NCBI RefSeq assembly: GCF_003335585.1
Contig: NZ_QBFD01000005.1
Span: 124,001-188,000, forward strand
Reading direction: 5' to 3'
DNA length: 64,000 bases
Source of the DNA: Sulfitobacter sp. DFL-14
GTDB lineage: Bacteria > Pseudomonadota > Alphaproteobacteria > Rhodobacterales > Rhodobacteraceae
Shown piece by piece: positions 1-64,000 of the stretch (position 1 is the first letter of the stretch; each line of letters begins with the position of its first letter). The position numbers were made by a program, and so were the translations under genes. The notes under the pieces were generated by a model. The model was not told the origin of the DNA, ran no database searches, and was given only the letters and a program-made list of their open reading frames with translations.

Positions 1-288
1 CCTTGGCCCAATCGGGGCAACGATTGGCGCCCCATGCACATTCACGTCTCAGTGTTCGGAAATAGTTTTGGTCAGCGCTTGATTACCCAGATGTATTTCG
101 AAGGTGATCCGCTGATCAATCACTGCCCGATTGCCGCAACAATCAAAGACCGCAGCCAACTTGACCGGCTTGTGGCCCCGCTTGATTTCTCAAAGTCGCG
201 CCCGCTCGATTTCCTAGCGTACAAGTTTGACATCGTGTTGCGCGGCAGGCGTCAAACCATGTTCGAAAACAAATTGGAGGGAATGTAA
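1..288 (+). CDS. pcaH: Protocatechuate 3,4-dioxygenase beta subunit, C-terminal part
   Basis: The frame is open from the first base and reads PWPNRGNDWRPMHIHVSVFG, the conserved C-terminal region of the beta subunit of protocatechuate 3,4-dioxygenase, including the His-X-His iron-ligand segment. The enzyme is a cytoplasmic non-heme Fe(III) intradiol dioxygenase that cleaves protocatechuate to 3-carboxy-cis,cis-muconate. The N-terminal part lies before the window. The alpha subunit gene follows after one base, as in other pcaHG pairs, so the two are co-translated. Confidence 0.93.
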   Translation, partial: PWPNRGNDWRPMHIHVSVFGNSFGQRLITQMYFEGDPLINHCPIAATIKDRSQLDRLVAPLDFSKSRPLDFLAYKFDIVLRGRRQTMFENKLEGM

Positions 289-289
289 A

Positions 290-895
290 ATGAGCCAGAA
301 GTTAAATACCTTGATTGAATCCGCTTCTCAAACTGCGGGCCCTTATGTTCACATCGGCCTAATGCCGACCTATGCAGGCAATGCTGGCTATTATGACGAA
401 GAAATCGGCACCACCCCATTTCTAGACGAGGGCAATGCCAAAGGCGAGATTGTCGAGATCGTCGGCTCTGTGTTTGATGGCACCGGTTGGGCGATGCGCG
501 ATGCGTTGATCGAAAGCTGGCAATGTGACGCGAGCGGCCTGTTTGCGGGCGCAGAAGGTTCGGATCCGGCCTTTACCGGCCACTGCCGTTTTGCCGCCGA
601 CGCGGACTCCGGTGAATTTACACTGCGCACGGTCAAACCCGCCCCCACCACGGGGCGTGGCGGTGTTAAACTCGCGCCGCATATCTCGCTTTGGGTTGTG
701 GCGCGGGGGATTAACATCGGCCTGCAAACCCGCATCTATTTCGAAGATGAGGACAATTCCAACGATCCACTTTTGAACCGGATCGAACAACGTCCGCGCG
801 TTGACACGCTAATCGCCAAAAAGACCGGCGACGGGAAATACAGATTTGATATTCGGCTTCAAGGCGCTGGCGAAACCGTGTTTCTAGATATCTAA
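290..895 (+). CDS. pcaG: Protocatechuate 3,4-dioxygenase alpha subunit
   Basis: The product is 201 residues, the usual length of PcaG. It starts MSQKLNTLIESASQTAGPYVHIG, the typical alpha-subunit opening, and ends in the intradiol dioxygenase fold (YFEDEDNSNDPLLNRI). I chose the ATG at 290 rather than an upstream in-frame start at 227 because homologues begin there, and because GGAGGGAAT precedes it within the end of pcaH. PcaG pairs with PcaH to form the protocatechuate-cleaving oligomer. It lies between pcaH and pcaB, as expected for a beta-ketoadipate pathway operon. Confidence 0.93.
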   Translation: MSQKLNTLIESASQTAGPYVHIGLMPTYAGNAGYYDEEIGTTPFLDEGNAKGEIVEIVGSVFDGTGWAMRDALIESWQCDASGLFAGAEGSDPAFTGHCRFAADADSGEFTLRTVKPAPTTGRGGVKLAPHISLWVVARGINIGLQTRIYFEDEDNSNDPLLNRIEQRPRVDTLIAKKTGDGKYRFDIRLQGAGETVFLDI

Positions 896-961
896 ACCTG
901 CACCGATATGATTAAATGGGGTGCATGATGCGCCCCATTTTTACGTGATTAGGAAATCGCG

Positions 962-2014
962 ATGACTGTATCTGCCTTCAATCACCTATGGCTTTCGGGA
1001 TTATTTGGTGATCTCGCAATGGGCGAAGTATTTTCGCCCGAAAGGCAAATGGCGCACATGCTCGCCTTCGAGGCGGCGTGGTCACGCGCTTGCGGAGCGG
1101 CTGGGCTATTTGACCCGACTAGGGCCGAAACTGCCGCGTGTGCGATCGAAACAGCACAGGTCAATTATGCAGATATCGCAGCGGGAATGGCACAAGACGG
1201 CGTTCCGGTTCCGCGTTTGGTGAAACAGTTGCAAGCAATTGCGCCTGCCGATGCCCTGCACAAAGGTGCCACTTCACAAGATGTGGTCGACACGGCGCTG
1301 GCGATGACCCTGCGCGAGGCATCAGATCTGATTGCCGCTCGGTTGGCCGATTTGGAAACACATTTAATGGCACTAGAGGCCCGTTTCGGGGACAGGCCAC
1401 TTATGGGGCGCACCCGAATGCAGGCCGCCACCCAAATCACCGTGCGCGACCGGATATTGACATGGCACTGTCCATTGAAAGGGCATTTGGATCGGTTGGA
1501 GATGCTGCGTCCAAAGACCGAAAAGGTTCAGATCGGCGGTGCGTCGGGCGACCGCAAGGCGCTTGGTGACAAGGCCGATACGGTTGTCGCCGAGGTCGCC
1601 AAATCTCTTGGCCTCGCACCAACGAATAAAGCGTGGCACACTATGCGCGAAAGCGTGACTGAGTATGCTTCGTTTCTATCGCTAGTGAGCGGAACGCTGG
1701 GCAAGGTGGGTCAGGATATTGCCTTGATGTCCCAACAGGGCATCGAGGAAATTAGTATGTCTCGCGGTGGTGGATCGTCGGCAATGCCCCATAAACAAAA
1801 CCCTGTCGCAGCAGAACTATTGGTCACGCTGGCACGATTTAACGCAACCCAAGTCTCGGCGATGCACCACGCCATGGTGCATGAACAGGAACGTTCGGGC
1901 GCGGCTTGGGCGTTGGAGTGGATGATATTGCCGCAAATGGCGATGGCCACGGCGCGGGCGCTTACCGTAGCTATCGACCTGTCTCAGAATATCACCCGAT
2001 TGGGCAGTGATTAA
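962..2014 (+). CDS. pcaB: 3-carboxy-cis,cis-muconate cycloisomerase
   Basis: The product is 350 residues and belongs to the fumarase/aspartase superfamily. It shows the superfamily signature GGSSAMPHKQNPVAAELL near residue 270 and the TSQDVVDTA segment near residue 104. It converts 3-carboxy-cis,cis-muconate, the PcaGH product, to 4-carboxymuconolactone. The length fits the short alphaproteobacterial PcaB type rather than the roughly 450-residue Pseudomonas form. It follows pcaG after 66 bases and is probably in the same operon. The next gene downstream is a pobA relic on the other strand, so the operon appears to be cut here. Confidence 0.92.
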   Translation: MTVSAFNHLWLSGLFGDLAMGEVFSPERQMAHMLAFEAAWSRACGAAGLFDPTRAETAACAIETAQVNYADIAAGMAQDGVPVPRLVKQLQAIAPADALHKGATSQDVVDTALAMTLREASDLIAARLADLETHLMALEARFGDRPLMGRTRMQAATQITVRDRILTWHCPLKGHLDRLEMLRPKTEKVQIGGASGDRKALGDKADTVVAEVAKSLGLAPTNKAWHTMRESVTEYASFLSLVSGTLGKVGQDIALMSQQGIEEISMSRGGGSSAMPHKQNPVAAELLVTLARFNATQVSAMHHAMVHEQERSGAAWALEWMILPQMAMATARALTVAIDLSQNITRLGSD

Positions 2015-2022
2015 GCTACGCG

Positions 2023-2262
2023 CTAGAACGGCAGCCCGATGTAGTTTTCCGCCAAGTCGCGCCGCGCTGTTTCCGACGCCGCAAGGTGAGCCAGTGAGGC
2101 TTTGCGAATTTGTTCGGCAAAGGCGTCTTCACCGTCGAACCGGTGCAACATGGTGGTCATCTGCCAACTAAACCGCATCGCCTTCCAAATCCGCTCCGAT
2201 GCGCGGGCCGAATATTCATCGATGCCTGATTTGGAACCGGCCTTAACGGCGTCAAAGGGCAC
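2023..2262 (-). pseudogene. pobA: C-terminal fragment of 4-hydroxybenzoate 3-monooxygenase
   Basis: About 70 residues (SGIDEYSARASERIWKAMRF, then a segment reading SWQMTTMLHRF, ending in RDLAENYIGLPF) match the C-terminus of PobA, the FAD enzyme that makes protocatechuate from 4-hydroxybenzoate. The roughly 310 N-terminal residues are absent. Upstream on this strand the frame continues for a few codons into unrelated sequence. The catalytic FAD domain is missing, so this is a dead remnant. Its truncation point, around 2240-2270, marks the join between the pca cluster and the mobile-element module that follows. Confidence 0.8.
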
Positions 2263-2401
2263 CTGATTTGGAAATTGGACGTCGGATGGGGCTGTTAATC
2301 AGGGCGCTGCAAACAGAGAGCCAGAGAAAGGGAAGCCCGGATGCCGGGCTTGAAAGGATAGAGAGAGTCTCATCCGGGCCCGGTCTGAAAGGACCATCCC
2401 C

Positions 2402-4594
2402 ATGGCCAAGACCACAACCAAATCCATGGCTGCTAGCCGTAAAAAGACACCTGCAAAGCAGTCAGCACCCGAAGCAACCGGCGTATCCCGTTTCTCCGAC
2501 ATTCGCATGATCCCCCTCAACCAGCTGTCGCTCAGCCCGCTCAATGTGCGCAAAGTCGCGGCTAATGCCGCTGACGACGCCGAACTGCTGGCCAGCATTC
2601 GCGAAAATGGCATCAAACAGAACCTGGTGGTTCATGCGACCTCGGATTCGAGTTTCGCAGTGGATGCAGGTGGACGCCGCCTTAAAGCGCTGCAACAGCT
2701 TGCTGAAGACGAGGCAATTCCAACGGATCATCCAATCCCGTGCTTGATCGAGGACGAACGCGACGCTGTCGTCACCTCCGCCACAGAAAACCTTCAGCGC
2801 GCAGCCATGCACCCTGCCGATCAGTTCGAAGCCTTTGACAAGATGATTGGCGAGAGCCGCAGTGAAGACGAGATCGCGCTGAAGTTCGGCGTCTCGGTCG
2901 ATCTGGTGCGCCGCCGCCTTAAACTGGCCCGTGTTGCGCCCGAGATCATCGAACAGTTTCGCGCCAATGAAATCACGTTGGAATGCGTGATGGCCTTCAC
3001 GCTGACCGATGACCATGATCGACAATTGGCGATCTGGAATACGGTGAAGGACGGCTATCACATTCATCCGCAGTCGATCAAACGTCACCTGACCGAGATG
3101 GCACATTCGGCCAGTTCCAGCATTGGTCGTTTTGTCGGTGTTGAAGCTTATGAAGCGGCTGGCGGCGTGCTGTTGCGTGACCTCTTTGACGACAATGCCT
3201 CCTCTCACATGGAAAACCCCGAACTGTTGGAACGGCTGGCGGTGGAGAAGCTGCAGGTGGCGGCCAAACCCTTCGCGGCGGGTTGGAAATGGGTCGAAGT
3301 GCATCTTGCGGTGGATTACGGCGCGTTTCGTAGTTTTGGGCGGGTTTATCCGCAGGACATCGAACCTGATCCTGAGTTGCTCGCCGAAGAAACTCGCCTG
3401 ATGGCGCGTGAAGAAGAACTCGCATCCCAGAACGACGGTGAAGACTGGAGCGACGCGGAGACCGAAGAATACTACGCCATTGAGCCACGCTTGCGCGAGA
3501 TCGAGGTGCTGCAGCGAGAACGTCAGCCTTATGCCATCGAGGATCAAGCCATCGCAGGCTGTGTGCTGACCATCGCGCATGATGGATTGCTGCGCGTCGA
3601 AAAGGGTTTGGTGCGGCCTGAGGACATCCCAGCTGTACCCGTTGCCGGTGAAGATGCTGTAGAAGACGGTGATCAGGACGCCCCTGCCCGCCCTCAGGTC
3701 ACGCCGCCGACCTCATCAACGCCAGTGCCCGTCTCGGATCCGGCAACGACCTTGCGCAAAGCAGACGGCATTTCGGCCAGTCTGGCGGATGATTTGCGCG
3801 CAACGCGCCAGCATATCCTGCGTGCGCATTTGTCGGCAGACTATGACGTGGCTTTTGATGCGATGCTCTACGCGCTTTGCGAACAGGCTTTGTCGCATGC
3901 CTATGGCACTGCAGCGCTTAATGTCTCCATCGATCCGTTCCGCTCGCTCAACCGCGAAGCGCTGCACACGGATACCGTCGCCGAGAAGATGCTTGATGCA
4001 TTGGAGCGCGACTTGGCGATCGATTGGATGGAGCTGGAGAAACCTGAGGATTTTCGGGCGATGTCAGCCCTCCCTATTGCTGACAAACAGGCGCTCTTTG
4101 CCTGGGCCGTGGGTCTGGCGATCAAGCCGCAGCTTCTGTCTGACAATCACCCCTCCCCGATCATTGAGGAGATTGGTGCGCGTCTTGATGTTGATGTGGC
4201 GGCCTGTTGGCGCCCGACGGCGACCACCTATTGGGGTAGGGTCAACAAAACCCATGCTGTATCTACGGCACGTAAGCTCATTGGCGATAAATACGCCGAA
4301 GAACGTGCGCGGGAGCGCAAAGGCGATATCGCGGCCGCGATGGAACGGGCCTTTGCCGAAAACGCGATGGAGGCGGAAGGTCTCGATGTCGAAACAGCGA
4401 CCAAGACATCGTGCTGGCTGCCCGATGGGATGGCATTCGTGGATGTTGTCAGTGAAGAAGGCGTCATCGCCGAAGCCGGGGTTAATAGTGAGGCTGGCTC
4501 CTCAGTTGATAACGCACAAACGGCGAGCAATGGCACGAACTCCGACGCTGAGGCCGACGAACTCCCCGCCTTCATGACCGACGACGCGGCTTAA
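2402..4594 (+). CDS. Large ParB/RepB-like DNA-binding protein (730 aa)
   Basis: After a basic N-terminal tail, residues about 35-125 form a ParB N-terminal domain (LSPLNVRK, AGGRRLKAL, TENLQRAAMHP in place of the usual box III). It is followed by a helix-turn-helix near residues 155-185 (EIALKFGVSVDLVRRRLKLA). The remaining 500 or so residues are acidic and not recognised. It is far longer than chromosomal ParB (about 300 residues) and has no ParA partner beside it. Proteins of this type sit at the head of plasmid and ICE modules with strawberry-notch and Toprim genes in Rhodobacteraceae, as here. A role in partition, transcription or DNA maintenance is inferred, not shown. A hairpin terminator follows directly. 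Confidence 0.82.
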   Translation: MAKTTTKSMAASRKKTPAKQSAPEATGVSRFSDIRMIPLNQLSLSPLNVRKVAANAADDAELLASIRENGIKQNLVVHATSDSSFAVDAGGRRLKALQQLAEDEAIPTDHPIPCLIEDERDAVVTSATENLQRAAMHPADQFEAFDKMIGESRSEDEIALKFGVSVDLVRRRLKLARVAPEIIEQFRANEITLECVMAFTLTDDHDRQLAIWNTVKDGYHIHPQSIKRHLTEMAHSASSSIGRFVGVEAYEAAGGVLLRDLFDDNASSHMENPELLERLAVEKLQVAAKPFAAGWKWVEVHLAVDYGAFRSFGRVYPQDIEPDPELLAEETRLMAREEELASQNDGEDWSDAETEEYYAIEPRLREIEVLQRERQPYAIEDQAIAGCVLTIAHDGLLRVEKGLVRPEDIPAVPVAGEDAVEDGDQDAPARPQVTPPTSSTPVPVSDPATTLRKADGISASLADDLRATRQHILRAHLSADYDVAFDAMLYALCEQALSHAYGTAALNVSIDPFRSLNREALHTDTVAEKMLDALERDLAIDWMELEKPEDFRAMSALPIADKQALFAWAVGLAIKPQLLSDNHPSPIIEEIGARLDVDVAACWRPTATTYWGRVNKTHAVSTARKLIGDKYAEERARERKGDIAAAMERAFAENAMEAEGLDVETATKTSCWLPDGMAFVDVVSEEGVIAEAGVNSEAGSSVDNAQTASNGTNSDAEADELPAFMTDDAA

Positions 4595-4623
4595 GGTCTC
4601 CATTCCAACCGTAAACTCTGACT

Positions 4624-4650
4624 GGGCCGTCCTTGCACAAAGGGCGGCCC
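4624..4650 (+). terminator. Hairpin terminator after the ParB-like gene
   Basis: GGGCCGTCCTT and AAGGGCGGCCC pair around a 5-base loop, followed by TTTCC. It lies 30 bases after the stop codon. A near copy with the same loop (TTGCACAAAGGGCGG) follows the next gene at 5119, so the hairpins look like duplicated modular terminators. Confidence 0.6.
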
Positions 4651-4711
4651 TTTCCGTCTGGCGGGTTTCAAAAGTCGGAATGGTTCGGCTGGCCCGCCGC
4701 GGAGAGACCAA

Positions 4712-5092
4712 ATGGCAGCCCTACTTAAAGACGCACAAGTTGACGACACAGCCAAGATCGCAGCCCAAAACGACGCGTTTCGCGGGTCGATCTTGTTTTT
4801 CAATGACACTGAGAATACGCCGAAAGGACAGTTCGTGATGACCCGAGGCGTCATGGCACTGGGTCCAGATGCGCGCCTTGCCGCCACGCGGGCCGTTGCG
4901 GCGTTTCAAGCCTTCACGCCAGACAACGATCCCTACGGCTTTCATGAATTTGGAGCCGTCGAGGTTCTTGGCACCACGGTCTGGTTCAAAATTGACGCTT
5001 ATGACGTGAACTACGAATACGGCTCCCCCGATCCAAGTGATCCTGAGCAAACCCGCCGCGTTTTGACCCTGCTTCTACCGTCAGAATACTGA
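4712..5092 (+). CDS. DUF3768 family protein
   Basis: The product is 126 residues and matches what I know of DUF3768: an N-terminal NDAFR segment, a DNDPYGFHEFGAVEV core near residues 70-84, the WFKIDAYD segment, and the ending RVLTLLLPSEY. It has no signal peptide or membrane segment, so it is probably cytoplasmic. Its function is unknown. It recurs in plasmid and ICE modules with the ParB-like, strawberry-notch and Toprim genes that surround it here. Hairpins stand on both sides. Confidence 0.75.
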   Translation: MAALLKDAQVDDTAKIAAQNDAFRGSILFFNDTENTPKGQFVMTRGVMALGPDARLAATRAVAAFQAFTPDNDPYGFHEFGAVEVLGTTVWFKIDAYDVNYEYGSPDPSDPEQTRRVLTLLLPSEY

Positions 5093-5118
5093 CTCAACGC
5101 TCAAACCAGTTCCCTTTC

Positions 5119-5144
5119 GGATCGCCCTTGCACAAAGGGCGGTC
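5119..5144 (+). terminator. Hairpin terminator after the DUF3768 gene
   Basis: GGATCGCCCTT pairs with AAGGGCGGTCC around a short loop and is followed by TTTCG. It is closely similar in stem, loop and following bases to the hairpin at 4624, and the sequence after both reads TCTG(G/A)CGGGTT. Confidence 0.55.
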
Positions 5145-5211
5145 CTTTCGCTCTGACGGGTTGTCCAAGCACACGGGATACCTCCGTGTCGCCCGTCATG
5201 GAGACCCAGAA

Positions 5212-5505
5212 ATGGCACAATCACGCGACTATAAGATCACGCTCTACCCCGCACATCGCGATGGCGGCTTCGTTGTGACCCAGTTCACGATGATGGCGAG
5301 CTACCCCGAAAAACACGTCCAGGCTGCGGGCATGGATGACCTGATCGCGCAGATTACCGATTTTGCGATGGCGCATGGCGAAAGCTGTAGCGCTTCGGTG
5401 CGCTGCCTCGCGGCGCGCAAACCGCCCGGCTTCAAGAAAGCGACCGAGAACCTCTATTTCAACCTTGAGGAGCGCACGAAGGCGAAAGACCCAGACGCCG
5501 CATAG
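5212..5505 (+). CDS. Small conserved hypothetical protein of the mobile-element module
   Basis: The product is 97 residues (MAQSRDYKITLYPAHRDGG start). I do not recognise the family with certainty. The start at 5212 is preferred to an in-frame start at 5128 because the upstream 28 codons lie in the hairpin leader region. The protein is soluble and ends in a charged tail rich in Lys and Asp. It lies in the run of small genes between the ParB-like and strawberry-notch genes, all on the same strand and spaced by hairpins. No function is proposed. Confidence 0.6.
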   Translation: MAQSRDYKITLYPAHRDGGFVVTQFTMMASYPEKHVQAAGMDDLIAQITDFAMAHGESCSASVRCLAARKPPGFKKATENLYFNLEERTKAKDPDAA

Positions 5506-5529
5506 ACGCGCAAATTCCATCCAACTGTC

Positions 5530-5554
5530 GGCGGTCTTCGCCTTGGAGACCGCC
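5530..5554 (+). repeat. Perfect 8-bp hairpin ahead of the next small gene
   Basis: GGCGGTCT and AGACCGCC pair around a 9-base loop, 28 bases before the start at 5582. There is no T-run after it, so it could be a leader structure as well as a weak terminator. Confidence 0.45.
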
Positions 5555-5581
5555 GTGACGCAAACTCAAAGGACCAATCAC

Positions 5582-5965
5582 ATGACACAGACACTTGATT
5601 ACGCCGCGCAATATGCGGCAGCGCAAAAGAAGGCCGAAGCGGCCCGCGTTGAAACCCGAACAGCGCTTCTCACGGAGCTGCGCGCCTTGGGCGCGACGCT
5701 GCTTGAAGTGCAATACGAAGGCTATGGCGATTCCGGCAATGTCGAAGACGTGACGCCGACTCCGACGGAAATCAAACTCGATACCGAAGTGAACCGCCGC
5801 GTTGAAGATTTCGCCTGGGACTTCGCCTATGCGCTCAACCCCGGCTTTGAGAACAACGAAGGCGGATACGGCTCGTTGGAATGGAACCTCGAGACCGACA
5901 AGATCACCATCAGCCACAGCAATCGTTACGTGGAATCCGCCACCACCGAATACGAGGATTTATGA
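5582..5965 (+). CDS. Small conserved protein, probably DUF6878
   Basis: The product is 127 residues. It has a helical Ala/Lys-rich N-terminus (YAAQYAAAQKKAEAARVETR), then a mixed domain with VQYEGYGDSGNVEDV near residue 45 and a C-terminal GGYGSLEWNLETDKITISHS motif. From memory this matches DUF6878, a family of unknown function that travels with DUF6915 and strawberry-notch genes in Rhodobacterales mobile elements. The start at 5582 is set by homologue-like length and the preceding AAAGGACC. The stop codon is one base from the next start, so the two genes are translationally coupled. Confidence 0.65.
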   Translation: MTQTLDYAAQYAAAQKKAEAARVETRTALLTELRALGATLLEVQYEGYGDSGNVEDVTPTPTEIKLDTEVNRRVEDFAWDFAYALNPGFENNEGGYGSLEWNLETDKITISHSNRYVESATTEYEDL

Positions 5966-5966
5966 G

Positions 5967-6440
5967 ATGGCACATCCGCTACATCACGCCGAGAGTTCGG
6001 CGCGTCGCTTTGGTGGCGCGCCTGAGGATTATCAGGACGTGCATAATTGGTTTGACGCCAGCAAGGAGCATTTTGCGGTCTTCACCCACCGGGCATTGCG
6101 TCATCACACCCAAGGTGTCTTTGAGGCACAACGCATGTTTGGACTAACCCTGACCAACAGCGCGGGCCCGACCATTCCGATCCGCTGGATTGGGGAACAG
6201 CACGTCAAAGAGGATTGTCGGGGAAAGATCCCGTCCCTCGCCGATTGGCTGGGGCGCATTCAACCTCAGGCCTGGATGGCCAATGGGCATATTGATAAAG
6301 CATTAGAGGCGATGGTTGGTGATCCGCGAGCGGCGTGGATCGCGGCCGTCATGTCCCAACGGACCATCCTTGGCTATGAAGACTGGTTGCTGCGGCACAG
6401 TGTTCAGCGTGTCAAAATGCGGTCCAGCAAGGTCGTATAA
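5967..6440 (+). CDS. DUF6915 family protein
   Basis: The product is 157 residues and opens MAHPLHHAESSARRFGG, which I recognise as DUF6915. It is rich in His and Trp in its first 60 residues (DVHNWFDASKEHF, HRALRHHTQGVF), which suggests a metal-binding or catalytic fold, but no function is known. It starts one base after the previous stop and is followed by a strong hairpin at 6494. I chose the start at 5967 over in-frame codons further upstream because those overlap the preceding gene. Confidence 0.7.
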   Translation: MAHPLHHAESSARRFGGAPEDYQDVHNWFDASKEHFAVFTHRALRHHTQGVFEAQRMFGLTLTNSAGPTIPIRWIGEQHVKEDCRGKIPSLADWLGRIQPQAWMANGHIDKALEAMVGDPRAAWIAAVMSQRTILGYEDWLLRHSVQRVKMRSSKVV

Positions 6441-6493
6441 ACCAGCGCTTCGACGCGCATCCATTTCAACCCCCACCTCAAACAAAATGCAAC

Positions 6494-6530
6494 AAACCCG
6501 CCCTGCCCATTTGGCTGTTGGCGGGTTTGC
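6494..6530 (+). terminator. Perfect 10-bp hairpin
   Basis: CAAACCCGCC and GGCGGGTTTG form a perfect 10-bp stem with a 17-base loop. It stands 53 bases after the DUF6915 stop and 26 bases before the next start. The GGGTTTG end resembles an intrinsic terminator with a short U-tract. Confidence 0.55.
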
Positions 6531-6556
6531 TGTGTCTGGCATAAAGGAACATTTCC

Positions 6557-7189
6557 ATGCACGATCCGGTTCACGAAGAGGTCCATCACGGACATACGAT
6601 CAGAATCTACCATGACGAGGACGCGGAAAGCCCGCGAGACTGGTGCAACCTTGGGACGATGGTCTGTTGGCATCGACGCTACACTCTGGGCGATGATCAC
6701 AGATTTGGTGATCCTCACGCATTCCTTTGCGATCTCGCCGGTTGTGCCGATGAGACAGACCATTCGTTCCGGCGTTTGATGGAACTGGCCCAGAAACGGG
6801 CGGTAATTCTCCCCGTCTATCTCTATGACCATTCCGGCCTGGCGATGAACACCACGGGGTTCCACTGTCCTTGGGATTCCGGTCAGGTTGGGTTCATCTA
6901 TGTCACACTCGACGATGTGTGGAAGGAATTTGGCGTGATGCGCGTATCCAAGAAATTGCGAGCGCGCGTGGAAGATATGCTGCGATCAGAAGTCGAGACT
7001 TATGACGATTTCCTCGGTGGCAGGATTTACGGATACACGGTCGAGGTGGACGGCGAAGAGGTGGACGCCTGTTGGGGCTTTGTCGGAGATTTCGAGGAAC
7101 ATTGTTTGCCAGAGGCTCGCGCAGCCATTCCACGTCCTGGCCTCTCATCATCAATGGAGCAGAACGCTGCCGCCGCTCCGATGCCCTGA
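6557..7189 (+). CDS. Conserved hypothetical protein of phages and plasmids (210 aa)
   Basis: The product opens MHDPVHEEVHHGHTIRIYHD and carries a DWCNLGTMVCWHRRYTLGD segment near residue 30 and a YLYDHSGLAMNT segment near residue 88. I recall similar proteins from actinophages and plasmids, where they are annotated only as hypothetical. The C-terminus has a WGFVGDFEEHCLPEAR motif. There are no membrane segments. It is the last of the small genes before the strawberry-notch gene and is flanked by hairpins. Function unknown. Confidence 0.65.
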   Translation: MHDPVHEEVHHGHTIRIYHDEDAESPRDWCNLGTMVCWHRRYTLGDDHRFGDPHAFLCDLAGCADETDHSFRRLMELAQKRAVILPVYLYDHSGLAMNTTGFHCPWDSGQVGFIYVTLDDVWKEFGVMRVSKKLRARVEDMLRSEVETYDDFLGGRIYGYTVEVDGEEVDACWGFVGDFEEHCLPEARAAIPRPGLSSSMEQNAAAAPMP

Positions 7190-7227
7190 CGGCGCGATCT
7201 GCTTGCCAAAAAGAGCCAGAGGCAGGG

Positions 7228-7248
7228 CGGGAGGGGTGACCCCTCCCG
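7228..7248 (+). repeat. Perfect 9-bp hairpin ahead of the strawberry-notch gene
   Basis: CGGGAGGGG and CCCCTCCCG form a perfect 9-bp stem with a three-base TGA loop, 50 bases before the start at 7299. It has no U-tract and could act on leader RNA structure. Confidence 0.5.
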
Positions 7249-7298
7249 GGTGAGAGAGTGCGCGCGGGCTGGGGGAAACCCCAACCCGGAGAACGCCC

Positions 7299-7697
7299 AT
7301 GAATGCTCATCCCAAGACGACGGCCCTCGCCGCTGGCCCAATCGCAGAAACCCCAACCTCACCACCTCCCCCAGATTTTGCCAAATCTTTGATGCGCGCA
7401 GCGGAACAGCTGTTCATGCATTTCAAAGCGGGCAAACCTATTGATGCCAAAATGCTCCGCGCCGCGATGGAGGCGGCGTTTGGATCCAGTGATGCCCAAG
7501 GCGCGTGGATCTGGAAGGATGCCTATGATGCAGCTGAGGTTGCCCAGATCATGATGCTGTCGCGTTACGGCGCAGTGATGCAGCACCACGCCACATCCCC
7601 CGCAGCCTACCTCTCCATGATTGAACGTCTCGCAGCCCTCGCGCCGTCGCATACACGGCGGTCTGAGGACAGCGTGCGGTTGCAGCAGATGGCATGA
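7299..7697 (+). pseudogene. N-terminal fragment of the strawberry-notch-like protein
   Basis: The 132 residues contain DAKMLRAAMEAAFGSSDAQG and the SHTRRSEDSVRLQQ segment found just before the methylase domain of strawberry-notch-like plasmid proteins. After LQQ the reading frame runs two codons into an insertion element and stops. The continuing text (FSTPLPLAAIVAQ) resumes at 9194 in the next large gene. The two parts were one gene of about 1,468 codons before the insertion. Whether this 132-residue piece is stable or useful alone is unknown. Confidence 0.85.
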
Positions 7698-7703
7698 CCA
7701 TTC
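7694..7703 (+). repeat. Left subterminal inverted repeat of the IS1111-type element
   Basis: ATGACCATTC, matching the reverse complement of 9179-9188 exactly and placed five bases inside the left border. Confidence 0.75.
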
Positions 7704-7789
7704 TTGGCGCTTCAGTGCACGTGGGTCAGAATCGCCGGTGAGTGATCGCGGTCCGCACTCTTCTTCGGTCCGCAGCCGGAGGAGATGGC

Positions 7790-8899
7790 ATGGAAGAATA
7801 CAACGCTTTTATCGGATTGGACGTCCATAAGGATAGCATATCGGTCGCGATCGCGGACGCAGGGCGTGACGGTGAACTCCGCATGTACGGAACGATCGTC
7901 AACTCGCCCGACGCGGTTTCGCGTTTGATGCGGAAGCTGGTCCGACGTCATGGCAAGATCGAGGTGACCTATGAAGCAGGCCCTTGCGGTTACGGAATCT
8001 ATCGACAGCTCACAGAGATGGGAATCTGCTGCCGGATCGTGGCACCGAGCCATACGCCAAAACGGCCAGGCGAAAGGGTGAAGAACGACACAAGGGATGC
8101 GCTGATGCTTGCCCGGTTGCTTCGTGCGGGTGAACTCACATACGTGTGGGTGCCGGATGCGACCCATGAGGCGATGCGTGACCTTGTCCGTGCCCGTCAG
8201 GTGGCCTCGCAGGATGTTAGAGCAGCTCGCGCATTGATACGGATGTTCCTGCTAAAACATGGGCTGCACTGCAAGTCGAAGGCGTGGTGCTTGCGATACC
8301 GGAAATGGCTGACATCTCTTAAGTTTGATCACGCCGCGCAGAAGTTCGCACTGCAGAGTTATATCAATCGCCTTGAGCAGGCCGAAGCACGCAAGGCCGA
8401 GATCGAAGACCAGATGGCCGATCTGATCCCAGGTTGGGCGCTGGCTCCGGTGGTCCATGCCCTGCAGGTGTTCAAGGGGATCGGAATGGTCATCGCTACA
8501 ACGCTGGCCGCGGAGATTGGCGACTTCTCGCGGTTTGCGAGTCCGCGAAAATTGATGGCTTATCTCGGATTGGTTCCCAGTGAATATTCCAGCGGCAGCA
8601 AGCAACGGCCCGGAGGGATCACGAAGGCAGGTAACAAGATCGCCAGAGTGATGCTTGTCGAGGCGGCCTGGGCTTACAAATGGCCCCCCAAGGTCGGTGT
8701 CGATCTCATGCTGAAACGGCAAGACTATAGCCAGGAACTGAAAGACATCGGCTGGAAGGCCCAAGTCAGGCTGAACAAGCGGTTTCGGCGTCTTGAAGGG
8801 CGGGGAAAGCGCAGCACCGTGGCCGCAGCCGCAGTTGCCCGCGAACTGGTCGGCTTCATCTGGGCGACAGCGATCAGCGCGATGCCGAAGACTGCCTGA
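7790..8899 (+). CDS. IS110-family transposase (369 aa)
   Basis: The protein has the IS110 architecture. An N-terminal RuvC-like DEDD domain shows GLDVHKDSISVAIAD near residue 7, YEAGPCGYGIY near 60 and NDTRDALMLARLL near 102. A C-terminal transposase_20 domain shows FKGIGMVIATTLAAEIGDF and the SerXSer-type region SEYSSGSKQRPGGITKAGN with the reactive serine. The start at 7790 is chosen because GGAGGAG lies seven bases before it. The gene is intact and full length. It catalyses seamless excision and insertion guided, in this family, by an element-encoded RNA. Confidence 0.93.
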   Translation: MEEYNAFIGLDVHKDSISVAIADAGRDGELRMYGTIVNSPDAVSRLMRKLVRRHGKIEVTYEAGPCGYGIYRQLTEMGICCRIVAPSHTPKRPGERVKNDTRDALMLARLLRAGELTYVWVPDATHEAMRDLVRARQVASQDVRAARALIRMFLLKHGLHCKSKAWCLRYRKWLTSLKFDHAAQKFALQSYINRLEQAEARKAEIEDQMADLIPGWALAPVVHALQVFKGIGMVIATTLAAEIGDFSRFASPRKLMAYLGLVPSEYSSGSKQRPGGITKAGNKIARVMLVEAAWAYKWPPKVGVDLMLKRQDYSQELKDIGWKAQVRLNKRFRRLEGRGKRSTVAAAAVARELVGFIWATAISAMPKTA

Positions 8900-8902
8900 C
8901 AA

Positions 8903-9124
8903 AAAATGCGCGTGATGTTGTTAGTGGCCAGGGCATCTGACGCGGGATGAGGCAAACCGTCGGTCGAGAATTGAGATCCGGATCATGCCGGACATCTGAC
9001 AGCAGAATGAACGAACGCCTCTGACGCTTACCATAATGGGGTTTCGATCCCCGCATCGGAGTTTGAGCAACCGTCGAATAAGTCGGGTGCCCTGACCTCT
9101 GCCAACATCGCAAGGAGAACTATC
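8903..9124 (+). ncRNA. Candidate guide (bridge/seek) RNA region of the IS
   Basis: About 220 bases without a gene lie between the transposase stop and the ATG at 9125, inside the element. In IS1111-type elements the programmable guide RNA is encoded in the non-coding stretch after the transposase gene, so the placement fits. The left-target flank CAGCAG recurs in this region near 9000 (GACAGCAGAATG), which could be part of a guide, but so short a match may be chance. The RNA ends and fold are not defined here. Confidence 0.4.
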
Positions 9125-12100
9125 ATGACGAACGGCATTCAAGCCGGGCGGCGGGAAAGCCGTGCTTATCCTCTTGACGAATGGTCATCGGAGTTCTCAA
9201 CACCCCTGCCCCTCGCGGCGATTGTTGCACAGGCCGCCGACATCCGAACAACTGATCTGGTGCTGGAGCCATCGGCCGGGACAGGCATGCTTGCTATCTT
9301 TGCGCAGATTTCCGGCGCGCGCCTCGCGCTGAATGAACTTGCGGAGACCCGCCGCAATATTCTCGGTCACTTGTTTCCTGAGGTGCAAGTCTCAGATAAC
9401 GACGCGGCGTCGATCGATGATCGTTTGGATCGCGCGATTAAGCCCTCGGTCATCGTGATGAATCCACCCTTCTCGGCCGCGCAACATGTCGATGGTAAAT
9501 ACCGTCAGGCGACCAGCCAGCATGTGTTGTCCGCCCTGGCGCGACTGGCACCGGGTGGCCGCATGGTGGTCATCACCGGCGAGAGTTTCAGCCCGGCGAC
9601 CAAAAGCAATCAATCGACGTTTCGCCATATTGGGGAGGTCGCAGACGTGGTCTTCTCGGCAGCGGTCGCGGGCAAGGTCTTCGCGCGGCATGGAACCAGT
9701 ATCGACACGCGCCTCACTGTGATCGACAAACGCGAGGACGGCGTCGAGGCGGGCGTAACCGACATGGGCTGCGCCTATCACCCGATTTGCGAAACAACGG
9801 CGGAACTACTCGCTTCCGTTCTCAAGCATTGCCCCGAGCGTCCCACTGACGGACCCAATGCGCCAATCGGTGCGGCTCAGATCGCCCCAGAGCAGCCATC
9901 ACGCCTCGATGTTAACGCCCTGCGCAACGCGGCCCGCCAAGAAACCCGCGCCATCGCCGTGGAACGCGCCAAACATCCTTTTGACAGTGTTGAGGCCGCA
10001 TCGCTCGACTACCTGCCCAAACCCTGGAGTGAGCCAACAGGCACGCTGCAAGACACGGTCTATGAGGACTATACCCTTCAGGCGATCAGCATCGAACATG
10101 CCGCCACCCATCCAACAGCGCTTGTGCAATCCGCCGCCATGGCCTCCGTGCCGCCGCCCCTGCCCTCTTATCATCCAATTTTACCCGAACACTTGATTAC
10201 AGATGGCGTACTGTCCGCGCCGCAGCTGGAAAGTGTCATCTACGCGGGCAATGCCCATGAGACGCATCTCAAGGGCTGGTTTCGGCAGGGTGAGATCGCA
10301 GGGCAGCTTGTTGCGGCCTCCGAAGAGGATGAGGGTGCGTTCCGTCTGCGCAAGGGTTGGTTCCTTGGGGATGGCACCGGGTGCGGCAAAGGACGACAGG
10401 TTGCGGGTGTCATCGTCGACAACTGGCTCAAGGGACGTAAACGTGCGGTCTGGGTTTCAAAAAGCGATAAACTGATCGAGGATGCGCGGCGCGACTGGAT
10501 GGCGCTTGGGGGGCGGGAAAGCGACATTGTGCCTTTGTCGAAGTTTCGCCAAGGGAGCGATATCAGGCTTGCAGAAGGTATCCTGTTTGTAACCTATGCA
10601 ACGCTGCGCTCCGCCGAGCGGGACGGCAAAGCCTCGCGTCTTGCTCAGGTCGTCACATGGCTTGGTGCTGATTTTGACGGCGTCATCGCCTTTGATGAAA
10701 GCCACGCGATGGCCAATGCGGCTGGCGAGACATCGGCGCGCGGTGACAAGAAGGCGTCGCAGCAGGGTCTCGCAGGGCTGCATTTGCAAAATGCACTTCC
10801 AGACGCGCGTGTTCTTTATGTCTCGGCCACTGGGGCCACGGTCGTCGGCAATCTAGCTTATGCCTCGCGCTTGGGGCTCTGGGGCACAGGTGACTTCCCT
10901 TTTGCGACGCGCGCCGCGTTTGTCTCGGCAATGGAGGCGGGCGGTATCGCCGCCATGGAGATGATTTCGCGCGACCTGAAAGCCCTTGGGCTCTACCTCG
11001 CGCGATCCCTATCTTATGCAGGTGTCGAATACGACATGCTGGTGCATGACCTCTCACCGGCCCAGGTGGCGATCTATGACAGTTATGCTGAGGCGTTTCA
11101 GATTATTCATAACAATCTCGAAGCAGCGCTTGAGGCGTCGGGTATTTCGTCTGAGACGGGCACGCTAAACCCTCAAGCCAAATCTGCGGCGCGCTCCGCC
11201 TTCGAGAGCAACAAACAGCGGTTTTTCAACCATCTGATCACGGCGATGAAGTGCCCCTCGCTCATCAAAGCCATCGATGCTGACCTTGAGGTGGGGCACT
11301 CTGCCGTTGTGCAAGTGGTCTCGACCAGTGAGGCACTGATGGAACGCCGTCTTGCCGATATCCCACCGTCAGAGTGGCACGATCTGCAGGTCGACATCAC
11401 GCCGAGGGAATATGTGATGGATTACCTGGCGCATTCCTTTCCGATCCAGCTGTTTGAACCTTACACCGACGAGAACGGTGATCTGCGCTCCCGACCAGCC
11501 CTTGATGCCACTGGCAATCCGGTGATTTGCCGCGAGGCGGAGCGCAGGAAGGATGATCTAATCGAGCATCTTGGTGCGCTCGCACCCGTGCAAGGTGCGT
11601 TGGACCAAATCCTTTGGCACTTTGGCGGGGACGTGGTGGCTGAAGTCACGGGGCGTAAACGCCGGATCGTGCGCACCCCTGAGGGGCGCCTCAAAGTCGA
11701 AAACCGCCCCGTCTCCTCCAACTTAGGCGAAACCCAAGCCTTCATGGATGACACCAAGCGCATTCTGGTGTTTTCAGATGCGGGTGGCACGGGACGAAGC
11801 TATCACGCTGATCTTGGCGCAAAGAACCAGCGCCTACGCGTGCACTACCTGCTCGAGCCAGGCTGGAAGGCAGACAATGCTATCCAAGGTTTGGGGCGCA
11901 CCAACCGCACCAATCAGGCGCAGCCGCCGCTGTTTCGACCCGTGGCCACCAACGTCAAAGGCGAGAAGCGGTTTCTCTCCACCATTGCGCGTCGCCTCGA
12001 CACACTCGGTGCGATCACCAAAGGCCAGCGTGAAACCGGCGGCCAGAACATGTTCCGCGCCGAGGACAATCTTGAAAGTCCCTATGCCCGCGCGGCGCTG

Positions 12101-13207
12101 CGGCAGTTCTTTTACAAACTGCGAGCTGGCAAGATCGATGCCTGTTCATATGCGCGGTTCCAGGAGATGACCGGTCTGACGCTTGATGACGCGGACGGGT
12201 CGATGAAAGAGACCTTGCCGCCGATACAGCAATTCCTCAATCGCTGTCTGGCCCTGACCATTGAGATGCAGGACGCCATCTTTGACGCGTTCGGCATTTT
12301 CCTCTCCGCAATTATTGAGGATGCGCGCCAGGCGGGCACGCTTGACGTCGGACTGGAAACTCTGCGGGCCGAGAAGTTCGAGATTGTTGAGCGCAAAGTC
12401 ATCTTCGAGCATGAGGCAACGGGTGCGACCGCTACAGCGCTGACAGTTGAACGCACGGACCGCAACGACCCGCTGACCCTCGCCAAGGTAAAAGCCATTT
12501 GCGCAAAGATGGATGGGGCGCGGCTTTATTGGAACAAAGCCTCGAAACGCGCTGGCCTGATGACCAATGCGCCTGCCTTCATGGATGAGGACGGTGTGCC
12601 CATCTTGCGGGTCAAACTGCTGCGGCCGGTGGCAAATGAGATATGTGCGCTGAGTGAGTTCGCCAAATCGAACTGGGAGGAGGTGGATGATGCGATGTTT
12701 GAACAGCTTTGGCAGGCTGAGGTCGATGTAGTGCCGGAGTTCTCCACGTCAAAGATCACGCTGATCTGTGGACTGCTTCTGCCGATCTGGGATCGACTGC
12801 CCGCCGACAATATGCGGATCTACCGCTTGCAAACCACGGATGGAGAACGCGCGGTCGGACGTTTGGTAACCCAAGACCAGCTGATCAATGTCTATGCGCG
12901 ACTGCGGCTTGATTGCGAATTGCAGATGGAACCTGATGAGGTGCTGCGTGCCGTGATGGACAAACGGGCCACCCTCAAACTGGTCAATGGGTTTCAACTG
13001 CGGCGCTCGATGGTCATGGGGCAGCCACGGCTTGAGGTGATGGGTGTGACGGGATCGGCGCTGCCTGAAGTGAAGGCACTGGGCTGTTTCACCGAAGTGA
13101 TCCAATGGAAGACACGGGCGTTTATCCCGGTGGGATCAAGGGAAGTGCTGGCAAAAGTCCTCGCTAAATACCCTGTTGGGTCCAATGTGGCGGGTAGCGC
13201 GTCATGA
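9125..13207 (+). CDS. Strawberry-notch-like methylase/helicase, N-terminally truncated (1,360 aa)
   Basis: Residues 24 onward are native. A Rossmann methyltransferase-like domain has EPSAGTG (48-54) and NPPF (113-116). A helicase part follows with the Walker A-like GDGTGCGKGRQVAG near 413, FDESHAM near 522, and the C-terminal motif GLGRTNRTNQAQPP near 922. The first 23 residues derive from the right end of the IS1111-type element, which supplies AGGAG and an ATG at 9125. The native N-terminal 130 residues are left at 7299-7688. Proteins of this kind are common on alphaproteobacterial plasmids and elements and are thought to remodel or modify DNA, but their job is not established. The gene overlaps the Toprim gene by four bases. 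Confidence 0.88.
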   Translation: MTNGIQAGRRESRAYPLDEWSSEFSTPLPLAAIVAQAADIRTTDLVLEPSAGTGMLAIFAQISGARLALNELAETRRNILGHLFPEVQVSDNDAASIDDRLDRAIKPSVIVMNPPFSAAQHVDGKYRQATSQHVLSALARLAPGGRMVVITGESFSPATKSNQSTFRHIGEVADVVFSAAVAGKVFARHGTSIDTRLTVIDKREDGVEAGVTDMGCAYHPICETTAELLASVLKHCPERPTDGPNAPIGAAQIAPEQPSRLDVNALRNAARQETRAIAVERAKHPFDSVEAASLDYLPKPWSEPTGTLQDTVYEDYTLQAISIEHAATHPTALVQSAAMASVPPPLPSYHPILPEHLITDGVLSAPQLESVIYAGNAHETHLKGWFRQGEIAGQLVAASEEDEGAFRLRKGWFLGDGTGCGKGRQVAGVIVDNWLKGRKRAVWVSKSDKLIEDARRDWMALGGRESDIVPLSKFRQGSDIRLAEGILFVTYATLRSAERDGKASRLAQVVTWLGADFDGVIAFDESHAMANAAGETSARGDKKASQQGLAGLHLQNALPDARVLYVSATGATVVGNLAYASRLGLWGTGDFPFATRAAFVSAMEAGGIAAMEMISRDLKALGLYLARSLSYAGVEYDMLVHDLSPAQVAIYDSYAEAFQIIHNNLEAALEASGISSETGTLNPQAKSAARSAFESNKQRFFNHLITAMKCPSLIKAIDADLEVGHSAVVQVVSTSEALMERRLADIPPSEWHDLQVDITPREYVMDYLAHSFPIQLFEPYTDENGDLRSRPALDATGNPVICREAERRKDDLIEHLGALAPVQGALDQILWHFGGDVVAEVTGRKRRIVRTPEGRLKVENRPVSSNLGETQAFMDDTKRILVFSDAGGTGRSYHADLGAKNQRLRVHYLLEPGWKADNAIQGLGRTNRTNQAQPPLFRPVATNVKGEKRFLSTIARRLDTLGAITKGQRETGGQNMFRAEDNLESPYARAALRQFFYKLRAGKIDACSYARFQEMTGLTLDDADGSMKETLPPIQQFLNRCLALTIEMQDAIFDAFGIFLSAIIEDARQAGTLDVGLETLRAEKFEIVERKVIFEHEATGATATALTVERTDRNDPLTLAKVKAICAKMDGARLYWNKASKRAGLMTNAPAFMDEDGVPILRVKLLRPVANEICALSEFAKSNWEEVDDAMFEQLWQAEVDVVPEFSTSKITLICGLLLPIWDRLPADNMRIYRLQTTDGERAVGRLVTQDQLINVYARLRLDCELQMEPDEVLRAVMDKRATLKLVNGFQLRRSMVMGQPRLEVMGVTGSALPEVKALGCFTEVIQWKTRAFIPVGSREVLAKVLAKYPVGSNVAGSAS
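9179..9188 (-). repeat. Right subterminal inverted repeat of the IS1111-type element
   Basis: GAATGGTCAT, the exact reverse complement of 7694-7703, five bases inside the right border. Confidence 0.75.
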
Positions 13208-14244
13208 GCAACAGCCGCAAAGTGGCAGACCTCTCCGCCGATCTGGCAGGTCGCGCCGAAGGCTTTTGTCGGTATTATTTTCCCGAAGGGCGCAAGCAAG
13301 GCAACTACTGGCAGATCGGTGACACCTCAGGCGTCGCCGGTCAAAGCCTTGCAATTCGTCTGCATGCACTGGATGGCCGAAAGGCGGGTGGGTGGACGGA
13401 TTATCAAAGCGGTGAATACGGCGATCTGATTGATCTTCTGCACGCCAAACTCGGATCCCTGTCGCTGAAGGAGACCCTGAGCGAAGCCCAGAGCTTTCTT
13501 GGCGCGGTCCCCTGCCCTATCGAACACAGTGCTGCCCGCTCTCGCGCTCAGCCCGCAGCGGCATCCAGCAAACGCATCACACGGGCGCGAAAACTGTTTT
13601 CCTATAGCAGGCCGATCCTGGGCACTGTCGCCGCCGCATACCTCCATGCCCGCGCCATCTCGCGCTTCGGGCCGGCCCTGCGCTATCACCCCAAGGTCTT
13701 TCTGCGCAGGGGCGAGGACGCTCCACCAGAACAGCGCCCTGCCCTCCTCGCGAAGATCACGGACAATCAGGGACAGATCACCGGGTGCGCGCGCACCTAT
13801 CTGGACCCGTTCACCGGTGGCATTGCAGACATCGACAGCCCGAAGCGGATATTGGGCCAGTTACACGGCAACGCCATTCGGTTCTGGTCAGGGGCAGATC
13901 GCGCCGATCTGATTGTCGGCGAGGGTCTCGAGAACACCCTCTCGGTCGGCACGGCCCTTCCCGAATCTGACCTCGCCTCCTGTCTCACAGCCACGCATCT
14001 CGGTCTCTTCATTCCACCATCGGGTGTGCGGCGCATCTGGATCGCGCGGGACAATGACGCGGCAGGCGAACGCGCAGCGCTTCAATTGCGCAACCGACTG
14101 GCACCGCAGGGCCTGATCGTCGGGGATCTCGTGCCAAGGCTGGGGGATTTCAACGAAGATCTGCTAGTTGATGGCAAGGATGCGCTGCGACAGGCATTGC
14201 TCAAGGCCATGAAAGAACAAGGTCTCGGAGAAGGTGAGGGCTGA
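13204..14244 (+). CDS. Toprim domain protein (DUF7146-type primase-like)
   Basis: The product is 346 residues. The N-terminal part (residues 1-90, SDTSGVAGQSLAIRLH-like with WTDYQSGEYGDLIDLL) resembles the zinc-less primase-like region of DUF7146 proteins. The C-terminal Toprim domain has the acidic motif LIVGEGLENTLSVGTALP near residue 236 and the DXD-type IARDNDAAGERAA near 281. It overlaps the strawberry-notch stop by ATGA, so the two are translated together. Primase-like or nucleic-acid-processing activity is inferred from the Toprim fold. Confidence 0.85.
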   Translation: MSNSRKVADLSADLAGRAEGFCRYYFPEGRKQGNYWQIGDTSGVAGQSLAIRLHALDGRKAGGWTDYQSGEYGDLIDLLHAKLGSLSLKETLSEAQSFLGAVPCPIEHSAARSRAQPAAASSKRITRARKLFSYSRPILGTVAAAYLHARAISRFGPALRYHPKVFLRRGEDAPPEQRPALLAKITDNQGQITGCARTYLDPFTGGIADIDSPKRILGQLHGNAIRFWSGADRADLIVGEGLENTLSVGTALPESDLASCLTATHLGLFIPPSGVRRIWIARDNDAAGERAALQLRNRLAPQGLIVGDLVPRLGDFNEDLLVDGKDALRQALLKAMKEQGLGEGEG

Positions 14245-14281
14245 GGCCAACAGCCTCGGGGAAGTTTCCGCCGTGGCTAAA

Positions 14282-14547
14282 GGTTCCAAGAGGTTCGATC
14301 TGATCCCGTTTGGATGAAGGGAGCGATGGACCAACGGGTCGGGGCTGAGTGCCCCTCGCCCGGCCAGCAATCCGCCCGCACCAGAAAATTCCCCTGCCCC
14401 GCCAAAGACAGCGGGTCATTCCTCGCGGGATCAATTTTCTGCCACGGCCGCATTCTCCGCTGCGCTGCGATCCTTGCGGATGCAAACCGGTCGCCGCCGG
14501 TCCTGTTATCGCCCCATCCAAATCGGGTCAGATCAAACAGAGGAACC
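14282..14547. repeat. Nested imperfect palindrome ahead of the DUF2493 gene
   Basis: The 307-base gap between the Toprim and DUF2493 genes is largely occupied by a long imperfect palindrome. The outer arm 14282-14316 (GGTTCC, GATCTGATCCC, TTTGGATG) pairs with 14515-14547 (CATCCAAA, GGGTCAGATC, GGAACC) with few mismatches. Further inside, GGGAGCGAT faces ATCGCCCC, and AGAAAATT (near 14382) faces AATTTTCT (near 14433). The two long arms can fold as one cruciform or RNA structure of about 266 bases. Confidence 0.6.
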
Positions 14548-14551
14548 AAAG

Positions 14552-15466
14552 ATGCCACAGCAATCAGAAACCAACCCAGAGGGTATCGGCCAAACCTCAG
14601 CCATTCTCGATCACCTTGCCCTACATGGCGCAAAGCCAGGGCCCGGTGAAACCGATCATCGCCCCCTGCCCCAGCCAGATCAGGTTGAACTCGCCATGAC
14701 GACGCTTTTTGAGACCACCATCGGCCTGCTTAATGACAGCCAGTTGGAAGACAATCTCGAAGAGATGCTCTGGTCACTCACCTCCCTCTTTCATCGCCGC
14801 CTCACCCACATCCAAAAGCGTCTTGATGACAATGAATTCGAGGTCCGCGAAAGCATGGCCTGCCAGGACGGCTCAGAGGTCGCCTCGGTCGAGCTGGAAC
14901 GCCTGCAGATGATCGGGCTGAAACTCTGGGACCATCGTGACGCCTTCGAGCAAATGCGCGATCTGGCCTGTGACCACTTTTCCGCCGCAACAGGTTCGCC
15001 CTGGATGCCCCGTGCCGGATCGCGGGTGTCGCACAAGGGTCTGACATCTGCAGTCGTGGACAGTCGGGCCTTCCTGTCAGCCAAGCGACGCAAAGAGACC
15101 GAAGTGCATTGTCCCGAAGGCACCCGCATTGCCTTCTCCGGCGGGGACTATCAGGCCTATGATCTGATCTGGGCCGTCCTTGATGCCACCCATCAGAAAT
15201 ACCCCGATATGGTTCTCTTGCACGGCGGCACGCCCAAAGGTGCAGAGATGATTGCCGCGAGCTGGGCAAATACGCGCGGCGTGACGCAGGTGGTGTTCAA
15301 ACCCGACTGGAAGAGCCACGGAAAGGCAGCCCCCTTCAAGCGCAATGACAAGATGTTGGATACGATGCCTCAAGGGCTGATCGCGACGCCTGGGTCAGGC
15401 ATCACTGAGAATATCGTCGATAAGGCGCGCAAGCTGGGTATTCGGGTCAAACGGATCGGGGCTTAG
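14552..15466 (+). CDS. DUF2493 (YspA/SLOG-like) protein
   Basis: The product is 304 residues. The N-terminal 180 residues are helical and acidic. The C-terminal 115 residues form the DUF2493 SLOG-type Rossmann domain: RIAFSGGDYQAYDLIWAVLD, MVLLHGGTPKGAEMIAASWA, and PGSGITENIVDKARKLGI. SLOG domains bind nucleotides or related ligands. The first four glycine-rich turns are intact. The start at 14552 is preceded by GAGGAACCAAAG. The gene ends the mobile-element module, next to the repABC control region. Confidence 0.82.
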   Translation: MPQQSETNPEGIGQTSAILDHLALHGAKPGPGETDHRPLPQPDQVELAMTTLFETTIGLLNDSQLEDNLEEMLWSLTSLFHRRLTHIQKRLDDNEFEVRESMACQDGSEVASVELERLQMIGLKLWDHRDAFEQMRDLACDHFSAATGSPWMPRAGSRVSHKGLTSAVVDSRAFLSAKRRKETEVHCPEGTRIAFSGGDYQAYDLIWAVLDATHQKYPDMVLLHGGTPKGAEMIAASWANTRGVTQVVFKPDWKSHGKAAPFKRNDKMLDTMPQGLIATPGSGITENIVDKARKLGIRVKRIGA

Positions 15467-15819
15467 GCCCATCCATCCCCATGTACCTGAAAGACGCTGA
15501 TCAAAACTGATGAACTGATCAAAAATTCCTCCGATTCGACAATTAGATGTTTAGACAACCAATAGGGGCTCGTGTTCCAGTCTCCACAATATATTGCGGT
15601 CAGCCAATCAAAAAGCAATATTTCCTAAATTAACAACCCCTTAGGGCGAAGTTTCGCCCGCCTCTCAAGATGGAAACTCTCTTTCGAAACTAGCTGAGCG
15701 CAAAAAATTGTTGCTTGGGGATAACTTGCGTGTCATGAGTTCAGTTGTCGCAACTCATCGTAAATCACGCGCTTTAGCGACGAAACACAAATGATCCACT
15801 AAGAGGTCGTGAGGGCAGT
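15467..15819. promoter_or_regulatory. repABC upstream control region
   Basis: These 353 bases hold no gene and are AT-rich compared with the neighbours. They contain two direct copies of CTGATCAAAA at 15497-15506 and 15515-15524, each with the palindrome TGATCA. The repABC promoter and RepA/RepB operator are expected here from what is known of repABC replicons. I cannot fix the promoter elements by eye. Confidence 0.5.
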
Positions 15820-17022
15820 ATGAATTCGAACGCAAACATCGCGCAAACCAACTCTATCGCAGCATCGATTGCTTCGAATGCGGACCGCTTGTCGAAAGCG
15901 CTTAACAATCATATGCGCAATAGCTTTCAGCCCGATAGTAGAAAAGCGCTCCGCAAGTTTCATCCTGCTGAAGTCTCTGAACTTACAGGCATCAGCATGT
16001 CCAACCTCAGGACTCGCCATCAGGAGGGCGATTTCCCTGACGTAGAGACTGATACCAGAGGTCGCAGGCTCTACTCAGCCGAAGAGATCGATCAAATCCG
16101 CCATGTCATGGCCAAAACTGGTCGAAACGGTGAGACATATCTTCCTGGACGACGCGAGAACGACACCCTTCAAGTCATTTCAATCGTGAATTTCAAAGGC
16201 GGCTCCAGTAAAACGACAAGTGCCATCCACTTGGCCCAACGCTACGCGTTGCGCGGCTATCGCGTATTGGCAATCGACATGGACCCACAAGCCAGCCTGA
16301 CCACAATGTTTGGCTATCGACCTGAGATCGAGTTTGCAGAAAGCGGCACTATCTACGATGCCCTCAAGTACGAAGACCCGGTTCCGCTTAGCCAAGTCGT
16401 TCGAAAGACCTATTTTCACAACCTTGACCTCGCTCCGGCGGGTCTCTTGTTATCAGAGTACGAAACCGAAACGGCCTACGCACTTCAGCACAAGATTGAC
16501 CCGCCCTTCACTCAGCGCCTTGCGATCGCGTTGGACGAAGTTGAGGCGGACTATGACCTGGTCATCATCGATTGCCCGCCACAGCTGGGCTTTACAACGA
16601 TGACCGCTCTGTTGGCATCAACAGGCCTTTTGATAACGGTCGTTCCAAGCATGTTGGATGTAGCTTCCATGGCCCAATTCCTTGAAATGGCAGGGGAAAC
16701 CGTCCAAACGCTTGAAGAAGCGGCGGGGCCTATCGATTGGAACTTTCTTAAGTTCTTGATCGCCCGATATGAACCGACAGATGTGCCTCAATCACAGATG
16801 GCGGGCTTTCTCAGATCCATCCTCCTAGACCAAGTTTTGACCACGCCAATGCTCAAATCTACCGCAATCTCAGACGCGGGAATGACCCAGCAAACCATTT
16901 ACGAACTGGAACCTTCGCAAGTTGTGAAGAAGACGCTCGTTCGCATCATGGAAAGCGTGAACGGCGTCGCAGATGAGTTCGAGAAGACAATTCAGCAAGC
17001 GTGGGGAAGGGAAACTAACTAA
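15820..17022 (+). CDS. repA: RepA, plasmid partition ATPase (ParA family)
   Basis: The product is 400 residues. An N-terminal helix-turn-helix region (residues about 45-95, EVSELTGISMSNLRTRHQEG) precedes a ParA ATPase domain with the deviant Walker A motif FKGGSSKTT near residue 125, the MDPQASLT motif near 150 and the VIIDCPPQLG Walker B region near 247. RepA partitions the plasmid with RepB and represses the operon. The stop overlaps the repB start (TAATG). Length and order are standard for repABC of alphaproteobacterial plasmids. Confidence 0.95.
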   Translation: MNSNANIAQTNSIAASIASNADRLSKALNNHMRNSFQPDSRKALRKFHPAEVSELTGISMSNLRTRHQEGDFPDVETDTRGRRLYSAEEIDQIRHVMAKTGRNGETYLPGRRENDTLQVISIVNFKGGSSKTTSAIHLAQRYALRGYRVLAIDMDPQASLTTMFGYRPEIEFAESGTIYDALKYEDPVPLSQVVRKTYFHNLDLAPAGLLLSEYETETAYALQHKIDPPFTQRLAIALDEVEADYDLVIIDCPPQLGFTTMTALLASTGLLITVVPSMLDVASMAQFLEMAGETVQTLEEAAGPIDWNFLKFLIARYEPTDVPQSQMAGFLRSILLDQVLTTPMLKSTAISDAGMTQQTIYELEPSQVVKKTLVRIMESVNGVADEFEKTIQQAWGRETN

Positions 17023-17999
17023 TGGCGCGTAGAAACCTATTCCAACCCCCTCCCCCACCAGATGCGGACAGCACTGTGGCACCGTCGGCAGAACAAAAGG
17101 CACGTTTTCCGAATACGGGCGCTATGAGCGGCGTGAAATCCACTTTGAAAGATGTTGCGAGCAACGCGGTGCGGGAAATTCCCGTCGATGTTATCGAAGA
17201 GAACGGCCCCAAAGACCGTCTCTCGTTCACTGATACGGATGTCGTAACGCTCGCTGAGAGCATCAAGGTGCACGGACAACAAGTACCGATTATGGTGCGT
17301 CCCATCGCGGACAAACCAGGACATTACAAGATTGTCTATGGTCGCCGCAGATTGCGGGCTCTGCGATCTCTTGGCATCCCTGCAAAGGCACTTGTTAGGA
17401 CTCTTTCCGACGAAGAGGCTATTCTCGCACAGGGCCAAGAGAACACCCAGCGTTTGGACCCAAGCTTCATTGAAAAAGCGCTCTTTGCGGCTGAACTGGC
17501 CACTAGCGGCTACGAGCAGGCCATCATTCTTGATGCCCTCGCAGTGGACAAGCCAATGCTATCGCGCATGACAAAAGTTGCACGATCCATTCCAAAGTCA
17601 GTCATTGAACAGATTGGTTCTGCCCATGGTATTGGACGGAGGCGTTGGGAAGAGCTCGCGGATCAGTCCCGCAGCGATAGCGTCGATCTTGAGCAGATTG
17701 CCGCATCGCTTGGACTCGACCTCGCCATGACCTCCGACGATCGCTTTGGATTGATCAGTGCCGCGATAACTCAGGCGCTCAAATCTAAAGCGACTGACAG
17801 GCCAATCGCCTCCCCTACTTTATCCATCAAACACCCCGATGGAACGGCTTTGGCTGAGGTGAAGGAAACGGCGCGCGCTTTGACGTTTAAGCTGTCGAAG
17901 TCTGATGCCCCAGAATTTGCCCAGTGGATGCGTAACAACGCAGAAACTGAGCTTACGCGTCTCTATGAGGCGTGGCAGTCAGAACAAACGCCTGACTGA
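17022..17999 (+). CDS. repB: RepB, centromere-binding protein (ParB family)
   Basis: The product is 325 residues. A basic, proline-rich N-terminus is followed by the ParB nuclease-like domain (DVVTLAESIKVHGQQVPIMV near 80-99, VYGRRRLRAL near 107, AQGQENTQRLDPSFIEKA near 133) and a helix-turn-helix (ALAVDKPMLSRMTKVARS near 173). RepB binds parS sites, here probably the 16-bp palindromes in and after repC. It overlaps repA by one base and is followed by the 225-base repB-repC gap. Confidence 0.94.
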   Translation: MARRNLFQPPPPPDADSTVAPSAEQKARFPNTGAMSGVKSTLKDVASNAVREIPVDVIEENGPKDRLSFTDTDVVTLAESIKVHGQQVPIMVRPIADKPGHYKIVYGRRRLRALRSLGIPAKALVRTLSDEEAILAQGQENTQRLDPSFIEKALFAAELATSGYEQAIILDALAVDKPMLSRMTKVARSIPKSVIEQIGSAHGIGRRRWEELADQSRSDSVDLEQIAASLGLDLAMTSDDRFGLISAAITQALKSKATDRPIASPTLSIKHPDGTALAEVKETARALTFKLSKSDAPEFAQWMRNNAETELTRLYEAWQSEQTPD

Positions 18000-18224
18000 T
18001 AATATCGAGCAGTAACACTAAAAAAGGAGCACGACCAACAACCCAAAAAAGAAAGAGCCCCCCAAGGTTTCCCTAGGAGAGCCCAATCTGTTCTTTGCAC
18101 TTTCAGATTTACCAGCTTCTCCGTGCCAGTCAACAACAACCGATTCGGTTGCCGATGATTTGCGGCCTTTTTTCTGATTTTCAGAGATATTGGTGCCTTT
18201 CACATCAGGTTGTCGTGAAAAAAC
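18000..18224 (-). ncRNA. repB-repC gap: candidate counter-transcribed RNA
   Basis: In repABC loci this gap encodes a small antisense RNA that limits RepC synthesis. The 225 bases here lack a gene. They contain the palindrome CAACCGATTCGGTTG (near 18137), a plus-strand GCCG/CGGC hairpin followed by TTTTTT near 18165, and on the minus strand a CCTAGG/CCTTGG hairpin followed by a T-rich tract near 18045. This fits an antisense RNA ending near 18040, but its promoter was not located. Confidence 0.4.
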
Positions 18225-19319
18225 ATGGCATTTACCAAAACAACTGCACCCAACGGGATGCGGACCAGTGAAATATTGTCCGCGGACAATTCCATTCCAG
18301 AGCGTCACATAGTCGTAGCAACACTTCGCAATGCAGCTCCGCGCCTGGGCCTAAGCGCATCTGTAATTTCAACACTTGATGCAATGCTTTCGTGCCTCGC
18401 ACCAAAGCGCAATCACCACACGGTGTTTGCATCCAACGCAACACTTACGTTTCGACGCAATGGCATTTCAGACCGGACGATCAGACGCCATGCTGCAACA
18501 TTGCAAGAAATAGGGTTGCTCATTCGTCGTGACAGTCCAAATCGGAAGCGTTTCACCAAACACAACAACCACGAAGGCAAGGCTTTACGGTTTGGATTCG
18601 ACCTATCGCCACTATTTAGCCGCCTCCACGAGATTGCAGCTATGGCCGCCGAAGTTCTAAGAGAACGAGAGCAGATCGATTACCTAAGGGCCAAAATTCG
18701 CGCTGCCGCCAATGCAAGCCTGGTACAGAACCCCCACGATGAGACAGCCTTGAACATATTCCGTACCCTCCGTCGCAAATTGACGCTCCAGGACTGTGTA
18801 CGCATCCTCTCAGAGCTAACAATTGCCGAAGTTGAAGCTGAGGCAACAGATGATCAAACTACCATTTTGACAACAAATTTGACCGCCAGTGCCGGTCAAA
18901 TTGTCCGGCACCATCATAAGTCAAATAAAGAACATATTGATAAAGAGAAGGTCGCTCTAAAAAAAGAAACACCCGATGCAATTTCAGAGACACCAATTAC
19001 TGTTTTAGAATTGCTAGCCGCTTGCCCGGAAGCTGGCCAATATTCACTGAGAAGGATCGAAACAGTTCATGATGTGGTAGCTCACGCTAGAACGCTCGCT
19101 CCGATGATAGGGATCTCCAGCCAAAGCTATGAAGCAGCGCACTTGCGACTTGGTGCATTAAGGGCAGCTGCAACAGTTTGGGCGATTATACAATTCCATG
19201 ATAAAATTAAGACGGTCGGTGCTTACTTCCGCTCAATCACTACTGGCTCAAAAAGCGAAGGATTTAGTCCTGAAAGGCTAGTTCGTCGTCTTGCTGTTGC
19301 TCAAGGTTATGCCGCGTAA
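18225..19319 (+). CDS. repC: RepC, replication initiator
   Basis: The product is 364 residues and belongs to the RepC family of repABC plasmids. It opens AFTKTTAPNGMRTSEILSAD, contains the conserved RNAAPRLGLSASVISTLDAMLSC and a winged-helix-like segment (LTFRRNGISDRTIRRHAATL, RRDSPNRKRFTKHNN). RepC initiates replication, and the origin usually lies inside repC. The gene carries a 16-bp palindrome at codons 17-22 and a 10-bp inverted repeat at 18876. The middle part is AT-rich, as expected for the origin. Confidence 0.93.
   Translation: MAFTKTTAPNGMRTSEILSADNSIPERHIVVATLRNAAPRLGLSASVISTLDAMLSCLAPKRNHHTVFASNATLTFRRNGISDRTIRRHAATLQEIGLLIRRDSPNRKRFTKHNNHEGKALRFGFDLSPLFSRLHEIAAMAAEVLREREQIDYLRAKIRAAANASLVQNPHDETALNIFRTLRRKLTLQDCVRILSELTIAEVEAEATDDQTTILTTNLTASAGQIVRHHHKSNKEHIDKEKVALKKETPDAISETPITVLELLAACPEAGQYSLRRIETVHDVVAHARTLAPMIGISSQSYEAAHLRLGALRAAATVWAIIQFHDKIKTVGAYFRSITTGSKSEGFSPERLVRRLAVAQGYAA
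18275..18290. promoter_or_regulatory. Candidate parS palindrome, copy 1 (inside repC)
   Basis: ATTGTCCGCGGACAAT is a perfect 16-bp palindrome inside the 5' end of repC. The identical 16-mer recurs just after repC at 19326. Roseobacter repABC plasmids have palindromic centromere anchors near the operon, so this is the best parS candidate. Confidence 0.7.
18876..18902. repeat. Perfect 10-bp inverted repeat inside repC
   Basis: AATTTGACCG (18876-18885) and CGGTCAAATT (18893-18902) flank a 7-base spacer in the AT-rich middle of repC. Origins of repABC plasmids lie in repC, so this may belong to oriV, but that is inference. Confidence 0.5.
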
Positions 19320-19325
19320 GTCAAA

Positions 19326-19341
19326 ATTGTCCGCGGACAAT
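19326..19341. promoter_or_regulatory. Candidate parS palindrome, copy 2 (after repC)
   Basis: ATTGTCCGCGGACAAT, identical to 18275-18290. Here the palindrome extends to 18 bp (AATTGTCCGCGGACAATT, 19325-19342) and starts six bases after the repC stop. Confidence 0.72.
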
Positions 19342-19406
19342 TATCCACCAATGACATCATATAACCAACCTTCGTGAGAACAGCGGCTCACTCAATATCG
19401 CCAGGA

Positions 19407-20528
19407 TTAAAGCCCTGCGGCCTTCGTCAAGTTCACCCGGAACCTATCGCGTCGACGTTGATAGCGGCGGGTCATCTCGGCCGAGGCGTGGCCAAGATGC
19501 TTCTGGACATACCGCTCATCAACTTCAGCGGAACTGGCAAGACCGGCACGCAGGGAGTGGCCGGAGAACAAGGCGAGGCGGTCTTTCTCGGGCAGCTCAG
19601 ATCGAATGCCAGATTTCAGGATTGTGGACTTGATCAGGCGAGCGACGTGTTTGTCGTTAAGCCGTGCTTCCAGTGCCTTCTCGCCATCGCGTGAGGTCCG
19701 CACGAACACAGCTCCAAAGTTGATCTTTGCAAAGTGCAGCCATTGTTCCAGCGCATGCACCGGGCAGGTTTGCTCAGACGACCCACGACCGATTTCCACC
19801 TCGCGCCAACCAGTCTTGGCATTGAGCGTGAGCAGGGCGCCACCCCCATCTTTGCCATCCATGATTTCGATCCAACCACCAGACTCCTGGGTGTCGTCTT
19901 TGTGGACATCAAGGCTCACAATCTCGGATCGCCGCAACCCGCCAGCATAACCTAGCAGTAGGATGGCCCGATCCCGCAAACCGCGCAGATCGTAGGGCAG
20001 GGTCGCCACCATCGCGAGGATGTCGTCACTAAGGATCGCTTCCTTCTGCACCGGCGGGCGGGCATGTTTGCGCTTGATCCCGGCCAGCACCGTCGCGATG
20101 TGCCGGTTCTTGCGATCGAGGGTGAACCCCCGCTGCGCGTAGTTCCACGCGAGGCCTGAGAGCCGGCGGTCGATGGTGCTGACCGATAGGGCAGGGGAGG
20201 GGACAGAGCCGGACGCCAGGTCCGCGAGATAGAGCCCGATCATCTCTGGGGAGGGCGGCAGTGGTTCCGTACCCTTCATCCGGCACCAGCGCGTGAAATG
20301 CCCCCAGTCCTTGGTATAGGCTTTCAGCGTGTTCTCCGAGGCCGCTGCGCGCGCGTAGTCGCGGGCGGTTTCCACAAGGCGGTCAAGTGCGCCGGAGCCG
20401 GCCACAGAGGAAGGAAGTGCGAGAGCCTCACTGGGCCCTGCGTCGCTCTCGTTGTCCTCGTTGATTGAAGACCCGTTTGCTGACTCTGAGCTCGATTTCT
20501 CGGTGTTTTCTGCCATGTCGTGGAGCAT
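19407..20528 (-). CDS. Tyrosine recombinase/integrase (373 aa)
   Basis: The protein has an acidic, Ser-rich N-terminal tail, a SAM-like core-binding domain (residues about 60-165, SENTLKAYTKDWGHFTRWC) and a catalytic domain with GLRRSEIVSLD (first Arg), GHSLRAG (His-X-X-Arg), LGHAS and the nucleophile region MTRRYQRR. All catalytic residues seem present. It lies just after repC on the other strand, a place where such enzymes may resolve plasmid multimers or move an element. A palindromic site lies nine bases before the start. An internal ATG at 20516 could also be the start. Confidence 0.88.
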   Translation of the reverse strand: MLHDMAENTEKSSSESANGSSINEDNESDAGPSEALALPSSVAGSGALDRLVETARDYARAAASENTLKAYTKDWGHFTRWCRMKGTEPLPPSPEMIGLYLADLASGSVPSPALSVSTIDRRLSGLAWNYAQRGFTLDRKNRHIATVLAGIKRKHARPPVQKEAILSDDILAMVATLPYDLRGLRDRAILLLGYAGGLRRSEIVSLDVHKDDTQESGGWIEIMDGKDGGGALLTLNAKTGWREVEIGRGSSEQTCPVHALEQWLHFAKINFGAVFVRTSRDGEKALEARLNDKHVARLIKSTILKSGIRSELPEKDRLALFSGHSLRAGLASSAEVDERYVQKHLGHASAEMTRRYQRRRDRFRVNLTKAAGL

Positions 20529-20536
20529 ATCTTTTT

Positions 20537-20565
20537 ATGTCCGATAATGCAACATTATTGGACAT
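20537..20565. repeat. Inverted repeat next to the recombinase gene
   Basis: ATGTCCGATAATG (20537-20549) and CATTATTGGACAT (20553-20565) are 13-base arms with one mismatch around a CAA spacer. It could be the recombinase's crossover core or an operator for its gene. Confidence 0.55.
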
Positions 20566-21235
20566 GATAAGATCGCACATAGCGGGGCGTTTGTTGTGAT
20601 GCTATCAGGTAATAAGCGCCGCGATGATTCAGGCTGCGGGCATGAACTTTGCCCGACCGGACCAAATCGGCGATCTTGGCACACTACCCCGGATGCGCGC
20701 CGGGGTCACCTGCGGGCGCGCGGAAACTGTTGAGCATGTTGCGTTTTTGTCCGGTGCGGCGGTGAACCAGCTACGGCTTTGTCATGTTGTTGACGCGCCC
20801 CAGCTGCACGCATAGCCGTCTGTCATGATCAGCCAAGTTTCACAGCCACGTCTGAAGGGCTTCCGGTTCCCTCCGTCCATCATCTCTTATGCCATCTGGG
20901 CGTAGCATCGGTTTGGCCTGAGCCTGCGCGATGTTGAGGATCTATTGGCCGAACGGGGCGTAATCGTCTCGTATGAAAGCATCCGGGTGTGATGCCAGCG
21001 GTTCGGAACGCAGATCGCGGCCAAGATCCGTCGCGATCGCCCGGTTCCCGCCGACAAATGGCACCTGGGCGAAGTCGTGATTTCAATTCGAGGGCGAAAA
21101 CATTGGCTTTGGCGCGCGGTCGACGCAAACGGAGACGTACTGGAGATCCTGATGCAAAGCCGCAGAAAAGCACATGCCGGCAAGCGTTTCCTGATGAAGT
21201 TGATGAAGCGATGGGGTGTGCCGCGCGTCCTCGTG

Positions 21236-21276
21236 CCCCCCTCTCGTGAAATTGCTTCGCAATGCACTGCCGGGCA
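21236..21276. repeat. Small palindromic insert 1 in the IS6 relic
   Basis: The stretch from CCCTCTCGTG to CACTGCCGGGCA interrupts the transposase text between LV and DKLRS and is flanked by GTG on both sides. It contains the ATTGC/GCAAT hairpin and the short TGCC-G-GGCA hairpin. Its start and end match insert 2 at 21404. Confidence 0.6.
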
Positions 21277-21403
21277 GTGGACAAACTGCGCAGCTATGGC
21301 GTGGCCGTCCGTGACCTTTGCCCAAGCGTCGATCATCGATCCCACAAGGGTTTGAACAACCGATCAGAGGCGTCGCATCGGCACACGCGACGAAGGGAAA
21401 AAA

Positions 21404-21443
21404 TCCCTCCCATGGTTTGCAAGCAAACCACTGCCGGGCAATG
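21404..21443. repeat. Small palindromic insert 2 in the IS6 relic
   Basis: The stretch from TCCCTCCCATGG to CACTGCCGGGCAATG sits between RREK and MGRFKS of the transposase. It carries a perfect TGGTTTGC/GCAAACCA hairpin (21413-21430) followed by TGCC-G-GGCA. It adds 13 codons without shifting the frame. Confidence 0.6.
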
Positions 21444-21741
21444 CATGGGTCGTTTCAAATCCCCACGCCAGGCGCAACGTTTTCTATCCGTCCATGATCA
21501 GACCGCCATCATCTTCCGACCAAAACGCCACCGCCTTTCCGCAGCATCCTACCGCCAATCTCGGGCTGACACGTTCAGCCTGTGGAACAACTGTGCGGCT
21601 GAAATGGCTGCTTGAACGGGGCGCGACTCTCGGTCTCTTCCTGACGAAACAACCTGACTAAGCCGCTTGGTAATGCCGTCCTCTGCAAACACCCTGGCAA
21701 CGTGCGAAAAATTCATTGACAGGTGATAATTTACAAGCAGT

Positions 21742-22371
21742 ATGGTCTGTATGTTAGAGACGCCTAAAGCCCCTCGCAGAACCCAGGATGAACGCAGTGC
21801 GCGCACCCGTGAGGCGTTGCACCGGGCAACCATAGAATCGCTTATGGAAGTCGGGTTCGCCAAAACGTCAACCAGTGGCATCACCAAGCGTGCTGGTGTT
21901 TCGCGCGGGGCGCAAACCCATCATTATCCCGGCAAAATCGACCTTATTGTTGCTGCGACAGAAGACATGTTCAACGGTTTCTTGGGCGAAGTGGAGCAAT
22001 TTGCTGCCAGTTTGCGTAGCGGGCAGCTGACGTTCGAAGAGTTTCTTGGCAAGGTCTGGACCCAGATGTTGTCGGGGAACTGGTTTTATTCCTCGTTGGA
22101 AATGATTGTTGCTGCCCGGGGCGACCCGGAATTGCAGCACCGGCTCCAGCCATTGATTCTGGCGCTACACAGGCAATTTGAGGATATCTGGAAGAATACC
22201 TTTGAATCCTGCGACGGCAGCGACCCCGTCGTCTACTTCAATGCCGGAATGAACATGTTGCGGGGGATGGCAGTTCAGGCCGTTCTACGCCCCGATGAAG
22301 CTTATTACCGAGAAATGATGGCCGGCCTGCTTGAAATGCTGAAAAGCAAGATCAGGCCGATACGGGAATAG
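21742..22371 (+). CDS. TetR-family transcriptional regulator
   Basis: The product is about 209 residues (206 if the start is the ATG at 21751). The N-terminal TetR helix-turn-helix spans residues about 20-65 (TREALHRATIESLMEVGFAK, SGITKRAGVSRGAQTHHYPG). The C-terminal ligand domain is helical and of AcrR-like length. It is encoded directly upstream of, and on the same strand as, a branched-chain-amino-acid-type ABC operon, 92 bases away, and probably controls that operon. Ligand unknown. Confidence 0.85.
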   Translation: MVCMLETPKAPRRTQDERSARTREALHRATIESLMEVGFAKTSTSGITKRAGVSRGAQTHHYPGKIDLIVAATEDMFNGFLGEVEQFAASLRSGQLTFEEFLGKVWTQMLSGNWFYSSLEMIVAARGDPELQHRLQPLILALHRQFEDIWKNTFESCDGSDPVVYFNAGMNMLRGMAVQAVLRPDEAYYREMMAGLLEMLKSKIRPIRE

Positions 22372-22463
22372 CCTAAACCGCCAGCCATAAAACAAACAGA
22401 ATAGCTGGTTTCTAAAGTGACAACAAAACAAAAAGCAAAAAGCCAACCTACGGGAGAGATCAA

Positions 22464-23630
22464 ATGAAACAGACACTGAATGTCCTGGCGATGACTTTGT
22501 TCACGGCGCTACCCGCCTTCGCTGGCGAAACGACCGGATTGACTGACGATACTATCAAAATTGGCGTAATGGCCCCATTTTCAGGCAATGCGGCATCCTA
22601 CAGCAAGGCCGAAGTCGGGATGATGGCCTATTACGACAAAATCAACGAAGAGGGCGGTGTTCATGGCCGCAAGCTGGTTGCGATCCAGGAAGACACGGCC
22701 TGTGACCCAGCCAAAGGTCTGGCCGGCGTGAAAAAGTTGATCTTCCAAGACGAAGTATTCATGCTGCACGGGAACTCGTGCAGCGGTGTCGCATTGGCCA
22801 TCCGTCCCGTTGTCGAAGAGGCCGGCCTGCCATGGATGATCGCACATGCCGCCAGCGACTCCATTTCGAACCCACGGGCCCCTAATATCTTTCACGGGCT
22901 GCCAACAGGGTCGGCCAACGGGCGCGCGATGGCGCAGTTCGTATTGTCGCGCCCCGACACCAAGCGTGTCGCGATCATCGAGCATTCGAACGACTGGGCG
23001 CACAGCTATTCCGATCCCGCCCGCGCATATCTGAAAGAAAACGGCGTAGACCCGGTTGCCGATCTGGTCATGGAACGTGGCCAGACCGATGCCACCGCAC
23101 AGATCCTCAAGATCCGCGAAGCCAAGCCGGACTTTATCATCGCGTCGCTGTACGAGGCTGAAACTGCAATCTTTCTGCGTGATCTGAAGAAATACGGCAT
23201 GAGTGACATTCCGGTGATGGGCACAGCAGGCACCGATCTGGAGAACACGCTGAAACGGGTCGGCGATCTGGACACGGTCAAGAACTACTTTGTGATCCAT
23301 TCCTATATCGACAGCCTGGGCGGCGACAAACTCAAGCCCTGGGGCGATATGATCAAGAAATACAACCCCGACGAAGAGCTGAGCACTTTCAGCTTTGCGT
23401 CGATCGGTTCGGCAATCGCCGTGGTCAATGCCCTGGAAGCCGCAGGCCCCGACCTGACCCGGTCAAACTTCATCGCCGAGCTTGAGAAGATCAACAATCT
23501 GGACACAGGCATTCTGTCCGACCCGATCACCTTTACCCATGACGACCACCAGGGTGTAAAAGGATCGGCCGTGGCCGGGTTCGTTGACGGTCAACCAACG
23601 GTTCTGCGGTCGTGGGGCGAACGGTACTGA
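22464..23630 (+). CDS. ABC transporter substrate-binding protein, Liv/amide type
   Basis: The product is 388 residues with a signal peptide (MKQTLNVLAMTLFTALPAFA, cleavage after AFA). The mature part is a type I periplasmic binding protein of the LivK/amide-urea group (TIKIGVMAPFSGNAASYSK, EDTACDPAKGLAGVKKLI, HGNSCSGVALAIRP). It captures the substrate in the periplasm for the permeases encoded next. GGGAGAG precedes the start. The ligand cannot be read from sequence. The dipeptidase at the end of the operon hints at a peptide- or amide-like compound. Confidence 0.88.
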   Translation: MKQTLNVLAMTLFTALPAFAGETTGLTDDTIKIGVMAPFSGNAASYSKAEVGMMAYYDKINEEGGVHGRKLVAIQEDTACDPAKGLAGVKKLIFQDEVFMLHGNSCSGVALAIRPVVEEAGLPWMIAHAASDSISNPRAPNIFHGLPTGSANGRAMAQFVLSRPDTKRVAIIEHSNDWAHSYSDPARAYLKENGVDPVADLVMERGQTDATAQILKIREAKPDFIIASLYEAETAIFLRDLKKYGMSDIPVMGTAGTDLENTLKRVGDLDTVKNYFVIHSYIDSLGGDKLKPWGDMIKKYNPDEELSTFSFASIGSAIAVVNALEAAGPDLTRSNFIAELEKINNLDTGILSDPITFTHDDHQGVKGSAVAGFVDGQPTVLRSWGERY

Positions 23631-23696
23631 TCGCCGTCAGTTAAATCAGGGGGGCCAATCGCGCCCCCTGAAATTCCTTCGCAAAAAGGTCAGAAA

Positions 23697-24566
23697 ATGC
23701 TTTTGCAACTTACGATCAGTGGCTTGTCGCAGGGGGCCATCTATGCGCTGGTCGCCCTCTCGCTTACGGTGGTTTACCGTTCGACCACCATTGTCAATTT
23801 CGGCCACGGCGATTTCGTCATGGCGGGGGCTTTTGTATCCTACGTTCTGACGGTCATGCTGGGCGTGGCCTTTCTGCCCGCGGCGGTTCTGGCGGTCATT
23901 GCAATGTTCCTGCTGGGCCTGTGCTTTAGCCGTGGCCTGATCCGGCCCATTCGGGGCGGGCCACATATCGGTTATGCCCTGATGTGCATCGCAGTGGGGT
24001 ATGTCTTGCGCGGCATCGCCCGGATCGTCTGGGGCCGCGAGGTGCTGCCGATGCCAAGCGTGTTCGACATGCCGCCGGTTTTCATCGGCAATCTGGTGAT
24101 CACAGGCGACGCGATGTTCATCATCGGCACCACAACGGTTCTGCTGGCTATCTTCTTTGCCATTCTTGCGCTGACCGATATCGGGAAGATGGTGCAAGCT
24201 GTCTATCAATCGCAGCGCGGCGCGCAGCTGATCGGGATCAACGTGGACCGGTTCAACGACATGGCATGGGGCGTTGGCGCGGCAATGGGGGCAATGGGCG
24301 GCATATTGATCGCCCCAGTGTCTTTGCTACATCCCGATCTGGGCGCAAGTTTCCTGATCAAAGGGTTCGCCGCAATGACATTGGGCGGATTTGGGTCCCT
24401 GCACGGTGCGGTTATCGGGGCTCTGCTTCTGGGCGTATCCGAGCAATATGCGGGCGCCTACATTAACTCGGCCCTGATCGACATCACGGCCTATCTGATC
24501 ATTGTCTTCGTCCTGCTGGTGCGTCCGCATGGCCTGTTCGGTCACAAGACCGTCGTAAAGGTGTAA
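23697..24566 (+). CDS. ABC transporter permease, LivH type
   Basis: The product is 289 residues with about eight hydrophobic segments and the LivH opening QLTISGLSQGAIYALVALSLTVVYRST. It has the cytoplasmic GINVDRFNDMAWGVGAAMGA loop and ends in PHGLFGHKTVVKV. It forms one half of the inner-membrane channel with the next gene product. It is co-directional, with 4 bases to the next gene. Confidence 0.9.
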   Translation: MLLQLTISGLSQGAIYALVALSLTVVYRSTTIVNFGHGDFVMAGAFVSYVLTVMLGVAFLPAAVLAVIAMFLLGLCFSRGLIRPIRGGPHIGYALMCIAVGYVLRGIARIVWGREVLPMPSVFDMPPVFIGNLVITGDAMFIIGTTTVLLAIFFAILALTDIGKMVQAVYQSQRGAQLIGINVDRFNDMAWGVGAAMGAMGGILIAPVSLLHPDLGASFLIKGFAAMTLGGFGSLHGAVIGALLLGVSEQYAGAYINSALIDITAYLIIVFVLLVRPHGLFGHKTVVKV

Positions 24567-24570
24567 TCGG

Positions 24571-25539
24571 ATGATGCCAACTTCTGCACAACTGCGTTTC
24601 CGAACCATCCTGTTTTGGCTTGTCCCGGCACTGATGCTGGCCGTGCCCATGGTGGTAAACCCGTATGTCCTGTTCATTATCAACGGTATACTGATCTTTG
24701 TCCTGATCACTCTGGGCTTTAATTTCGTGATCGGCAACCTGGGCCAGCTTGCCTTTGCCAACACCGCTTTCTTTGGCATCGGGGCCTATAGTTCGGCCAT
24801 TGCCACCACGTCGCTTGGCTTGCCGTGGATCGCCACGATCCCCTTGGCGGGGCTGGCCGGGGCGCTGGGTGGTTTTCTGGCGTCGGCAGCGGCCTTACGC
24901 GGCATTCGCCTGTATTATCTGGCGATCATCACATTGGCCTTTGGCGAATTGATGCGCTGGATCTATGTACACGCCAAATCCATCACCGGCGGCACCGACG
25001 GGCTGAGCATGCCCCGCGAAACCCTGCTTGGGTTTTCCCTGACCGATGACCGGGTCAAATTCTATATCTTCCTTGTGCTGACGGTTGTGCTGGTCAAAGC
25101 CACGCTGAACCTGCTGCGCTCGCATATCGGACGCTCGATCATGGCGGTGCGCGAAAACGAAGTCGCCACCGCATCGCTGGGCATCCCGACCTCACGGATC
25201 ATCGTGATTGCATTTATGTGGTCGGGTTTTGTGGTGGGCTGTGCCGGCTCTCTTTTCGCCTTGCACACGGCCTATGTCTTTCCCGAAAGCTTTGGCATGC
25301 TGCAACTGATTGTCAGCTTTGCAATGGTGATTGTCGGCGGTCTGGGGTCTGTTCTGGGGTCGATTCTGGGGGCCGTTGTATTGACCGCCCTGCCGGAATA
25401 CCTGCGCAGCTTTCCGGGCATGGAAGAGCTGTTCTTTGGCCTGATCGTCATCGCGGTTCTGCTGCTCCTGCCACAAGGACTGGCCAGCCTGCTGCGGCGC
25501 CTCTCACCCATATTCATTGAACGCTACTATCGGGAATGA
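24571..25539 (+). CDS. ABC transporter permease, LivM type
   Basis: The product is 322 residues and strongly hydrophobic, with the LivM signature GFNFVIGNLGQLAFANTAFFGIGAY near residue 50 and the coupling loop RENEVATASLGI near residue 193. It pairs with the LivH-type permease. The ATP-binding subunit gene starts five bases after its stop. Confidence 0.9.
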   Translation: MMPTSAQLRFRTILFWLVPALMLAVPMVVNPYVLFIINGILIFVLITLGFNFVIGNLGQLAFANTAFFGIGAYSSAIATTSLGLPWIATIPLAGLAGALGGFLASAAALRGIRLYYLAIITLAFGELMRWIYVHAKSITGGTDGLSMPRETLLGFSLTDDRVKFYIFLVLTVVLVKATLNLLRSHIGRSIMAVRENEVATASLGIPTSRIIVIAFMWSGFVVGCAGSLFALHTAYVFPESFGMLQLIVSFAMVIVGGLGSVLGSILGAVVLTALPEYLRSFPGMEELFFGLIVIAVLLLLPQGLASLLRRLSPIFIERYYRE

Positions 25540-25543
25540 CCGT

Positions 25544-26308
25544 ATGACCAATGTGTTAGAAGTCGAAGACCTATGTGTACGTTTCGCCGGACTGGATGCG
25601 CTCAAGGATGTGTCGCTGACCTTGGCCAAGGGCCAAATCCTGGCGGTGATCGGGCCGAATGGTGCGGGCAAGACGACACTGTTCAATGCCATCTCGGGCT
25701 ATGTGCGTCCGACATCCGGGCAGGTGCGTCTGGCCGGGGAGAACATTGCGGGCGCCTCGCCGCATGAAATTGCCCGCCACGGTATTCGCAGGACATTCCA
25801 GAACGGCGGGCTGTTTCCGGCGTTGACCGTGCTGGAAAATGTGCTGACCGGGCTGCATGCACAAACCAGCGGCAGTTTTCTGGACGTTATTCTGGGCCGG
25901 TCACAGGCGCTGGATTCGGAACGTGCGATGATTGCCCGCGCGCGCGATCTGCTGTCGCTGATGCAGATGGAGAAAATGGCCGACACCCCGGCGGCCGACC
26001 TGTCGGGCGGGCAGCAGCGCATCGTCGAGATCATTCGCACCGTTGCCAGCGAGCCGCCGATTTTGCTGCTGGATGAACCGGCGGTCGGCCTGTCACCGCT
26101 GGCGCGCGATCAGATGATGCAAATTATTCACCGCCTCGCCGGGGAAACCGGCACCGGAATCTTGCTGATTGAACATGCCGTCGAGCTGGTCATGGCCGGT
26201 GCAGACCGCATTCTGGTCATGGCCGCAGGCCAGCGCATCGCAGAAGGCACCCCCGAAGAAATCCGCGAAGACCGCGCCGTATTGGAGGCCTATCTCGGAC
26301 ATGCCTGA
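25544..26308 (+). CDS. ABC transporter ATP-binding protein, LivG type
   Basis: The product is 254 residues. It has Walker A GPNGAGKTT near residue 38, the Q-loop GIRRTFQNGGLFPALTVLENV near residue 85, the signature LSGGQQR near residue 152 and Walker B ILLLDEP near residue 175. I chose the ATG at 25544 (MTNVLEVEDLCVRF) over an earlier in-frame ATG at 25517, which overlaps the permease gene. It overlaps the next gene by eight bases. Confidence 0.92.
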   Translation: MTNVLEVEDLCVRFAGLDALKDVSLTLAKGQILAVIGPNGAGKTTLFNAISGYVRPTSGQVRLAGENIAGASPHEIARHGIRRTFQNGGLFPALTVLENVLTGLHAQTSGSFLDVILGRSQALDSERAMIARARDLLSLMQMEKMADTPAADLSGGQQRIVEIIRTVASEPPILLLDEPAVGLSPLARDQMMQIIHRLAGETGTGILLIEHAVELVMAGADRILVMAAGQRIAEGTPEEIREDRAVLEAYLGHA

Positions 26309-27014
26309 TATTTTGATGACAATCCGCGACTTGCACGTCGCATATGGCAAGAAACCCATCCTGCGCGGGGCCGGTTTCGACCTGTACAAAGGCGAATGCC
26401 TGACCCTTCTGGGGGCCAATGGGTCGGGTAAATCCACATCGCTCAACGCGATCTGTGGCTTTGTGCAACCAGCATCGGGCTCTGTTTCGCTCGGCGATCA
26501 GGAACTGGCCGGTCTGGCGCCGCACCGGATTTTCCAGCATGGGGTGGCGCAGGTCAGCCAAAAACGCGATCTGTTCCCTGATCTTACCGTCACTGACAAT
26601 CTGCGGCTGGGGGCCATGCGGCGCGGGGCCAAACAGGCCGCCCGGACGCTGGACCAAGTCTATGCCCGTTTTCCCCGACTGGCCGAGCGCCGCAGGCAAG
26701 CCACCCGCACGTTATCGGGCGGTGAACAGCAGATGGTGGCTATTGGCCGGGCACTGATGTCGCAGCCCACCCTTTTGCTGCTGGACGAGCCGTCAGGCGG
26801 CCTGTCACCAGAGTTCTGCGAAGAAATCGCACTGCTCATGGACGGGCTGAAGGCCGACGGCGTCACGATGTTGATGGTCGAACAGAATCTCAAACTGGCC
26901 TTTCGCGCCGCGGATCGTTTCATAGTGCTGCGCGACGGGCTGGTCGTCGATGGCGGCGACGTCAAGGCGATGGAAGGCGATCACGACGCCATTATCAAAA
27001 ACATTTACCTTTAA
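26301..27014 (+). CDS. ABC transporter ATP-binding protein, LivF type
   Basis: The product is 237 residues with Walker A GANGSGKST, the LivF-type QVSQKRDLFPDLTVTDNL region, the signature LSGGEQQMVAIGRALM and Walker B LLLLDEPSGGLSP. It starts inside the end of the LivG-type gene (MPDILMTIRDLHVAYGKKP), so the two ATPases are translationally coupled. It powers uptake with its partner. Confidence 0.92.
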   Translation: MPDILMTIRDLHVAYGKKPILRGAGFDLYKGECLTLLGANGSGKSTSLNAICGFVQPASGSVSLGDQELAGLAPHRIFQHGVAQVSQKRDLFPDLTVTDNLRLGAMRRGAKQAARTLDQVYARFPRLAERRRQATRTLSGGEQQMVAIGRALMSQPTLLLLDEPSGGLSPEFCEEIALLMDGLKADGVTMLMVEQNLKLAFRAADRFIVLRDGLVVDGGDVKAMEGDHDAIIKNIYL

Positions 27015-27032
27015 CTTTCACAGGCGTACTCA

Positions 27033-28007
27033 ATGACGAACACCTCGCTACACAAAGAACTGACCGTTTTTGACGGGCTTATCATATCAAACTGGGACGA
27101 ATCCGTGTTTCAGGCCATGCAGGCCGGCGGGCTGACCGCAGCGAACTGCACCTGTTCTGTGTGGGAAAATTTCCGCGACACCATGCTGAATATCGGCCAA
27201 TGGAACCGCATGTTTGCCGACCATCGCAACCTGATCACCAAGGCCACCACCGTCGCGGATATTCGCCAGGCGAAACGCGACGGCAAGACTGCCATCGTGC
27301 TGGGGTTTCAGAACACATCGGCCTTTGAAGACCGGCTGGAGTTCGTCGAGCTGTTCAAGCAACAGGGCGTCGGCATCGTCCAGATGACCTATAACACCCA
27401 GAACCTTGTTGGCAGCGGATGTTATGAAAGCACTGACAGCGGGCTATCCGATTTTGGGCATGACGTGGTTGCGGAAATGAACCGCGTGGGAATGCTGTGC
27501 GATCTGAGCCATGTCGGGCCAAAGACATCCGATGACGTCATCCGTGCCTCGAAAAAACCTGTGGCATACAGCCATTGCCTGCCCAGCGGGCTAAAGTCGC
27601 ATGTGCGCAACAAATCCGACGAGCAGCTGCGCGTTATCGCCGATCATGACGGCTTTGTCGGGGTCACGATGTTCCCGCCCTTCCTGAAGCGCGGCAACAA
27701 TGCCACGGTCGATGATTACGTCGAAGCGATTGATTACATTGTCAATCTGGTGGGTGAAGATCGTGTGGGCTTTGGCACCGATTTCACGATGGGCTATGGG
27801 TCAAAGTTCTTTGAATACCTGAACCGTGACAAAGGCATGGGGCGGCAGCTGACCGAAATCTGGCAGGTCGACTTTCCCGATGGGCTGGAGTCAATTGCTG
27901 ATTATCCCAACCTGACCACAGCCATGCAGCGTGCCAAATGGAGCGAGGATAAAATTCGCAAAATCATGGGTGAAAACTGGCTTGCCCTGCTCGACCGCGT
28001 GTGGTGA
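27033..28007 (+). CDS. Membrane dipeptidase (peptidase M19 family)
   Basis: The product is 324 residues. It matches the M19 family: VFDGLIISNWDES start (the usual HXD is replaced by NWD), VLGFQNTSAFED, VQMTYNTQNLVGSGCYE, DLSHVGPKTSDDVI, VAYSHCLPSGLKSHVRNKSDEQL and GFGTDFTMGYG, with a metal-ligand His in DLSH and in YSH. It follows the transporter genes after 18 bases and is probably in the same operon, acting on the imported compound. The N-terminal HXD-to-NWD change is typical of some bacterial M19 subgroups, so activity is likely but the substrate is unknown. Confidence 0.85.
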   Translation: MTNTSLHKELTVFDGLIISNWDESVFQAMQAGGLTAANCTCSVWENFRDTMLNIGQWNRMFADHRNLITKATTVADIRQAKRDGKTAIVLGFQNTSAFEDRLEFVELFKQQGVGIVQMTYNTQNLVGSGCYESTDSGLSDFGHDVVAEMNRVGMLCDLSHVGPKTSDDVIRASKKPVAYSHCLPSGLKSHVRNKSDEQLRVIADHDGFVGVTMFPPFLKRGNNATVDDYVEAIDYIVNLVGEDRVGFGTDFTMGYGSKFFEYLNRDKGMGRQLTEIWQVDFPDGLESIADYPNLTTAMQRAKWSEDKIRKIMGENWLALLDRVW

Positions 28008-28085
28008 CCCCGCCGCGCCGTTACAGGTAGATCAAATAATCCATTGCCAGCATCAACCTGCGGGCACTAAGGGGCGTTGATGGTG

Positions 28086-28159
28086 TGGATACCCCCGCTC
28101 AACGGCATCGCAATGTGCCAGAATGGTGACGTATCACCAAGCAACGAGGAGGGTATCCA
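28086..28159. repeat. Inverted repeat TGGATACCC/GGGTATCCA
   Basis: Perfect 9-bp arms at 28086-28094 and 28151-28159 stand 56 bases apart in a gene-free stretch that precedes the IS110 relic. They may be an end or leader of a lost insertion sequence. No intact gene follows. Confidence 0.35.
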
Positions 28160-28304
28160 TGGACGATGTGGTATTGCCAAGTTGTTGGCATCAGCTTGCG
28201 AAGCTTGGCAAAGGCAGGATCATGCGATTCCATGAACCGCACAAATCCCTGTCGCGACAGTTTCTTTCGGAACTTCAGTTCACCCGTCATTGATGTGCCG
28301 TGCA

Positions 28305-28798
28305 TCTGAAAAACTGACTTCGGCCGATGCCGGTCATTCGGATGCCGAAGGTTTTCAGGACGCCGCGGATGTGACCCTCCAGATCCTTCCGAAGTCGGAT
28401 CAGGCGTTCTCGGGCACCGATCAGGCAGCGGAGCCGATCAGCGTCTTCGCTGCGAATGTGAACGGACGTGTACCATCCAGTGCGGCGAGCTGCGCAAGCC
28501 CCTCAGCGTCAGCGGCATCCGACTTGTTCAATCGCGCCGACAGGGCCTTGTGCGCCTTGCGTGCATCGATGCAGGTTGCCGGCAGACCCAGCCCGTCGAG
28601 ACCTCGCTGAAGCCAGATCGACAACTGCCCGCTCTCATGCACGATCCGGCAAGGCATGATCTGCCGGTTCCGAAACCAGCCTGCTACGCCTTCGGGATCA
28701 GCAGGACATGTTCCACGTGCGATGGCTGTCCCATCCCTGTCCACCACGCATACCGAAATCTCTTTCAGAGACACATCCAAACCAGCATAGTATTCCAT
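28305..28798 (-). pseudogene. N-terminal fragment of an IS110-family transposase
   Basis: On the minus strand the reading YYAGLDVSLKEISVCVVDRD, RIVHESGQLSIWLQRGL and KSDAADAEGLAQLAALDG is the DEDD domain of an IS110/IS116-type transposase. After LIGSAA the frame is lost, and in the next frame it continues LIGARERLIRLRKDLEGHIR and FGIRMTGIGRSQF before ending. The C-terminal serine domain is absent. It differs clearly from the intact IS1111-type transposase at 7790. Confidence 0.82.
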
Positions 28799-28899
28799 AG
28801 GTCGTTCTCCTCACGGCTTTTCCAATGAGGCCAATATACCGGACCTCGTCCGCCTCCGGAGAGCGACCGCCGCAATCACACCATGTACAGTGACACCAG

Positions 28900-29190
28900 C
28901 GGCAACTGGCCAAGGTCAAACTACTGGTCATCGACGAACTGGGCTTTGTCCCACTGAGTAAACCCGGTCCAGAGCTTTTGTTCGAGCTGATCTCACAGCG
29001 CTACGAACGCGGATCAACCTTGATCACCAGCAATTTGCCGTTCGAAGAATGGACCGAAACCTTCGGCACAGAGCGCCTGACCGGTGCGCTACTGGATCGG
29101 CTGACCCACCACGTCAACATCCTGGAGATGAACGGCGAAAGCTATCGACTAAACCAGAGCCGGGCCCGCCTGGCAAAACCCGGAAATTAA
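28900..29190 (+). pseudogene. C-terminal fragment of the IS21 helper ATPase (IstB)
   Basis: The frame reads RQLAKVKLLVIDELGFVPLS (Walker B), then ERGSTLITSNLPFEEW (sensor region) and ends LNQSRARLAKPGN, matching the last 95 residues or so of IstB-type ATPases. The Walker A half and the istA gene are missing. It abuts the IS110 relic, so this gap is a site of repeated insertion and deletion. Confidence 0.85.
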
Positions 29191-29522
29191 TCTTCACATG
29201 ATTGGTCTAACGGCCAATGCGCCTTGGACCGTGCTTGCTAATTCGGAGCCGCAAGCTCCAAGGCGCGCACCCCAAACTGGCCTACATTTGCTCCACCCCA
29301 ATGGCAGGTTTTTACGCCGCCGTTGACACGCAGACCTGCGCCATTGCCGTGTTGACGCAGTTGCCCGCCGCCGACCAGATCGACGAGACCGACCATGGCC
29401 GCTTTGCTCGTTTGGAAAAACTGGTGTCTGTTGACACATTGGCGCAGACGTTGGCAGGGATTTGACCCATGCCCCAACCCCACGCGTCCGGAGCCCCGTC
29501 AGCGCTTCATCTGCCGTGCAGG
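29191..29522. other. Gene-poor stretch between IS relics and the catabolic island
   Basis: An open frame of 82 codons at 29217-29465 (plus strand) ends in LVSVDTLAQTLAGI, but I see no family match and no ribosome site. It may be the tail of a lost gene. Nothing else is supported here. Confidence 0.3.
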
Positions 29523-30236
29523 TCAGCCGACGGTCACACCGCCACAGACAAAGAGCGTCTGCCCGGTGACAAAACCGGCGCGGTCGTCGCAGAAAAAGCT
29601 CACGGCATTGGCGACATCTTCGGGTGTGCCCATGCGGCCCAGAGGCACGGCATCCACGATCGCCTTGGTCTTTGGGGCGTCTGGCGGGTTGTTTTCCCAG
29701 AACGCGGTTGTTGCGATGGGGCCGGGGGCCACGCAATTGACGGTGATGGAGTCTTTGCCCAGTTCAAGCGCCCAGGTGCGCGCCATGGATTGCGCGGCAC
29801 CCTTGGTGGCGCTGTAAAGCGTCCGGTCCAGTTTGCCCTTTGTCACGCGGCTGGTGTTGAAGACGATCCGCCCGCCACCGTGTCTGCGCATCTCGGGCAC
29901 GACTAGCTGGGCGCAGATGATGGATGTCCGCAGGTTGAGATGCATGAGCCTGTCAAAATCCTCAAGCTGCACGGCCTCCAATGGGGCGGGGGCGACCAGC
30001 CCGACATTATTGACCAGGCAGGTGACCTTGTGGCTGGCAAGAATGCCGCGCAGCGCCTGCCGGGTGGCTTCCGCATCGGTCAGGTCGACCATGACGGCAT
30101 CCGCCTGCAGGCCTTCGGCCTCCGGCTTTGCGACGTCCAGCGCGAAAACGCGGTAACCGTCCTGTTGCAGACGCAGCGAAATGGCCTGGCCGATGTTGCG
30201 CCCACCGCCGGTGACGATTGCTGATTTCTGGGTCAT
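29523..30236 (-). CDS. Short-chain dehydrogenase/reductase (237 aa)
   Basis: A classical SDR: TGGGRNIGQA cofactor motif near residue 9, LVNNVG near residue 86, the catalytic Ser region FNTSRVTKG and the YSATKGA catalytic Tyr-XXX-Lys near residue 142. The C-terminus ends GFVTGQTLFVCGGVTVG. It acts as an NAD(P)-dependent alcohol or ketone oxidoreductase, with substrate unknown. It lies 15 bases after the MBL-fold gene on the same strand and shares its promoter region with candidate GntR sites. Confidence 0.9.
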   Translation of the reverse strand: MTQKSAIVTGGGRNIGQAISLRLQQDGYRVFALDVAKPEAEGLQADAVMVDLTDAEATRQALRGILASHKVTCLVNNVGLVAPAPLEAVQLEDFDRLMHLNLRTSIICAQLVVPEMRRHGGGRIVFNTSRVTKGKLDRTLYSATKGAAQSMARTWALELGKDSITVNCVAPGPIATTAFWENNPPDAPKTKAIVDAVPLGRMGTPEDVANAVSFFCDDRAGFVTGQTLFVCGGVTVG

Positions 30237-30251
30237 GATCTTGCCCGTTGC

Positions 30252-31178
30252 CTAACCGGTGACCGGGGAGTAGCCGAGCCGCGGCGTCACCGCCTCGCCG
30301 TGAAAGCGGTAGGTGCCATCCTCGGCCCTTTCCAGGTCACCGAGACCGGGGTAGGGGAAGTGATAGCCGTGATAGCGGATGTTGTTGTCCACGACATGGG
30401 CAAATATCACCGATTTTGCATCCGCCCCCATCTGCGGATCGCTGTCGTAATCCATGTGAAAGAACCATTCCGGGTGGATCGGGTCAAAGATGTGGTGATG
30501 CGCGACGTCGCCGGTGAACACGACCTTCTCGCCCTGGCTTACAAAGATGAAGGCACATTGCCCCATGCTGTGCCCGGCGACAGAGAGCGTCGTGATACCG
30601 GGCAGGATATCATCACCCAGTTTGAAAAGCCTGACCCGCTCGCGGTAGGGCGCAACAGCGGCCAGTGTCCCTTCGGTCCAGGGTTTTCGGAAATCGGTGC
30701 GGGACAGGCTTGCCTCGTCTGTCCATTCCTCCCAATCGGTATCGGAGACATAGAGATCGGCATTCTTGTAGACCGGCGTTCCGTCCGGGTGGATCAGCCC
30801 GTAGGAATGATCGGGGTGCAGGTGGGTCATCAGAATGACGTCGATATCGTCGGGGTTGATACCGCTGGCCTTCATGTTGTCGAAGGTATGGCCCATCGTG
30901 TCGCCGAAAAGCTGAGAGGTCTGGCCCATGCCCGCGTCGATCAGGATCAGCTTGTCGCCGGTGTTCACGACCACCGGGATCAGATCCATGGGAAAGAATT
31001 CGCCCTGCGGCAGGCGGTAGGCTTCTTTCAGACGCGCAAGCTCGGCAGGATCTGCGTTGGGGAATAGGCCTTCGTACCCGTGATGAATATATCCATCCCA
31101 TATCGCCGTGCATTCCAGGGCACCGACGTTGAAACGATACCATCCGGCGTTCTGCGTCTTGAGCTGTTTTGCTGTCAT
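30252..31178 (-). CDS. MBL-fold metallo-hydrolase (308 aa)
   Basis: The metal-binding HXHXDH motif reads THLHPDHSYGL near residue 117. Further ligands are in VAGHSMGQCAFIF and FTGDVAHHHIFDP, and the C-terminal HVVDNNIRYHGYHFPYPGLG closes the fold. There is no signal peptide, so it is cytoplasmic. This subgroup (lactonase/AHL-hydrolase-like) cleaves esters or lactones, so it could open a lactone made by the Baeyer-Villiger-type flavoprotein, which is inference. The gene starts 68 bases from operator site A. Confidence 0.87.
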   Translation of the reverse strand: MTAKQLKTQNAGWYRFNVGALECTAIWDGYIHHGYEGLFPNADPAELARLKEAYRLPQGEFFPMDLIPVVVNTGDKLILIDAGMGQTSQLFGDTMGHTFDNMKASGINPDDIDVILMTHLHPDHSYGLIHPDGTPVYKNADLYVSDTDWEEWTDEASLSRTDFRKPWTEGTLAAVAPYRERVRLFKLGDDILPGITTLSVAGHSMGQCAFIFVSQGEKVVFTGDVAHHHIFDPIHPEWFFHMDYDSDPQMGADAKSVIFAHVVDNNIRYHGYHFPYPGLGDLERAEDGTYRFHGEAVTPRLGYSPVTG

Positions 31179-31245
31179 GATTGTGATCCCCCCTTGAAAT
31201 GTCCTCTGAGCGGCGCGGTTGCGGGCCAGATTCCGTATCCTGTCC

Positions 31246-31264
31246 TACCGTAATACGGTAATAG
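31246..31264. promoter_or_regulatory. Candidate GntR operator A
   Basis: TACCGTAATACGGTA (31246-31260) is an interrupted palindrome. It contains the heptamer GTAATAC at 31250 and GTAATAG eight bases later. It stands between the MBL-fold and gntR genes. Confidence 0.65.
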
Positions 31265-31468
31265 CGCAAACGCGTCCACCCGCTATTTCAATCCGAACGG
31301 GGCATAGGGCGCAAGCCTGCCGAAACTGATCAGACCGGCGGTGTCTGACGCGGCCAATTGGCCTGAAAACCGGCGAAAATTCAACCAACTGCGCGTATCG
31401 GCCACTTTACGAGTATTTTTGGCGTCTTTAGTGTATTCTCGCCTCAGTAGTGGGGGCGAAGCAAGTTG

Positions 31469-31490
31469 ACTGTAATACTGTAATATCGTA
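31469..31490. promoter_or_regulatory. Candidate GntR operator B
   Basis: ACTGTAATACTGTAATATCG holds GTAATAC at 31472 and GTAATAT at 31480, the same 8-base period as the other sites. It lies 103 bases before gntR and may allow autoregulation. Confidence 0.65.
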
Positions 31491-31592
31491 GGATGGTCTT
31501 GCTGTGCACTCGCCCCTTACCGACTGAGTGTTGTTGCCGGTCCGCCTGTTGCAGGGATGTCCGGTCTATTGTGAAGTAAAACGGAGAAATGC

Positions 31593-32288
31593 ATGGCGAA
31601 GTCGACCGTGATTGCAAGAACTGCGGCCCCTCTTCGGCAGCAAGTCGTCCGACTGGTCCGAGAGGATATCCTTGAGGGTAAACTTGTTCCCGGGCAACGT
31701 CTGGTCGAAAGCACGCTTTGCGATGCTTACGGGGTGTCCCGCACCGTGATCCGAGAGGCGCTGCGCCAGCTTGAATCGGAACATCTGATCGAAGTGGTTC
31801 CGAACCTCGGACCGATCGTGGCTGTCCTGACGGAAAAGGAAATCAGGTCGATCTATGTGGTGCGGGCAGCCCTTGAGGGGTTGGCCGGCAAGCTGTTCGC
31901 CGAGAATGCAGATGCAACCCAGGCGAAAAACCTGGTGAAACTGCGGGACCGGCTGGATCGCGAATACCGTAAGGGCGACATTGAAAGCCGCGAGTTGATC
32001 AAGGCCGATTTCTATCGGCAACTGACCGAGGGCGGTGGGAACGAGGTTCTGGCAGAAAGCCTGAGAAGCATGCATGCCCGGATCGCGATTTTCCGGCGCT
32101 TTGCATTTGTGGATGAGGCCCGGATCGAGCCATCCATCGCCGAGCTGGAAACGATCATCGACGCGGCGGCAATTGCACGGGACGGCGAGGCCGCATGGGC
32201 GGCCTGCGAACATCACATTCTTCTCGCGGGCGAGCTTGCAATCGATGAATACGTCAATCGGAACAAGGATATTCTGCCTGACGTCTGA
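31593..32288 (+). CDS. GntR-family regulator with FCD ligand domain
   Basis: The product is 231 residues. The N-terminal winged helix spans residues about 10-75 (LVREDILEGKLVPGQRLVES, DAYGVSRTVIREALRQLESE). The C-terminal FCD domain has DFYRQLTEGGGNEVL, HARIAIFRRF and the metal or ligand His pair in WAACEHHILLAGEL. FadR/FCD regulators bind T-N-GT-N3-AC-N-A-type sites. The six GTAATAC-based sites in this island fit that pattern, so this protein is the likely master regulator of the island. It is transcribed divergently from the MBL-SDR operon. Confidence 0.9.
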   Translation: MAKSTVIARTAAPLRQQVVRLVREDILEGKLVPGQRLVESTLCDAYGVSRTVIREALRQLESEHLIEVVPNLGPIVAVLTEKEIRSIYVVRAALEGLAGKLFAENADATQAKNLVKLRDRLDREYRKGDIESRELIKADFYRQLTEGGGNEVLAESLRSMHARIAIFRRFAFVDEARIEPSIAELETIIDAAAIARDGEAAWAACEHHILLAGELAIDEYVNRNKDILPDV

Positions 32289-32325
32289 GACGGCGGGCGG
32301 CGCGCAACACGCCGCCCGGTCAATG

Positions 32326-33570
32326 TCAGGGTTTTTCCCACCAGCTTCGGTCACCGGCGATACCACGGGCCAGAAGCGCCTTGATGGCCTGCTCCGTCAT
32401 CGGGGCCGGGTTGTTGAGAACAAGCCGCGTCGCCTTGACCGAGGATGCGGCGATCTGGTCGAAATGTGTCTCTTCGACGCCGAGTGAGGCCAGTTCCATC
32501 GGGGTGCCGGTTTTTTCCAGCAGTTCCTCGATCCGGGTGATCGCGGCGCGGCCCTGATCGCGCTCCGACTGGCCGGGACGGGCCACACCGAGAGTTTGAC
32601 CGATCTGGGCAAATTCGGAGGTGCAATAGGGCATGTTGAACCGCATGACATAGGGCAGCAGCGCCCCCACCCCGAAGCCATGCGGCGTGTGACCGATGGC
32701 GGCCATCGGGCTTTGGATCGCATGGGCGGCCGCCGTGCCGGTCGTGTTGATCGCCATACCCGCGCAATAGGCGGCAAACATGACATCAGAACGCGCCGCG
32801 AGATCGGAAGGATCGTCCACGACTGCGCCAAGAGACTTGTTCATCAACGTCAGGCCCTGGGTGCAGAACATGTCGGTGATGCGGTTCTTGCCCACGTAGA
32901 TCTGCGTGGCGATCTGCTGCGGTGTCGGGTTCTTGGGCCTGGCTGTATAGGCTTCGACCAGGTGGGACAGCGCGTCTGCCGCCGTGGCCGCCGTCAGGCC
33001 CGGCGGGCAGCTCAGCGTCAGTTCCGGGTCGATGATCGCGATGGCTGGGGCGATATGGGCATCGGCGATGGCCATCTTCATCTGGTTCTCGTCGTCATAG
33101 ACAATGGCAAGGCTGGTGACCTCGGCACCGGTGCCGCCGGTGGTCGGGATTGTGATGATGGGAATGCCCGGGCCGGGGACCGCAAATTCGCCGAAATAGT
33201 CCCTGACATCGCCGCCATGGGCAAGGATCACGGAAACCGCCTTGGCCAGATCCATGCAGGAGCCGCCGCCGATGCCCACAATCACGTCGATACTGCCCCT
33301 GGCGAATGGCGCGGTGGCGTCGATGACGTTCTGGCGGGGCAGGTCGGGCAGCGCCTGATCGTAGATCGAAATCTTCATGCCCGCCGCCGAAAGATCGTCA
33401 TGCATCGCCTTGAATTCGGGCGTGGTTGCCATGCGTTCGTCGGTCACCATCAGGACCCGCGTGCCAAAGCCGCGCGCATAAAGGCCAAGTTGCCCGCGTT
33501 GTCCGGGGCCGAAAAGGACGGTCTTGGGTTGACGGACAAGACCAAGGCCGAGCGAGTTTTCCATCGACAT
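32326..33570 (-). CDS. Iron-containing (type III) alcohol dehydrogenase
   Basis: The product is 414 residues with the NAD-binding GIGGGSCMDLAKAVSV near residue 98, PTTGGTGAEVTSLAIV near 142 and metal ligands in DALSHLVEAYTA and the HAIQSPMAAIGHTPHG segment (His, His). It probably oxidises an alcohol or reduces an aldehyde or maleylacetate-like ketone. The true maleylacetate reductase of the island is the shorter paralogue at 49832. The start overlaps the aldehyde dehydrogenase stop (ATGA), so an alcohol-aldehyde-acid route is suggested. Confidence 0.9.
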   Translation of the reverse strand: MSMENSLGLGLVRQPKTVLFGPGQRGQLGLYARGFGTRVLMVTDERMATTPEFKAMHDDLSAAGMKISIYDQALPDLPRQNVIDATAPFARGSIDVIVGIGGGSCMDLAKAVSVILAHGGDVRDYFGEFAVPGPGIPIITIPTTGGTGAEVTSLAIVYDDENQMKMAIADAHIAPAIAIIDPELTLSCPPGLTAATAADALSHLVEAYTARPKNPTPQQIATQIYVGKNRITDMFCTQGLTLMNKSLGAVVDDPSDLAARSDVMFAAYCAGMAINTTGTAAAHAIQSPMAAIGHTPHGFGVGALLPYVMRFNMPYCTSEFAQIGQTLGVARPGQSERDQGRAAITRIEELLEKTGTPMELASLGVEETHFDQIAASSVKATRLVLNNPAPMTEQAIKALLARGIAGDRSWWEKP

Positions 33571-35054
33571 CAGGAAAAGGCCTCATTCACCGTGACAGCC
33601 ATGTATTTCTGTTCCGTGAATTCGTAGATGCCATCGTTGCCGGCCTCGCGGCCGATGCCGGATGACTTGGTGCCGCCAAAGGGGGCCTTTGGATCTGCCA
33701 TGATACCTCTGTTGATGCCAACCATCCCGAATTCCAGCCGCTCACCGAAGTTGATCGCGCGGGACAGGTCCCTGGTGAACACATAGGAGGCTAACCCGAA
33801 GTCGCTGTCGTTTGCAAAGGACAGCGCTTCCTCCGGGCCCTCCACAGAAAAGATCGTGGCGATGGGTGCGAAAAGCTCGTTGGAACACATCACGTCATTG
33901 CGCCCGACATAGCGCAGCACGGTCGGTTCGAAAAAGAAACCGTCACCGGCAATCGGCTTGCCCCCGGCAAGCAGCGTGCCGCCCGCCTGGGTGAGCTGCG
34001 CAACGGTATCGGACAGACGGTCACGCTGCCTGGCCGAGATCATCGGCCCGACATCGACCGGGTTCATGCCGTCGCCGACCGTCAGGGCCTTGACCTTGGC
34101 CACGAATTTCTCGGTGAATTCCGCTTCGACGCGGGCATCCACGATGATGCGGTTTGCCGCCACACAGGCCTGACCCGCATTGCGAAACTTGCAAATGATC
34201 GCCTGATCGACGGCAAGGTCGATGTCGGCGTCATCAAGGACGATGAAGGGCCCGTCGCCACCCAGCTCCATCGACGCGTTCATGATGTTTCGGGCGCCTT
34301 GTTCCATCAGCAGGCCGCCGACTCCGGTGGACCCAGTGAAGGACACCTTGCGCAGGCGCTTGTCCTGCATCAGCGGTTTCGACACGCCGGAGGAATTGGT
34401 CGTATGCAGCAGGTTCGCCACGCCCGGCGGGAAGCCCGCGTCATGCAGCACCTGCATGAAAAGCGCGCCCGTCATCGGCGTTTCCTGCGCGGTCTTGGTG
34501 ATTGTCGTGCAGCCGGCCGCCAGCGCTGCGCCCCCCTTGCGCACGATCATCAGCAGCGGAAAGTTCCATGGGGTGATCAGCAGGCAGGGGCCGACGGGCT
34601 GGTGCGTCACCATCACCCGGAAGCCGCCGTTCGAACTCTCGGAATAGGTGCCATGCAGATGCGCGGTCTGTTCCGCGAACCACAGCAGGAAGTCTGCCGA
34701 GAGAAGGAATTCGGCGCGGGATTCGGTCAGCGGCTTGCCGCTTTCCAATGTCATCGTGTGTACGAAGGCCTGTTCGCGCTCCAGCATCAGGGCATGGGCG
34801 CGGTGCATGAGATTGGCACGAGCGCGCGGGGCCACGCGCGCCCAGGCGGCCTGCGCGGCATGCGCACTGTCAAGCGCCCGCAGCGCATCTTCACTGCCCG
34901 CGTCAGAGGCTTTGGCAATGGTTTTTCCGGTGGCCGGATTGATCACGTCAAACTGAGTCGCGGCATCTGTCCAGGCCCCGTCAATGTAAAGCCGCGTGTC
35001 GGGCAGAAGGCCGCCTTCCGGCTTTGATACAAGGTCCTTGGGGTGATTTGTCAT
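33570..35054 (-). CDS. NAD(P)-dependent aldehyde dehydrogenase, succinate-semialdehyde type
   Basis: The product is 494 residues. Catalytic Glu is in SMELGGDGPFIV near residue 264, catalytic Cys in FRNAGQACVAANRI near 299, and NITPWNFPLLM-type binding residues are near 160. The profile is closest to GabD-like succinate-semialdehyde dehydrogenases, but substrate range in this family is broad. It is the first gene of the operon with the iron alcohol dehydrogenase. Operator site C lies 60 bases ahead of the start. Confidence 0.9.
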   Translation of the reverse strand: MTNHPKDLVSKPEGGLLPDTRLYIDGAWTDAATQFDVINPATGKTIAKASDAGSEDALRALDSAHAAQAAWARVAPRARANLMHRAHALMLEREQAFVHTMTLESGKPLTESRAEFLLSADFLLWFAEQTAHLHGTYSESSNGGFRVMVTHQPVGPCLLITPWNFPLLMIVRKGGAALAAGCTTITKTAQETPMTGALFMQVLHDAGFPPGVANLLHTTNSSGVSKPLMQDKRLRKVSFTGSTGVGGLLMEQGARNIMNASMELGGDGPFIVLDDADIDLAVDQAIICKFRNAGQACVAANRIIVDARVEAEFTEKFVAKVKALTVGDGMNPVDVGPMISARQRDRLSDTVAQLTQAGGTLLAGGKPIAGDGFFFEPTVLRYVGRNDVMCSNELFAPIATIFSVEGPEEALSFANDSDFGLASYVFTRDLSRAINFGERLEFGMVGINRGIMADPKAPFGGTKSSGIGREAGNDGIYEFTEQKYMAVTVNEAFS

Positions 35055-35112
35055 GGTATTTTCCTTGTGGACTTGGCGGCTGTTCCGCGCTGATGGCGTG
35101 AATAGATATTGC

Positions 35113-35127
35113 GTAATACTGTATTAT
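35113..35127. promoter_or_regulatory. Candidate GntR operator C
   Basis: TAATACTGTATTA (35114-35126) is a perfect palindrome with a one-base centre. Including flanks it contains GTAATAC and GTATTAT eight bases apart. It lies upstream of the aldehyde dehydrogenase gene. Confidence 0.68.
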
Positions 35128-35210
35128 CAGATTATGTTCCTGACAAGCGCATTTTGCTGGCGGGGCGCTGTCCGACCAGAATTTCCAAAGCAGAATTCAG
35201 TTTGTTGACG

Positions 35211-35229
35211 GTATTACGGTATTACAGTA
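35211..35229. promoter_or_regulatory. Candidate GntR operator D
   Basis: GTATTACGGTATTACAGTAA contains two GTATTAC heptamers at 35211 and 35219, again eight bases apart. It is the plus-strand counterpart of the other sites and is placed for the flavoprotein operon. The rest of the 407-base gap to 35461 shows no gene. Confidence 0.65.
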
Positions 35230-35461
35230 AGCATGAGGCAAGAGAGTTGATTTCCGGCTTTGGAAGAAGCGGATTCCGGCTTCTGCGCCGATACCTGTCG
35301 GCGGAGAATCAAGGGAGGATTTCGGTCAATTGCAGGGGTTTCAGGCGCCCATCGGGCACGCTGCCCTCAGGGGAAACGCCCACCCGGCACGGCGTGGCCC
35401 TTGGCTGACAGAAGATTGAGCGCGGCACTGCCGCAGGTGAGATGAAAAAGGGAGAACTGGC

Positions 35462-37066
35462 ATGAACGAGACGACATTGAATGGCCTTGAGCTTGACGTG
35501 GCGGTCATCGGGACGGGGGTGGGCGGCCTGTACGCACTGCACCGGACACGCAACGAAATGGGCATGAACGTTCAGGCGTTCGATGACGCCGGGGGCGTTG
35601 GCGGCACCTGGTACTGGAATCGCTATCCGGGTTGCCGGGTCGATACGGAATCCACCGTTTACACCTATTCTTTCGACCTCGACATGTTCCAGAACTGGGA
35701 ATGGTCGGAACGCTACGCAAAACAGCCCGAAGTTCTGGGCTATCTCAATGCGGTGGCTGACAAGCATGACCTCAAGCGGTCCATCAACTTCAACACCCGG
35801 ATCACCAGGATGGTGTGGAACGAAGATGAGGGCCGCTGGACCCTGACCACAGCCAGGGGCGATGTGGTCAAGGCAAATTATGTCATCGAGGCGGTTGGCC
35901 TGCTGTCGTCTTCCTATGCGCCGCAGTTCCCCGGACAGGACAAGTTCAAGGGTGACGTATTGGTGGCCTCGCGCTGGCCGGAGCAGGAGCCGGACCTGAG
36001 CAACAAACGTGTCGCCGTGCTGGGTACGGGGTCGACCGGCATCCAGATCGTCACGGCACTGGCCGACAAGGTGGGCCACCTCAATGTTCTGCAACGGACC
36101 GCGCAATGGGTGGTGCCCCTGGGTGTCGGACCGTTCCCGCAGGAAACCCGCGAAAAGATCAAGGCCGATCCCCGGGGTTTCCGCGACTGGGCGCTCAGCA
36201 CCGGTGCGGTATTCGGTTTCGACGAGGCGACGACATCAGCACTGGAGGTGTCAGAGGCCGAACGCCAGAAGGTTTATCAGACCGCTTGGGAAAAAGGGAA
36301 TGGCTTTGCCTTCATGCTTGAGACATTCTCCGACATCCCGGTGACGGCAGCGGCCAACAAGACCGCAACCGATTTCATCAAGGGCAAGATCGACGCAATT
36401 GTGACGGACCCGGAGGTGGCCGCAAAGTTGACTCCCAGCGATTATTACGCGCGGCGCCCGCTGGCGGCGGATGGCTATTACGAAGTCTACAACCGCGACA
36501 ACGTCACCCTGCACGACGTCAAGGCGCACCCCATCGAGAGCTTCAGCGAAAATGGGTTGATCATCGACGGCGAGGAGCTGGCGCTGGATGTGGTCATCAT
36601 GGCGACGGGGTTCGACGCCATGACCGGCAATTACCTCAAGATCGAAACCATCGGGCGCGATGACACAAAGCTGCAGGACGCCTGGAGCGATGGCCCCCAT
36701 GCCTATGCCGGGATGTCGATTGCCGATTTCCCCAACCTGCTGATGGTCTTTGGCCCGTTCAGCCCCTTTACCAGCCAGCCGCTTGTCCATGAATGGCAGG
36801 TCAACTTCCTGACCGACATGATCAAACATGCCGAAGAGGGCAGCGGCGTGATCGAAACCACCAGGCAGGCGCAGGACAGCTGGGTCAGGGTCTGTCAGGA
36901 GGGCATGGCAGGCACGCTGTTCGAGGTGACGGACAGCTGGATCAACGGTGCAAACATCCCTGGCAAGCCGCGCACCTCGATGTGGTACATGGGCGGCATG
37001 GGGAACTATGTGACAGAGATGAACGCCATCCGAGACGACAATTATCGCGGTTTCGAAATCCGGTAA
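35462..37066 (+). CDS. Baeyer-Villiger-type flavin monooxygenase (534 aa)
   Basis: The protein follows type I Baeyer-Villiger monooxygenases throughout: FAD site GTGVGGLYALHRTR (residues 17-30), the second BVMO motif GTWYWNRYPGCRVD (48-61), the NADPH Rossmann site GTGSTGIQIVTAL (188-200) and the ATGFDAMTGNY stretch near 380. The first fingerprint, F-X-G-X3-H-X3-W-P, reads FKGDVLVASRWP at 162-173, so the His is Val168 (codon 35963-35965). This His is needed for oxygenation in studied members. The enzyme may have altered chemistry. It is the first gene of its operon. Confidence 0.9.
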   Translation: MNETTLNGLELDVAVIGTGVGGLYALHRTRNEMGMNVQAFDDAGGVGGTWYWNRYPGCRVDTESTVYTYSFDLDMFQNWEWSERYAKQPEVLGYLNAVADKHDLKRSINFNTRITRMVWNEDEGRWTLTTARGDVVKANYVIEAVGLLSSSYAPQFPGQDKFKGDVLVASRWPEQEPDLSNKRVAVLGTGSTGIQIVTALADKVGHLNVLQRTAQWVVPLGVGPFPQETREKIKADPRGFRDWALSTGAVFGFDEATTSALEVSEAERQKVYQTAWEKGNGFAFMLETFSDIPVTAAANKTATDFIKGKIDAIVTDPEVAAKLTPSDYYARRPLAADGYYEVYNRDNVTLHDVKAHPIESFSENGLIIDGEELALDVVIMATGFDAMTGNYLKIETIGRDDTKLQDAWSDGPHAYAGMSIADFPNLLMVFGPFSPFTSQPLVHEWQVNFLTDMIKHAEEGSGVIETTRQAQDSWVRVCQEGMAGTLFEVTDSWINGANIPGKPRTSMWYMGGMGNYVTEMNAIRDDNYRGFEIR

Positions 37067-37292
37067 ATCACGCTTTGACCAGCGGTCGGCCTGCCCGAAT
37101 CGGGTGGGTCCATCGCGTTCATTTTCACTGCCCTGCGGGACCTGTGGGGCAGAGTTTTCATTTCGGTAATTTTTCCAACCTTCCGTTCCGGGTATGCAGG
37201 GCATCAATGGTGGCGGGAGGGCCAGCGGCCGGATTTCGTCTTGGGACGATACCGCTCGTGGCCGGGAATTCAGGCTGTGGAGGAGCACAGAA

Positions 37293-38681
37293 ATGGCACG
37301 CAAACTCATTCGCAATGCGCATATCATCTCGATCGATCCCGAGGTGGGGGTCATCCCGCGCGGCGACATCCTGATTGAAGGCAGCAAGATCGCGGCAATC
37401 GGCACAGACCTTTCCGTCACTGATGCAGAGATCATCGACGGCGAGGGCCGCATTGCCATTCCGGGTTTCATCGACACCCATCGCCACACCTGGCAGTCGC
37501 TGCTGCGCGCCAGCGGGGCCGACTGGACGCTGGCGCAATATTTTGCGGGCGTGCGGGGTGTCATGGGCACGCTCTACACCCCCGATGACATGAAGATCGG
37601 CAACCATCTGGGCGCGATTGCCGCCCTCGATGCCGGGATCACCACGTTGTACGATTGGTCCCACAACAACAATTCGCCCGACCACTCCTCAGCTGCGGTC
37701 GAAGGGCTGATGGCCGCCGGGATGCGGGCTGTCTTCGGCTATGGCAACTCGGATGCGGAATGGGTCCCGGTCAGCGACGCGCCATCCGATTTCGAGGACG
37801 TGGCGCGGGTGAAGCGCGAATATTTCTCCTCCGACGATCAGCTTGTCACGATGGGTTTCGCCGCGCGCGGCAACCAGTTCGCCACGATGCGCGTCACCAA
37901 AGAAGACTTCGTCAACGCCCGTGACCTTGGCTTGCGGATCAGCGTTCACATGGGCGACGGGCTATGGGGCATGAACAAGCCGGTGGTCGATCTGCATGCC
38001 GAGAGGCTGACAGGGCCGGACGTGACCTATGTCCACTGCAATTCACTGCAGTCAGAAGATTTCCAGATCATCGGTGACACCGGCGGCACCGCCTCTATTG
38101 CGCCGGAGCTTGAGTTGCACATGGGGCATGGTTTCCCGCCCACGCTGTCGCTGATGAAGGTCGGGGTGCGCCCGTCGATCTCCATCGATGTGGTGACCAC
38201 GGTGCCCGATGACATGTTCTCGGCCATGCGTGCGCTGCTGTCAGGCACGCGGGCGGTGGTGAACAATCAGGCGCTGATCGACAAAGTGATTGTCGACCCT
38301 CTGCCGCTGATGGCAACAGATGTTCTGGAATTCGCCACGTTGCAGGGCGCGATTGCCTGCGGGCTGGGTGACAAGACCGGATCGCTGACCGTCGGCAAGG
38401 AAGCGGACATTGTGCTGGTGAACTGCAATTCGCTGAACACGATGCCGATGAACAACGCCTATGGGATCGTTGTGGAGGCGGCCCATGCGGGCAATGTCGA
38501 AACGGTGATTGTAGCCGGTAACATACGCAAGCGCGATTTCAAGCTCGTCGATTTCGATCATGCTTCCTTCAAGACAAGGGTCGAAGCCGCGCGGGACGGT
38601 CTTTTTGAAAAGGCCGGTGTGCCCTCAGACGGCTCATGGTTGCCGCGCCCCTTCGAGGCCGCCACCGACAGCGAGTTCTGA
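37293..38681 (+). CDS. Amidohydrolase, COG0402 (deaminase/chlorohydrolase-like)
   Basis: The product is 462 residues. Metal ligands are visible in GFIDTHRHTWQS (His-X-His), RISVHMGDGLWG, DVTYVHCNSL and PSISIDVVTTVPDDMF (Asp). The group includes guanine deaminase and triazine hydrolases, acting on C-N or C-Cl bonds of heteroaromatic or cyclic substrates. I chose the start at 37293 (AGGAGCACAGAA before it) over an upstream in-frame codon at 37194. A COG0523 metallochaperone gene follows after three bases. Confidence 0.88.
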   Translation: MARKLIRNAHIISIDPEVGVIPRGDILIEGSKIAAIGTDLSVTDAEIIDGEGRIAIPGFIDTHRHTWQSLLRASGADWTLAQYFAGVRGVMGTLYTPDDMKIGNHLGAIAALDAGITTLYDWSHNNNSPDHSSAAVEGLMAAGMRAVFGYGNSDAEWVPVSDAPSDFEDVARVKREYFSSDDQLVTMGFAARGNQFATMRVTKEDFVNARDLGLRISVHMGDGLWGMNKPVVDLHAERLTGPDVTYVHCNSLQSEDFQIIGDTGGTASIAPELELHMGHGFPPTLSLMKVGVRPSISIDVVTTVPDDMFSAMRALLSGTRAVVNNQALIDKVIVDPLPLMATDVLEFATLQGAIACGLGDKTGSLTVGKEADIVLVNCNSLNTMPMNNAYGIVVEAAHAGNVETVIVAGNIRKRDFKLVDFDHASFKTRVEAARDGLFEKAGVPSDGSWLPRPFEAATDSEF

Positions 38682-38684
38682 GCG

Positions 38685-39680
38685 ATGGCCGGGGTCCGCC
38701 AGCGGCCTACTCTTTCCGTTGTGGGCGGTGGGTTGGGTGCGGGAAAAACCTCTCTGATCGCGCGGCTGCTTGAGCAGCCGGGCATGGGGCGCACCGGAGT
38801 CGTCGTGAATGAATTCGGTGAATTCGGCGTTGATGATCTGATGCTGGGGTCATCCGCCCCCGATGCGCAGCTGGCGCTTCTGCGCAATGGTTGCATCTGC
38901 TGCCGTCCGGGCAATGACCTGTCCGAAGCCGTGCGCAAGATGATCGCGGCGGCACCCGAACCCTTGGTGCGGATCGTGGTGGAAACCTCCGGCGTTGCGG
39001 AATTGTCTGCGGTGCTGGCCAAGATCGGCGCGGATCACGTGCTGCGCGGGATGGTGCGTCTGGATGCTGCCATCGCCGTTGTAGATGCCACCGCCCCGGA
39101 TGAGACGCGGGCCGAGCATATCGCCTGCGCCGACCGGATCGTGGTGACGAAGACCGACCTGGTGGTGCCAATCGCCGCCGCGGCGATACGGCGGCGTATT
39201 GCCGCGATGAACCCGACGGTGCCCATCCTTGACGGCCAGGCGCGGCCCGACCCGGACGTTCTGTTCAATGCCGGCCTGATCGACGGGCGCAGCGGCGAAG
39301 TGCAGGCAGATGCATGGCTGCGCGCGCAGGGCAGCGTTCATGTACACCATCATGGCGAGGATGCCGACAGCATCCGTTCGTGGCTGATCGAGACCGGGCC
39401 TCTGGACTGGACGCAATTGTCACAACATATCGCCCGGATGAGCCGCGCGGCCGGTCCGGCCCTGTTGCGGCTCAAGGGCATTGTTGCGGACAGGGATGAT
39501 GCCCGCCCGCTGGCACTGCAAATGGTGCGCGACCAGATCTACCGGCCGGTGCGGCTGACCCGTGAGGCGGGCCATGGCCGCAGCCGGATTGTCGTGATCG
39601 CACACGCCACCGCGGCCCCGGCGGTCGAGGCGCTGGCCAAGCGGCTGAGCGCAGTTGAGGTCGCCATCGAAGTTCCATAA
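38685..39680 (+). CDS. COG0523 GTPase metallochaperone (CobW/G3E family)
   Basis: The product is 331 residues with Walker A GGGLGAGKTSLIA near residue 14, the metal-binding CXCC motif NGCICCRPGNDL near residue 68, a G3-like VVETSGVAEL region and TKTDLV for guanine recognition. The C-terminal CobW domain ends in an Ala-rich helix. These proteins deliver a metal (Zn, Co, Fe) to partner enzymes. The amidohydrolase just upstream is the obvious client, and the iron alcohol dehydrogenase is another. His-rich VHVHHHGED near residue 223 may bind metal. Confidence 0.88.
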   Translation: MAGVRQRPTLSVVGGGLGAGKTSLIARLLEQPGMGRTGVVVNEFGEFGVDDLMLGSSAPDAQLALLRNGCICCRPGNDLSEAVRKMIAAAPEPLVRIVVETSGVAELSAVLAKIGADHVLRGMVRLDAAIAVVDATAPDETRAEHIACADRIVVTKTDLVVPIAAAAIRRRIAAMNPTVPILDGQARPDPDVLFNAGLIDGRSGEVQADAWLRAQGSVHVHHHGEDADSIRSWLIETGPLDWTQLSQHIARMSRAAGPALLRLKGIVADRDDARPLALQMVRDQIYRPVRLTREAGHGRSRIVVIAHATAAPAVEALAKRLSAVEVAIEVP

Positions 39681-39690
39681 CAGGAGAGAC

Positions 39691-39981
39691 ATGATGCACT
39701 ACATCGTTCATTGCCTTGATTATGTCGGGCAGGTTCAGAAACGTCTGGACCACTACGACAGCCACAAGGCCTATCTTGCGACGAATCCGATCAGGACACT
39801 GATCTCGGGTCCGTTGCTGGCGGAAGATGAGGAGACGATGATCGGCTCGTGCTTTCTGGTCGAAGCGCAGAGCATGGAAGAGGTCATGACCTTTCACCGG
39901 AATGATCCCTTTTTTGCGGCGGGGATCTGGGAAAAGGTGTCCATCCGTCCGTTCAGCAAGCGCGTGGACAATCGCACATGA
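39691..39981 (+). CDS. YciI-family protein (96 aa)
   Basis: The small ferredoxin-like YciI fold is indicated by HYIVHCLDYVGQVQKRLDHY, the conserved His in SHKAYL and the conserved Asp in FHRNDPFFAAGIW, the pair that acts in catalysis in the family. TftG, the chlorohydroxyquinol dehydrochlorinase of 2,4,5-T degradation, belongs to this family, and its pathway also ends in hydroxyquinol dioxygenase and maleylacetate reductase, as here. A related role is possible but not shown. The start at 39691 has CAGGAGAG before it. It overlaps the next gene by four bases. Confidence 0.85.
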   Translation: MMHYIVHCLDYVGQVQKRLDHYDSHKAYLATNPIRTLISGPLLAEDEETMIGSCFLVEAQSMEEVMTFHRNDPFFAAGIWEKVSIRPFSKRVDNRT

Positions 39982-40982
39982 GCGGGCCGGTACGCGTGGC
40001 GCTTGCCGGCCTTGGCTGGTGGGGACAGAAGATCACCGCCGTTTTGCAGGCGGCCCCGGACGAGGTGACAATTGTCAGGGCAATCGAGCCAAATGCCGAG
40101 TTCGCGATGGCTTTTGAAAAGGCGCATGGCATTCCGGTGACCGCCGAACTTGATGCAGCATTGGTCGACCCGGATGTCGAGGCGGTGCTGCTGGTCACGC
40201 CGCATAGCCTTCATGCGGCGCAAATCGCGGCCTGTGTGGCGGCGGGCAAACATGTCTTTTGCGAAAAGCCCCTGGCGATGACACGCGCCGCTGCAGTCGC
40301 GGCGGTGGATGCCGTCGAAGCGGCGGGGCTGATCCTGGCGACGGGGCACGAGCGCCGCTATGAGCCGCCCATCGCCCGGATGATTGCGGCGGCGGACAGG
40401 GGCGAGATGGGCCGCCTGATGCAGTTTGACGCCACTTTCAGCCACGACAAATTCCTGTCGCTGGACCCAACGAACTGGCGTCTTGGTGCCGGGGATGCGC
40501 CCGCCGCCGGGATGACGGCGACGGGCATCCACCTGCTGGATCTTGCGGTGCGGCTGATGGGCCCGGCAAAGAGCGTCATCTGTTCCTGTGAGACACTTGC
40601 ATCGGAACTGCCGCAGGGTGACACGATCTCTGCCTTCGTGATGTTCAAGGGGGGCGGCACGGCGACAATTGCCGCCAATCTCGCGATGCCCTTTGTCTCG
40701 CGCTGTTCGCTGTTCGGATCCGAAGCCTGGATCGACGTCAGGGACCGCGCCCATGTAGAGGCCCCCGATGGCTGGGTTGTCACCAGCGCGCGCAAGGGCG
40801 GAAAGATTGAGGTGGAAGAGGTCGGCCCGGCAGAGCCCGTGCGCGACAATATCGTGGCTTTCGCGCGGGCGATCCGTGGGCAGGCCGCCTATCCCATCAC
40901 CACCGGCCAGATGATCGAGACCGCGGCCCTGCTTGAGGCGATTGTAAGCAGTTCGAAGTCGGGGGAGCTGGTTACTCTTTAA
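39978..40982 (+). CDS. Gfo/Idh/MocA-family oxidoreductase
   Basis: The product is 334 residues with an N-terminal Rossmann domain (VALAGLGWWGQKITAVLQ, EAVLLVTPHSLHAAQIAACV, HVFCEKPLAM with the typical EKP motif near residue 97) and a C-terminal alpha/beta domain (MTATGIHLLDLAVRLMGP). The family oxidises or isomerises sugars and inositols, or acts on biliverdin-like compounds. With the ribose-type transporter this points to a sugar or cyclitol moiety in the substrate. ATGA overlap with the YciI gene shows that it ends the same operon. Confidence 0.88.
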   Translation: MSGPVRVALAGLGWWGQKITAVLQAAPDEVTIVRAIEPNAEFAMAFEKAHGIPVTAELDAALVDPDVEAVLLVTPHSLHAAQIAACVAAGKHVFCEKPLAMTRAAAVAAVDAVEAAGLILATGHERRYEPPIARMIAAADRGEMGRLMQFDATFSHDKFLSLDPTNWRLGAGDAPAAGMTATGIHLLDLAVRLMGPAKSVICSCETLASELPQGDTISAFVMFKGGGTATIAANLAMPFVSRCSLFGSEAWIDVRDRAHVEAPDGWVVTSARKGGKIEVEEVGPAEPVRDNIVAFARAIRGQAAYPITTGQMIETAALLEAIVSSSKSGELVTL

Positions 40983-41061
40983 TCAGCCACAAGGCTGTTG
41001 CAGCTGGCGTCGGGAAACCGGCGCCAGTTTTGTTTTGTCTGCAGTGAAGGAAAGCGCGGCT

Positions 41062-42117
41062 TCAGCCGCCACGCCGTTTACGGCCCTGCATTTCGGATAG
41101 GAACATGCCCAGGGCAATGGCGACACCTTGAAAGATCATCTGCCAGGACGTTTCCAGCCCCAGGACTTTCAACGTCTGGCCAAGCTGGATCAGGAACAGG
41201 GCGGCACCGGTGACCGCGATCATCGACCCGATCCCGCCACTGATGGCCGTGCCACCCAGGACGGCAGCGGCAATCGGTGCCAGCAGATAGGGGTTGCCCA
41301 CGTCCAGTGTCGGATTGCGGATAAAGGCCGAGAGCAACACCCCGACGATGCCATAGAGGAAGGAGGCCGCGACAAAGGCACCGGCCTGGTATCGCCGGAT
41401 CTCGACCCCCGTCGCGTAGGCCGCACGCGGGTTGGCGCCCACCGCCTCGAAACGGCGGCCAAGCTGGGTCCGGCGCAGCAGGATCGTCAGGACCAGCGTC
41501 AGGGCAATGGTGATCCAGACCGTTGTATTCAGGCCCAGCCAGCGGGTGCCGCCAAAGCCTGCAAGGGCGGTGGGGACGCCGGATTCGGCTGGCAGCCCGG
41601 TCCGGTACCAAAGCGTGACCCCCGAGACGATTGCGCCGGTCGACAGGGTGACAATCAGGGCATTGAGCTTGAGCCAGGCCACCAGCAGGCCGTTGATCAG
41701 ACCGACGCACATCGCTGCCAGGATGGCCATGAATGTTCCGATGAGCACGGAGCCTTCCGCGCCGCCCGACGTTCCCAGCAGGACCGTGCTGGACAGCGTC
41801 ACGATGGCAGGCACCGACAGGTCGATGCCGCGCGCCATGAGAACCAGGGATTGGCCCATCGCCGCAATGGCAAGAAAACCCGCGAAGGGCAAGATGCTGA
41901 TGATCGAGGTTGCCGAGACACTGCGCGGCAGAAAGAGCGCGCCGATCAGCAGCAGTATCGCCAGGGCAATCCAGATGGCAGCGAATTGCATCTGGATCGA
42001 GGGCACGCGGCCTTTGCCGCCGCGTCCGCTGCGTGACGTCCGTGTGTAATGTGACAGGGCAGGCGTTGTTGAATCTGTCATTTTTCCCTCGTCGGTTTCT
42101 GGGTCCGGGGCGGGCAT
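41062..42117 (-). CDS. Ribose-type ABC transporter permease
   Basis: The product is 351 residues with eight or so hydrophobic segments and the RbsC/AraH signature AATAFVA-like NPRAAYATGVEIRRYQAGAF and SAFIRNPTLDVGNPYLLAPIAAAVLGGTAISGG. It ends the three-gene transporter operon and pairs with the permease half of the fused upstream protein. The first 40 residues are polar and cytoplasmic. Start and upstream stop overlap as ATGA. Confidence 0.9.
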   Translation of the reverse strand: MPAPDPETDEGKMTDSTTPALSHYTRTSRSGRGGKGRVPSIQMQFAAIWIALAILLLIGALFLPRSVSATSIISILPFAGFLAIAAMGQSLVLMARGIDLSVPAIVTLSSTVLLGTSGGAEGSVLIGTFMAILAAMCVGLINGLLVAWLKLNALIVTLSTGAIVSGVTLWYRTGLPAESGVPTALAGFGGTRWLGLNTTVWITIALTLVLTILLRRTQLGRRFEAVGANPRAAYATGVEIRRYQAGAFVAASFLYGIVGVLLSAFIRNPTLDVGNPYLLAPIAAAVLGGTAISGGIGSMIAVTGAALFLIQLGQTLKVLGLETSWQMIFQGVAIALGMFLSEMQGRKRRGG

Positions 42118-44663
42118 CAGGCGGTTGATCTCTTGGTGGCCCGTATGACCTTGCGGCGGCGCAGGGCCGATTGCATCAGTGTTTCGACCTCACCCAGCCC
42201 GGAGTAGAGGAAGATCGCAAAGAGCGTCATGGCACCGCTGGCGATGATCCCGAAAGAAGTGGAAAGGCCCAGAAGCGTGATGACATTGACCATCAGCGCA
42301 AAGAACAGCGCACCAAACAGGGCGCCCACGAAAGAGCCGCGCCCGCCAGAGAGCGCCGCACCGCCAAGGACGGCAGCGGCGATCGAGGTAAGCGCATAGT
42401 TTGCTCCGACCGTCGGCGCACCCACGCCAACCTCCGAGCCGAGGAAGAATCCGGCAACCGTCGCCATGAGGGCGGCAAGCATATAGGCCCTGACATGGAC
42501 ACGGTCCACGCGTACGCCGTTACGCTGCGCCGCAACCTCGCGAAATCCGACGGCCTTCGCCTCCAGTCCCGAGCGCGTGTGATGCAGCCAGAAGTCGAAG
42601 GCAATGGCTATGCCGAGCAGAACGAAGATCGAGACCGGCAGGAAGCCGATGCGTTCGCGCAAGAGGCCCGTGAACTCCTGCGAGATCATCCCGGCAGGTG
42701 TGGGCCGACCCAGCAGGGCGGCACCCTGAAGGACGGACAACATGGCGATGGTCGTGATCACCGCGTTGATATTGGCAAAGCGTACCAGGGTGCCATTGAT
42801 CAGGCCAACCACCGCGCCAATGGCAAGGCATCCCAGCACGCCGAGGATCTGCATCCCGATGGGCATCTGAAAGGCGATCATGAAGGATGCGGCAACCACC
42901 GTGAGGCTCATCATGGAGCCCACGGAGACATCGAGGCCGCGCACCAGAAGCACATGCAGCTGAGCCATGGCCACCATCGCGGCAGGCGCGGTCGCCAGCA
43001 GGATGTAGCGGATGTTGACATGGCGCAGGAACACATCTGTCTGCAGCGCAGCATAGCCGCCGACGATCAGCGTCAGTGCCGCCAGGAACACAAGCGGCAC
43101 CCACCAGATGTTCGACCCCGAAATCAGCGTGCGGAAAACGCGGGACATCATGCCCGCCGCCGTATCTCCGGCTTGTTTCGCGTCTCGCGCCCGCAGAAAG
43201 CTTGATACGATCTGTTCTTCGTTGACGTCTGGGCCGGTCAGTTCCGCCACGATACGCCCGCGCGAAAACACCAGCACCCGGTCGCAGATGCCCGCAAGCT
43301 CCTGCGCATCCGAGGAATTGATCACCAGGGTGCCATCCTCGCGCAGGTTGGTGCGGATCGCCTGATAAATGTCGTGGCGCGCGCCTGCATCAACGCCCTG
43401 GGTCGGTTCGTCGATCAGCACGGCCTTGGCATTGGTCCGGAACGACCGGGCCAGAACGACCTTTTGCTGGTTGCCGCCCGACAATCCGCTGATCGGTGTT
43501 TCCAGCGTCGCTGTAACGACTCCGAATTCATCTCGCATCGTGGCGGCGTGGTCCTGTTCCTGCCGGTTGGACAGGAGGCCGCGGCGGGCGAAGTCGCGCA
43601 GGCGGGGCAGGGTCATGTTCTTGCGCACGCCAAGATCCGGAAAAATGGATTCCCCGGCACGGTCGGCAGACAGGCAGAGCACGCCCGAACGGATCGCATG
43701 GCGCGGTTCCGTTACATCGACGGCCTTTCCCCTGCAGGTGACAGTGCCGCTGTGGCTGGCTTCAAGCCCCGCAATGGCGCGCAATGCCTCGCGCTGGCCG
43801 TTGCCTTCGGCGCCGGCAAAACCCACAATCTCACCCCGGTTGGCGACAAAACTGATGTCTTCGAATGCGTCCCCTGAAAGGCCTTCGACCACTATGACGG
43901 GATCGGGTTCGATCTGTCCCGCCTTGGCGGGATATTCGCTTTCGACATCCCGACCGATCATGCGAGAGACAAGCTCCTGTTCCGAAGTGTCATCGGTGAC
44001 GTCAAATGTGCCCTCGTGCACCCCGTCGCGCAGGATCGTGACGCGGTTGGCGAGGTCCAGAATTTCGGGCAGGCGGTGGCTGACATAGACGACGCCGGTG
44101 CCCCTTGCCGTCAGGTCGCGCACCAGCGATGTCAGATGTGCCACGCCATCGTAATCCAGCGTGGACGTCGGCTCATCCAGCAGCAGCACACGCGGATTGG
44201 ACAGGAGCGCCTTGACCACCTCGACGAACTGGCGATGTGCGGGTGTCAGATTCCCGACAGCGGTAGTTGGTGAAATGCCCAGGTTGAAGGGGGCCAGCTG
44301 TTCTTCGGCCCAGCGGACCATGCTGCCATAAGGCACGATGCCTTTCGGCGTGGCGAGAAAGAGGTTCTGCGCCACGGACAATTCGCGCACCAGGCTGTCG
44401 TCCTGATAAACGGTGGCCAGGCCATATGATATCGCCTCTCGCGGGTCGGCATGGGCGAGGTGCTTGCCGCCGATTTCGATCCGGCCGGCATTGGGTGTGA
44501 TCGCGCCGGATGCGATCTTCATCAGCGTCGACTTGCCAGAGCCGTTTTCGCCGAGGATCGCGTGCACTTCGCCCGCGTGAACATCAAAACTGAAATTGTC
44601 GAGCGCTTTCACGCCCGGATAGGATTTGGAGACGTTCTCCATCTTCAAAACGATATCAGCCAT
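42117..44663 (-). CDS. Fused ribose-type ABC ATPase and permease (848 aa)
   Basis: Residues 1-500 are an RbsA-type double ATPase: Walker A GENGSGKST near 39, a degenerate first signature NLTPAHRQFVEVVKAL, then Walker B VLLLDEPTSTLD, a second domain with GAEGNGQRE, the signature LSGGNQQKVVLARSF and VLIDEPTQGVD. From about residue 520 the chain continues as an RbsC-type permease (ISGSNIWWVPLVFLAALTLI to GLSTSFGIIASGAMTLFAIF). Usually these are separate genes. I chose the start at 44663 (MADIVLKMENVSKSYPG) because upstream codons lack homology. Confidence 0.9.
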   Translation of the reverse strand: MADIVLKMENVSKSYPGVKALDNFSFDVHAGEVHAILGENGSGKSTLMKIASGAITPNAGRIEIGGKHLAHADPREAISYGLATVYQDDSLVRELSVAQNLFLATPKGIVPYGSMVRWAEEQLAPFNLGISPTTAVGNLTPAHRQFVEVVKALLSNPRVLLLDEPTSTLDYDGVAHLTSLVRDLTARGTGVVYVSHRLPEILDLANRVTILRDGVHEGTFDVTDDTSEQELVSRMIGRDVESEYPAKAGQIEPDPVIVVEGLSGDAFEDISFVANRGEIVGFAGAEGNGQREALRAIAGLEASHSGTVTCRGKAVDVTEPRHAIRSGVLCLSADRAGESIFPDLGVRKNMTLPRLRDFARRGLLSNRQEQDHAATMRDEFGVVTATLETPISGLSGGNQQKVVLARSFRTNAKAVLIDEPTQGVDAGARHDIYQAIRTNLREDGTLVINSSDAQELAGICDRVLVFSRGRIVAELTGPDVNEEQIVSSFLRARDAKQAGDTAAGMMSRVFRTLISGSNIWWVPLVFLAALTLIVGGYAALQTDVFLRHVNIRYILLATAPAAMVAMAQLHVLLVRGLDVSVGSMMSLTVVAASFMIAFQMPIGMQILGVLGCLAIGAVVGLINGTLVRFANINAVITTIAMLSVLQGAALLGRPTPAGMISQEFTGLLRERIGFLPVSIFVLLGIAIAFDFWLHHTRSGLEAKAVGFREVAAQRNGVRVDRVHVRAYMLAALMATVAGFFLGSEVGVGAPTVGANYALTSIAAAVLGGAALSGGRGSFVGALFGALFFALMVNVITLLGLSTSFGIIASGAMTLFAIFLYSGLGEVETLMQSALRRRKVIRATKRSTA

Positions 44664-44728
44664 GCGGCGTTCTCCCCCACTCGAACGTCCGGCCATGGCA
44701 GACAGCTGCCGCCATGGCCGATGATTGC

Positions 44729-45907
44729 TTACTTGAACATCGCGCGAAGCGTGTCCGGATCGACGAGGGTCGAAACCGAGACTTCGTCGGGCAGGCTGGG
44801 ATCGCACTGGTCGACCGTTGCCTGTTTCATCGAGAAGGGCACATCCAGGTTGGCAGGGATCTCAGCGCCGCCGTGGGCCATCATGCCGGCCGTCAGCGCC
44901 AGACGCGCCTGGTAGTTCTGGCCGGAGGAGTAGAAGACCTTGAAGTTGGGGTTGCCCGCCGCCTTCATGTCGCAGAACAGGCCCTGCTCATCGGTGCGCA
45001 GGGCAACGGTGAAGTCGAGCGGCTTGTTGGCAGATTCATAGGCGCGCACGCCGCCCCGGAACCCGTCTGCGTAGTCATAGATATACCCATCAATCTTGTC
45101 GAAACGGGACAGGATTGCGGAGACCGCGGAAAAGGTGCCTTCCTGGGTCCAGTTGGTGTCTTCGGTGGCAATGATTTCGACACCGTCGAGGGTTGCGACC
45201 TCTTCCGCTGCGCAGCCCTGCCATGTGGCCGACAGCGGGTTGCCGGGTGTGCCACCCAATGCCGCGATGGCTTTTGCTTCGGGGTTGCCGGTGCGGACCG
45301 CGCGGATGAATTCTTTGCCCAGCTCGCAGATGTTTTCCGAAATGTTGGTGACATAATCTTCGCCCGGCGTGCCTGCGACGGTGCCGTTATGCAGAATGAC
45401 CGTGATCCCGGATTCGGTCGCTTCGCGGATCGAGGGGGCCAGTGCCTCGCCGTGGTCGGCAAAGGTCACGATCACATCGACGCCCTGGGCGATATAAGCG
45501 CGGAAATCCGACAGCGCCTTGGCGGCGTCACCGCGCGCCGAAGTATAGACGATCTTGCCCACCTCCGGGTAGGTCAGCGCCTGCATGATGAATTCCATCT
45601 TCGTCACCTGGCGCCAGACGTTCTCGCCAAAGCCGTCGGCATAGGCAACGGTCAGCTCTCCGCCGGTGCCGGTGTCGCATTGGTTGTCGTTCCAGCACTG
45701 GATCGCCTTGGCGCGGATTTCTTCGCTGACCGGCATTGCAGCGTGCTCAAAGGCTTCCTGGAAAACCGGGCCGACATCGGTGGTGCCAAGCCGCGAAGAC
45801 ATCATCTCTTCGGCGGATTGTGCTGCAGCAGCCATCGGCAAGCCGAGGGTCATCACGGTGAGCGCCGTCAGGCGGATGGGCCACGTCAGGCCGTTGTGTT
45901 GGGTCAT
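44729..45907 (-). CDS. Ribose-type ABC substrate-binding protein
   Basis: The product is 392 residues with a Sec signal (MTQHNGLTWPIRLTALTVMT to AAAAQS). The mature protein has the Peripla_BP_4 type I fold (VIVTFADHGEALAPSIREAT, VILHNGTVAGTPGEDYV, DGYIYDYADGFRGGVRAY). It captures a sugar-like or aromatic-sugar-like ligand for the transporter encoded next. The start at 45907 is preferred because the signal peptide begins there. Operator E lies about 145 bases before it. Confidence 0.88.
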   Translation of the reverse strand: MTQHNGLTWPIRLTALTVMTLGLPMAAAAQSAEEMMSSRLGTTDVGPVFQEAFEHAAMPVSEEIRAKAIQCWNDNQCDTGTGGELTVAYADGFGENVWRQVTKMEFIMQALTYPEVGKIVYTSARGDAAKALSDFRAYIAQGVDVIVTFADHGEALAPSIREATESGITVILHNGTVAGTPGEDYVTNISENICELGKEFIRAVRTGNPEAKAIAALGGTPGNPLSATWQGCAAEEVATLDGVEIIATEDTNWTQEGTFSAVSAILSRFDKIDGYIYDYADGFRGGVRAYESANKPLDFTVALRTDEQGLFCDMKAAGNPNFKVFYSSGQNYQARLALTAGMMAHGGAEIPANLDVPFSMKQATVDQCDPSLPDEVSVSTLVDPDTLRAMFK

Positions 45908-46048
45908 TTTAGATTCCTCTCCCTGGTAAACGGGCCGGAGGTCTCCTCCCTGGCCCATGATCGCGTCCGGCCGACATTTGGTGATGCTCCGCCGGGTCGT
46001 ATGTGTCGCCGGCTTGTACAGCAGGCGGGGTCTGTCTCTTTCACTAAC

Positions 46049-46073
46049 TATAATACCATAATACGGTCATACG
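46049..46073. promoter_or_regulatory. Candidate GntR operator E
   Basis: TATAATACCATAATACGG carries two ATAATAC heptamers at 46050 and 46058, eight bases apart. The leading G is replaced by A, so it may bind more weakly than the other sites. It is upstream of the transporter operon. Confidence 0.55.
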
Positions 46074-46203
46074 TCAACTTGTGAATTCTTGCAGCATTCC
46101 GTGATCGTCCGGATGCTTGCCGGATGCCTGAATGTGCCAACGTCGCCCCGATCGGGGGCGACGCAAGATTTCCATTTTGGGATTATTTGATTTCCCTGTG
46201 CCG

Positions 46204-46923
46204 TTACTGCGCGAGGTAACCGCCGTCGATGACAAGCTCGGCACCGGTGACAAAGCTCGCCTCATCCGACGCCAAGTACAGGCAACCATTGGCAATTTCC
46301 CGTGGCGTCCCGGCCCGGCCCATTGGCGTCATGCCGATGACGAATTCGTTGATGGCGGGGTCCTGTGCCTGGGTCAGGGGGGTGTCAATAAATCCCGGAT
46401 GAACCGAATTCACGCGAATCCCCTCTTTCACATAGGTGATTGCCGCGTTCTTGGTCATCATCACCAGCGCGCCCTTGGACGCGTGATAGGCATGGGCGCC
46501 CGCGACGGCGGCCTTTCCCCAGATCGAGGAAATGTTGATGATGGAGCCGGACTTTTCCCTTTGCATATGCGGGATCACTTCACGCATTCCGAAGAACACG
46601 CCGTCCTGGTTCACCCCGATCACCTTGCGCCAGTTCTCTGTCGAGCCGTCGGCCACACCGTCATAGACCGCAATCCCCGCGTTGTTCACGAGGCAGTCGA
46701 TTCGGCCCTGCGCCTCGACGATCTGCTTGATCGCGGTTTTCCACTGGGCCTCATCCGCCACGTCGAGCGTGATGCCGGTCACCCCGTCCGGGTAGACACC
46801 TGAGGGGTTGCTGGTGCTGCCAGCATATACGATTGCACCTTCCTCGTGAAAACGTTCGACGATGCCCAGCCCGATTCCGCGCGATGCCCCGGTCACCAGG
46901 ACAACTTTTCCATCCAGTCTCAT
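46204..46923 (-). CDS. Short-chain dehydrogenase/reductase (239 aa)
   Basis: A classical SDR with TGASRGIGLGI near residue 11, CLVNNAGIAVYDGV near 82, the catalytic Ser in INISSIWGKAAV and YHASKGALVMM near 148. The C-terminus GAELVIDGGYLAQ is typical. It is NAD(P)-dependent, with sugar- or ring-alcohol oxidation likely given the context. It is transcribed toward the transporter operon and divergently from the gene at 47139, with operator F in between. Confidence 0.9.
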   Translation of the reverse strand: MRLDGKVVLVTGASRGIGLGIVERFHEEGAIVYAGSTSNPSGVYPDGVTGITLDVADEAQWKTAIKQIVEAQGRIDCLVNNAGIAVYDGVADGSTENWRKVIGVNQDGVFFGMREVIPHMQREKSGSIINISSIWGKAAVAGAHAYHASKGALVMMTKNAAITYVKEGIRVNSVHPGFIDTPLTQAQDPAINEFVIGMTPMGRAGTPREIANGCLYLASDEASFVTGAELVIDGGYLAQ

Positions 46924-46974
46924 TTACTTCCTCCCTTGGCGCGTATCTGCGCGGTTTCGAATTTCTGCAATATA

Positions 46975-46989
46975 GTAATACCGTATTAT
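46975..46989. promoter_or_regulatory. Candidate GntR operator F
   Basis: TAATACCGTATTA (46976-46988) is a perfect palindrome with a one-base centre. It carries GTAATAC at 46975 and GTATTAT eight bases later. It sits 53 bases ahead of the SDR gene and 151 bases ahead of the gene at 47139, so it may serve both directions. Confidence 0.68.
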
Positions 46990-47138
46990 CATAAGACGTC
47001 AAAACTCTTGTCATGTTCGATTTCTGCAGAACGCAAGGGCCATGCCGCAGCGAATTTTTTCCATATTGGTCGAAACAGCCGGCTTCAGCTTTGCTGCCCG
47101 GTCGTAGTGTCGGGTCGAAAGACACAGGGAGGATCGGT

Positions 47139-48056
47139 ATGTCCGCAACGAAAGCAGGGCCGGTAGGCTGGATTGGCACCGGAAAGATGGGCGCACCGAT
47201 GGTTGCCCACCTGGCAGGTTCAGGCCAAGCCTTGCAGGTGTTCGACGCGCGGCCCGCTTCCTACGCTGCCCTGCTGACTGAGACCGTCACAGCAGCGCCA
47301 GGCATTGAGGCAATCGGGCAGAACTGCGGTGTCGTCTTTACGTCCATCCCGGATGATTCCGCCTTGATCGCCATTGTCGAAGGGCAGGGGGCCAGTGGCG
47401 GGCTGGCCCGGTCCATGGCCGCAGGTTCGATCCTTGTCGAAACCAGCACTGTCAGCCCGGAGGCTTCGCAGCAGGCCGCGCGGGCCTTGCAGGCGGCTGG
47501 CATCCGCTATGTCCGCGCGCCCGTTTCCGGCAGCACCAGCATCGCACAGGCCGGCGGTCTGACGGTGCTCGCATCGGGCGACAAATCCGCCTGGGACGAG
47601 GTCGAGACCCTTCTGGCGCAGTATTCCGCGCGGCGGTTCTGGCTGGGGGAAGGGGATGCGGCACGTTACATGAAGCTGGTCCTGAACACCCTGGTCGGGG
47701 CAACCGCCTCCGTGCTGGGTGAAGCGCTGCTGCTGGGCGAACGGGGCGGGCTGTCGCGGGCCGACATGATGGATGTGATCCTGGAAAGCGCCGTGACCTC
47801 GCCCCTGCTGAAATACAAGAAAGACACGGTTGTCGGTCTCGACACGGACCCGGCCTTTCAGCTTGATCAGATGGTAAAGGACTATTCGCTGATCATCGCT
47901 GCCGCCAGGAAAGAGAATATCGAAATGGAAGTCGCGGAGCTTGTTCTTGAGCAATACCAGACCGCCGCACAGGCCGGTCGCGCCGCGCAGGATTTCTTTG
48001 CGCTTGTCGATTGGATCGGGGATGCTGCCCACCCAAGGCAGGACAGCGCGGGCTAA
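47139..48056 (+). CDS. NAD(P)-dependent dehydrogenase, 3-hydroxyisobutyrate dehydrogenase type
   Basis: The product is 305 residues with an N-terminal Rossmann domain (GWIGTGKMGAPMVAHLAGSG), ILVETSTVSPEASQQAARAL, APVSGSTSIAQAGGLTVLASG with the substrate-binding GS motif and the catalytic Lys in YMKLVLNTLVG near residue 176. It oxidises a beta-hydroxyacid or reduces a related aldehyde acid. It heads the operon that ends with the hydroxyquinol genes. The start at 47139 follows AGGGAGGATCGGT. Confidence 0.88.
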   Translation: MSATKAGPVGWIGTGKMGAPMVAHLAGSGQALQVFDARPASYAALLTETVTAAPGIEAIGQNCGVVFTSIPDDSALIAIVEGQGASGGLARSMAAGSILVETSTVSPEASQQAARALQAAGIRYVRAPVSGSTSIAQAGGLTVLASGDKSAWDEVETLLAQYSARRFWLGEGDAARYMKLVLNTLVGATASVLGEALLLGERGGLSRADMMDVILESAVTSPLLKYKKDTVVGLDTDPAFQLDQMVKDYSLIIAAARKENIEMEVAELVLEQYQTAAQAGRAAQDFFALVDWIGDAAHPRQDSAG

Positions 48057-48091
48057 CTGGCCGCGTCCGCGCTTGAGGAGGAAGCTGCCGG

Positions 48092-49819
48092 ATGACCGAA
48101 TACGAAATGCTGCGCATCATCGACTTTCTGAACGACCTGAACGGGCCGTTCGGAACAGTTGTACCGGACAGCAGGGGCGATCCGATATTCGCGCTCACCC
48201 TGTCGCTGATGCAAGCGCATCTGACCGGGCGTGACATAACCAAAAGCGCGCTGGCGGAATCAGGCGGTGTACCCTTCGTCACGGCAATGCGCCACATCAG
48301 CCAGATGATCGACGACGGGCATATCATGCTGGATCCGCGCACCTCGACCGGGCGCAGTTTCTATGTGCGCCCCAGCGCGGAACTGATGGAACGGTTCACC
48401 ACCTATTGCCGAGGCGTGAAAGCCACCATCGGCCGGACCTTCGGCACCATTGATTCAATCGACGATGTCGACGGGTTCTACTTTGGCGGCTCCAACTTCT
48501 CCCGGGTTGTCATTCCGCCACCCCGGTTGCAAACCCATCGGGCGTCCGGCGGAAAGGAGCTGCGTTTCCTGTTTCGCAAGGACAATTACTTTGAGGCGCT
48601 GCGCAATACCTGGGCCGACCTGCGGTCGAATGTCGGGTCGATCCAGAATGTCGACCTTTTGCCGCTGCCCCATCTCTATGACCGGATCATCGAAAATGGC
48701 GGACGGCCCACGTCGGAGTTTGACGTGATCTGTGTGAACAAGCCCTGGGTCGGTGACCTGGTGAACCGCGGGCTGGTCCGCCCATTGGACGATCTGATCG
48801 GGCAGAGCCATGTTCAGCCGCTCGATTTCTCGCCAATGGTCTGGGAGTCCGCCTCCTGGCAAGGGGCGCAATATGGCGTGCCGATCTATACCACGGTTGA
48901 GCTGTTCCTGGCGCGACAGGATGTGTTCGAGCGCAGCGGCATTGCCTATCCCCGAACCTTTGACCAGGTGATCGAGGCCGGGCGGGCGCTGCAACGGCCT
49001 GACGAAGGGTTGTACGGCGTCGCATGGAACGGCGCACGGGGGATGCCGGTGGCGAACACCTTTATGGTGTTGCTGGGGTCGTGCAACTCTGCCTGCCTGA
49101 ACCTGCCGCGCCGCCGCATTCACACACCGATGCATGATCTCGTGTCCGACAAGCTGCGGGCGCAACTGTTGACCGATCAGGCGTTCGAGGTGCTCGATTA
49201 CATGCATCGTCTGAAGGAGGTGTCACACCCCGATGTCCTGGCAATGGACTGGGATCGCAGGGTTGATGCGCTGCTGACCGGAAAGGCGGTCATGGGATAT
49301 TGCTGGTCGATGCATGCTGCGCTGATGGAATACCACGTCAAATCGGTCGTTTCGCGGCGGATGCGCTATCTGGAGCAGCCCAAAGGCAGGGCCGGGATGC
49401 ATGCCAATCCTGTCGGTGGTTTCCACCTGATGATCCCCAGCAACCTTGCCGAAGACCGGGTGCAGCTCGCCTTTGATGCGATCAGCTGGATGTGTTCGCC
49501 GGAAGTGATGAAGGAACATGTGTCGGAAGGTTTCCCGGTGGCCCCGCGTTTCTCTGTCGCGGCTGACCCGGAAGCGGCGGCAAGTTCGCCGGTCATGGGT
49601 GTGGTGGACCGCTTGCTGCGCTCCAACTCCGTCTGCACCTGGTCGCGGCCGGCCGTGCCGGAGTTTCACGGGATCGAGACAATCCTGGGCGAGGAAATTC
49701 ATGCCGCCCTGCGGGGTGATGCCACCGACCGCGAGGCGCTTGAACGTGCGCAGCGGCGCATCGACGATCTGCTGCGCGTGCGCAATGTCGCGGCGGTGCA
49801 GGGCGTATCGGCTCAGTAA
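48092..49819 (+). CDS. Winged-helix regulator fused to an ABC-type solute-binding domain (575 aa)
   Basis: Residues about 25-95 form a MarR-like winged helix (TGRDITKSALAESGGVPFVTAMRHISQ, DPRTSTGRSFYVRPSAELM). From about residue 150 to 555 the chain has the fold of sugar-type extracellular solute-binding proteins (SBP_bac_1): TWADLRSNVGSIQNVDLLPL, FDVICVNKPWVGDLVNRGLV, YGVPIYTTVELFLARQDVF, FHLMIPSNLAEDRVQLAFDA. There is no signal peptide, so the protein is cytoplasmic. It is probably a ligand-responsive regulator that uses a periplasmic-binding-protein domain as sensor. No transporter of the SBP_bac_1 type is encoded nearby. Confidence 0.85.
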   Translation: MTEYEMLRIIDFLNDLNGPFGTVVPDSRGDPIFALTLSLMQAHLTGRDITKSALAESGGVPFVTAMRHISQMIDDGHIMLDPRTSTGRSFYVRPSAELMERFTTYCRGVKATIGRTFGTIDSIDDVDGFYFGGSNFSRVVIPPPRLQTHRASGGKELRFLFRKDNYFEALRNTWADLRSNVGSIQNVDLLPLPHLYDRIIENGGRPTSEFDVICVNKPWVGDLVNRGLVRPLDDLIGQSHVQPLDFSPMVWESASWQGAQYGVPIYTTVELFLARQDVFERSGIAYPRTFDQVIEAGRALQRPDEGLYGVAWNGARGMPVANTFMVLLGSCNSACLNLPRRRIHTPMHDLVSDKLRAQLLTDQAFEVLDYMHRLKEVSHPDVLAMDWDRRVDALLTGKAVMGYCWSMHAALMEYHVKSVVSRRMRYLEQPKGRAGMHANPVGGFHLMIPSNLAEDRVQLAFDAISWMCSPEVMKEHVSEGFPVAPRFSVAADPEAAASSPVMGVVDRLLRSNSVCTWSRPAVPEFHGIETILGEEIHAALRGDATDREALERAQRRIDDLLRVRNVAAVQGVSAQ

Positions 49820-49831
49820 GATGGACAAGGA

Positions 49832-50902
49832 ATGACGGACATGGACGATTTCGTTTTCAAAGGCATCCCGACGCGGGTGATCTTTGGTACTGGCACGCTG
49901 GCCGCAGTGGCCGAAGAAGTGGCGCGGCTGGGCGGCAAGGCGGCGCTTGTCCTGTCCACGTCCCATCAGGCAGAAGACGCCAGGCGGCTTGCCTCCGATC
50001 TTGGCGCGCGTTGCGTCGGGGTCTTTTCCGAAGCGGCCATGCACACGCCTGTTGCCATCACCGAAAAGGCGCTGGAGGCGGAAGAATCCCTTGGCGCGGA
50101 TTGCCTTGTCTCGCTTGGTGGCGGGTCCACCGTGGGGCTGGGCAAGGCGATTTCAATCCGCACCGGTCTGCCGCATCTGGCGGTGCCCACAACCTACGCA
50201 GGGTCCGAGATGACCGATATCCTCGGCGAGACAAACGACGGCGAAAAGACCACCCGCCGCGATCCCGCCATCCGGCCCGCGACGGTGATCTATGATGTCG
50301 CCCTGACGCTTGGCCTGCCGGCCGACATGACGGTCACCTCCGCGCTGAACGCCGCCGCCCACGCGGTCGAGGCGCTTTATGCCTCCGACGGCAACCCGGT
50401 GATCAGCCAGATGGCGGGCGCGGGCCTTGCCGCCCTTTTCAAAGGTGTGCCGCAGGTGGTGGCCGATCCGACAGATGCGGCGGGGCGCAGCGATGTGTTG
50501 TATGGTGCCTGGCTCTGCTCGACGGTTCTGGGTCAGGCCGAGATGGGCCTGCATCACAAGCTTTGTCATGTTCTGGGCGGTTCCTTTGACCTGCCCCATG
50601 CGCAGACCCATGCAATCTTGCTGCCCCATACGGCGGGGTTCAACGCAGCGGCGGCCCGTGTGCAGCTTGCCCCGGCGACAGCGCTTTTTGGCGAGGACCT
50701 GGGCGGCGGCCTTTGGGATTTTGCCAAGGCGGCAGGCGCGCCGCTGGCCCTGTCCGACCTGGGACTCACGGAAAAGGATCTGCCCCGCGCAGCGGATATC
50801 GCCACACGTAACACATATTCAAATCCGCGCGCGTTTGACGCCGGGGACATTACCGCATTGCTGCGGGCGGCGGTGAACGGAACCCGCCCTCGGCCCATCT
50901 GA
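49832..50902 (+). CDS. Maleylacetate reductase
   Basis: The product is 356 residues, the usual length of maleylacetate reductases and shorter than other iron alcohol dehydrogenases. It has VIFGTGTLAAVAEEV near residue 16, SLGGGSTVGLGKAISIRTG near 93, VPTTYAGSEMTDILG near 117 and the metal-site His in GLHHKLCHVLGGSFDLPHAQTHA. It reduces maleylacetate to beta-ketoadipate with NAD(P)H, the second step of hydroxyquinol breakdown. The gene follows the fusion regulator after 12 bases and precedes hydroxyquinol dioxygenase by 14 bases. Confidence 0.93.
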   Translation: MTDMDDFVFKGIPTRVIFGTGTLAAVAEEVARLGGKAALVLSTSHQAEDARRLASDLGARCVGVFSEAAMHTPVAITEKALEAEESLGADCLVSLGGGSTVGLGKAISIRTGLPHLAVPTTYAGSEMTDILGETNDGEKTTRRDPAIRPATVIYDVALTLGLPADMTVTSALNAAAHAVEALYASDGNPVISQMAGAGLAALFKGVPQVVADPTDAAGRSDVLYGAWLCSTVLGQAEMGLHHKLCHVLGGSFDLPHAQTHAILLPHTAGFNAAAARVQLAPATALFGEDLGGGLWDFAKAAGAPLALSDLGLTEKDLPRAADIATRNTYSNPRAFDAGDITALLRAAVNGTRPRPI

Positions 50903-50916
50903 ACGAAAGTGGAAAC

Positions 50917-51816
50917 ATGACAGAGACAGTGACAGAAAGCGGCTATTTTTCCGAAGACCAATCGGCAGAGGTCGTGATTGCCCGTAATGCCAAGGCCAAA
51001 GACGCCAGACTGGCCGAAGTGATGGCGGTACTGACCCGCCATCTGCACGCTGCCGTCAAGGAGATCGAGCCAAGCGAGGAGGAATGGTTCCAGGCCATCC
51101 AGTTCCTGACCAAAACAGGTCAGATGTGCAGCGATTGGCGGCAGGAATACATCCTGTTGTCCGACGTTCTTGGTGTGTCGATGCTGGTGGATGCCATCAA
51201 CAACCGCAAGGCCAGCGGGGCCAGCGAATCCACCGTGTTAGGCCCGTTTCACGTCGATGATGTGCCGATCATGGAAATGGGCGCGAACATCTGCCTGGAT
51301 AACAAAGGCGAGCCGATGGAGGTCAGGGGGACGGTGCGCGATTTGACAGGCGCGCCGGTCGCCGGGGTTGAACTGGATGTCTGGCAGGCCAATGATGAGG
51401 GGTTCTATGACATTCAGCAAAAGGGCCTGCAGCCCGACTTTAACCTGCGGGGGCGGTTCCGGACGGGGGCGGACGGCAGCTACAGGTTCTGGGCAGTGCG
51501 ACCGAAATACTATGCCATTCCCGATGACGGTCCGGTCGGTCAACTGCTTGTACAGTTGGGCCGCCACCCCTATCGCCCCGCCCATCTGCACTACATCCTG
51601 ACTGCCGAGGGGTTCGAGACGCTGACGACGCATATCTTTGACCCCGACGATCCCTATATTCGGTCGGATGCTGTTTTCGGTGTCAAGGAAAGCCTGATGG
51701 CCAGGTTCGAGAAGATCGACAGCCCGTCGGAAATTGCAGCAGCGCAAGGCGATGGCTGGTTCTGGCGGGTAGAGCATGATTTTGTACTGGAGCAGCAACC
51801 TGTGGGCCGCCCCTGA
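50917..51816 (+). CDS. Hydroxyquinol 1,2-dioxygenase
   Basis: The product is 299 residues. It has the N-terminal helical linker domain of catechol-type intradiol dioxygenases (LTKTGQMCSDWRQEYILLSDVLG) and the catalytic domain with the Fe(III) ligands in RPKYYAIPDDGPVG (Tyr) and HPYRPAHLHYIL (Tyr/His, His), plus the HVDDVPIMEMG stretch near 112 typical of hydroxyquinol rather than catechol enzymes. It opens 1,2,4-trihydroxybenzene to maleylacetate, which the preceding gene product then reduces. It ends the operon. Confidence 0.92.
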   Translation: MTETVTESGYFSEDQSAEVVIARNAKAKDARLAEVMAVLTRHLHAAVKEIEPSEEEWFQAIQFLTKTGQMCSDWRQEYILLSDVLGVSMLVDAINNRKASGASESTVLGPFHVDDVPIMEMGANICLDNKGEPMEVRGTVRDLTGAPVAGVELDVWQANDEGFYDIQQKGLQPDFNLRGRFRTGADGSYRFWAVRPKYYAIPDDGPVGQLLVQLGRHPYRPAHLHYILTAEGFETLTTHIFDPDDPYIRSDAVFGVKESLMARFEKIDSPSEIAAAQGDGWFWRVEHDFVLEQQPVGRP

Positions 51817-51884
51817 GCAGATTTCTGCTGGGGGTCGCTGCGCATACCGCTTGTCAGCGACAATTTTGCAGGGATTGGCTCTGA

Positions 51885-51931
51885 GGGTGTTGTCGGCATC
51901 GTCAACTTATTGAATTCTGCCGACAACGCCC
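51885..51931. repeat. 14-bp inverted repeat after the hydroxyquinol dioxygenase gene
   Basis: GGGTGTTGTCGGCA (51885-51898) and TGCCGACAACGCCC (51918-51931) pair with one mismatch around a 19-base loop. It may be a terminator without a U-tract or an end of the adjacent IS6 relic. Confidence 0.5.
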
Positions 51932-51949
51932 CCACCCCCTTGGTCATAC

Positions 51950-52410
51950 GGCTTTCAACTCGCTCGTGATGTCGTTCCAAATGCCGTGAGCATCTGACCG
52001 AGATTGTCGATAGGCTGGGGCGGAAAGTTTGTGACGGCGGGAACCAAATACGGTTTGGACTTGATCATGGATAGACAAAAAGAGCTGTGCTTGGCCGGGC
52101 GATTTGAAGCGGGCCATGTTCTTTTCTCGGCGCCGCGTCGGTCGATGCGAGCCTTCAGATCTGTTGTTTAAGCCCTTATGCCTTCGGTACTTGATACCGG
52201 GAGCGAGGCTTTTCAAAGCCGCACTATAGCGGCCGAACTTATCCGTTATCACAACGCGCGGTCGCCCATATTGTTTGAATAGTTTGCGGAAAAACGTTTC
52301 GCGGCGCGCGTATTGCGCCGAGATTGCACCAGAATATCAAGAACGTCACCCTTGCTGTCGAGTTGGCGAATATGCCGGGTCATCCAGCACGGCTTGCTGC
52401 GACGGTGACT
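51950..52410 (-). pseudogene. Decayed IS6-family transposase (C-terminal half)
   Basis: On the minus strand GDVLDILVQSRRNTRAAKRF is followed, after a single-base frame loss, by KLFKQYGRPRVVITDKFGRY and then SHKGLNNRSEG-like text, RREKNMARFKSPGQAQLFLS and the C-terminal SYRQSRSDAHGIWN-like end. The N-terminal third is absent. It is related to the relic at 20825 but reads in the opposite direction, so the catabolic block between them is flanked by inverted IS6 relics. Confidence 0.8.
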
Positions 52411-52441
52411 CTAGTATTTTTTCGCCATTGCTGTTCCCACA

Positions 52442-52482
52442 TTGACAAAACTAGTTTTGTAGTCATATAATCCATATATGAC
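52442..52482 (+). promoter_or_regulatory. arsR promoter with two palindromic operators, leaderless start
   Basis: TTGACA (52442-52447) and TATAAT (52466-52471) are perfect -35 and -10 elements with an 18-base spacer. The perfect palindrome ACAAAACTAGTTTTGT (52445-52460) fills the spacer. GTCATATA/TATATGAC (52462-52469 and 52475-52482) spans the -10 element and start codon. The ATG at 52478 is seven bases after the -10 element, so the transcript is probably leaderless. ArsR is expected to bind here. Confidence 0.75.
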
Positions 52483-52801
52483 TTTTGTATCTCAATCCGC
52501 TACCACGGCCCACGCCCTCGCCGCCCTTGGCCATGAAGCTCGGCTCGACGTCTATCGCCTGCTCGTCCGTGCGGGCAAGGAAGGTCTAGTCGTCGGGGAC
52601 ATCGCGAGCCATACGAAGTTGCCGCTCTCGACGCTCGCCCATCACTTGCGCACCCTCGTCGGGGCGCGCCTCGTCGTGCAGGAGCGGCGCGGACGCGAGG
52701 TCGTCAACCGGGCTGACTTTGCTGTCATGAACGCGGCGCTCGCCTTCCTGACCGACGAGTGCTGCCAAGGCGTCGCTCTTGTGCGGGAGGACGCTGCCTG
52801 A
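52478..52801 (+). CDS. arsR: ArsR-family metalloregulator
   Basis: The product is 107 residues. The winged helix (ALGHEARLDVYRLLVRAGKEG, DIASHTKLPLSTLAHHLRTL) is followed by a wing region and a C-terminal ECCQG motif. Adjacent cysteines near the C-terminus are the arsenite-binding site of this ArsR subgroup. It probably represses its own operon through the palindromes in its promoter. No ribosome site precedes the ATG, consistent with a leaderless message. Confidence 0.88.
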   Translation: MTFVSQSATTAHALAALGHEARLDVYRLLVRAGKEGLVVGDIASHTKLPLSTLAHHLRTLVGARLVVQERRGREVVNRADFAVMNAALAFLTDECCQGVALVREDAA

Positions 52802-52854
52802 CGTGCGTCAAACATTCTTTTGCCTATAAATAACTATATAACCGGATATATAAC

Positions 52855-53904
52855 ATGACAGATGCCACTATACGACTTACCGAACAAGGGATCGTAATCG
52901 CCCGTCGTCTATGGTCGGGTCAGCGTGTCTGGCTCGCCACCGCAGCAATTTTGGCGCTCGTTTGGGGCCTTGACCCCTCCCAAGGCCAGGAAAGTCTGTC
53001 CTTCGTCTTCGCGAACCTGCTCCAGACCGCCCCCTACCTGTTGCTCTCCATTGGCCTCGCCGCCTACGCAGGGGCAACGGGTGCCGACAATCTCATTGCT
53101 CGCGCCTTCACCGGTGCGCCAGTCGTCATGATCCTCGTCGCCGCCGCTTTTGGCGGTCTGTCGCCCTTCTGCTCCTGCGGGGTGATCCCGCTGATCGCAG
53201 CACTTCTCGCCATGGGCGTTCCGTTGTCCGCCGTCATGGCGTTCTGGCTGGCCTCCCCGGTGATCGATCCGTCGATGTTCGCGCTGACGGCGGGGGTACT
53301 CGGCTTCGAGTTTGCCATCGCCAAAACGCTCGCGGCTATCGGGCTGGGCCTGTTTGGTGGCTACGTGACGCTCATCCTCACCCGGTCGGGGGCTTTCGCG
53401 GATCCGCTGCGCGAGGGCGTGGGTAACGGCGGCTGCGGCGCGTCGGGTATCCGCAATCCCAAACCGCCTGTCTGGGCGTTCTGGCGGGATGAGGCCCGGC
53501 GCACAAAGTTCGGACGCGAAGCGTTGAAAACCTCGCTGTTCCTGTTCAAGTGGCTCTCCCTCGCCTTCGTTCTCGAAAGCCTGATGATCGCCTTTGTCCC
53601 CGCCGAATGGGTGGCGCAGGCCGTTGGCGGCGAGGGTTTCGTCTCGATCATGATCGCCACGCTGGTAGGCGTTCCGGCCTATCTCAACGGCTACGCTGCA
53701 TTGCCGCTCGTCTCCGGCTTGGTCGATCAGGGCATGGCTCCCGGTGCGGGACTCGCGTTCCTCGTCGCGGGCGGGGTGACATCGCTTCCGGCGGCTATCG
53801 CGGTATGGGCACTGGCCCGCCGCGCAGTCTTTGCGCTCTACATCGCCTTCGCGCTCACCGGGTCCATGGCGGCGGGGCTGCTGTTCCAGCTCTGGCTCGC
53901 TTGA
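52855..53904 (+). CDS. DUF318/ArsP-type permease
   Basis: The product is 349 residues with about eight membrane helices and the PF03773 signature GLSPFCSCGVIPLIAALLAMG near residue 101, with the paired cysteines of SPFCSC. Members of this family (ArsP) export methylarsenite or other trivalent organoarsenicals, or belong to ars operons with unclear function. The middle cytoplasmic stretch has GNGGCGASG. It starts 53 bases after arsR and its stop overlaps the next start. Confidence 0.82.
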   Translation: MTDATIRLTEQGIVIARRLWSGQRVWLATAAILALVWGLDPSQGQESLSFVFANLLQTAPYLLLSIGLAAYAGATGADNLIARAFTGAPVVMILVAAAFGGLSPFCSCGVIPLIAALLAMGVPLSAVMAFWLASPVIDPSMFALTAGVLGFEFAIAKTLAAIGLGLFGGYVTLILTRSGAFADPLREGVGNGGCGASGIRNPKPPVWAFWRDEARRTKFGREALKTSLFLFKWLSLAFVLESLMIAFVPAEWVAQAVGGEGFVSIMIATLVGVPAYLNGYAALPLVSGLVDQGMAPGAGLAFLVAGGVTSLPAAIAVWALARRAVFALYIAFALTGSMAAGLLFQLWLA

Positions 53905-54371
53905 TGGAGACTGCGTCCCCCGCCGGGTCGTTCCGGCACCTCCTCGTCGGCGTCGATGGGTCCGGCCCGGCCTGCCGGGCGGCGGTTGCAGCTGCGCGCC
54001 TGGCACTGACGCTCAATGCGCAGCTGACCTTTCTTGCCGTCGCGCGCGAGGTCCGGGCCTCCAAGGAGATCGAGGACTACGCAAAGCTGGAGGGCATCGA
54101 CACGCCAAGCCTGCCGCTGCTACGAAAGGAAGCCGAATTCTGTCTCGCTGCGGCGGTGATATCTGCGCGTGAGTTGGGACTGACGGGTCCGGGACGCCTC
54201 ATTCAGACCGGGGATGTGGCGCAGATGATCGCTCTCGTCTCGCGCACGCACGGAGCCGACTGCATCGTCCTCGGACGCAGCTCTCATGGGGCGGTGCGAT
54301 CACTGGTCATGGGCTCGGTCGCCAAAAAGGTAGGGAATGCCACCGATAGCGCATTGGTGTTGATTCCCTGA
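53904..54371 (+). CDS. Universal stress protein (UspA family)
   Basis: The product is 155 residues with the UspA fold: HLLVGVDGSGPACRAAVAAARLA at the start and the ATP-binding GADCIVLGRSSHGAVRSLVMGSVAKKV near residue 118 (G-X2-G-X9-G(S/T)-like). It starts inside the permease stop (TGATG), so its product is made with the permease. A Usp inside an ars operon is uncommon and may protect or regulate the exporter. The function here is inferred. Confidence 0.85.
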   Translation: METASPAGSFRHLLVGVDGSGPACRAAVAAARLALTLNAQLTFLAVAREVRASKEIEDYAKLEGIDTPSLPLLRKEAEFCLAAAVISARELGLTGPGRLIQTGDVAQMIALVSRTHGADCIVLGRSSHGAVRSLVMGSVAKKVGNATDSALVLIP

Positions 54372-54455
54372 CAGCGTAATGCGGCCAACGGTCGATTGAT
54401 CTTCCACCTCAGAAGTTGCTTGACTAAAGCTCAATGTATCAATACCTCCCGATAT

Positions 54456-54788
54456 ATGGATAAGATTCACGCTCTCGACGCCTTCGCCGCTCTCAGCCAG
54501 TCCACACGGCTCGATGTGTTCCGTTTGCTCATCAAGGCCGGGGATGCGGGCATATCGGCGGGCGACATCGGCGACACTCTCGGGGTGCGCCAGAATACGA
54601 TGTCGGCCAACCTGGGCGTCCTGGCCCGCTCCGGTCTGATTCGCAGCACGCGGGAAGGCCGAAGCATTCGCTACTTTGCCGACATGGACGGGATGCGCGG
54701 GCTGCTGGCCTTCCTGATGGAAGATTGCTGCGGTGGGCGCCCCGAGCTGTGCCAACCCGTCATCAATGAACTCGCCTGTGCCTGCTAG
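54456..54788 (+). CDS. Second ArsR-family metalloregulator
   Basis: The product is 110 residues. The winged helix (AALSQSTRLDVFRLLIKAGD, DIGDTLGVRQNTMSANLGVL) ends in EDCCGGRPELCQPVINELACAC with six cysteines, a Cys-rich arsenite-binding tail. I chose the ATG at 54456. There is TTGACT at 54418 but no clear ribosome site, so this message may also be nearly leaderless. It is followed by arsC after nine bases. Confidence 0.85.
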   Translation: MDKIHALDAFAALSQSTRLDVFRLLIKAGDAGISAGDIGDTLGVRQNTMSANLGVLARSGLIRSTREGRSIRYFADMDGMRGLLAFLMEDCCGGRPELCQPVINELACAC

Positions 54789-54797
54789 GAGGCTGTT

Positions 54798-55307
54798 ATG
54801 ACCAGAGATGCCTACAACGTCCTGTTCCTCTGCACCGGCAATTCCGCCCGGTCGATCATCGCGGAAGCGATCATGAACCGGGAGGGCATGGGTAAGTTCA
54901 AGGCCTTCTCCGCCGGATCGAAGCCTGGGACAGCACCCCATCCTTACACGCTCGACCTGCTCAAGGGTCTGAACCACGACACCGGCTTCGCGCGATCCAA
55001 GAGCTGGGACGAGTTCGCAGGTCCCGACGCGCCGCAAATGGATTTCGTGTTCACCGTCTGCGACAACGCCGCCGCCGAGGAATGCCCGTTCTGGCCGGGC
55101 CAGCCGATGACCGCCCATTGGGGCGTGCCCGATCCGGTAAAGGCCGAAGGCCCCGAGACCGCCCGGCGGTTCGCCTTCTCGGACACCTACCGGATGTTGC
55201 GCAGTCGTATCTCGATCTTCGTCAGCCTGCCCATCGGATCGCTCGACCGGATGGCGCTGCAACGCAACCTCGATGACATCGGCAAGACCACCGCCAAGGC
55301 CGACTGA
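54798..55307 (+). CDS. arsC: Arsenate reductase, thioredoxin-coupled (LMW-phosphatase type)
   Basis: The product is 169 residues with the phosphatase-like active-site loop [19 protein letters not shown] (CX5R near residue 13) and the redox Cys in [17 protein letters not shown] near 80-88. It reduces arsenate to arsenite for Acr3 export. It has a ribosome site GGAGGC before the start and is followed by acr3 after 23 bases. Confidence 0.92.
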
Positions 55308-55330
55308 TCACCAAAGACCGAAAGTCTGAC

Positions 55331-56398
55331 ATGACCGATACATCGCTTCCCGCTGCGGCGGGTCTAGGAACCTTTGAACGCTGGCTTTCCGTCTGGGTGG
55401 CGCTCGCCATCGGCGCGGGGCTGCTGCTGGGCAATCTCTTTTCGGGTCTTTTTTCCTTTCTGGCCTCGCTGGAGGTGGCCTCGGTCAACCTGCCCGTCGC
55501 TGTCCTCATCTGGGCGATGGTCTATCCGATGATGGTTGGCGTGGATTTCGGCGCGTTGCGGCAGGTCGGAGACAAGCCGAAAGGGCTGGTCGTGACGCTG
55601 GTGGTGAACTGGCTGATCAAACCCTTCACCATGGCCACGCTCGGCGTGCTGTTCTTCGAGTATGTCTTCGCGGGTCTGATCCCGCCCGACGACGCGCAGG
55701 CCTATCTCGCGGGCGTGATCCTGCTGGGGGCCGCGCCCTGCACCGCGATGGTGTTCGTCTGGTCGAACCTCACGCGCGGCGATGCGACCTACACGCTTGT
55801 GCAGGTCAGTGTGAACGACGTGATCATGGTTTTTGCCTTCGCACCCATCGTAGCCTTCTTGCTGGGCGTGACGGACATCGTCGTGCCGTGGGATACGCTG
55901 CTGCTGTCGGTCGGCCTCTACGTCCTTCTGCCTCTGCTGGCAGGGTATCTGACGCGCCGGAACCTTGTCGCGAAAGGCGGCGAACGGTCGGTCGATGCGT
56001 TTAAGTCCCGCGTGCAGCCGTTCTCGATCATCGGGCTGCTGGTGACGGTGGTGCTGCTGTTCGGGTTTAAGGGCGAGGTCATCCTCGACCGGCCGCTCGT
56101 CATCGTGCTTATCGCCGTGCCGCTGCTGATCCAGTCCTACGGCATCTTCTTCGTGGCCTATGGCGCGGCGCGCGCCTGGGGTATCCCGTTCAACGTGGCG
56201 GCTCCCTGCGCCATAATCGGCACGTCCAACTTCTTCGAACTGGCCGTCGCCGTCGCGATCAGCCTGTTCGGGCTGGGATCGGGAGCTGCCCTTGCAACGG
56301 TCGTCGGTGTCCTCGTGGAAGTGCCGGTGATGCTTTCGCTCGTCGCCTTCGCCAACAGGACGCGGCACTGGTTTCCGGCGGAAGGGGATGCGTCGTGA
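55331..56398 (+). CDS. acr3: Arsenite efflux transporter ACR3
   Basis: The product is 355 residues with about ten membrane helices and the conserved ACR3 features [20 protein letters not shown] near residue 55, [19 protein letters not shown] (essential Cys) near 137 and [18 protein letters not shown] near 296. It exports arsenite from the cytoplasm by proton-motive force. The following arsC pseudogene starts inside its stop codon. Confidence 0.94.
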
Positions 56399-56559
56399 CC
56401 GTCGTCATTCACCACAATCCCGACTGAGGCACCTCGCGCAACGTGCCAGTCGTCATCGACTACCTCAAGACCGGCTGGACCCCGCCTGCAGCTTCTGGCC
56501 CCATGGTGAAAGAGGACGGCGCGCCGTTGATCGACACAGAAGGAAACCGCGTTGGCTGA
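56395..56559 (+). pseudogene. Broken glutaredoxin-type arsenate reductase gene
   Basis: A GTG at 56395 opens TVVIHHNPD, then an in-frame TGA where the catalytic Cys should be (NPDCGTSRN in relatives), then GTSRN, VPVVIDYLKTGWT and the C-terminal VKEDGAPLIDTEGNRVG. The frame is open for 55 codons apart from that TGA. Compared with ArsC of about 140 residues, most of the middle is missing through two in-frame deletions. It cannot make a normal enzyme. TGA at a catalytic Cys recalls selenocysteine, but the deletions argue for decay. Confidence 0.75.
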
Positions 56560-56643
56560 AACTCCAAACCTTGAAGAAGCGCATTTCCACCCCATCGACA
56601 CGGATCATCTGCTGATGCCCGAACGGGCGACATATGCCCCGCG
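56552..56643 (+). pseudogene. arsH: N-terminal fragment of arsH, cut by an IS6-family element
   Basis: From the TTG at 56552, which overlaps the end of the arsC relic, the frame reads AETPNLEEAHFHPIDTDHLL and MPERATYAPR, the N-terminal arm of ArsH (an NADPH-FMN reductase that detoxifies organoarsenicals). It ends at the left end of the IS6 element, just before the LLLYGS flavodoxin motif would begin. The rest of arsH is not on the other side of the element, so the insertion went with a deletion. Confidence 0.7.
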
Positions 56644-57463
56644 CAGGTGTTGTCACGTTAACGGGCCTGAGGTTGCTGGTGCATTGTTCTGGGCGTAGGC
56701 GGTGTCGATGCAGGCATTGAAAATCAGCTACAAGCGTCACCGGTTTCCGCTGCAGATCATTGCTCATGTTGTCTGGCTCTACGCCCGGTTCAATTTGAGC
56801 CTGCGCGAGGTCGAGGAGTTGATGCTGGAACGTGGCGTGGACGTTTCGTATGAAACGACCCGGCGCTGGACCGTCAAGTTCGGCCCGCTGATCGCCCACG
56901 TTCTACGGCGACGGCAGCATCGCCCCGGCGATGTCTGGCATCTGGACGAAGTCGTCGTAAAGATCGCGAGCCGGTCTTACTGGCTCTGGCGCGCGGTCGA
57001 CCAACACGGCGTTGTTATTGGGGAAATCCTACAATCGAGGCGCAACAAGCGCGCTGCATAGCGGCTTTTGATCAAGCTGATGAAACGTTGGGGTTTCGTA
57101 CCCAAAAGGATCATTACGGATAAACTGCGATCCTATGCTGCTGCCAAGCGTGAGGTGGCTCCCGGCCTTGATCATTGGTCCCACAAGGGGCTCAATAACC
57201 GTGCAGAAAACAGCCATCTCCCTTTTCGAAAACGAGAGCGGGTGATGCAGGGTTTCCGATCGCCGGGTAGTTTACAACGCTTCGTCTCGATGCAATCTGC
57301 AACCCGTAATTCCTTCTCCGTACCAGCCCGCCGTCGTTCCGCTCTCACCATCCGCTACCATCGGTTAGAAGCATTCGAGGCGTGGAAATCCGCGGCAAAC
57401 GTCGCTTAATCAACGATCGGCATGCCAACTTGCAAGCTCGGCGAGTTAACGTGACAACACCTG
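56644..57463 (+). mobile_element. IS6-family insertion element, 820 bp
   Basis: Perfect 19-bp terminal inverted repeats CAGGTGTTGTCACGTTAAC (56644-56662) and GTTAACGTGACAACACCTG (57445-57463) bound one transposase gene. Length and gene content fit IS6. The eight-base flanks (GCCCCGCG and GCGGACGC) do not match, so there is no target duplication. This points to rearrangement across the element. Confidence 0.85.
56702..57409 (+). pseudogene. IS6-family transposase with an in-frame stop
   Basis: The frame reads SYKRHRFPLQIIAHVVWLYA, SLREVEELMLERGVDVSYET, DVWHLDEVVVKI (first catalytic Asp), SYWLWRAVDQ, then a TAG at 57059-57061 in place of a Lys codon, then LIKLMKRWGFVPKRIITDKL (second Asp) and SHKGLNNRAENSHLPFRKRE (Glu). 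All three DDE positions survive. Apart from the single TAG the gene is complete, so it is a recent nonsense mutation. Confidence 0.85.
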
Positions 57464-57464
57464 G

Positions 57465-57767
57465 CGGACGCATCTGCTGGTCCGGCTCGATCACGATATC
57501 GGGCAGTCTGCCGATGCCAAACTGGCCGCGTTGCGCGACGAACTGACCACCTTCCCGGTGTCAGGTGGGTCCGCGCCGATGCGGTCTGATCCGCGGCAAG
57601 AGGGGCGCATTGCCGTGCCGCTGCGGTTGAAAAGCGAAGCCGAGCCGCTTTTGTTTCTCAGCACGACGACGGTGTTCGGGACGGCGGTGGACGTGACCCT
57701 GTCAGAGGTGACGATCGAGGCATTCTTTTCGGCCGATGACCGGACGGCGCGGGCCATTCTTGAGTAA
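57465..57767 (+). pseudogene. C-terminal fragment of an XRE-family regulator (MmyB-like domain)
   Basis: Directly after the IS6 element the frame reads RTHLLVRLDHDIGQSADAKL, then IAVPLRLKSEAEPLLFLSTT, TVFGTAVDVTLSEVTIEAFF and ends SADDRTARAILE. The last part matches the C-terminal ligand-binding domain of MmyB-type regulators. The N-terminal helix-turn-helix lies beyond the element and is not found. No start with a ribosome site is seen. Confidence 0.65.
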
Positions 57768-57906
57768 ATCGCGGACCGGATCGCGATATTCTGTCTCATG
57801 CCAGCCAAACGCGACAAGCGGCTCCTTGCCGGTCGGGTTGAAACGACAGGGACGCCGCAGCAGATAAAGAAAGTGGTTGGAAGAATTTCCGGACGAGGAG
57901 GCCGGA

Positions 57907-58803
57907 ATGAGCATCGTCATGATCATCATCCTGCTGGCGGTCTGCATCCTCTTGCCGCTCTACTACAGCGCTCGGGCCTTTCGCGTTGCGGAAAGCTCGA
58001 AAGTCGGCTGGCTGATCATTATTGCCGAGGCAGGTGTCATCGTGACGCTCGTCTTTCTTGTCGGCCGCTGGGACATCGCCGGGTATTACACGCGCTTGGT
58101 GTTGCTTGCTCTGTTCATGGCGGCGGTCGCGTGGTCGTTGCGTCGGCATCTGTCGCGTCCATGGCGACCGGCGGCGGGCACGTGGCGACGCTATCGCGGC
58201 ACGGCGCTGTCGCTCGCCCTTTTCACCGTGGCGCTTATCTATGTCGTCTCGGGCATAGTGCCACCATCGGGGACGCGACCACTGGAGTTTCCCCTGAAAG
58301 ACGGACGTTTCTTCGTGGCGCAGGCGGGGGACGTCACCCTGCTCAACCATCATGCGGGCCATCCCGAACAGCGTTTCGCCGCCGATATCACCGCGATTTA
58401 TCCGCAAGGGTTCCGCGCACGCGGGCTGCTGCCGCATGACCTGAATAGCTACGCTATTTTCGGCGCGCCAGTCGTCAGCCCCTGTGCGGGCGAGGTCGTG
58501 GCGGCGCGTGGCGACCTGCCCGATCTCATCCCGCCGGAGCGAGACCGCGAGAACGTGCGCGGCAACCACGTCATCCTTGCCTGTGGTGACTTGAACGTCG
58601 AACTGGCGCATTTCATGCAAAACAGTGTCACCGTCGAAACCGGGGATCTTGTCGCGGTCAGCGACCCATTGGGCAGGGTTGGCAATTCAGGCAACACGAC
58701 CGAGCCGCATCTGCACATTCATGCCGTCGATCCGAGCACGGACACCGGTGTGCCGATGCGCTTCGACGGGCGGTATCCGGTCCGCAACAGTGTCTTTCAA
58801 TGA
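57907..58803 (+). CDS. M23-family membrane metallopeptidase
   Basis: The product is 298 residues. Four hydrophobic segments in the first 115 residues (SIVMIIILLAVCILLPLYY, VGWLIIIAEAGVIVTLVFLV, LVLLALFMAAVAWS, TALSLALFTVALIYVVSGIV) anchor a C-terminal M23 domain with RFAADI (Asp ligand), ASPCAGEVV-like SPCAGEVVAARGD and the HLHIHAVD motif. M23 enzymes cut peptidoglycan cross-links or bind them. The start at 57907 is set by GAGGAGG before it. Confidence 0.82.
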   Translation: MSIVMIIILLAVCILLPLYYSARAFRVAESSKVGWLIIIAEAGVIVTLVFLVGRWDIAGYYTRLVLLALFMAAVAWSLRRHLSRPWRPAAGTWRRYRGTALSLALFTVALIYVVSGIVPPSGTRPLEFPLKDGRFFVAQAGDVTLLNHHAGHPEQRFAADITAIYPQGFRARGLLPHDLNSYAIFGAPVVSPCAGEVVAARGDLPDLIPPERDRENVRGNHVILACGDLNVELAHFMQNSVTVETGDLVAVSDPLGRVGNSGNTTEPHLHIHAVDPSTDTGVPMRFDGRYPVRNSVFQ

Positions 58804-58819
58804 AACGGAGATCAGAACG

Positions 58820-59035
58820 ATGAACCAATTCCTTGTCCCGGCTCTGCAGAACGGTCTGGCCGTCTTTGTAGGGTTGTTTGTCCTGTGGTCGATCCTGAAG
58901 TTTGCGACCTGGCCGCAACGCACCGCCTATGCGGGCATTGCCGCTGCGGTATCGGCATTGGCACATCTCGTCATTGCAAGCCAATCCTCTTTTCGGCATA
59001 GTAGTTGTCGCGCGGGGTGTGTAGAAAGCGTGTAA
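58820..59035 (+). CDS. Small membrane protein (71 aa)
   Basis: The frame reads MNQFLVPALQNGLAVFVGLF and has two hydrophobic helices (residues about 5-27 and 36-53). It follows the M23 gene after 16 bases with GGAGATC before the start, so the two may be co-translated. The C-terminal tail (FRHSSCRAGCVESV) looks unrelated and could be the product of a frame loss. I do not recognise the family. Confidence 0.5.
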   Translation: MNQFLVPALQNGLAVFVGLFVLWSILKFATWPQRTAYAGIAAAVSALAHLVIASQSSFRHSSCRAGCVESV

Positions 59036-59135
59036 GGACAGGCAACATCGGCAACATTCCTGTTTCAGTCCTGATGCGGGCTTCAACTTGCGACTCTAAT
59101 CTAGTCAGCTCGAAAGCAGTTGGATCGGTCCACAG

Positions 59136-59402
59136 TCAAAGCGTGTCCTCGGCCTCGGGTTCGCCACTGACATTTTCGTTCAGGATATCCTTGATTTCCG
59201 CCACGAGTTCGGCCCGGTTCGGATCCGGATTTTCGTCCTGCTCCTTCGCCAGGCGGGTCAACACACTCTTGAGCCAACCCTTGCGTCCGGCTGCGGGATA
59301 GCCCTCATCCGTCAGGATATTCATAATTTCATTGCGCGATAGTTCTTCTCCGATCTCGGGGAACTGCCGTGAATCTTCAGCCGGTTTTCTGTCGTCTGTC
59401 AT
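59136..59402 (-). CDS. Small acidic hypothetical protein (88 aa)
   Basis: The product is soluble, very acidic and helical (LSRNEIMNILTDEGYPAAGR, WLKSVLTRLAKEQDENPDPN). I do not recognise the family. It lies 25 bases downstream of an exchanger fragment on the same strand and may have been its neighbour in the source genome. Confidence 0.5.
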   Translation of the reverse strand: MTDDRKPAEDSRQFPEIGEELSRNEIMNILTDEGYPAAGRKGWLKSVLTRLAKEQDENPDPNRAELVAEIKDILNENVSGEPEAEDTL

Positions 59403-59427
59403 GTCAACGTCCTTTCGGTTTCCTTGT

Positions 59428-59712
59428 TTATCGCAACGTGAACAGCAGGGACACGCCGCCCAAATAAATCACGGCCACGGCGTATGAATCGAGGCCGATT
59501 CCAAACAGCGCGGGATCGCGGCGCTCGATCAGCCCGACGACATAGATGGCAGTGACGGCAATCCCGATCAGACCGGCGACGATGGAGAACATACCGACTT
59601 CGTTCAGGACCGCCCCACCTGGAAAGAACAGATCGACCAGAAAGATTACCCCGATATCGAACAGGTTGGTGCCGAAGATGTCGGAGACAGCCATGACATA
59701 ACGGCCGAGTTT
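59428..59712 (-). pseudogene. C-terminal fragment of a cation exchanger
   Basis: About 95 residues (GRYVMAVSDIFGTNLFDIG, FLVDLFFPGGAVLNEVGMFS, AIYVVGLIERRDPALFGIGL, then a hydrophobic end) match the last helices of sodium/calcium exchanger-type proteins. The N-terminal part is missing because a LysR gene fragment is joined at about 59700. Confidence 0.7.
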
Positions 59713-60197
59713 GACAAGATGAATTCGGAGAACAGGCTGTTGTTTACGCTGTGCATGTAGAGCGCGGCAAGATCGAGGTCACCCCGAAGCAACCAGTCGT
59801 AAAGATGACCGCTGAGGCCTTCGACGAGGCTGAGCCGGACCAGCGGGTAGGAATCCAGGAAGCGCTTGAGCAGCGGGGTGGTCAGCGTCGAGCCCAGGCT
59901 GGCGGGAAGGCCACAGGTGATTTCGCCCGCGACCGACTTGCTGAGTTCGGACATGTCGGCGCGGGCGACCTCGATCCGTTCGGTGATGTCGCGTGCATGG
60001 TCCAGAAGTTGCCGCCCGGCCGGCGTCAGCACGATGCCGCGACCGTGCCTGAGAAAAAGCTGTGCGCCTAATTCCGTTTCTAGGAGCTTGATCTGTTTGC
60101 TGATGGCGGATTGCCCGAGGCCCATGGACCGCGCAGCATTGGTGAAGCCCCCCATGTCGGCGACCAGCAGAAAGTACTTTAACTGCTTGATGTCCAT
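59646..60197 (-). pseudogene. Truncated LysR-family regulator
   Basis: The first 165 residues or so are a good LysR protein: helix-turn-helix (YFLLVADMGGFTNAARSMGL, QSAISKQIKLLETELGAQLF) and the start of the ligand domain (GEITCGLPASLGSTLTTPLL, LLRGDLDLAAL). At about 59700 it runs into the exchanger fragment and stops in a foreign frame. The second half of the ligand domain is gone. It lies just after the nitrile hydratase genes and may once have regulated them. Confidence 0.82.
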
Positions 60198-60242
60198 CGT
60201 GTCAGATCCGCTGAACCGGCATGAAAGTGCCTGAGGGTTGCA

Positions 60243-60686
60243 TCAGACCTGGCACGCGCGATCAACGAAAACGGGTTCAGCCGCCGGGGTTCCCTGCGCA
60301 TGGTGGTGGTGATGATCGTGATGCACATGATCCTGTGGGGGCAGAGTCAGGCAAAGTTCGATGGGATCGCCATGAGGTGTGGCGAGGTACGCCCGGCGCC
60401 AGTGCTCTGCCATTTCCGCGACCTGCGCATCGCCGATGTCCGACTTTTCGGCAAGCAGTGACTGCAAGGTATCCATCCAGATGTTGAAATAATCGTCCAG
60501 CGTCTGGTTCTGCGGTCCCGCTGCCAGATTGGTGGAGAAGCGTTCACCCCATTCGCTCCAGCTAAAGAGGTCGTGACGGCTGGCGTCGACGGTCAGGGTG
60601 AAGAGAGACGCCTGCGCAGGATCGTTGAACGTCTGGGTATCGAGTGCTGTGGAATACACGCTTTCATCAGCGGCTTCAGCTTTCAT
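60243..60686 (-). CDS. Nitrile hydratase accessory protein
   Basis: The product is 147 residues and resembles the activator protein of cobalt-type nitrile hydratases (LFSWSEWGERFSTNLA and a helical DDYFNIWMDTLQSLLAEK region near residues 55-75, WRRAYLATPHGDPIEL near 100). A His-rich tail (HVHHDHHHHHAQG) near residue 123 could bind cobalt. It shuttles the alpha subunit and inserts the metal in this family. The start at 60686 overlaps the beta subunit stop by 11 bases. Confidence 0.82.
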   Translation of the reverse strand: MKAEAADESVYSTALDTQTFNDPAQASLFTLTVDASRHDLFSWSEWGERFSTNLAAGPQNQTLDDYFNIWMDTLQSLLAEKSDIGDAQVAEMAEHWRRAYLATPHGDPIELCLTLPPQDHVHHDHHHHHAQGTPAAEPVFVDRACQV

Positions 60687-61323
60687 GGGCCATGCGCTCC
60701 GATATGTAGGGTTCGTAGATTTCGATCTGAACGGATGTGTTTTCCTCGCAGCCACTGCCCCAGATTTCGTCACCGGTGAAACGGACGGAATAAACATGCT
60801 GGTTTTCCGGCCGGTCCGAGGCGTAGGCATCGGCAAAGCGAAAGATGCCTTTGTAGTCTTCTATCCTGCCTACGCGACCGCGCAGGAAGTGTGGCAGGCG
60901 GGTATGTGTCGGGACACTGTCGTGGCGCATTCGGACACTTTCGCCAACGCTGTAGATCGGGGCAGGAAGCGGGGGCGGTTCCGGGATCCGCAAGGTGCGG
61001 AAACCATCCCATAACTCGTCGCCTGAAATCCGGCGCGCGCCGGGTATCTCTGACTGATCCGATTCAGCGGTGATGCCCGCTTCGCGGTACAGCCGTTCGA
61101 CCATGCCCAGCCAGCGCTCCCAATAGGGTGTATTCAGGTAATCGGAAGGGTCCACGTTTTCCATGTAGTAGCGGGTCTTGTCGATGTTGTAGACGCCCTG
61201 CATGACCGACAGCATGTTGATGGCGAAAATACGTCTCTGCGCATCATTGGCGAAGGTGGTTTCATTGGTCGTGTCGACGCGCCCGAAGCCGTGAAAGCCG
61301 CCCATATCATGTATGCCGTCCAT
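60676..61323 (-). CDS. nthB: Nitrile hydratase beta subunit
   Basis: The product is 215 residues starting MDGIHDMGGFHGFGRVD, the usual beta-subunit opening. It continues with YMENVDPSDYLNTPYWERWL and the C-terminal beta barrel (FLRGRVGRIEDYKGIFRFAD, VYSVRFTGDEIWG, VQIEIYEPYI). It forms the alpha-beta heterodimer that hydrates nitriles to amides. Its start shares a base with the alpha subunit stop. Confidence 0.93.
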   Translation of the reverse strand: MDGIHDMGGFHGFGRVDTTNETTFANDAQRRIFAINMLSVMQGVYNIDKTRYYMENVDPSDYLNTPYWERWLGMVERLYREAGITAESDQSEIPGARRISGDELWDGFRTLRIPEPPPLPAPIYSVGESVRMRHDSVPTHTRLPHFLRGRVGRIEDYKGIFRFADAYASDRPENQHVYSVRFTGDEIWGSGCEENTSVQIEIYEPYISERMAHES

Positions 61324-61934
61324 CAGGTTGCCCCCGCTTCGTCGGGGGTCAGCGGGCGCCCGGTCCCGATCATGGAATTGCGCGTCACCAGCTTTTCAAG
61401 GTCAGCCTCCGCCATCCCTTCGGTGCCTTCGGGCCGCATGGGAAGCACGAGATAGCGCAGTTCGGCATTGGAATCCCAAACCCGGACCTCGGTGCTTGTG
61501 GGCACGGTGAATCCGAATTCAGTCAACACCTTGCGCGGCTCGCGGACCACGCGCGACCGATAGGCGTAGGATTTGTACCAGCCCGGCGACATGCCGAGCA
61601 GCCGGAAGGGGTAGCACGAGCAGAGCGTGCAGACGATGACGTTGTGCACATCCGGCGTGTTCTCCAGCACGATGACATTGGCACCAGTGATGTCGACCAG
61701 CTCTTCGGTCACCTCCTGGGCGTTCTCCAGCAGGCGGCATTTGTAATCGGGGTCCGCCCATGCACGGGCAACGATCTTTGCTCCGGTCCGCGGGCCGATC
61801 CGGGCCTCGGCAATGTCGATCAGCTCGTCCAGCGCGGCGGGATCAACAAGCCCCCTTTCAGAAAGCAGGGTCTCCAATGCGCGGACACGCAGCGCGAAAT
61901 CGGATGGGGGATCGGTGTGGTTCTGGTCTGACAT
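61323..61934 (-). CDS. nthA: Nitrile hydratase alpha subunit, cobalt type
   Basis: The product is 203 residues. The metal-binding claw reads VCTLCSCYPFRLLG near residue 112. Thr at the second position of CTLCSC marks the cobalt type (iron types have Ser). The surroundings NVIVCTLCSCYPF and RSRVVREPRKVLTEFG are canonical. I chose the ATG at 61934 (MSDQNHTDPPSDF). The order alpha-beta-accessory is a known nitrile hydratase layout. No amidase gene is seen near it. Confidence 0.94.
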   Translation of the reverse strand: MSDQNHTDPPSDFALRVRALETLLSERGLVDPAALDELIDIAEARIGPRTGAKIVARAWADPDYKCRLLENAQEVTEELVDITGANVIVLENTPDVHNVIVCTLCSCYPFRLLGMSPGWYKSYAYRSRVVREPRKVLTEFGFTVPTSTEVRVWDSNAELRYLVLPMRPEGTEGMAEADLEKLVTRNSMIGTGRPLTPDEAGAT

Positions 61935-62239
61935 GTCTTCTCCGGATTTGGCTTTGGGACAGTCCGGTCTTTCGCGCGTCCCTGTAGGGTCTGCCGAATT
62001 CAGCGAGCCGGAGCCAAAAAAATTTGCGCAACCGCTTATCGAGCATAGCGCAAAGCCGGAATCCGCACTCATGCCGAATCCGCATAGCGCGACCGGCGCT
62101 GCATGATGGAAAATGACGCCGGTTCTGGCCACGAAGCTCAGTCCAAAAAGTCATCTCTGGTATTCCGCCCAAGCATCATGGCCGGTGCTATCCCGAAAAG
62201 GACAATACGCAACTTTGACGCTCTGAAGAGGGGAACGAC
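61935..62239. promoter_or_regulatory. Divergent promoter region between nthA and the flavin reductase gene
   Basis: These 305 bases separate two divergent units. They contain an A-rich stretch (AAAAAAATTT near 62018). I see no gene and cannot place promoters with confidence. Confidence 0.35.
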
Positions 62240-62716
62240 GTGCTGGACCAACAACAGTTCAAGAAGATTGCAAGCCATTGGGCTTCCGGGGTCGCGATCG
62301 TGTCGGCTGCAGGCGGAGCGGAAGGGGCCTCTGGCTTGACCATCACAAGCGTGACCTCGCTATCGCTGGATCCGCCGCAATATCTCATCTGCCTTGACCA
62401 GAAGTCCGCAACGCTTGCCGCCATTCGCGAAAGCGGGATGTTCTGCATCAATTACCTGAAGCACACGCAGCAGGCTGTCTCTCAGGTCTTTGCGACGAAA
62501 AACCCCGAGAAGCTGGAACAATTGACTGGCCAGACCGCACGCGGCGTGCCTTGCGTCGAAGATGCGCTGGCGATCATCGAATGCGAGGTCGATACCATCC
62601 ACGCGGGCGGCGATCACGCGATCATCATTGGCAATGTCCTGTCCGCCGAGTCCGAAGGCGGTGACCCGTTGGTCTATTTCCGGGGCGGGTATCGCGAACT
62701 TACCCAAACCATCTGA
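62240..62716 (+). CDS. Flavin reductase family protein
   Basis: The product is 158 residues starting at a GTG (LDQQQFKKIASHWASGVAIV). It shows the flavin-reductase-like fold: GLTITSVTSLSLDPPQYLIC, FCINYLKHTQQAVSQVFA, ECEVDTIHAGGDHAIIIGNV and YFRGGYREL. It supplies reduced FMN to the LLM-class monooxygenase encoded 28 bases downstream, a usual two-component pair. Confidence 0.9.
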   Translation: MLDQQQFKKIASHWASGVAIVSAAGGAEGASGLTITSVTSLSLDPPQYLICLDQKSATLAAIRESGMFCINYLKHTQQAVSQVFATKNPEKLEQLTGQTARGVPCVEDALAIIECEVDTIHAGGDHAIIIGNVLSAESEGGDPLVYFRGGYRELTQTI

Positions 62717-62744
62717 AGCACTCCAATCACGAGCGGAAACACCC

Positions 62745-64000
62745 ATGTCCAAACGCCAGATCAAACTCGGTCTTTTCCTTTTGCCAACCGGCCAGCATGT
62801 CGCTGCATGGCGCCTGCCTGAAACGGTGGCGGATATGCACATGAATGCGTCCTATTACGCCGATCTTGCGCGGGAACTGGAGGCGGCGAAATTCGATCTT
62901 CTTTTTCTTGCGGACGGGGATGGCATTCACGGCGGCTGGCCACTTGAAGCGCTATCGCACACTGCCAACAGGGTTGTCGCACAGTTCGAGCCGCTGACGT
63001 TGCTGTCGGCGCTCAGCCAGCATACCAGCCATGTGGGGCTGGTCGCGACGGCCTCGACGACCTATTACGATCCCTACCGCGTTGCCCGGCTTTTCGGGTC
63101 CCTCGACGTGCTCAACGGCGGGCGCTCGGGCTGGAACGTCGTGACCACGGCCAATACCGATTCAAGCGAGAACTTCGGCTACACCGAGACGCCGAGCGCG
63201 GAAGAACGTTATGACCGCGCCGAGGAATTCGTCGAGGTGGTCAAGGGCCTGTGGCGGTCCTGGGACGAGGATGCGTTCATGCGCAACAAGGCTACGGGAG
63301 AGTTCTTTGACCCTTCCAAGCTGCACACGCTTGACCATCACGGCAAGCATTTCACGGTCAAGGGGCCGCTCAACGTGCCGCGTTCGCAGCAGGGACATCC
63401 GGTGATCGTGCAGGCGGGATCGTCGGGGCCGGGCAAGGCACTGGCCGCCCGCACCGCCGAGATCGTCTTTACCGCCCAGCCCGACAAGACGAAGGCGCAG
63501 GATTTCTATAGCGAGATCAAGACGCTGGCCGAAACCCACGGGCGCAGCCCGGACGATCTGAAGATCATGCCCGGCATGGGGGTCACCGTAGCTGAAACAG
63601 AGGAAGAGGCCAAGGCCAAGGTGGCGGAACTGGAGGCGCTGATCGACCCGGTAGTAGGGCTGACGCATCTGTCCAGCTTCCTGGGCTTCGATGTGACGGG
63701 CTATCCGGTGGATGGCCCCCTGCCGGAAATCCCGGAAGCCAGCGCAAAGATCATCCAGAGCCGCCAGCAGCTGTTCATTGACATGGCACGTGACGAGAAT
63801 CTGACCCTTCGGGAAACGTACATCCGAGCGTCGGTGTCCAAGGGCCACCTGAACGTCGTGGGCAGCCCCACGCAGGTCGCCGACCTGATGGAAGAATGGT
63901 TTATCGACAAGGCTGCCGATGGCTTCAACGTCATGCCTTCGGCAATGACGGGCGGGATCGCCAACTTTGCGCGCCTCGTGGTGCCGGAACTCCAGCGGCG
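62745..64000 (+). CDS. LLM-class flavin-dependent monooxygenase, NtaA/DszA type (partial)
   Basis: The frame is open for 418 codons to the window end. It starts SKRQIKLGLFLLPTGQHVAA and shows FDLLFLADGDGIHGGW, GLVATASTTYYDPYRVARLF, GGRSGWNVVTT (family signature), HHGKHFTVKGPLNVPRSQQG and PVIVQAGSSGPGKALAARTA. This is the nitrilotriacetate/dibenzothiophene-sulfone monooxygenase group, which uses FMNH2 from a partner reductase. Its likely substrate is an N-, S- or C-N-containing compound. It is divergent from the nitrile hydratase genes. About 20-40 residues lie beyond the window. Confidence 0.9.
   Translation, partial: MSKRQIKLGLFLLPTGQHVAAWRLPETVADMHMNASYYADLARELEAAKFDLLFLADGDGIHGGWPLEALSHTANRVVAQFEPLTLLSALSQHTSHVGLVATASTTYYDPYRVARLFGSLDVLNGGRSGWNVVTTANTDSSENFGYTETPSAEERYDRAEEFVEVVKGLWRSWDEDAFMRNKATGEFFDPSKLHTLDHHGKHFTVKGPLNVPRSQQGHPVIVQAGSSGPGKALAARTAEIVFTAQPDKTKAQDFYSEIKTLAETHGRSPDDLKIMPGMGVTVAETEEEAKAKVAELEALIDPVVGLTHLSSFLGFDVTGYPVDGPLPEIPEASAKIIQSRQQLFIDMARDENLTLRETYIRASVSKGHLNVVGSPTQVADLMEEWFIDKAADGFNVMPSAMTGGIANFARLVVPELQR

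Follow-up and report, generated by a model that had tools for sequence, protein, structure and literature searches.

The window, as the whole analysed stretch of 64,000 nucleotides (64 kb) is called here, carries a compact four-gene operon that runs from a HIBADH-like dehydrogenase gene through the gene under study to a maleylacetate reductase and a hydroxyquinol-type dioxygenase, with intergenic gaps of 35, 12 and 14 bp. By this spacing the gene under study, which encodes a predicted winged helix joined to a solute-binding domain (wHTH-SBP), is the second of the operon, and the sequence-only reading of the same DNA, which had grouped it with the hydroxyquinol genes, is borne out, the enzymes being named by their solved relatives. 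The genes of the operon and of the neighbouring minus-strand transporter are:

47139–48056, plus strand: NAD-binding dehydrogenase of HIBADH-like type, which opens the operon (start taken from relatives; the longest open reading frame begins at 47013)
48092–49819, plus strand: wHTH-SBP gene, predicted regulator of 575 aa (open reading frame call, PF01547, profile match to 5iai)
49832–50902, plus strand: maleylacetate reductase (PDB 3w5s, E 6.4e-118)
50917–51816, plus strand: hydroxyquinol-type 1,2-dioxygenase (PDB 8r2x, E 1.1e-96; 1tmx, E 3.7e-70)
46204–46923, minus strand: SDR dehydrogenase, divergent
44729–45958, minus strand: the transporter's own binding protein, Peripla_BP_4
42117–44807, minus strand: Rbs-type ATPase fused to a BPD_transp_2 permease, one 896-residue open reading frame
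41062–42117, minus strand: second BPD_transp_2 permease

The ATPase–permease fusion at 42117–44807 has similar long matches in the related loci L004–L006. Downstream of the hydroxyquinol cluster, visual inspection suggests an ars-type gene set in the region 52478–57409, its ArsR-like regulator at 52478 being supported by Pfam, and transposase-like frames lie near 56702–57409.

The wHTH-SBP gene starts with an ATG at 48092, directly preceded on its 5′ side by a ribosome-binding sequence, GAGGAGGAAG, that is rated good, and its stop codon ends at 49819 (open reading frame list and translation), which confirms the 575-residue frame of the sequence-only reading. The MarR-like N-terminus and full SBP_bac_1 domain described there are also recovered, through the predicted fold of residues 1–117 and the PF01547 and 5iai matches within residues 154–565. 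An HTH is thus followed by a solute-binding domain in one chain, arranged as follows:

48092–48442, plus strand: residues 1–117, predicted MarR-like winged helix (alignment, Pfam matches of relatives, PDB profile search, predicted structure)
48443–48550, plus strand: residues 118–153, linker with a mostly conserved YFGG motif (alignment)
48551–49786, plus strand: residues 154–565, SBP_bac_1 solute-binding domain (PF01547, phmmer to PDB, family profile)

The solute-binding domain is recognized in the window protein itself. PF01547 matches residues 204–473 with E 1.4e-17 (65.1 bits against a cut-off of 26), phmmer aligns residues 153–556 with PDB 5iai (E 2.1e-23), and the family profile reaches the same chain with E 1.9e-57. 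This best solved chain is named 'Sugar ABC transporter', and the next chains are named as trehalose/maltose and sorbitol binders. PF01547 and PF13416 are the only listings for the protein at E up to 10 (HMMER filters on), a SBP_bac_5 domain being absent from them.

The N-terminus is predicted to be a MarR-like winged helix on the combined evidence of relatives and models. A domain search for a winged helix next to PF01547, proposed in the sequence-only reading, gave a split result: PF01547 is found, and no HTH family is listed by Pfam in the window protein alone at E up to 10 (HMMER filters on), MarR_2 appearing only in relatives. With E up to 1, 23 of the 39 aligned relatives match MarR_2 (best 2.3e-4); other winged-helix models, among them IclR and TrmB, find fewer of them. 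The protein alignment took in 39 of the 54 copies extracted, and the N-terminal alignment 32 N-termini. A profile of these 32 N-termini finds the MarR protein 5eri in the PDB (E 0.0021). AlphaFold modelling of the N-terminus together with three relatives gave a best model of five with pLDDT 81.7, the other four lying between 47 and 64. This best model, in which the structure prediction suggested at the outset does show a winged helix, has helices at residues 31–44, 51–57, 62–74 and 96–117 and strands at 78–81 and 91–94, that is, the helix, helix, recognition helix, two-strand wing and long helix of the MarR superfamily topology. The predicted recognition helix 62–74 contains T64 and R67, both invariant in the 39 aligned members. 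Regulators named as, or known to be, MarR-type form most of the 50 Foldseek rows listed for the model; TcaR is the best among the rows listed and the only one to reach E 0.001 (E 8.6e-4). With VIA-align the best Z score, 10.4, belongs to archaeal AF1382, which is not a MarR protein, and many MarR proteins score a moderate 8 to 9.6. The full-length AlphaFold model, built from a four-row alignment of close relatives, has a mean pLDDT of 36.9, is unreliable beyond the N-terminus and was left out of the fold searches.

The fusion, which the sequence-only reading had presented as a feature of the hydroxyquinol operon, proved not to be peculiar to this locus. Matches at E 1e-20 occur in 75 of 394 genomes sampled from the bacterial family (96 matches, at most three candidates being scored per genome), and 89 of the 96 start at or before residue 35 and hence span both domains; these are spread over 69 of the 394 genomes, the window's own included. 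Samples that likewise include this genome gave 8 matching genomes among 385 of the class (E 1e-50; three of the 8 are 1.4 Mb in size) and 6 among 398 of the phylum, one of these 6 lying outside the class. Relatives at E 1e-20 are also present in 45 plasmid records. A tree was built from 52 fused and 5 SBP-only domains, two copies with internal stops (L059 and L065) being left out; one branch parts the two sets (support 93/74, 94% of bootstrap trees), and a single fusion event tentatively fits this topology; the nearest SBP-only row is the L090 protein, the program warning of long branches. At L090 (about 6700–8000) the SBP-only protein, which has a leader-like start and is 33% identical to the fused domain, adjoins UgpA/E permeases and offers a lead to the ligand class. 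The three 1.4-Mb genomes of the class (L087, L088 and L089), whose loci have 35–37% GC, keep the fused gene together with a 23.9-bit palindrome, near matches to a Rbs-type importer and an E1-like dehydrogenase.

A Rbs-type permease lies near 48 of the 54 copies (47 within 9.5 kb by the neighbourhood count, plus the window by Pfam), and both a Rbs-type permease and a Rbs-type binding protein near 47 (46 plus the window); the short copy L001 is the window itself, which has both. A HIBADH-like match is found near 27 copies, a hydroxyquinol-type dioxygenase near 9 and UgpA/E near 1. The gene and the importer operon are arranged head to head in many copies, which is a common setting for local regulators. 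Each of the 28 genomes in which the L040 binding protein is found at E 1e-60 also has a match to the fused protein (in G159 a fragment only), and the control sought, a locus that has this transporter and lacks the fused gene, did not turn up among them. The single copy of the 54 beside Ugp-type permeases with their own SBP is L041 (Aminobacter sp. MSH1 pUSP2), where the transporter and the hydroxyquinol genes each have palindromes nearby.

A sugar-, polyol- or cyclitol-like solute is to be expected as ligand, since it is Rbs-type importers, and not ring cleavage, that the family accompanies. The same regulator might instead recognize an intermediate of the hydroxyquinol pathway and so sense the aromatic branch, as the sequence-only reading had suggested, and the operon shared with maleylacetate reductase and hydroxyquinol-type dioxygenase, like the 9 copies near such a dioxygenase, would suit this. 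It is nevertheless unlikely, and the earlier suggestion is weakened, given that 45 of the 54 copies have no such dioxygenase in the stretch examined (6 of the 54 stretches being under 5 kb on one side), that 48 have a Rbs-type permease nearby and that the best solved chains are named for sugar, trehalose/maltose and sorbitol. It is equally improbable that the SBP domain has lost ligand binding and persists only as a dimerisation or scaffold module. Against this view, the domain is full length in all 39 aligned members and holds 22 of their 25 invariant columns, more than would be expected of a scaffold.

A candidate DNA target was sought in the 400 bp before the gene, or before the HIBADH-like gene where this directly precedes it. 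Fifty of the 54 upstream regions were kept, four being near-duplicates or too short; L059 and L065, with internal stops, were among those kept. When every 4-bp dyad with spacers of 0–12 was counted and compared with dinucleotide shuffles, TCCA-N3-TGGA came first of 3,328 dyads, occurring in 21 of 50 regions against 0.36 expected. A symmetric 19-bp matrix from the 46 regions outside the window's own group has the consensus ATTATCCAAATTGGATAAT. With each neighbourhood group held out in turn, 41 of the 50 regions score above the 99% shuffle level and 46 above the 95% level; the grouping is our own, and because of their common ancestry the regions of one group, above all those of D (20 of 50), do not count as independent. 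By held-out group the 99% level is exceeded in 1/4 (A), 2/2 (B), 5/7 (C), 19/20 (D), 8/9 (E) and 6/8 (X), the one region of group A being that of the window; below it fall L004, L005, L006, L045, L047, L053, L059, L041 and L080. Two of these carry sites elsewhere: L053 has a 15.8-bit site about 200 bases before its RbsB gene, and in L041 there are sites scoring 19.7 bits, placed between the HIBADH-like and YciI genes, and 14.3 bits, placed before the transporter operon. Held-out sites of at least 14 bits number 70 in 20,000 bp of upstream sequence against 37 in 858,675 bp elsewhere, about 81 times denser (groups B–E and X, group A left out).

Of 11 loci outside the training set, among which five (L083–L085, L101 and L102) have gene orders of the trained kinds, 9 carry a site above the 99% null level ahead of the gene. 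L086 and L096 lack one in that place and show sites just upstream of their SDR gene, of 19 to 25 bits in L086 (95% level of whole-locus shuffles 20.4) and of 16 to 23 bits in L096 (95% level 15.5); L086 also has one 22.8-bit site inside the gene itself. In some relatives, such as L087–L089, the start codon has a predicted site no more than about 60 bases away, a position that would suit repression of the gene's own expression. What is new here is this predicted operator of the wHTH-SBP family, TCCA-N3-TGGA, as read from the upstream sequences. In the window, the candidate sites, a second palindrome and a second regulator gene are:

47056–47074, no strand: TTTTTCCATATTGGTCGAA, predicted operator, placed where the SDR and HIBADH-like genes diverge (12.8 bits, matrix without its own group)
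46167–46185, no strand: GATTTCCATTTTGGGATTA, a second and tentative operator in the interval that separates the SDR gene from the transporter operon (marginal: 8.5 bits, shuffle p 0.075)
46976–46988, no strand: TAATACCGTATTA, attributed to the GntR regulator rather than the wHTH-SBP protein
31593–32288, plus strand: GntR/FCD regulator, likely reader of TAATAC-N-GTATTA (motif places and domain matches)

The site at 47056–47074 is the best-scoring place of the 64-kb window (shuffle p 0.012) and weaker than most sites of the family; a place at 47339, inside the HIBADH-like coding sequence, equals it to one decimal. Its block, aligned in three close relatives, scores 12.0, 10.8 and 4.6 bits (the last in L006), and the copies of 46167–46185 in three relatives score 13.9, 7.7 and 3.1 bits. 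Two intergenic regions had been singled out as binding regions in the sequence-only reading: 46924–47138 indeed contains the predicted site, and 48057–48091 contains none, the best score between the two genes being −5.9 bits.

The palindrome TAATAC-N-GTATTA at 46976 was first taken as the wHTH-SBP operator and was rejected, as it recurs at other promoters, including one beside the GntR gene in L005. It is also found at 31251, 31473, 35114, 35212 and 46051/46059, and among the loci then scanned it is confined to the close group, at promoters that include that of the GntR/FCD gene. Because it recurs across the window, stands beside the L005 GntR gene and is limited to the close group, it was assigned to the GntR/FCD regulator, with the help of the GTnnnAC operator rule. 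Two of its places overlap predicted minus-strand promoters; the promoter consensus scan gave three minus-strand hits and was not used to choose between activation and repression. Two regulators, wHTH-SBP and GntR/FCD, thus probably meet at 46924–47138, and the second layer of control proposed in the sequence-only reading is probably present, in that the GntR/FCD regulator of 31593–32288 has its own motif at the same promoter. The region 30252–38678 encodes a FMO/Baeyer–Villiger-like monooxygenase (35462), a lactonase-like protein of the metallo-beta-lactamase fold (30252), an Fe-dependent alcohol dehydrogenase and an aldehyde dehydrogenase; its promoters have the GntR-type palindrome in common with the hydroxyquinol cluster, which hints at one pathway via a cyclic ketone.

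That TCCA-N3-TGGA itself belongs to another regulator encoded or acting at these loci is quite unlikely. The second motif at the same promoter, better assigned to GntR, indicates that several factors may act there, and the locus with the transporter and without the fused gene that would have separated the two was not found. Against this, the neighbouring genes vary between groups and the fused gene is common to the loci (by selection), and five SBP-only control loci contain a single site above 14 bits in 58,505 bases, a 16.4-bit place in L090 that lies away from the SBP gene.

Domain order and a structured N-terminus argue against a signal peptide in the wHTH-SBP protein, which is probably cytoplasmic; hydropathy over the first 45 residues gave no distinction between the fused and the secreted proteins. 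In the alignment the SBP domain comes after about 150 residues that make up the conserved DNA-binding domain and linker. Among the SBP-only relatives, four of five (L090–L093) have a leader-like start shortly before the SBP match, and UgpA/E-type permeases adjoin all five. None of the 85 genome matches to PF00528, the permease type that goes with SBP_bac_1, falls inside the 64-kb window, the nearest beginning 386 bases past its end, which agrees with the lack of such permeases nearby already remarked from the sequence. An exported binding protein with an odd N-terminal extension, as implied by the label 'extracellular solute-binding protein' that 25 of the 30 listed plasmid records carry, is hardly credible in view of the predicted MarR-like winged helix, the absence of cysteine from the first 45 residues and the presence of MalF/MalG-type permeases (by similarity to those of L041) near only 1 of the 54 copies.

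The computed features (both domains and their fusion, a conserved family, a common palindrome with its place, and the neighbourhood) point with good probability to a cytoplasmic one-component transcription regulator whose winged helix binds the palindrome of its own cluster and whose captured SBP_bac_1 domain senses a sugar- or polyol-like solute; for this protein we infer DNA binding, dimerisation, cytoplasmic location, ligand class and ligand-driven switching. The MarR-like winged helix, probably dimeric, would bind TCC(A/G)-N3-(C/T)GGA with A/T-rich flanks in promoters of its own cluster, and the palindromic form of the predicted site fits dimer binding. The lobes of the SBP_bac_1 domain would be expected to close on the solute, and this closure would change DNA binding and set the expression of importer and breakdown genes. 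Of the cytoplasmic sensor-regulator of the hydroxyquinol operon envisaged from the sequence, the regulator with its two domains and its probable location stand, and the sensing of an aromatic intermediate is weakened.

As to origin, we hold as an evenly balanced proposition that a MarR-like winged helix on a single occasion took up an exported SBP_bac_1 protein, founding a regulator family that extends to streamlined genomes of 1.4 Mb and to a second class within the phylum. In such a family the sensor and the importer of one cluster would read the same or a related solute through unrelated types of binding protein, one acting inside the cell and one outside. Two-domain copies of this probable regulator occur in 69 of the 394 genomes sampled from the bacterial family, and most of the plasmid records listed (25 of 30) name it as an exported transport protein. 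The predicted operator would let its targets be read from sequence, and the sensor suggests a natural design by which binding proteins become cytoplasmic biosensors. The clusters may also be a hint that a sugar- or cyclitol-like solute is converted to hydroxyquinol by a route not yet described; identifying the ligand would help to uncover it. No publication on a winged-helix SBP_bac_1 regulator family was found in the literature searched, most subscription journals being outside its coverage.

Comparison with known systems sets the family apart on several counts. SgrR is a regulator that combines an HTH with SBP_bac_5, and the SgrR and DsvR proteins of E. coli and Vibrio cholerae likewise unite an N-terminal HTH and a solute-binding domain in one chain and set the precedent for the design proposed here. 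SgrR_N (PF12793) is not found at the wHTH-SBP gene in a six-frame search of the genome at E 0.001, which matches two places on another contig (C25); the control search found matches in E. coli and B. subtilis. According to a preprint (PMC13060122), DsvR carries SBP_bac5, and the authors propose for it a binding box that occurs before the dsvR gene as well; the wHTH-SBP family carries SBP_bac_1. Unlike SgrR and DsvR, wHTH-SBP proteins have Rbs-type importers and catabolic genes as neighbours. By analogy, the wHTH-SBP protein may work like SgrR, though it matches neither SgrR_N (at E 0.001) nor SBP_bac_5 (at E up to 10) and would form a separate variant.

The N-terminus shares its winged-helix topology and fold with the MarR family. 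Classic MarR proteins bind their ligand within the winged-helix dimer; the wHTH-SBP protein, by contrast, joins a winged helix of about 120 residues to a sensor of about 410. Exported SBP_bac_1 binders (PDB 5iai, 1eu8 and 4rya) match it over nearly the full length of the domain, a DNA-binding domain taking the place of their leader, and, unlike in SBP_bac_1 importer systems, the importer beside it in the window is Rbs-type with its own Peripla_BP_4 protein. The folds of periplasmic binding proteins are reused as cytoplasmic sensors in LacI, LysR and GntR–SBP fusion regulators, which differ from wHTH-SBP in using other binding-protein classes or other DNA-binding domains.
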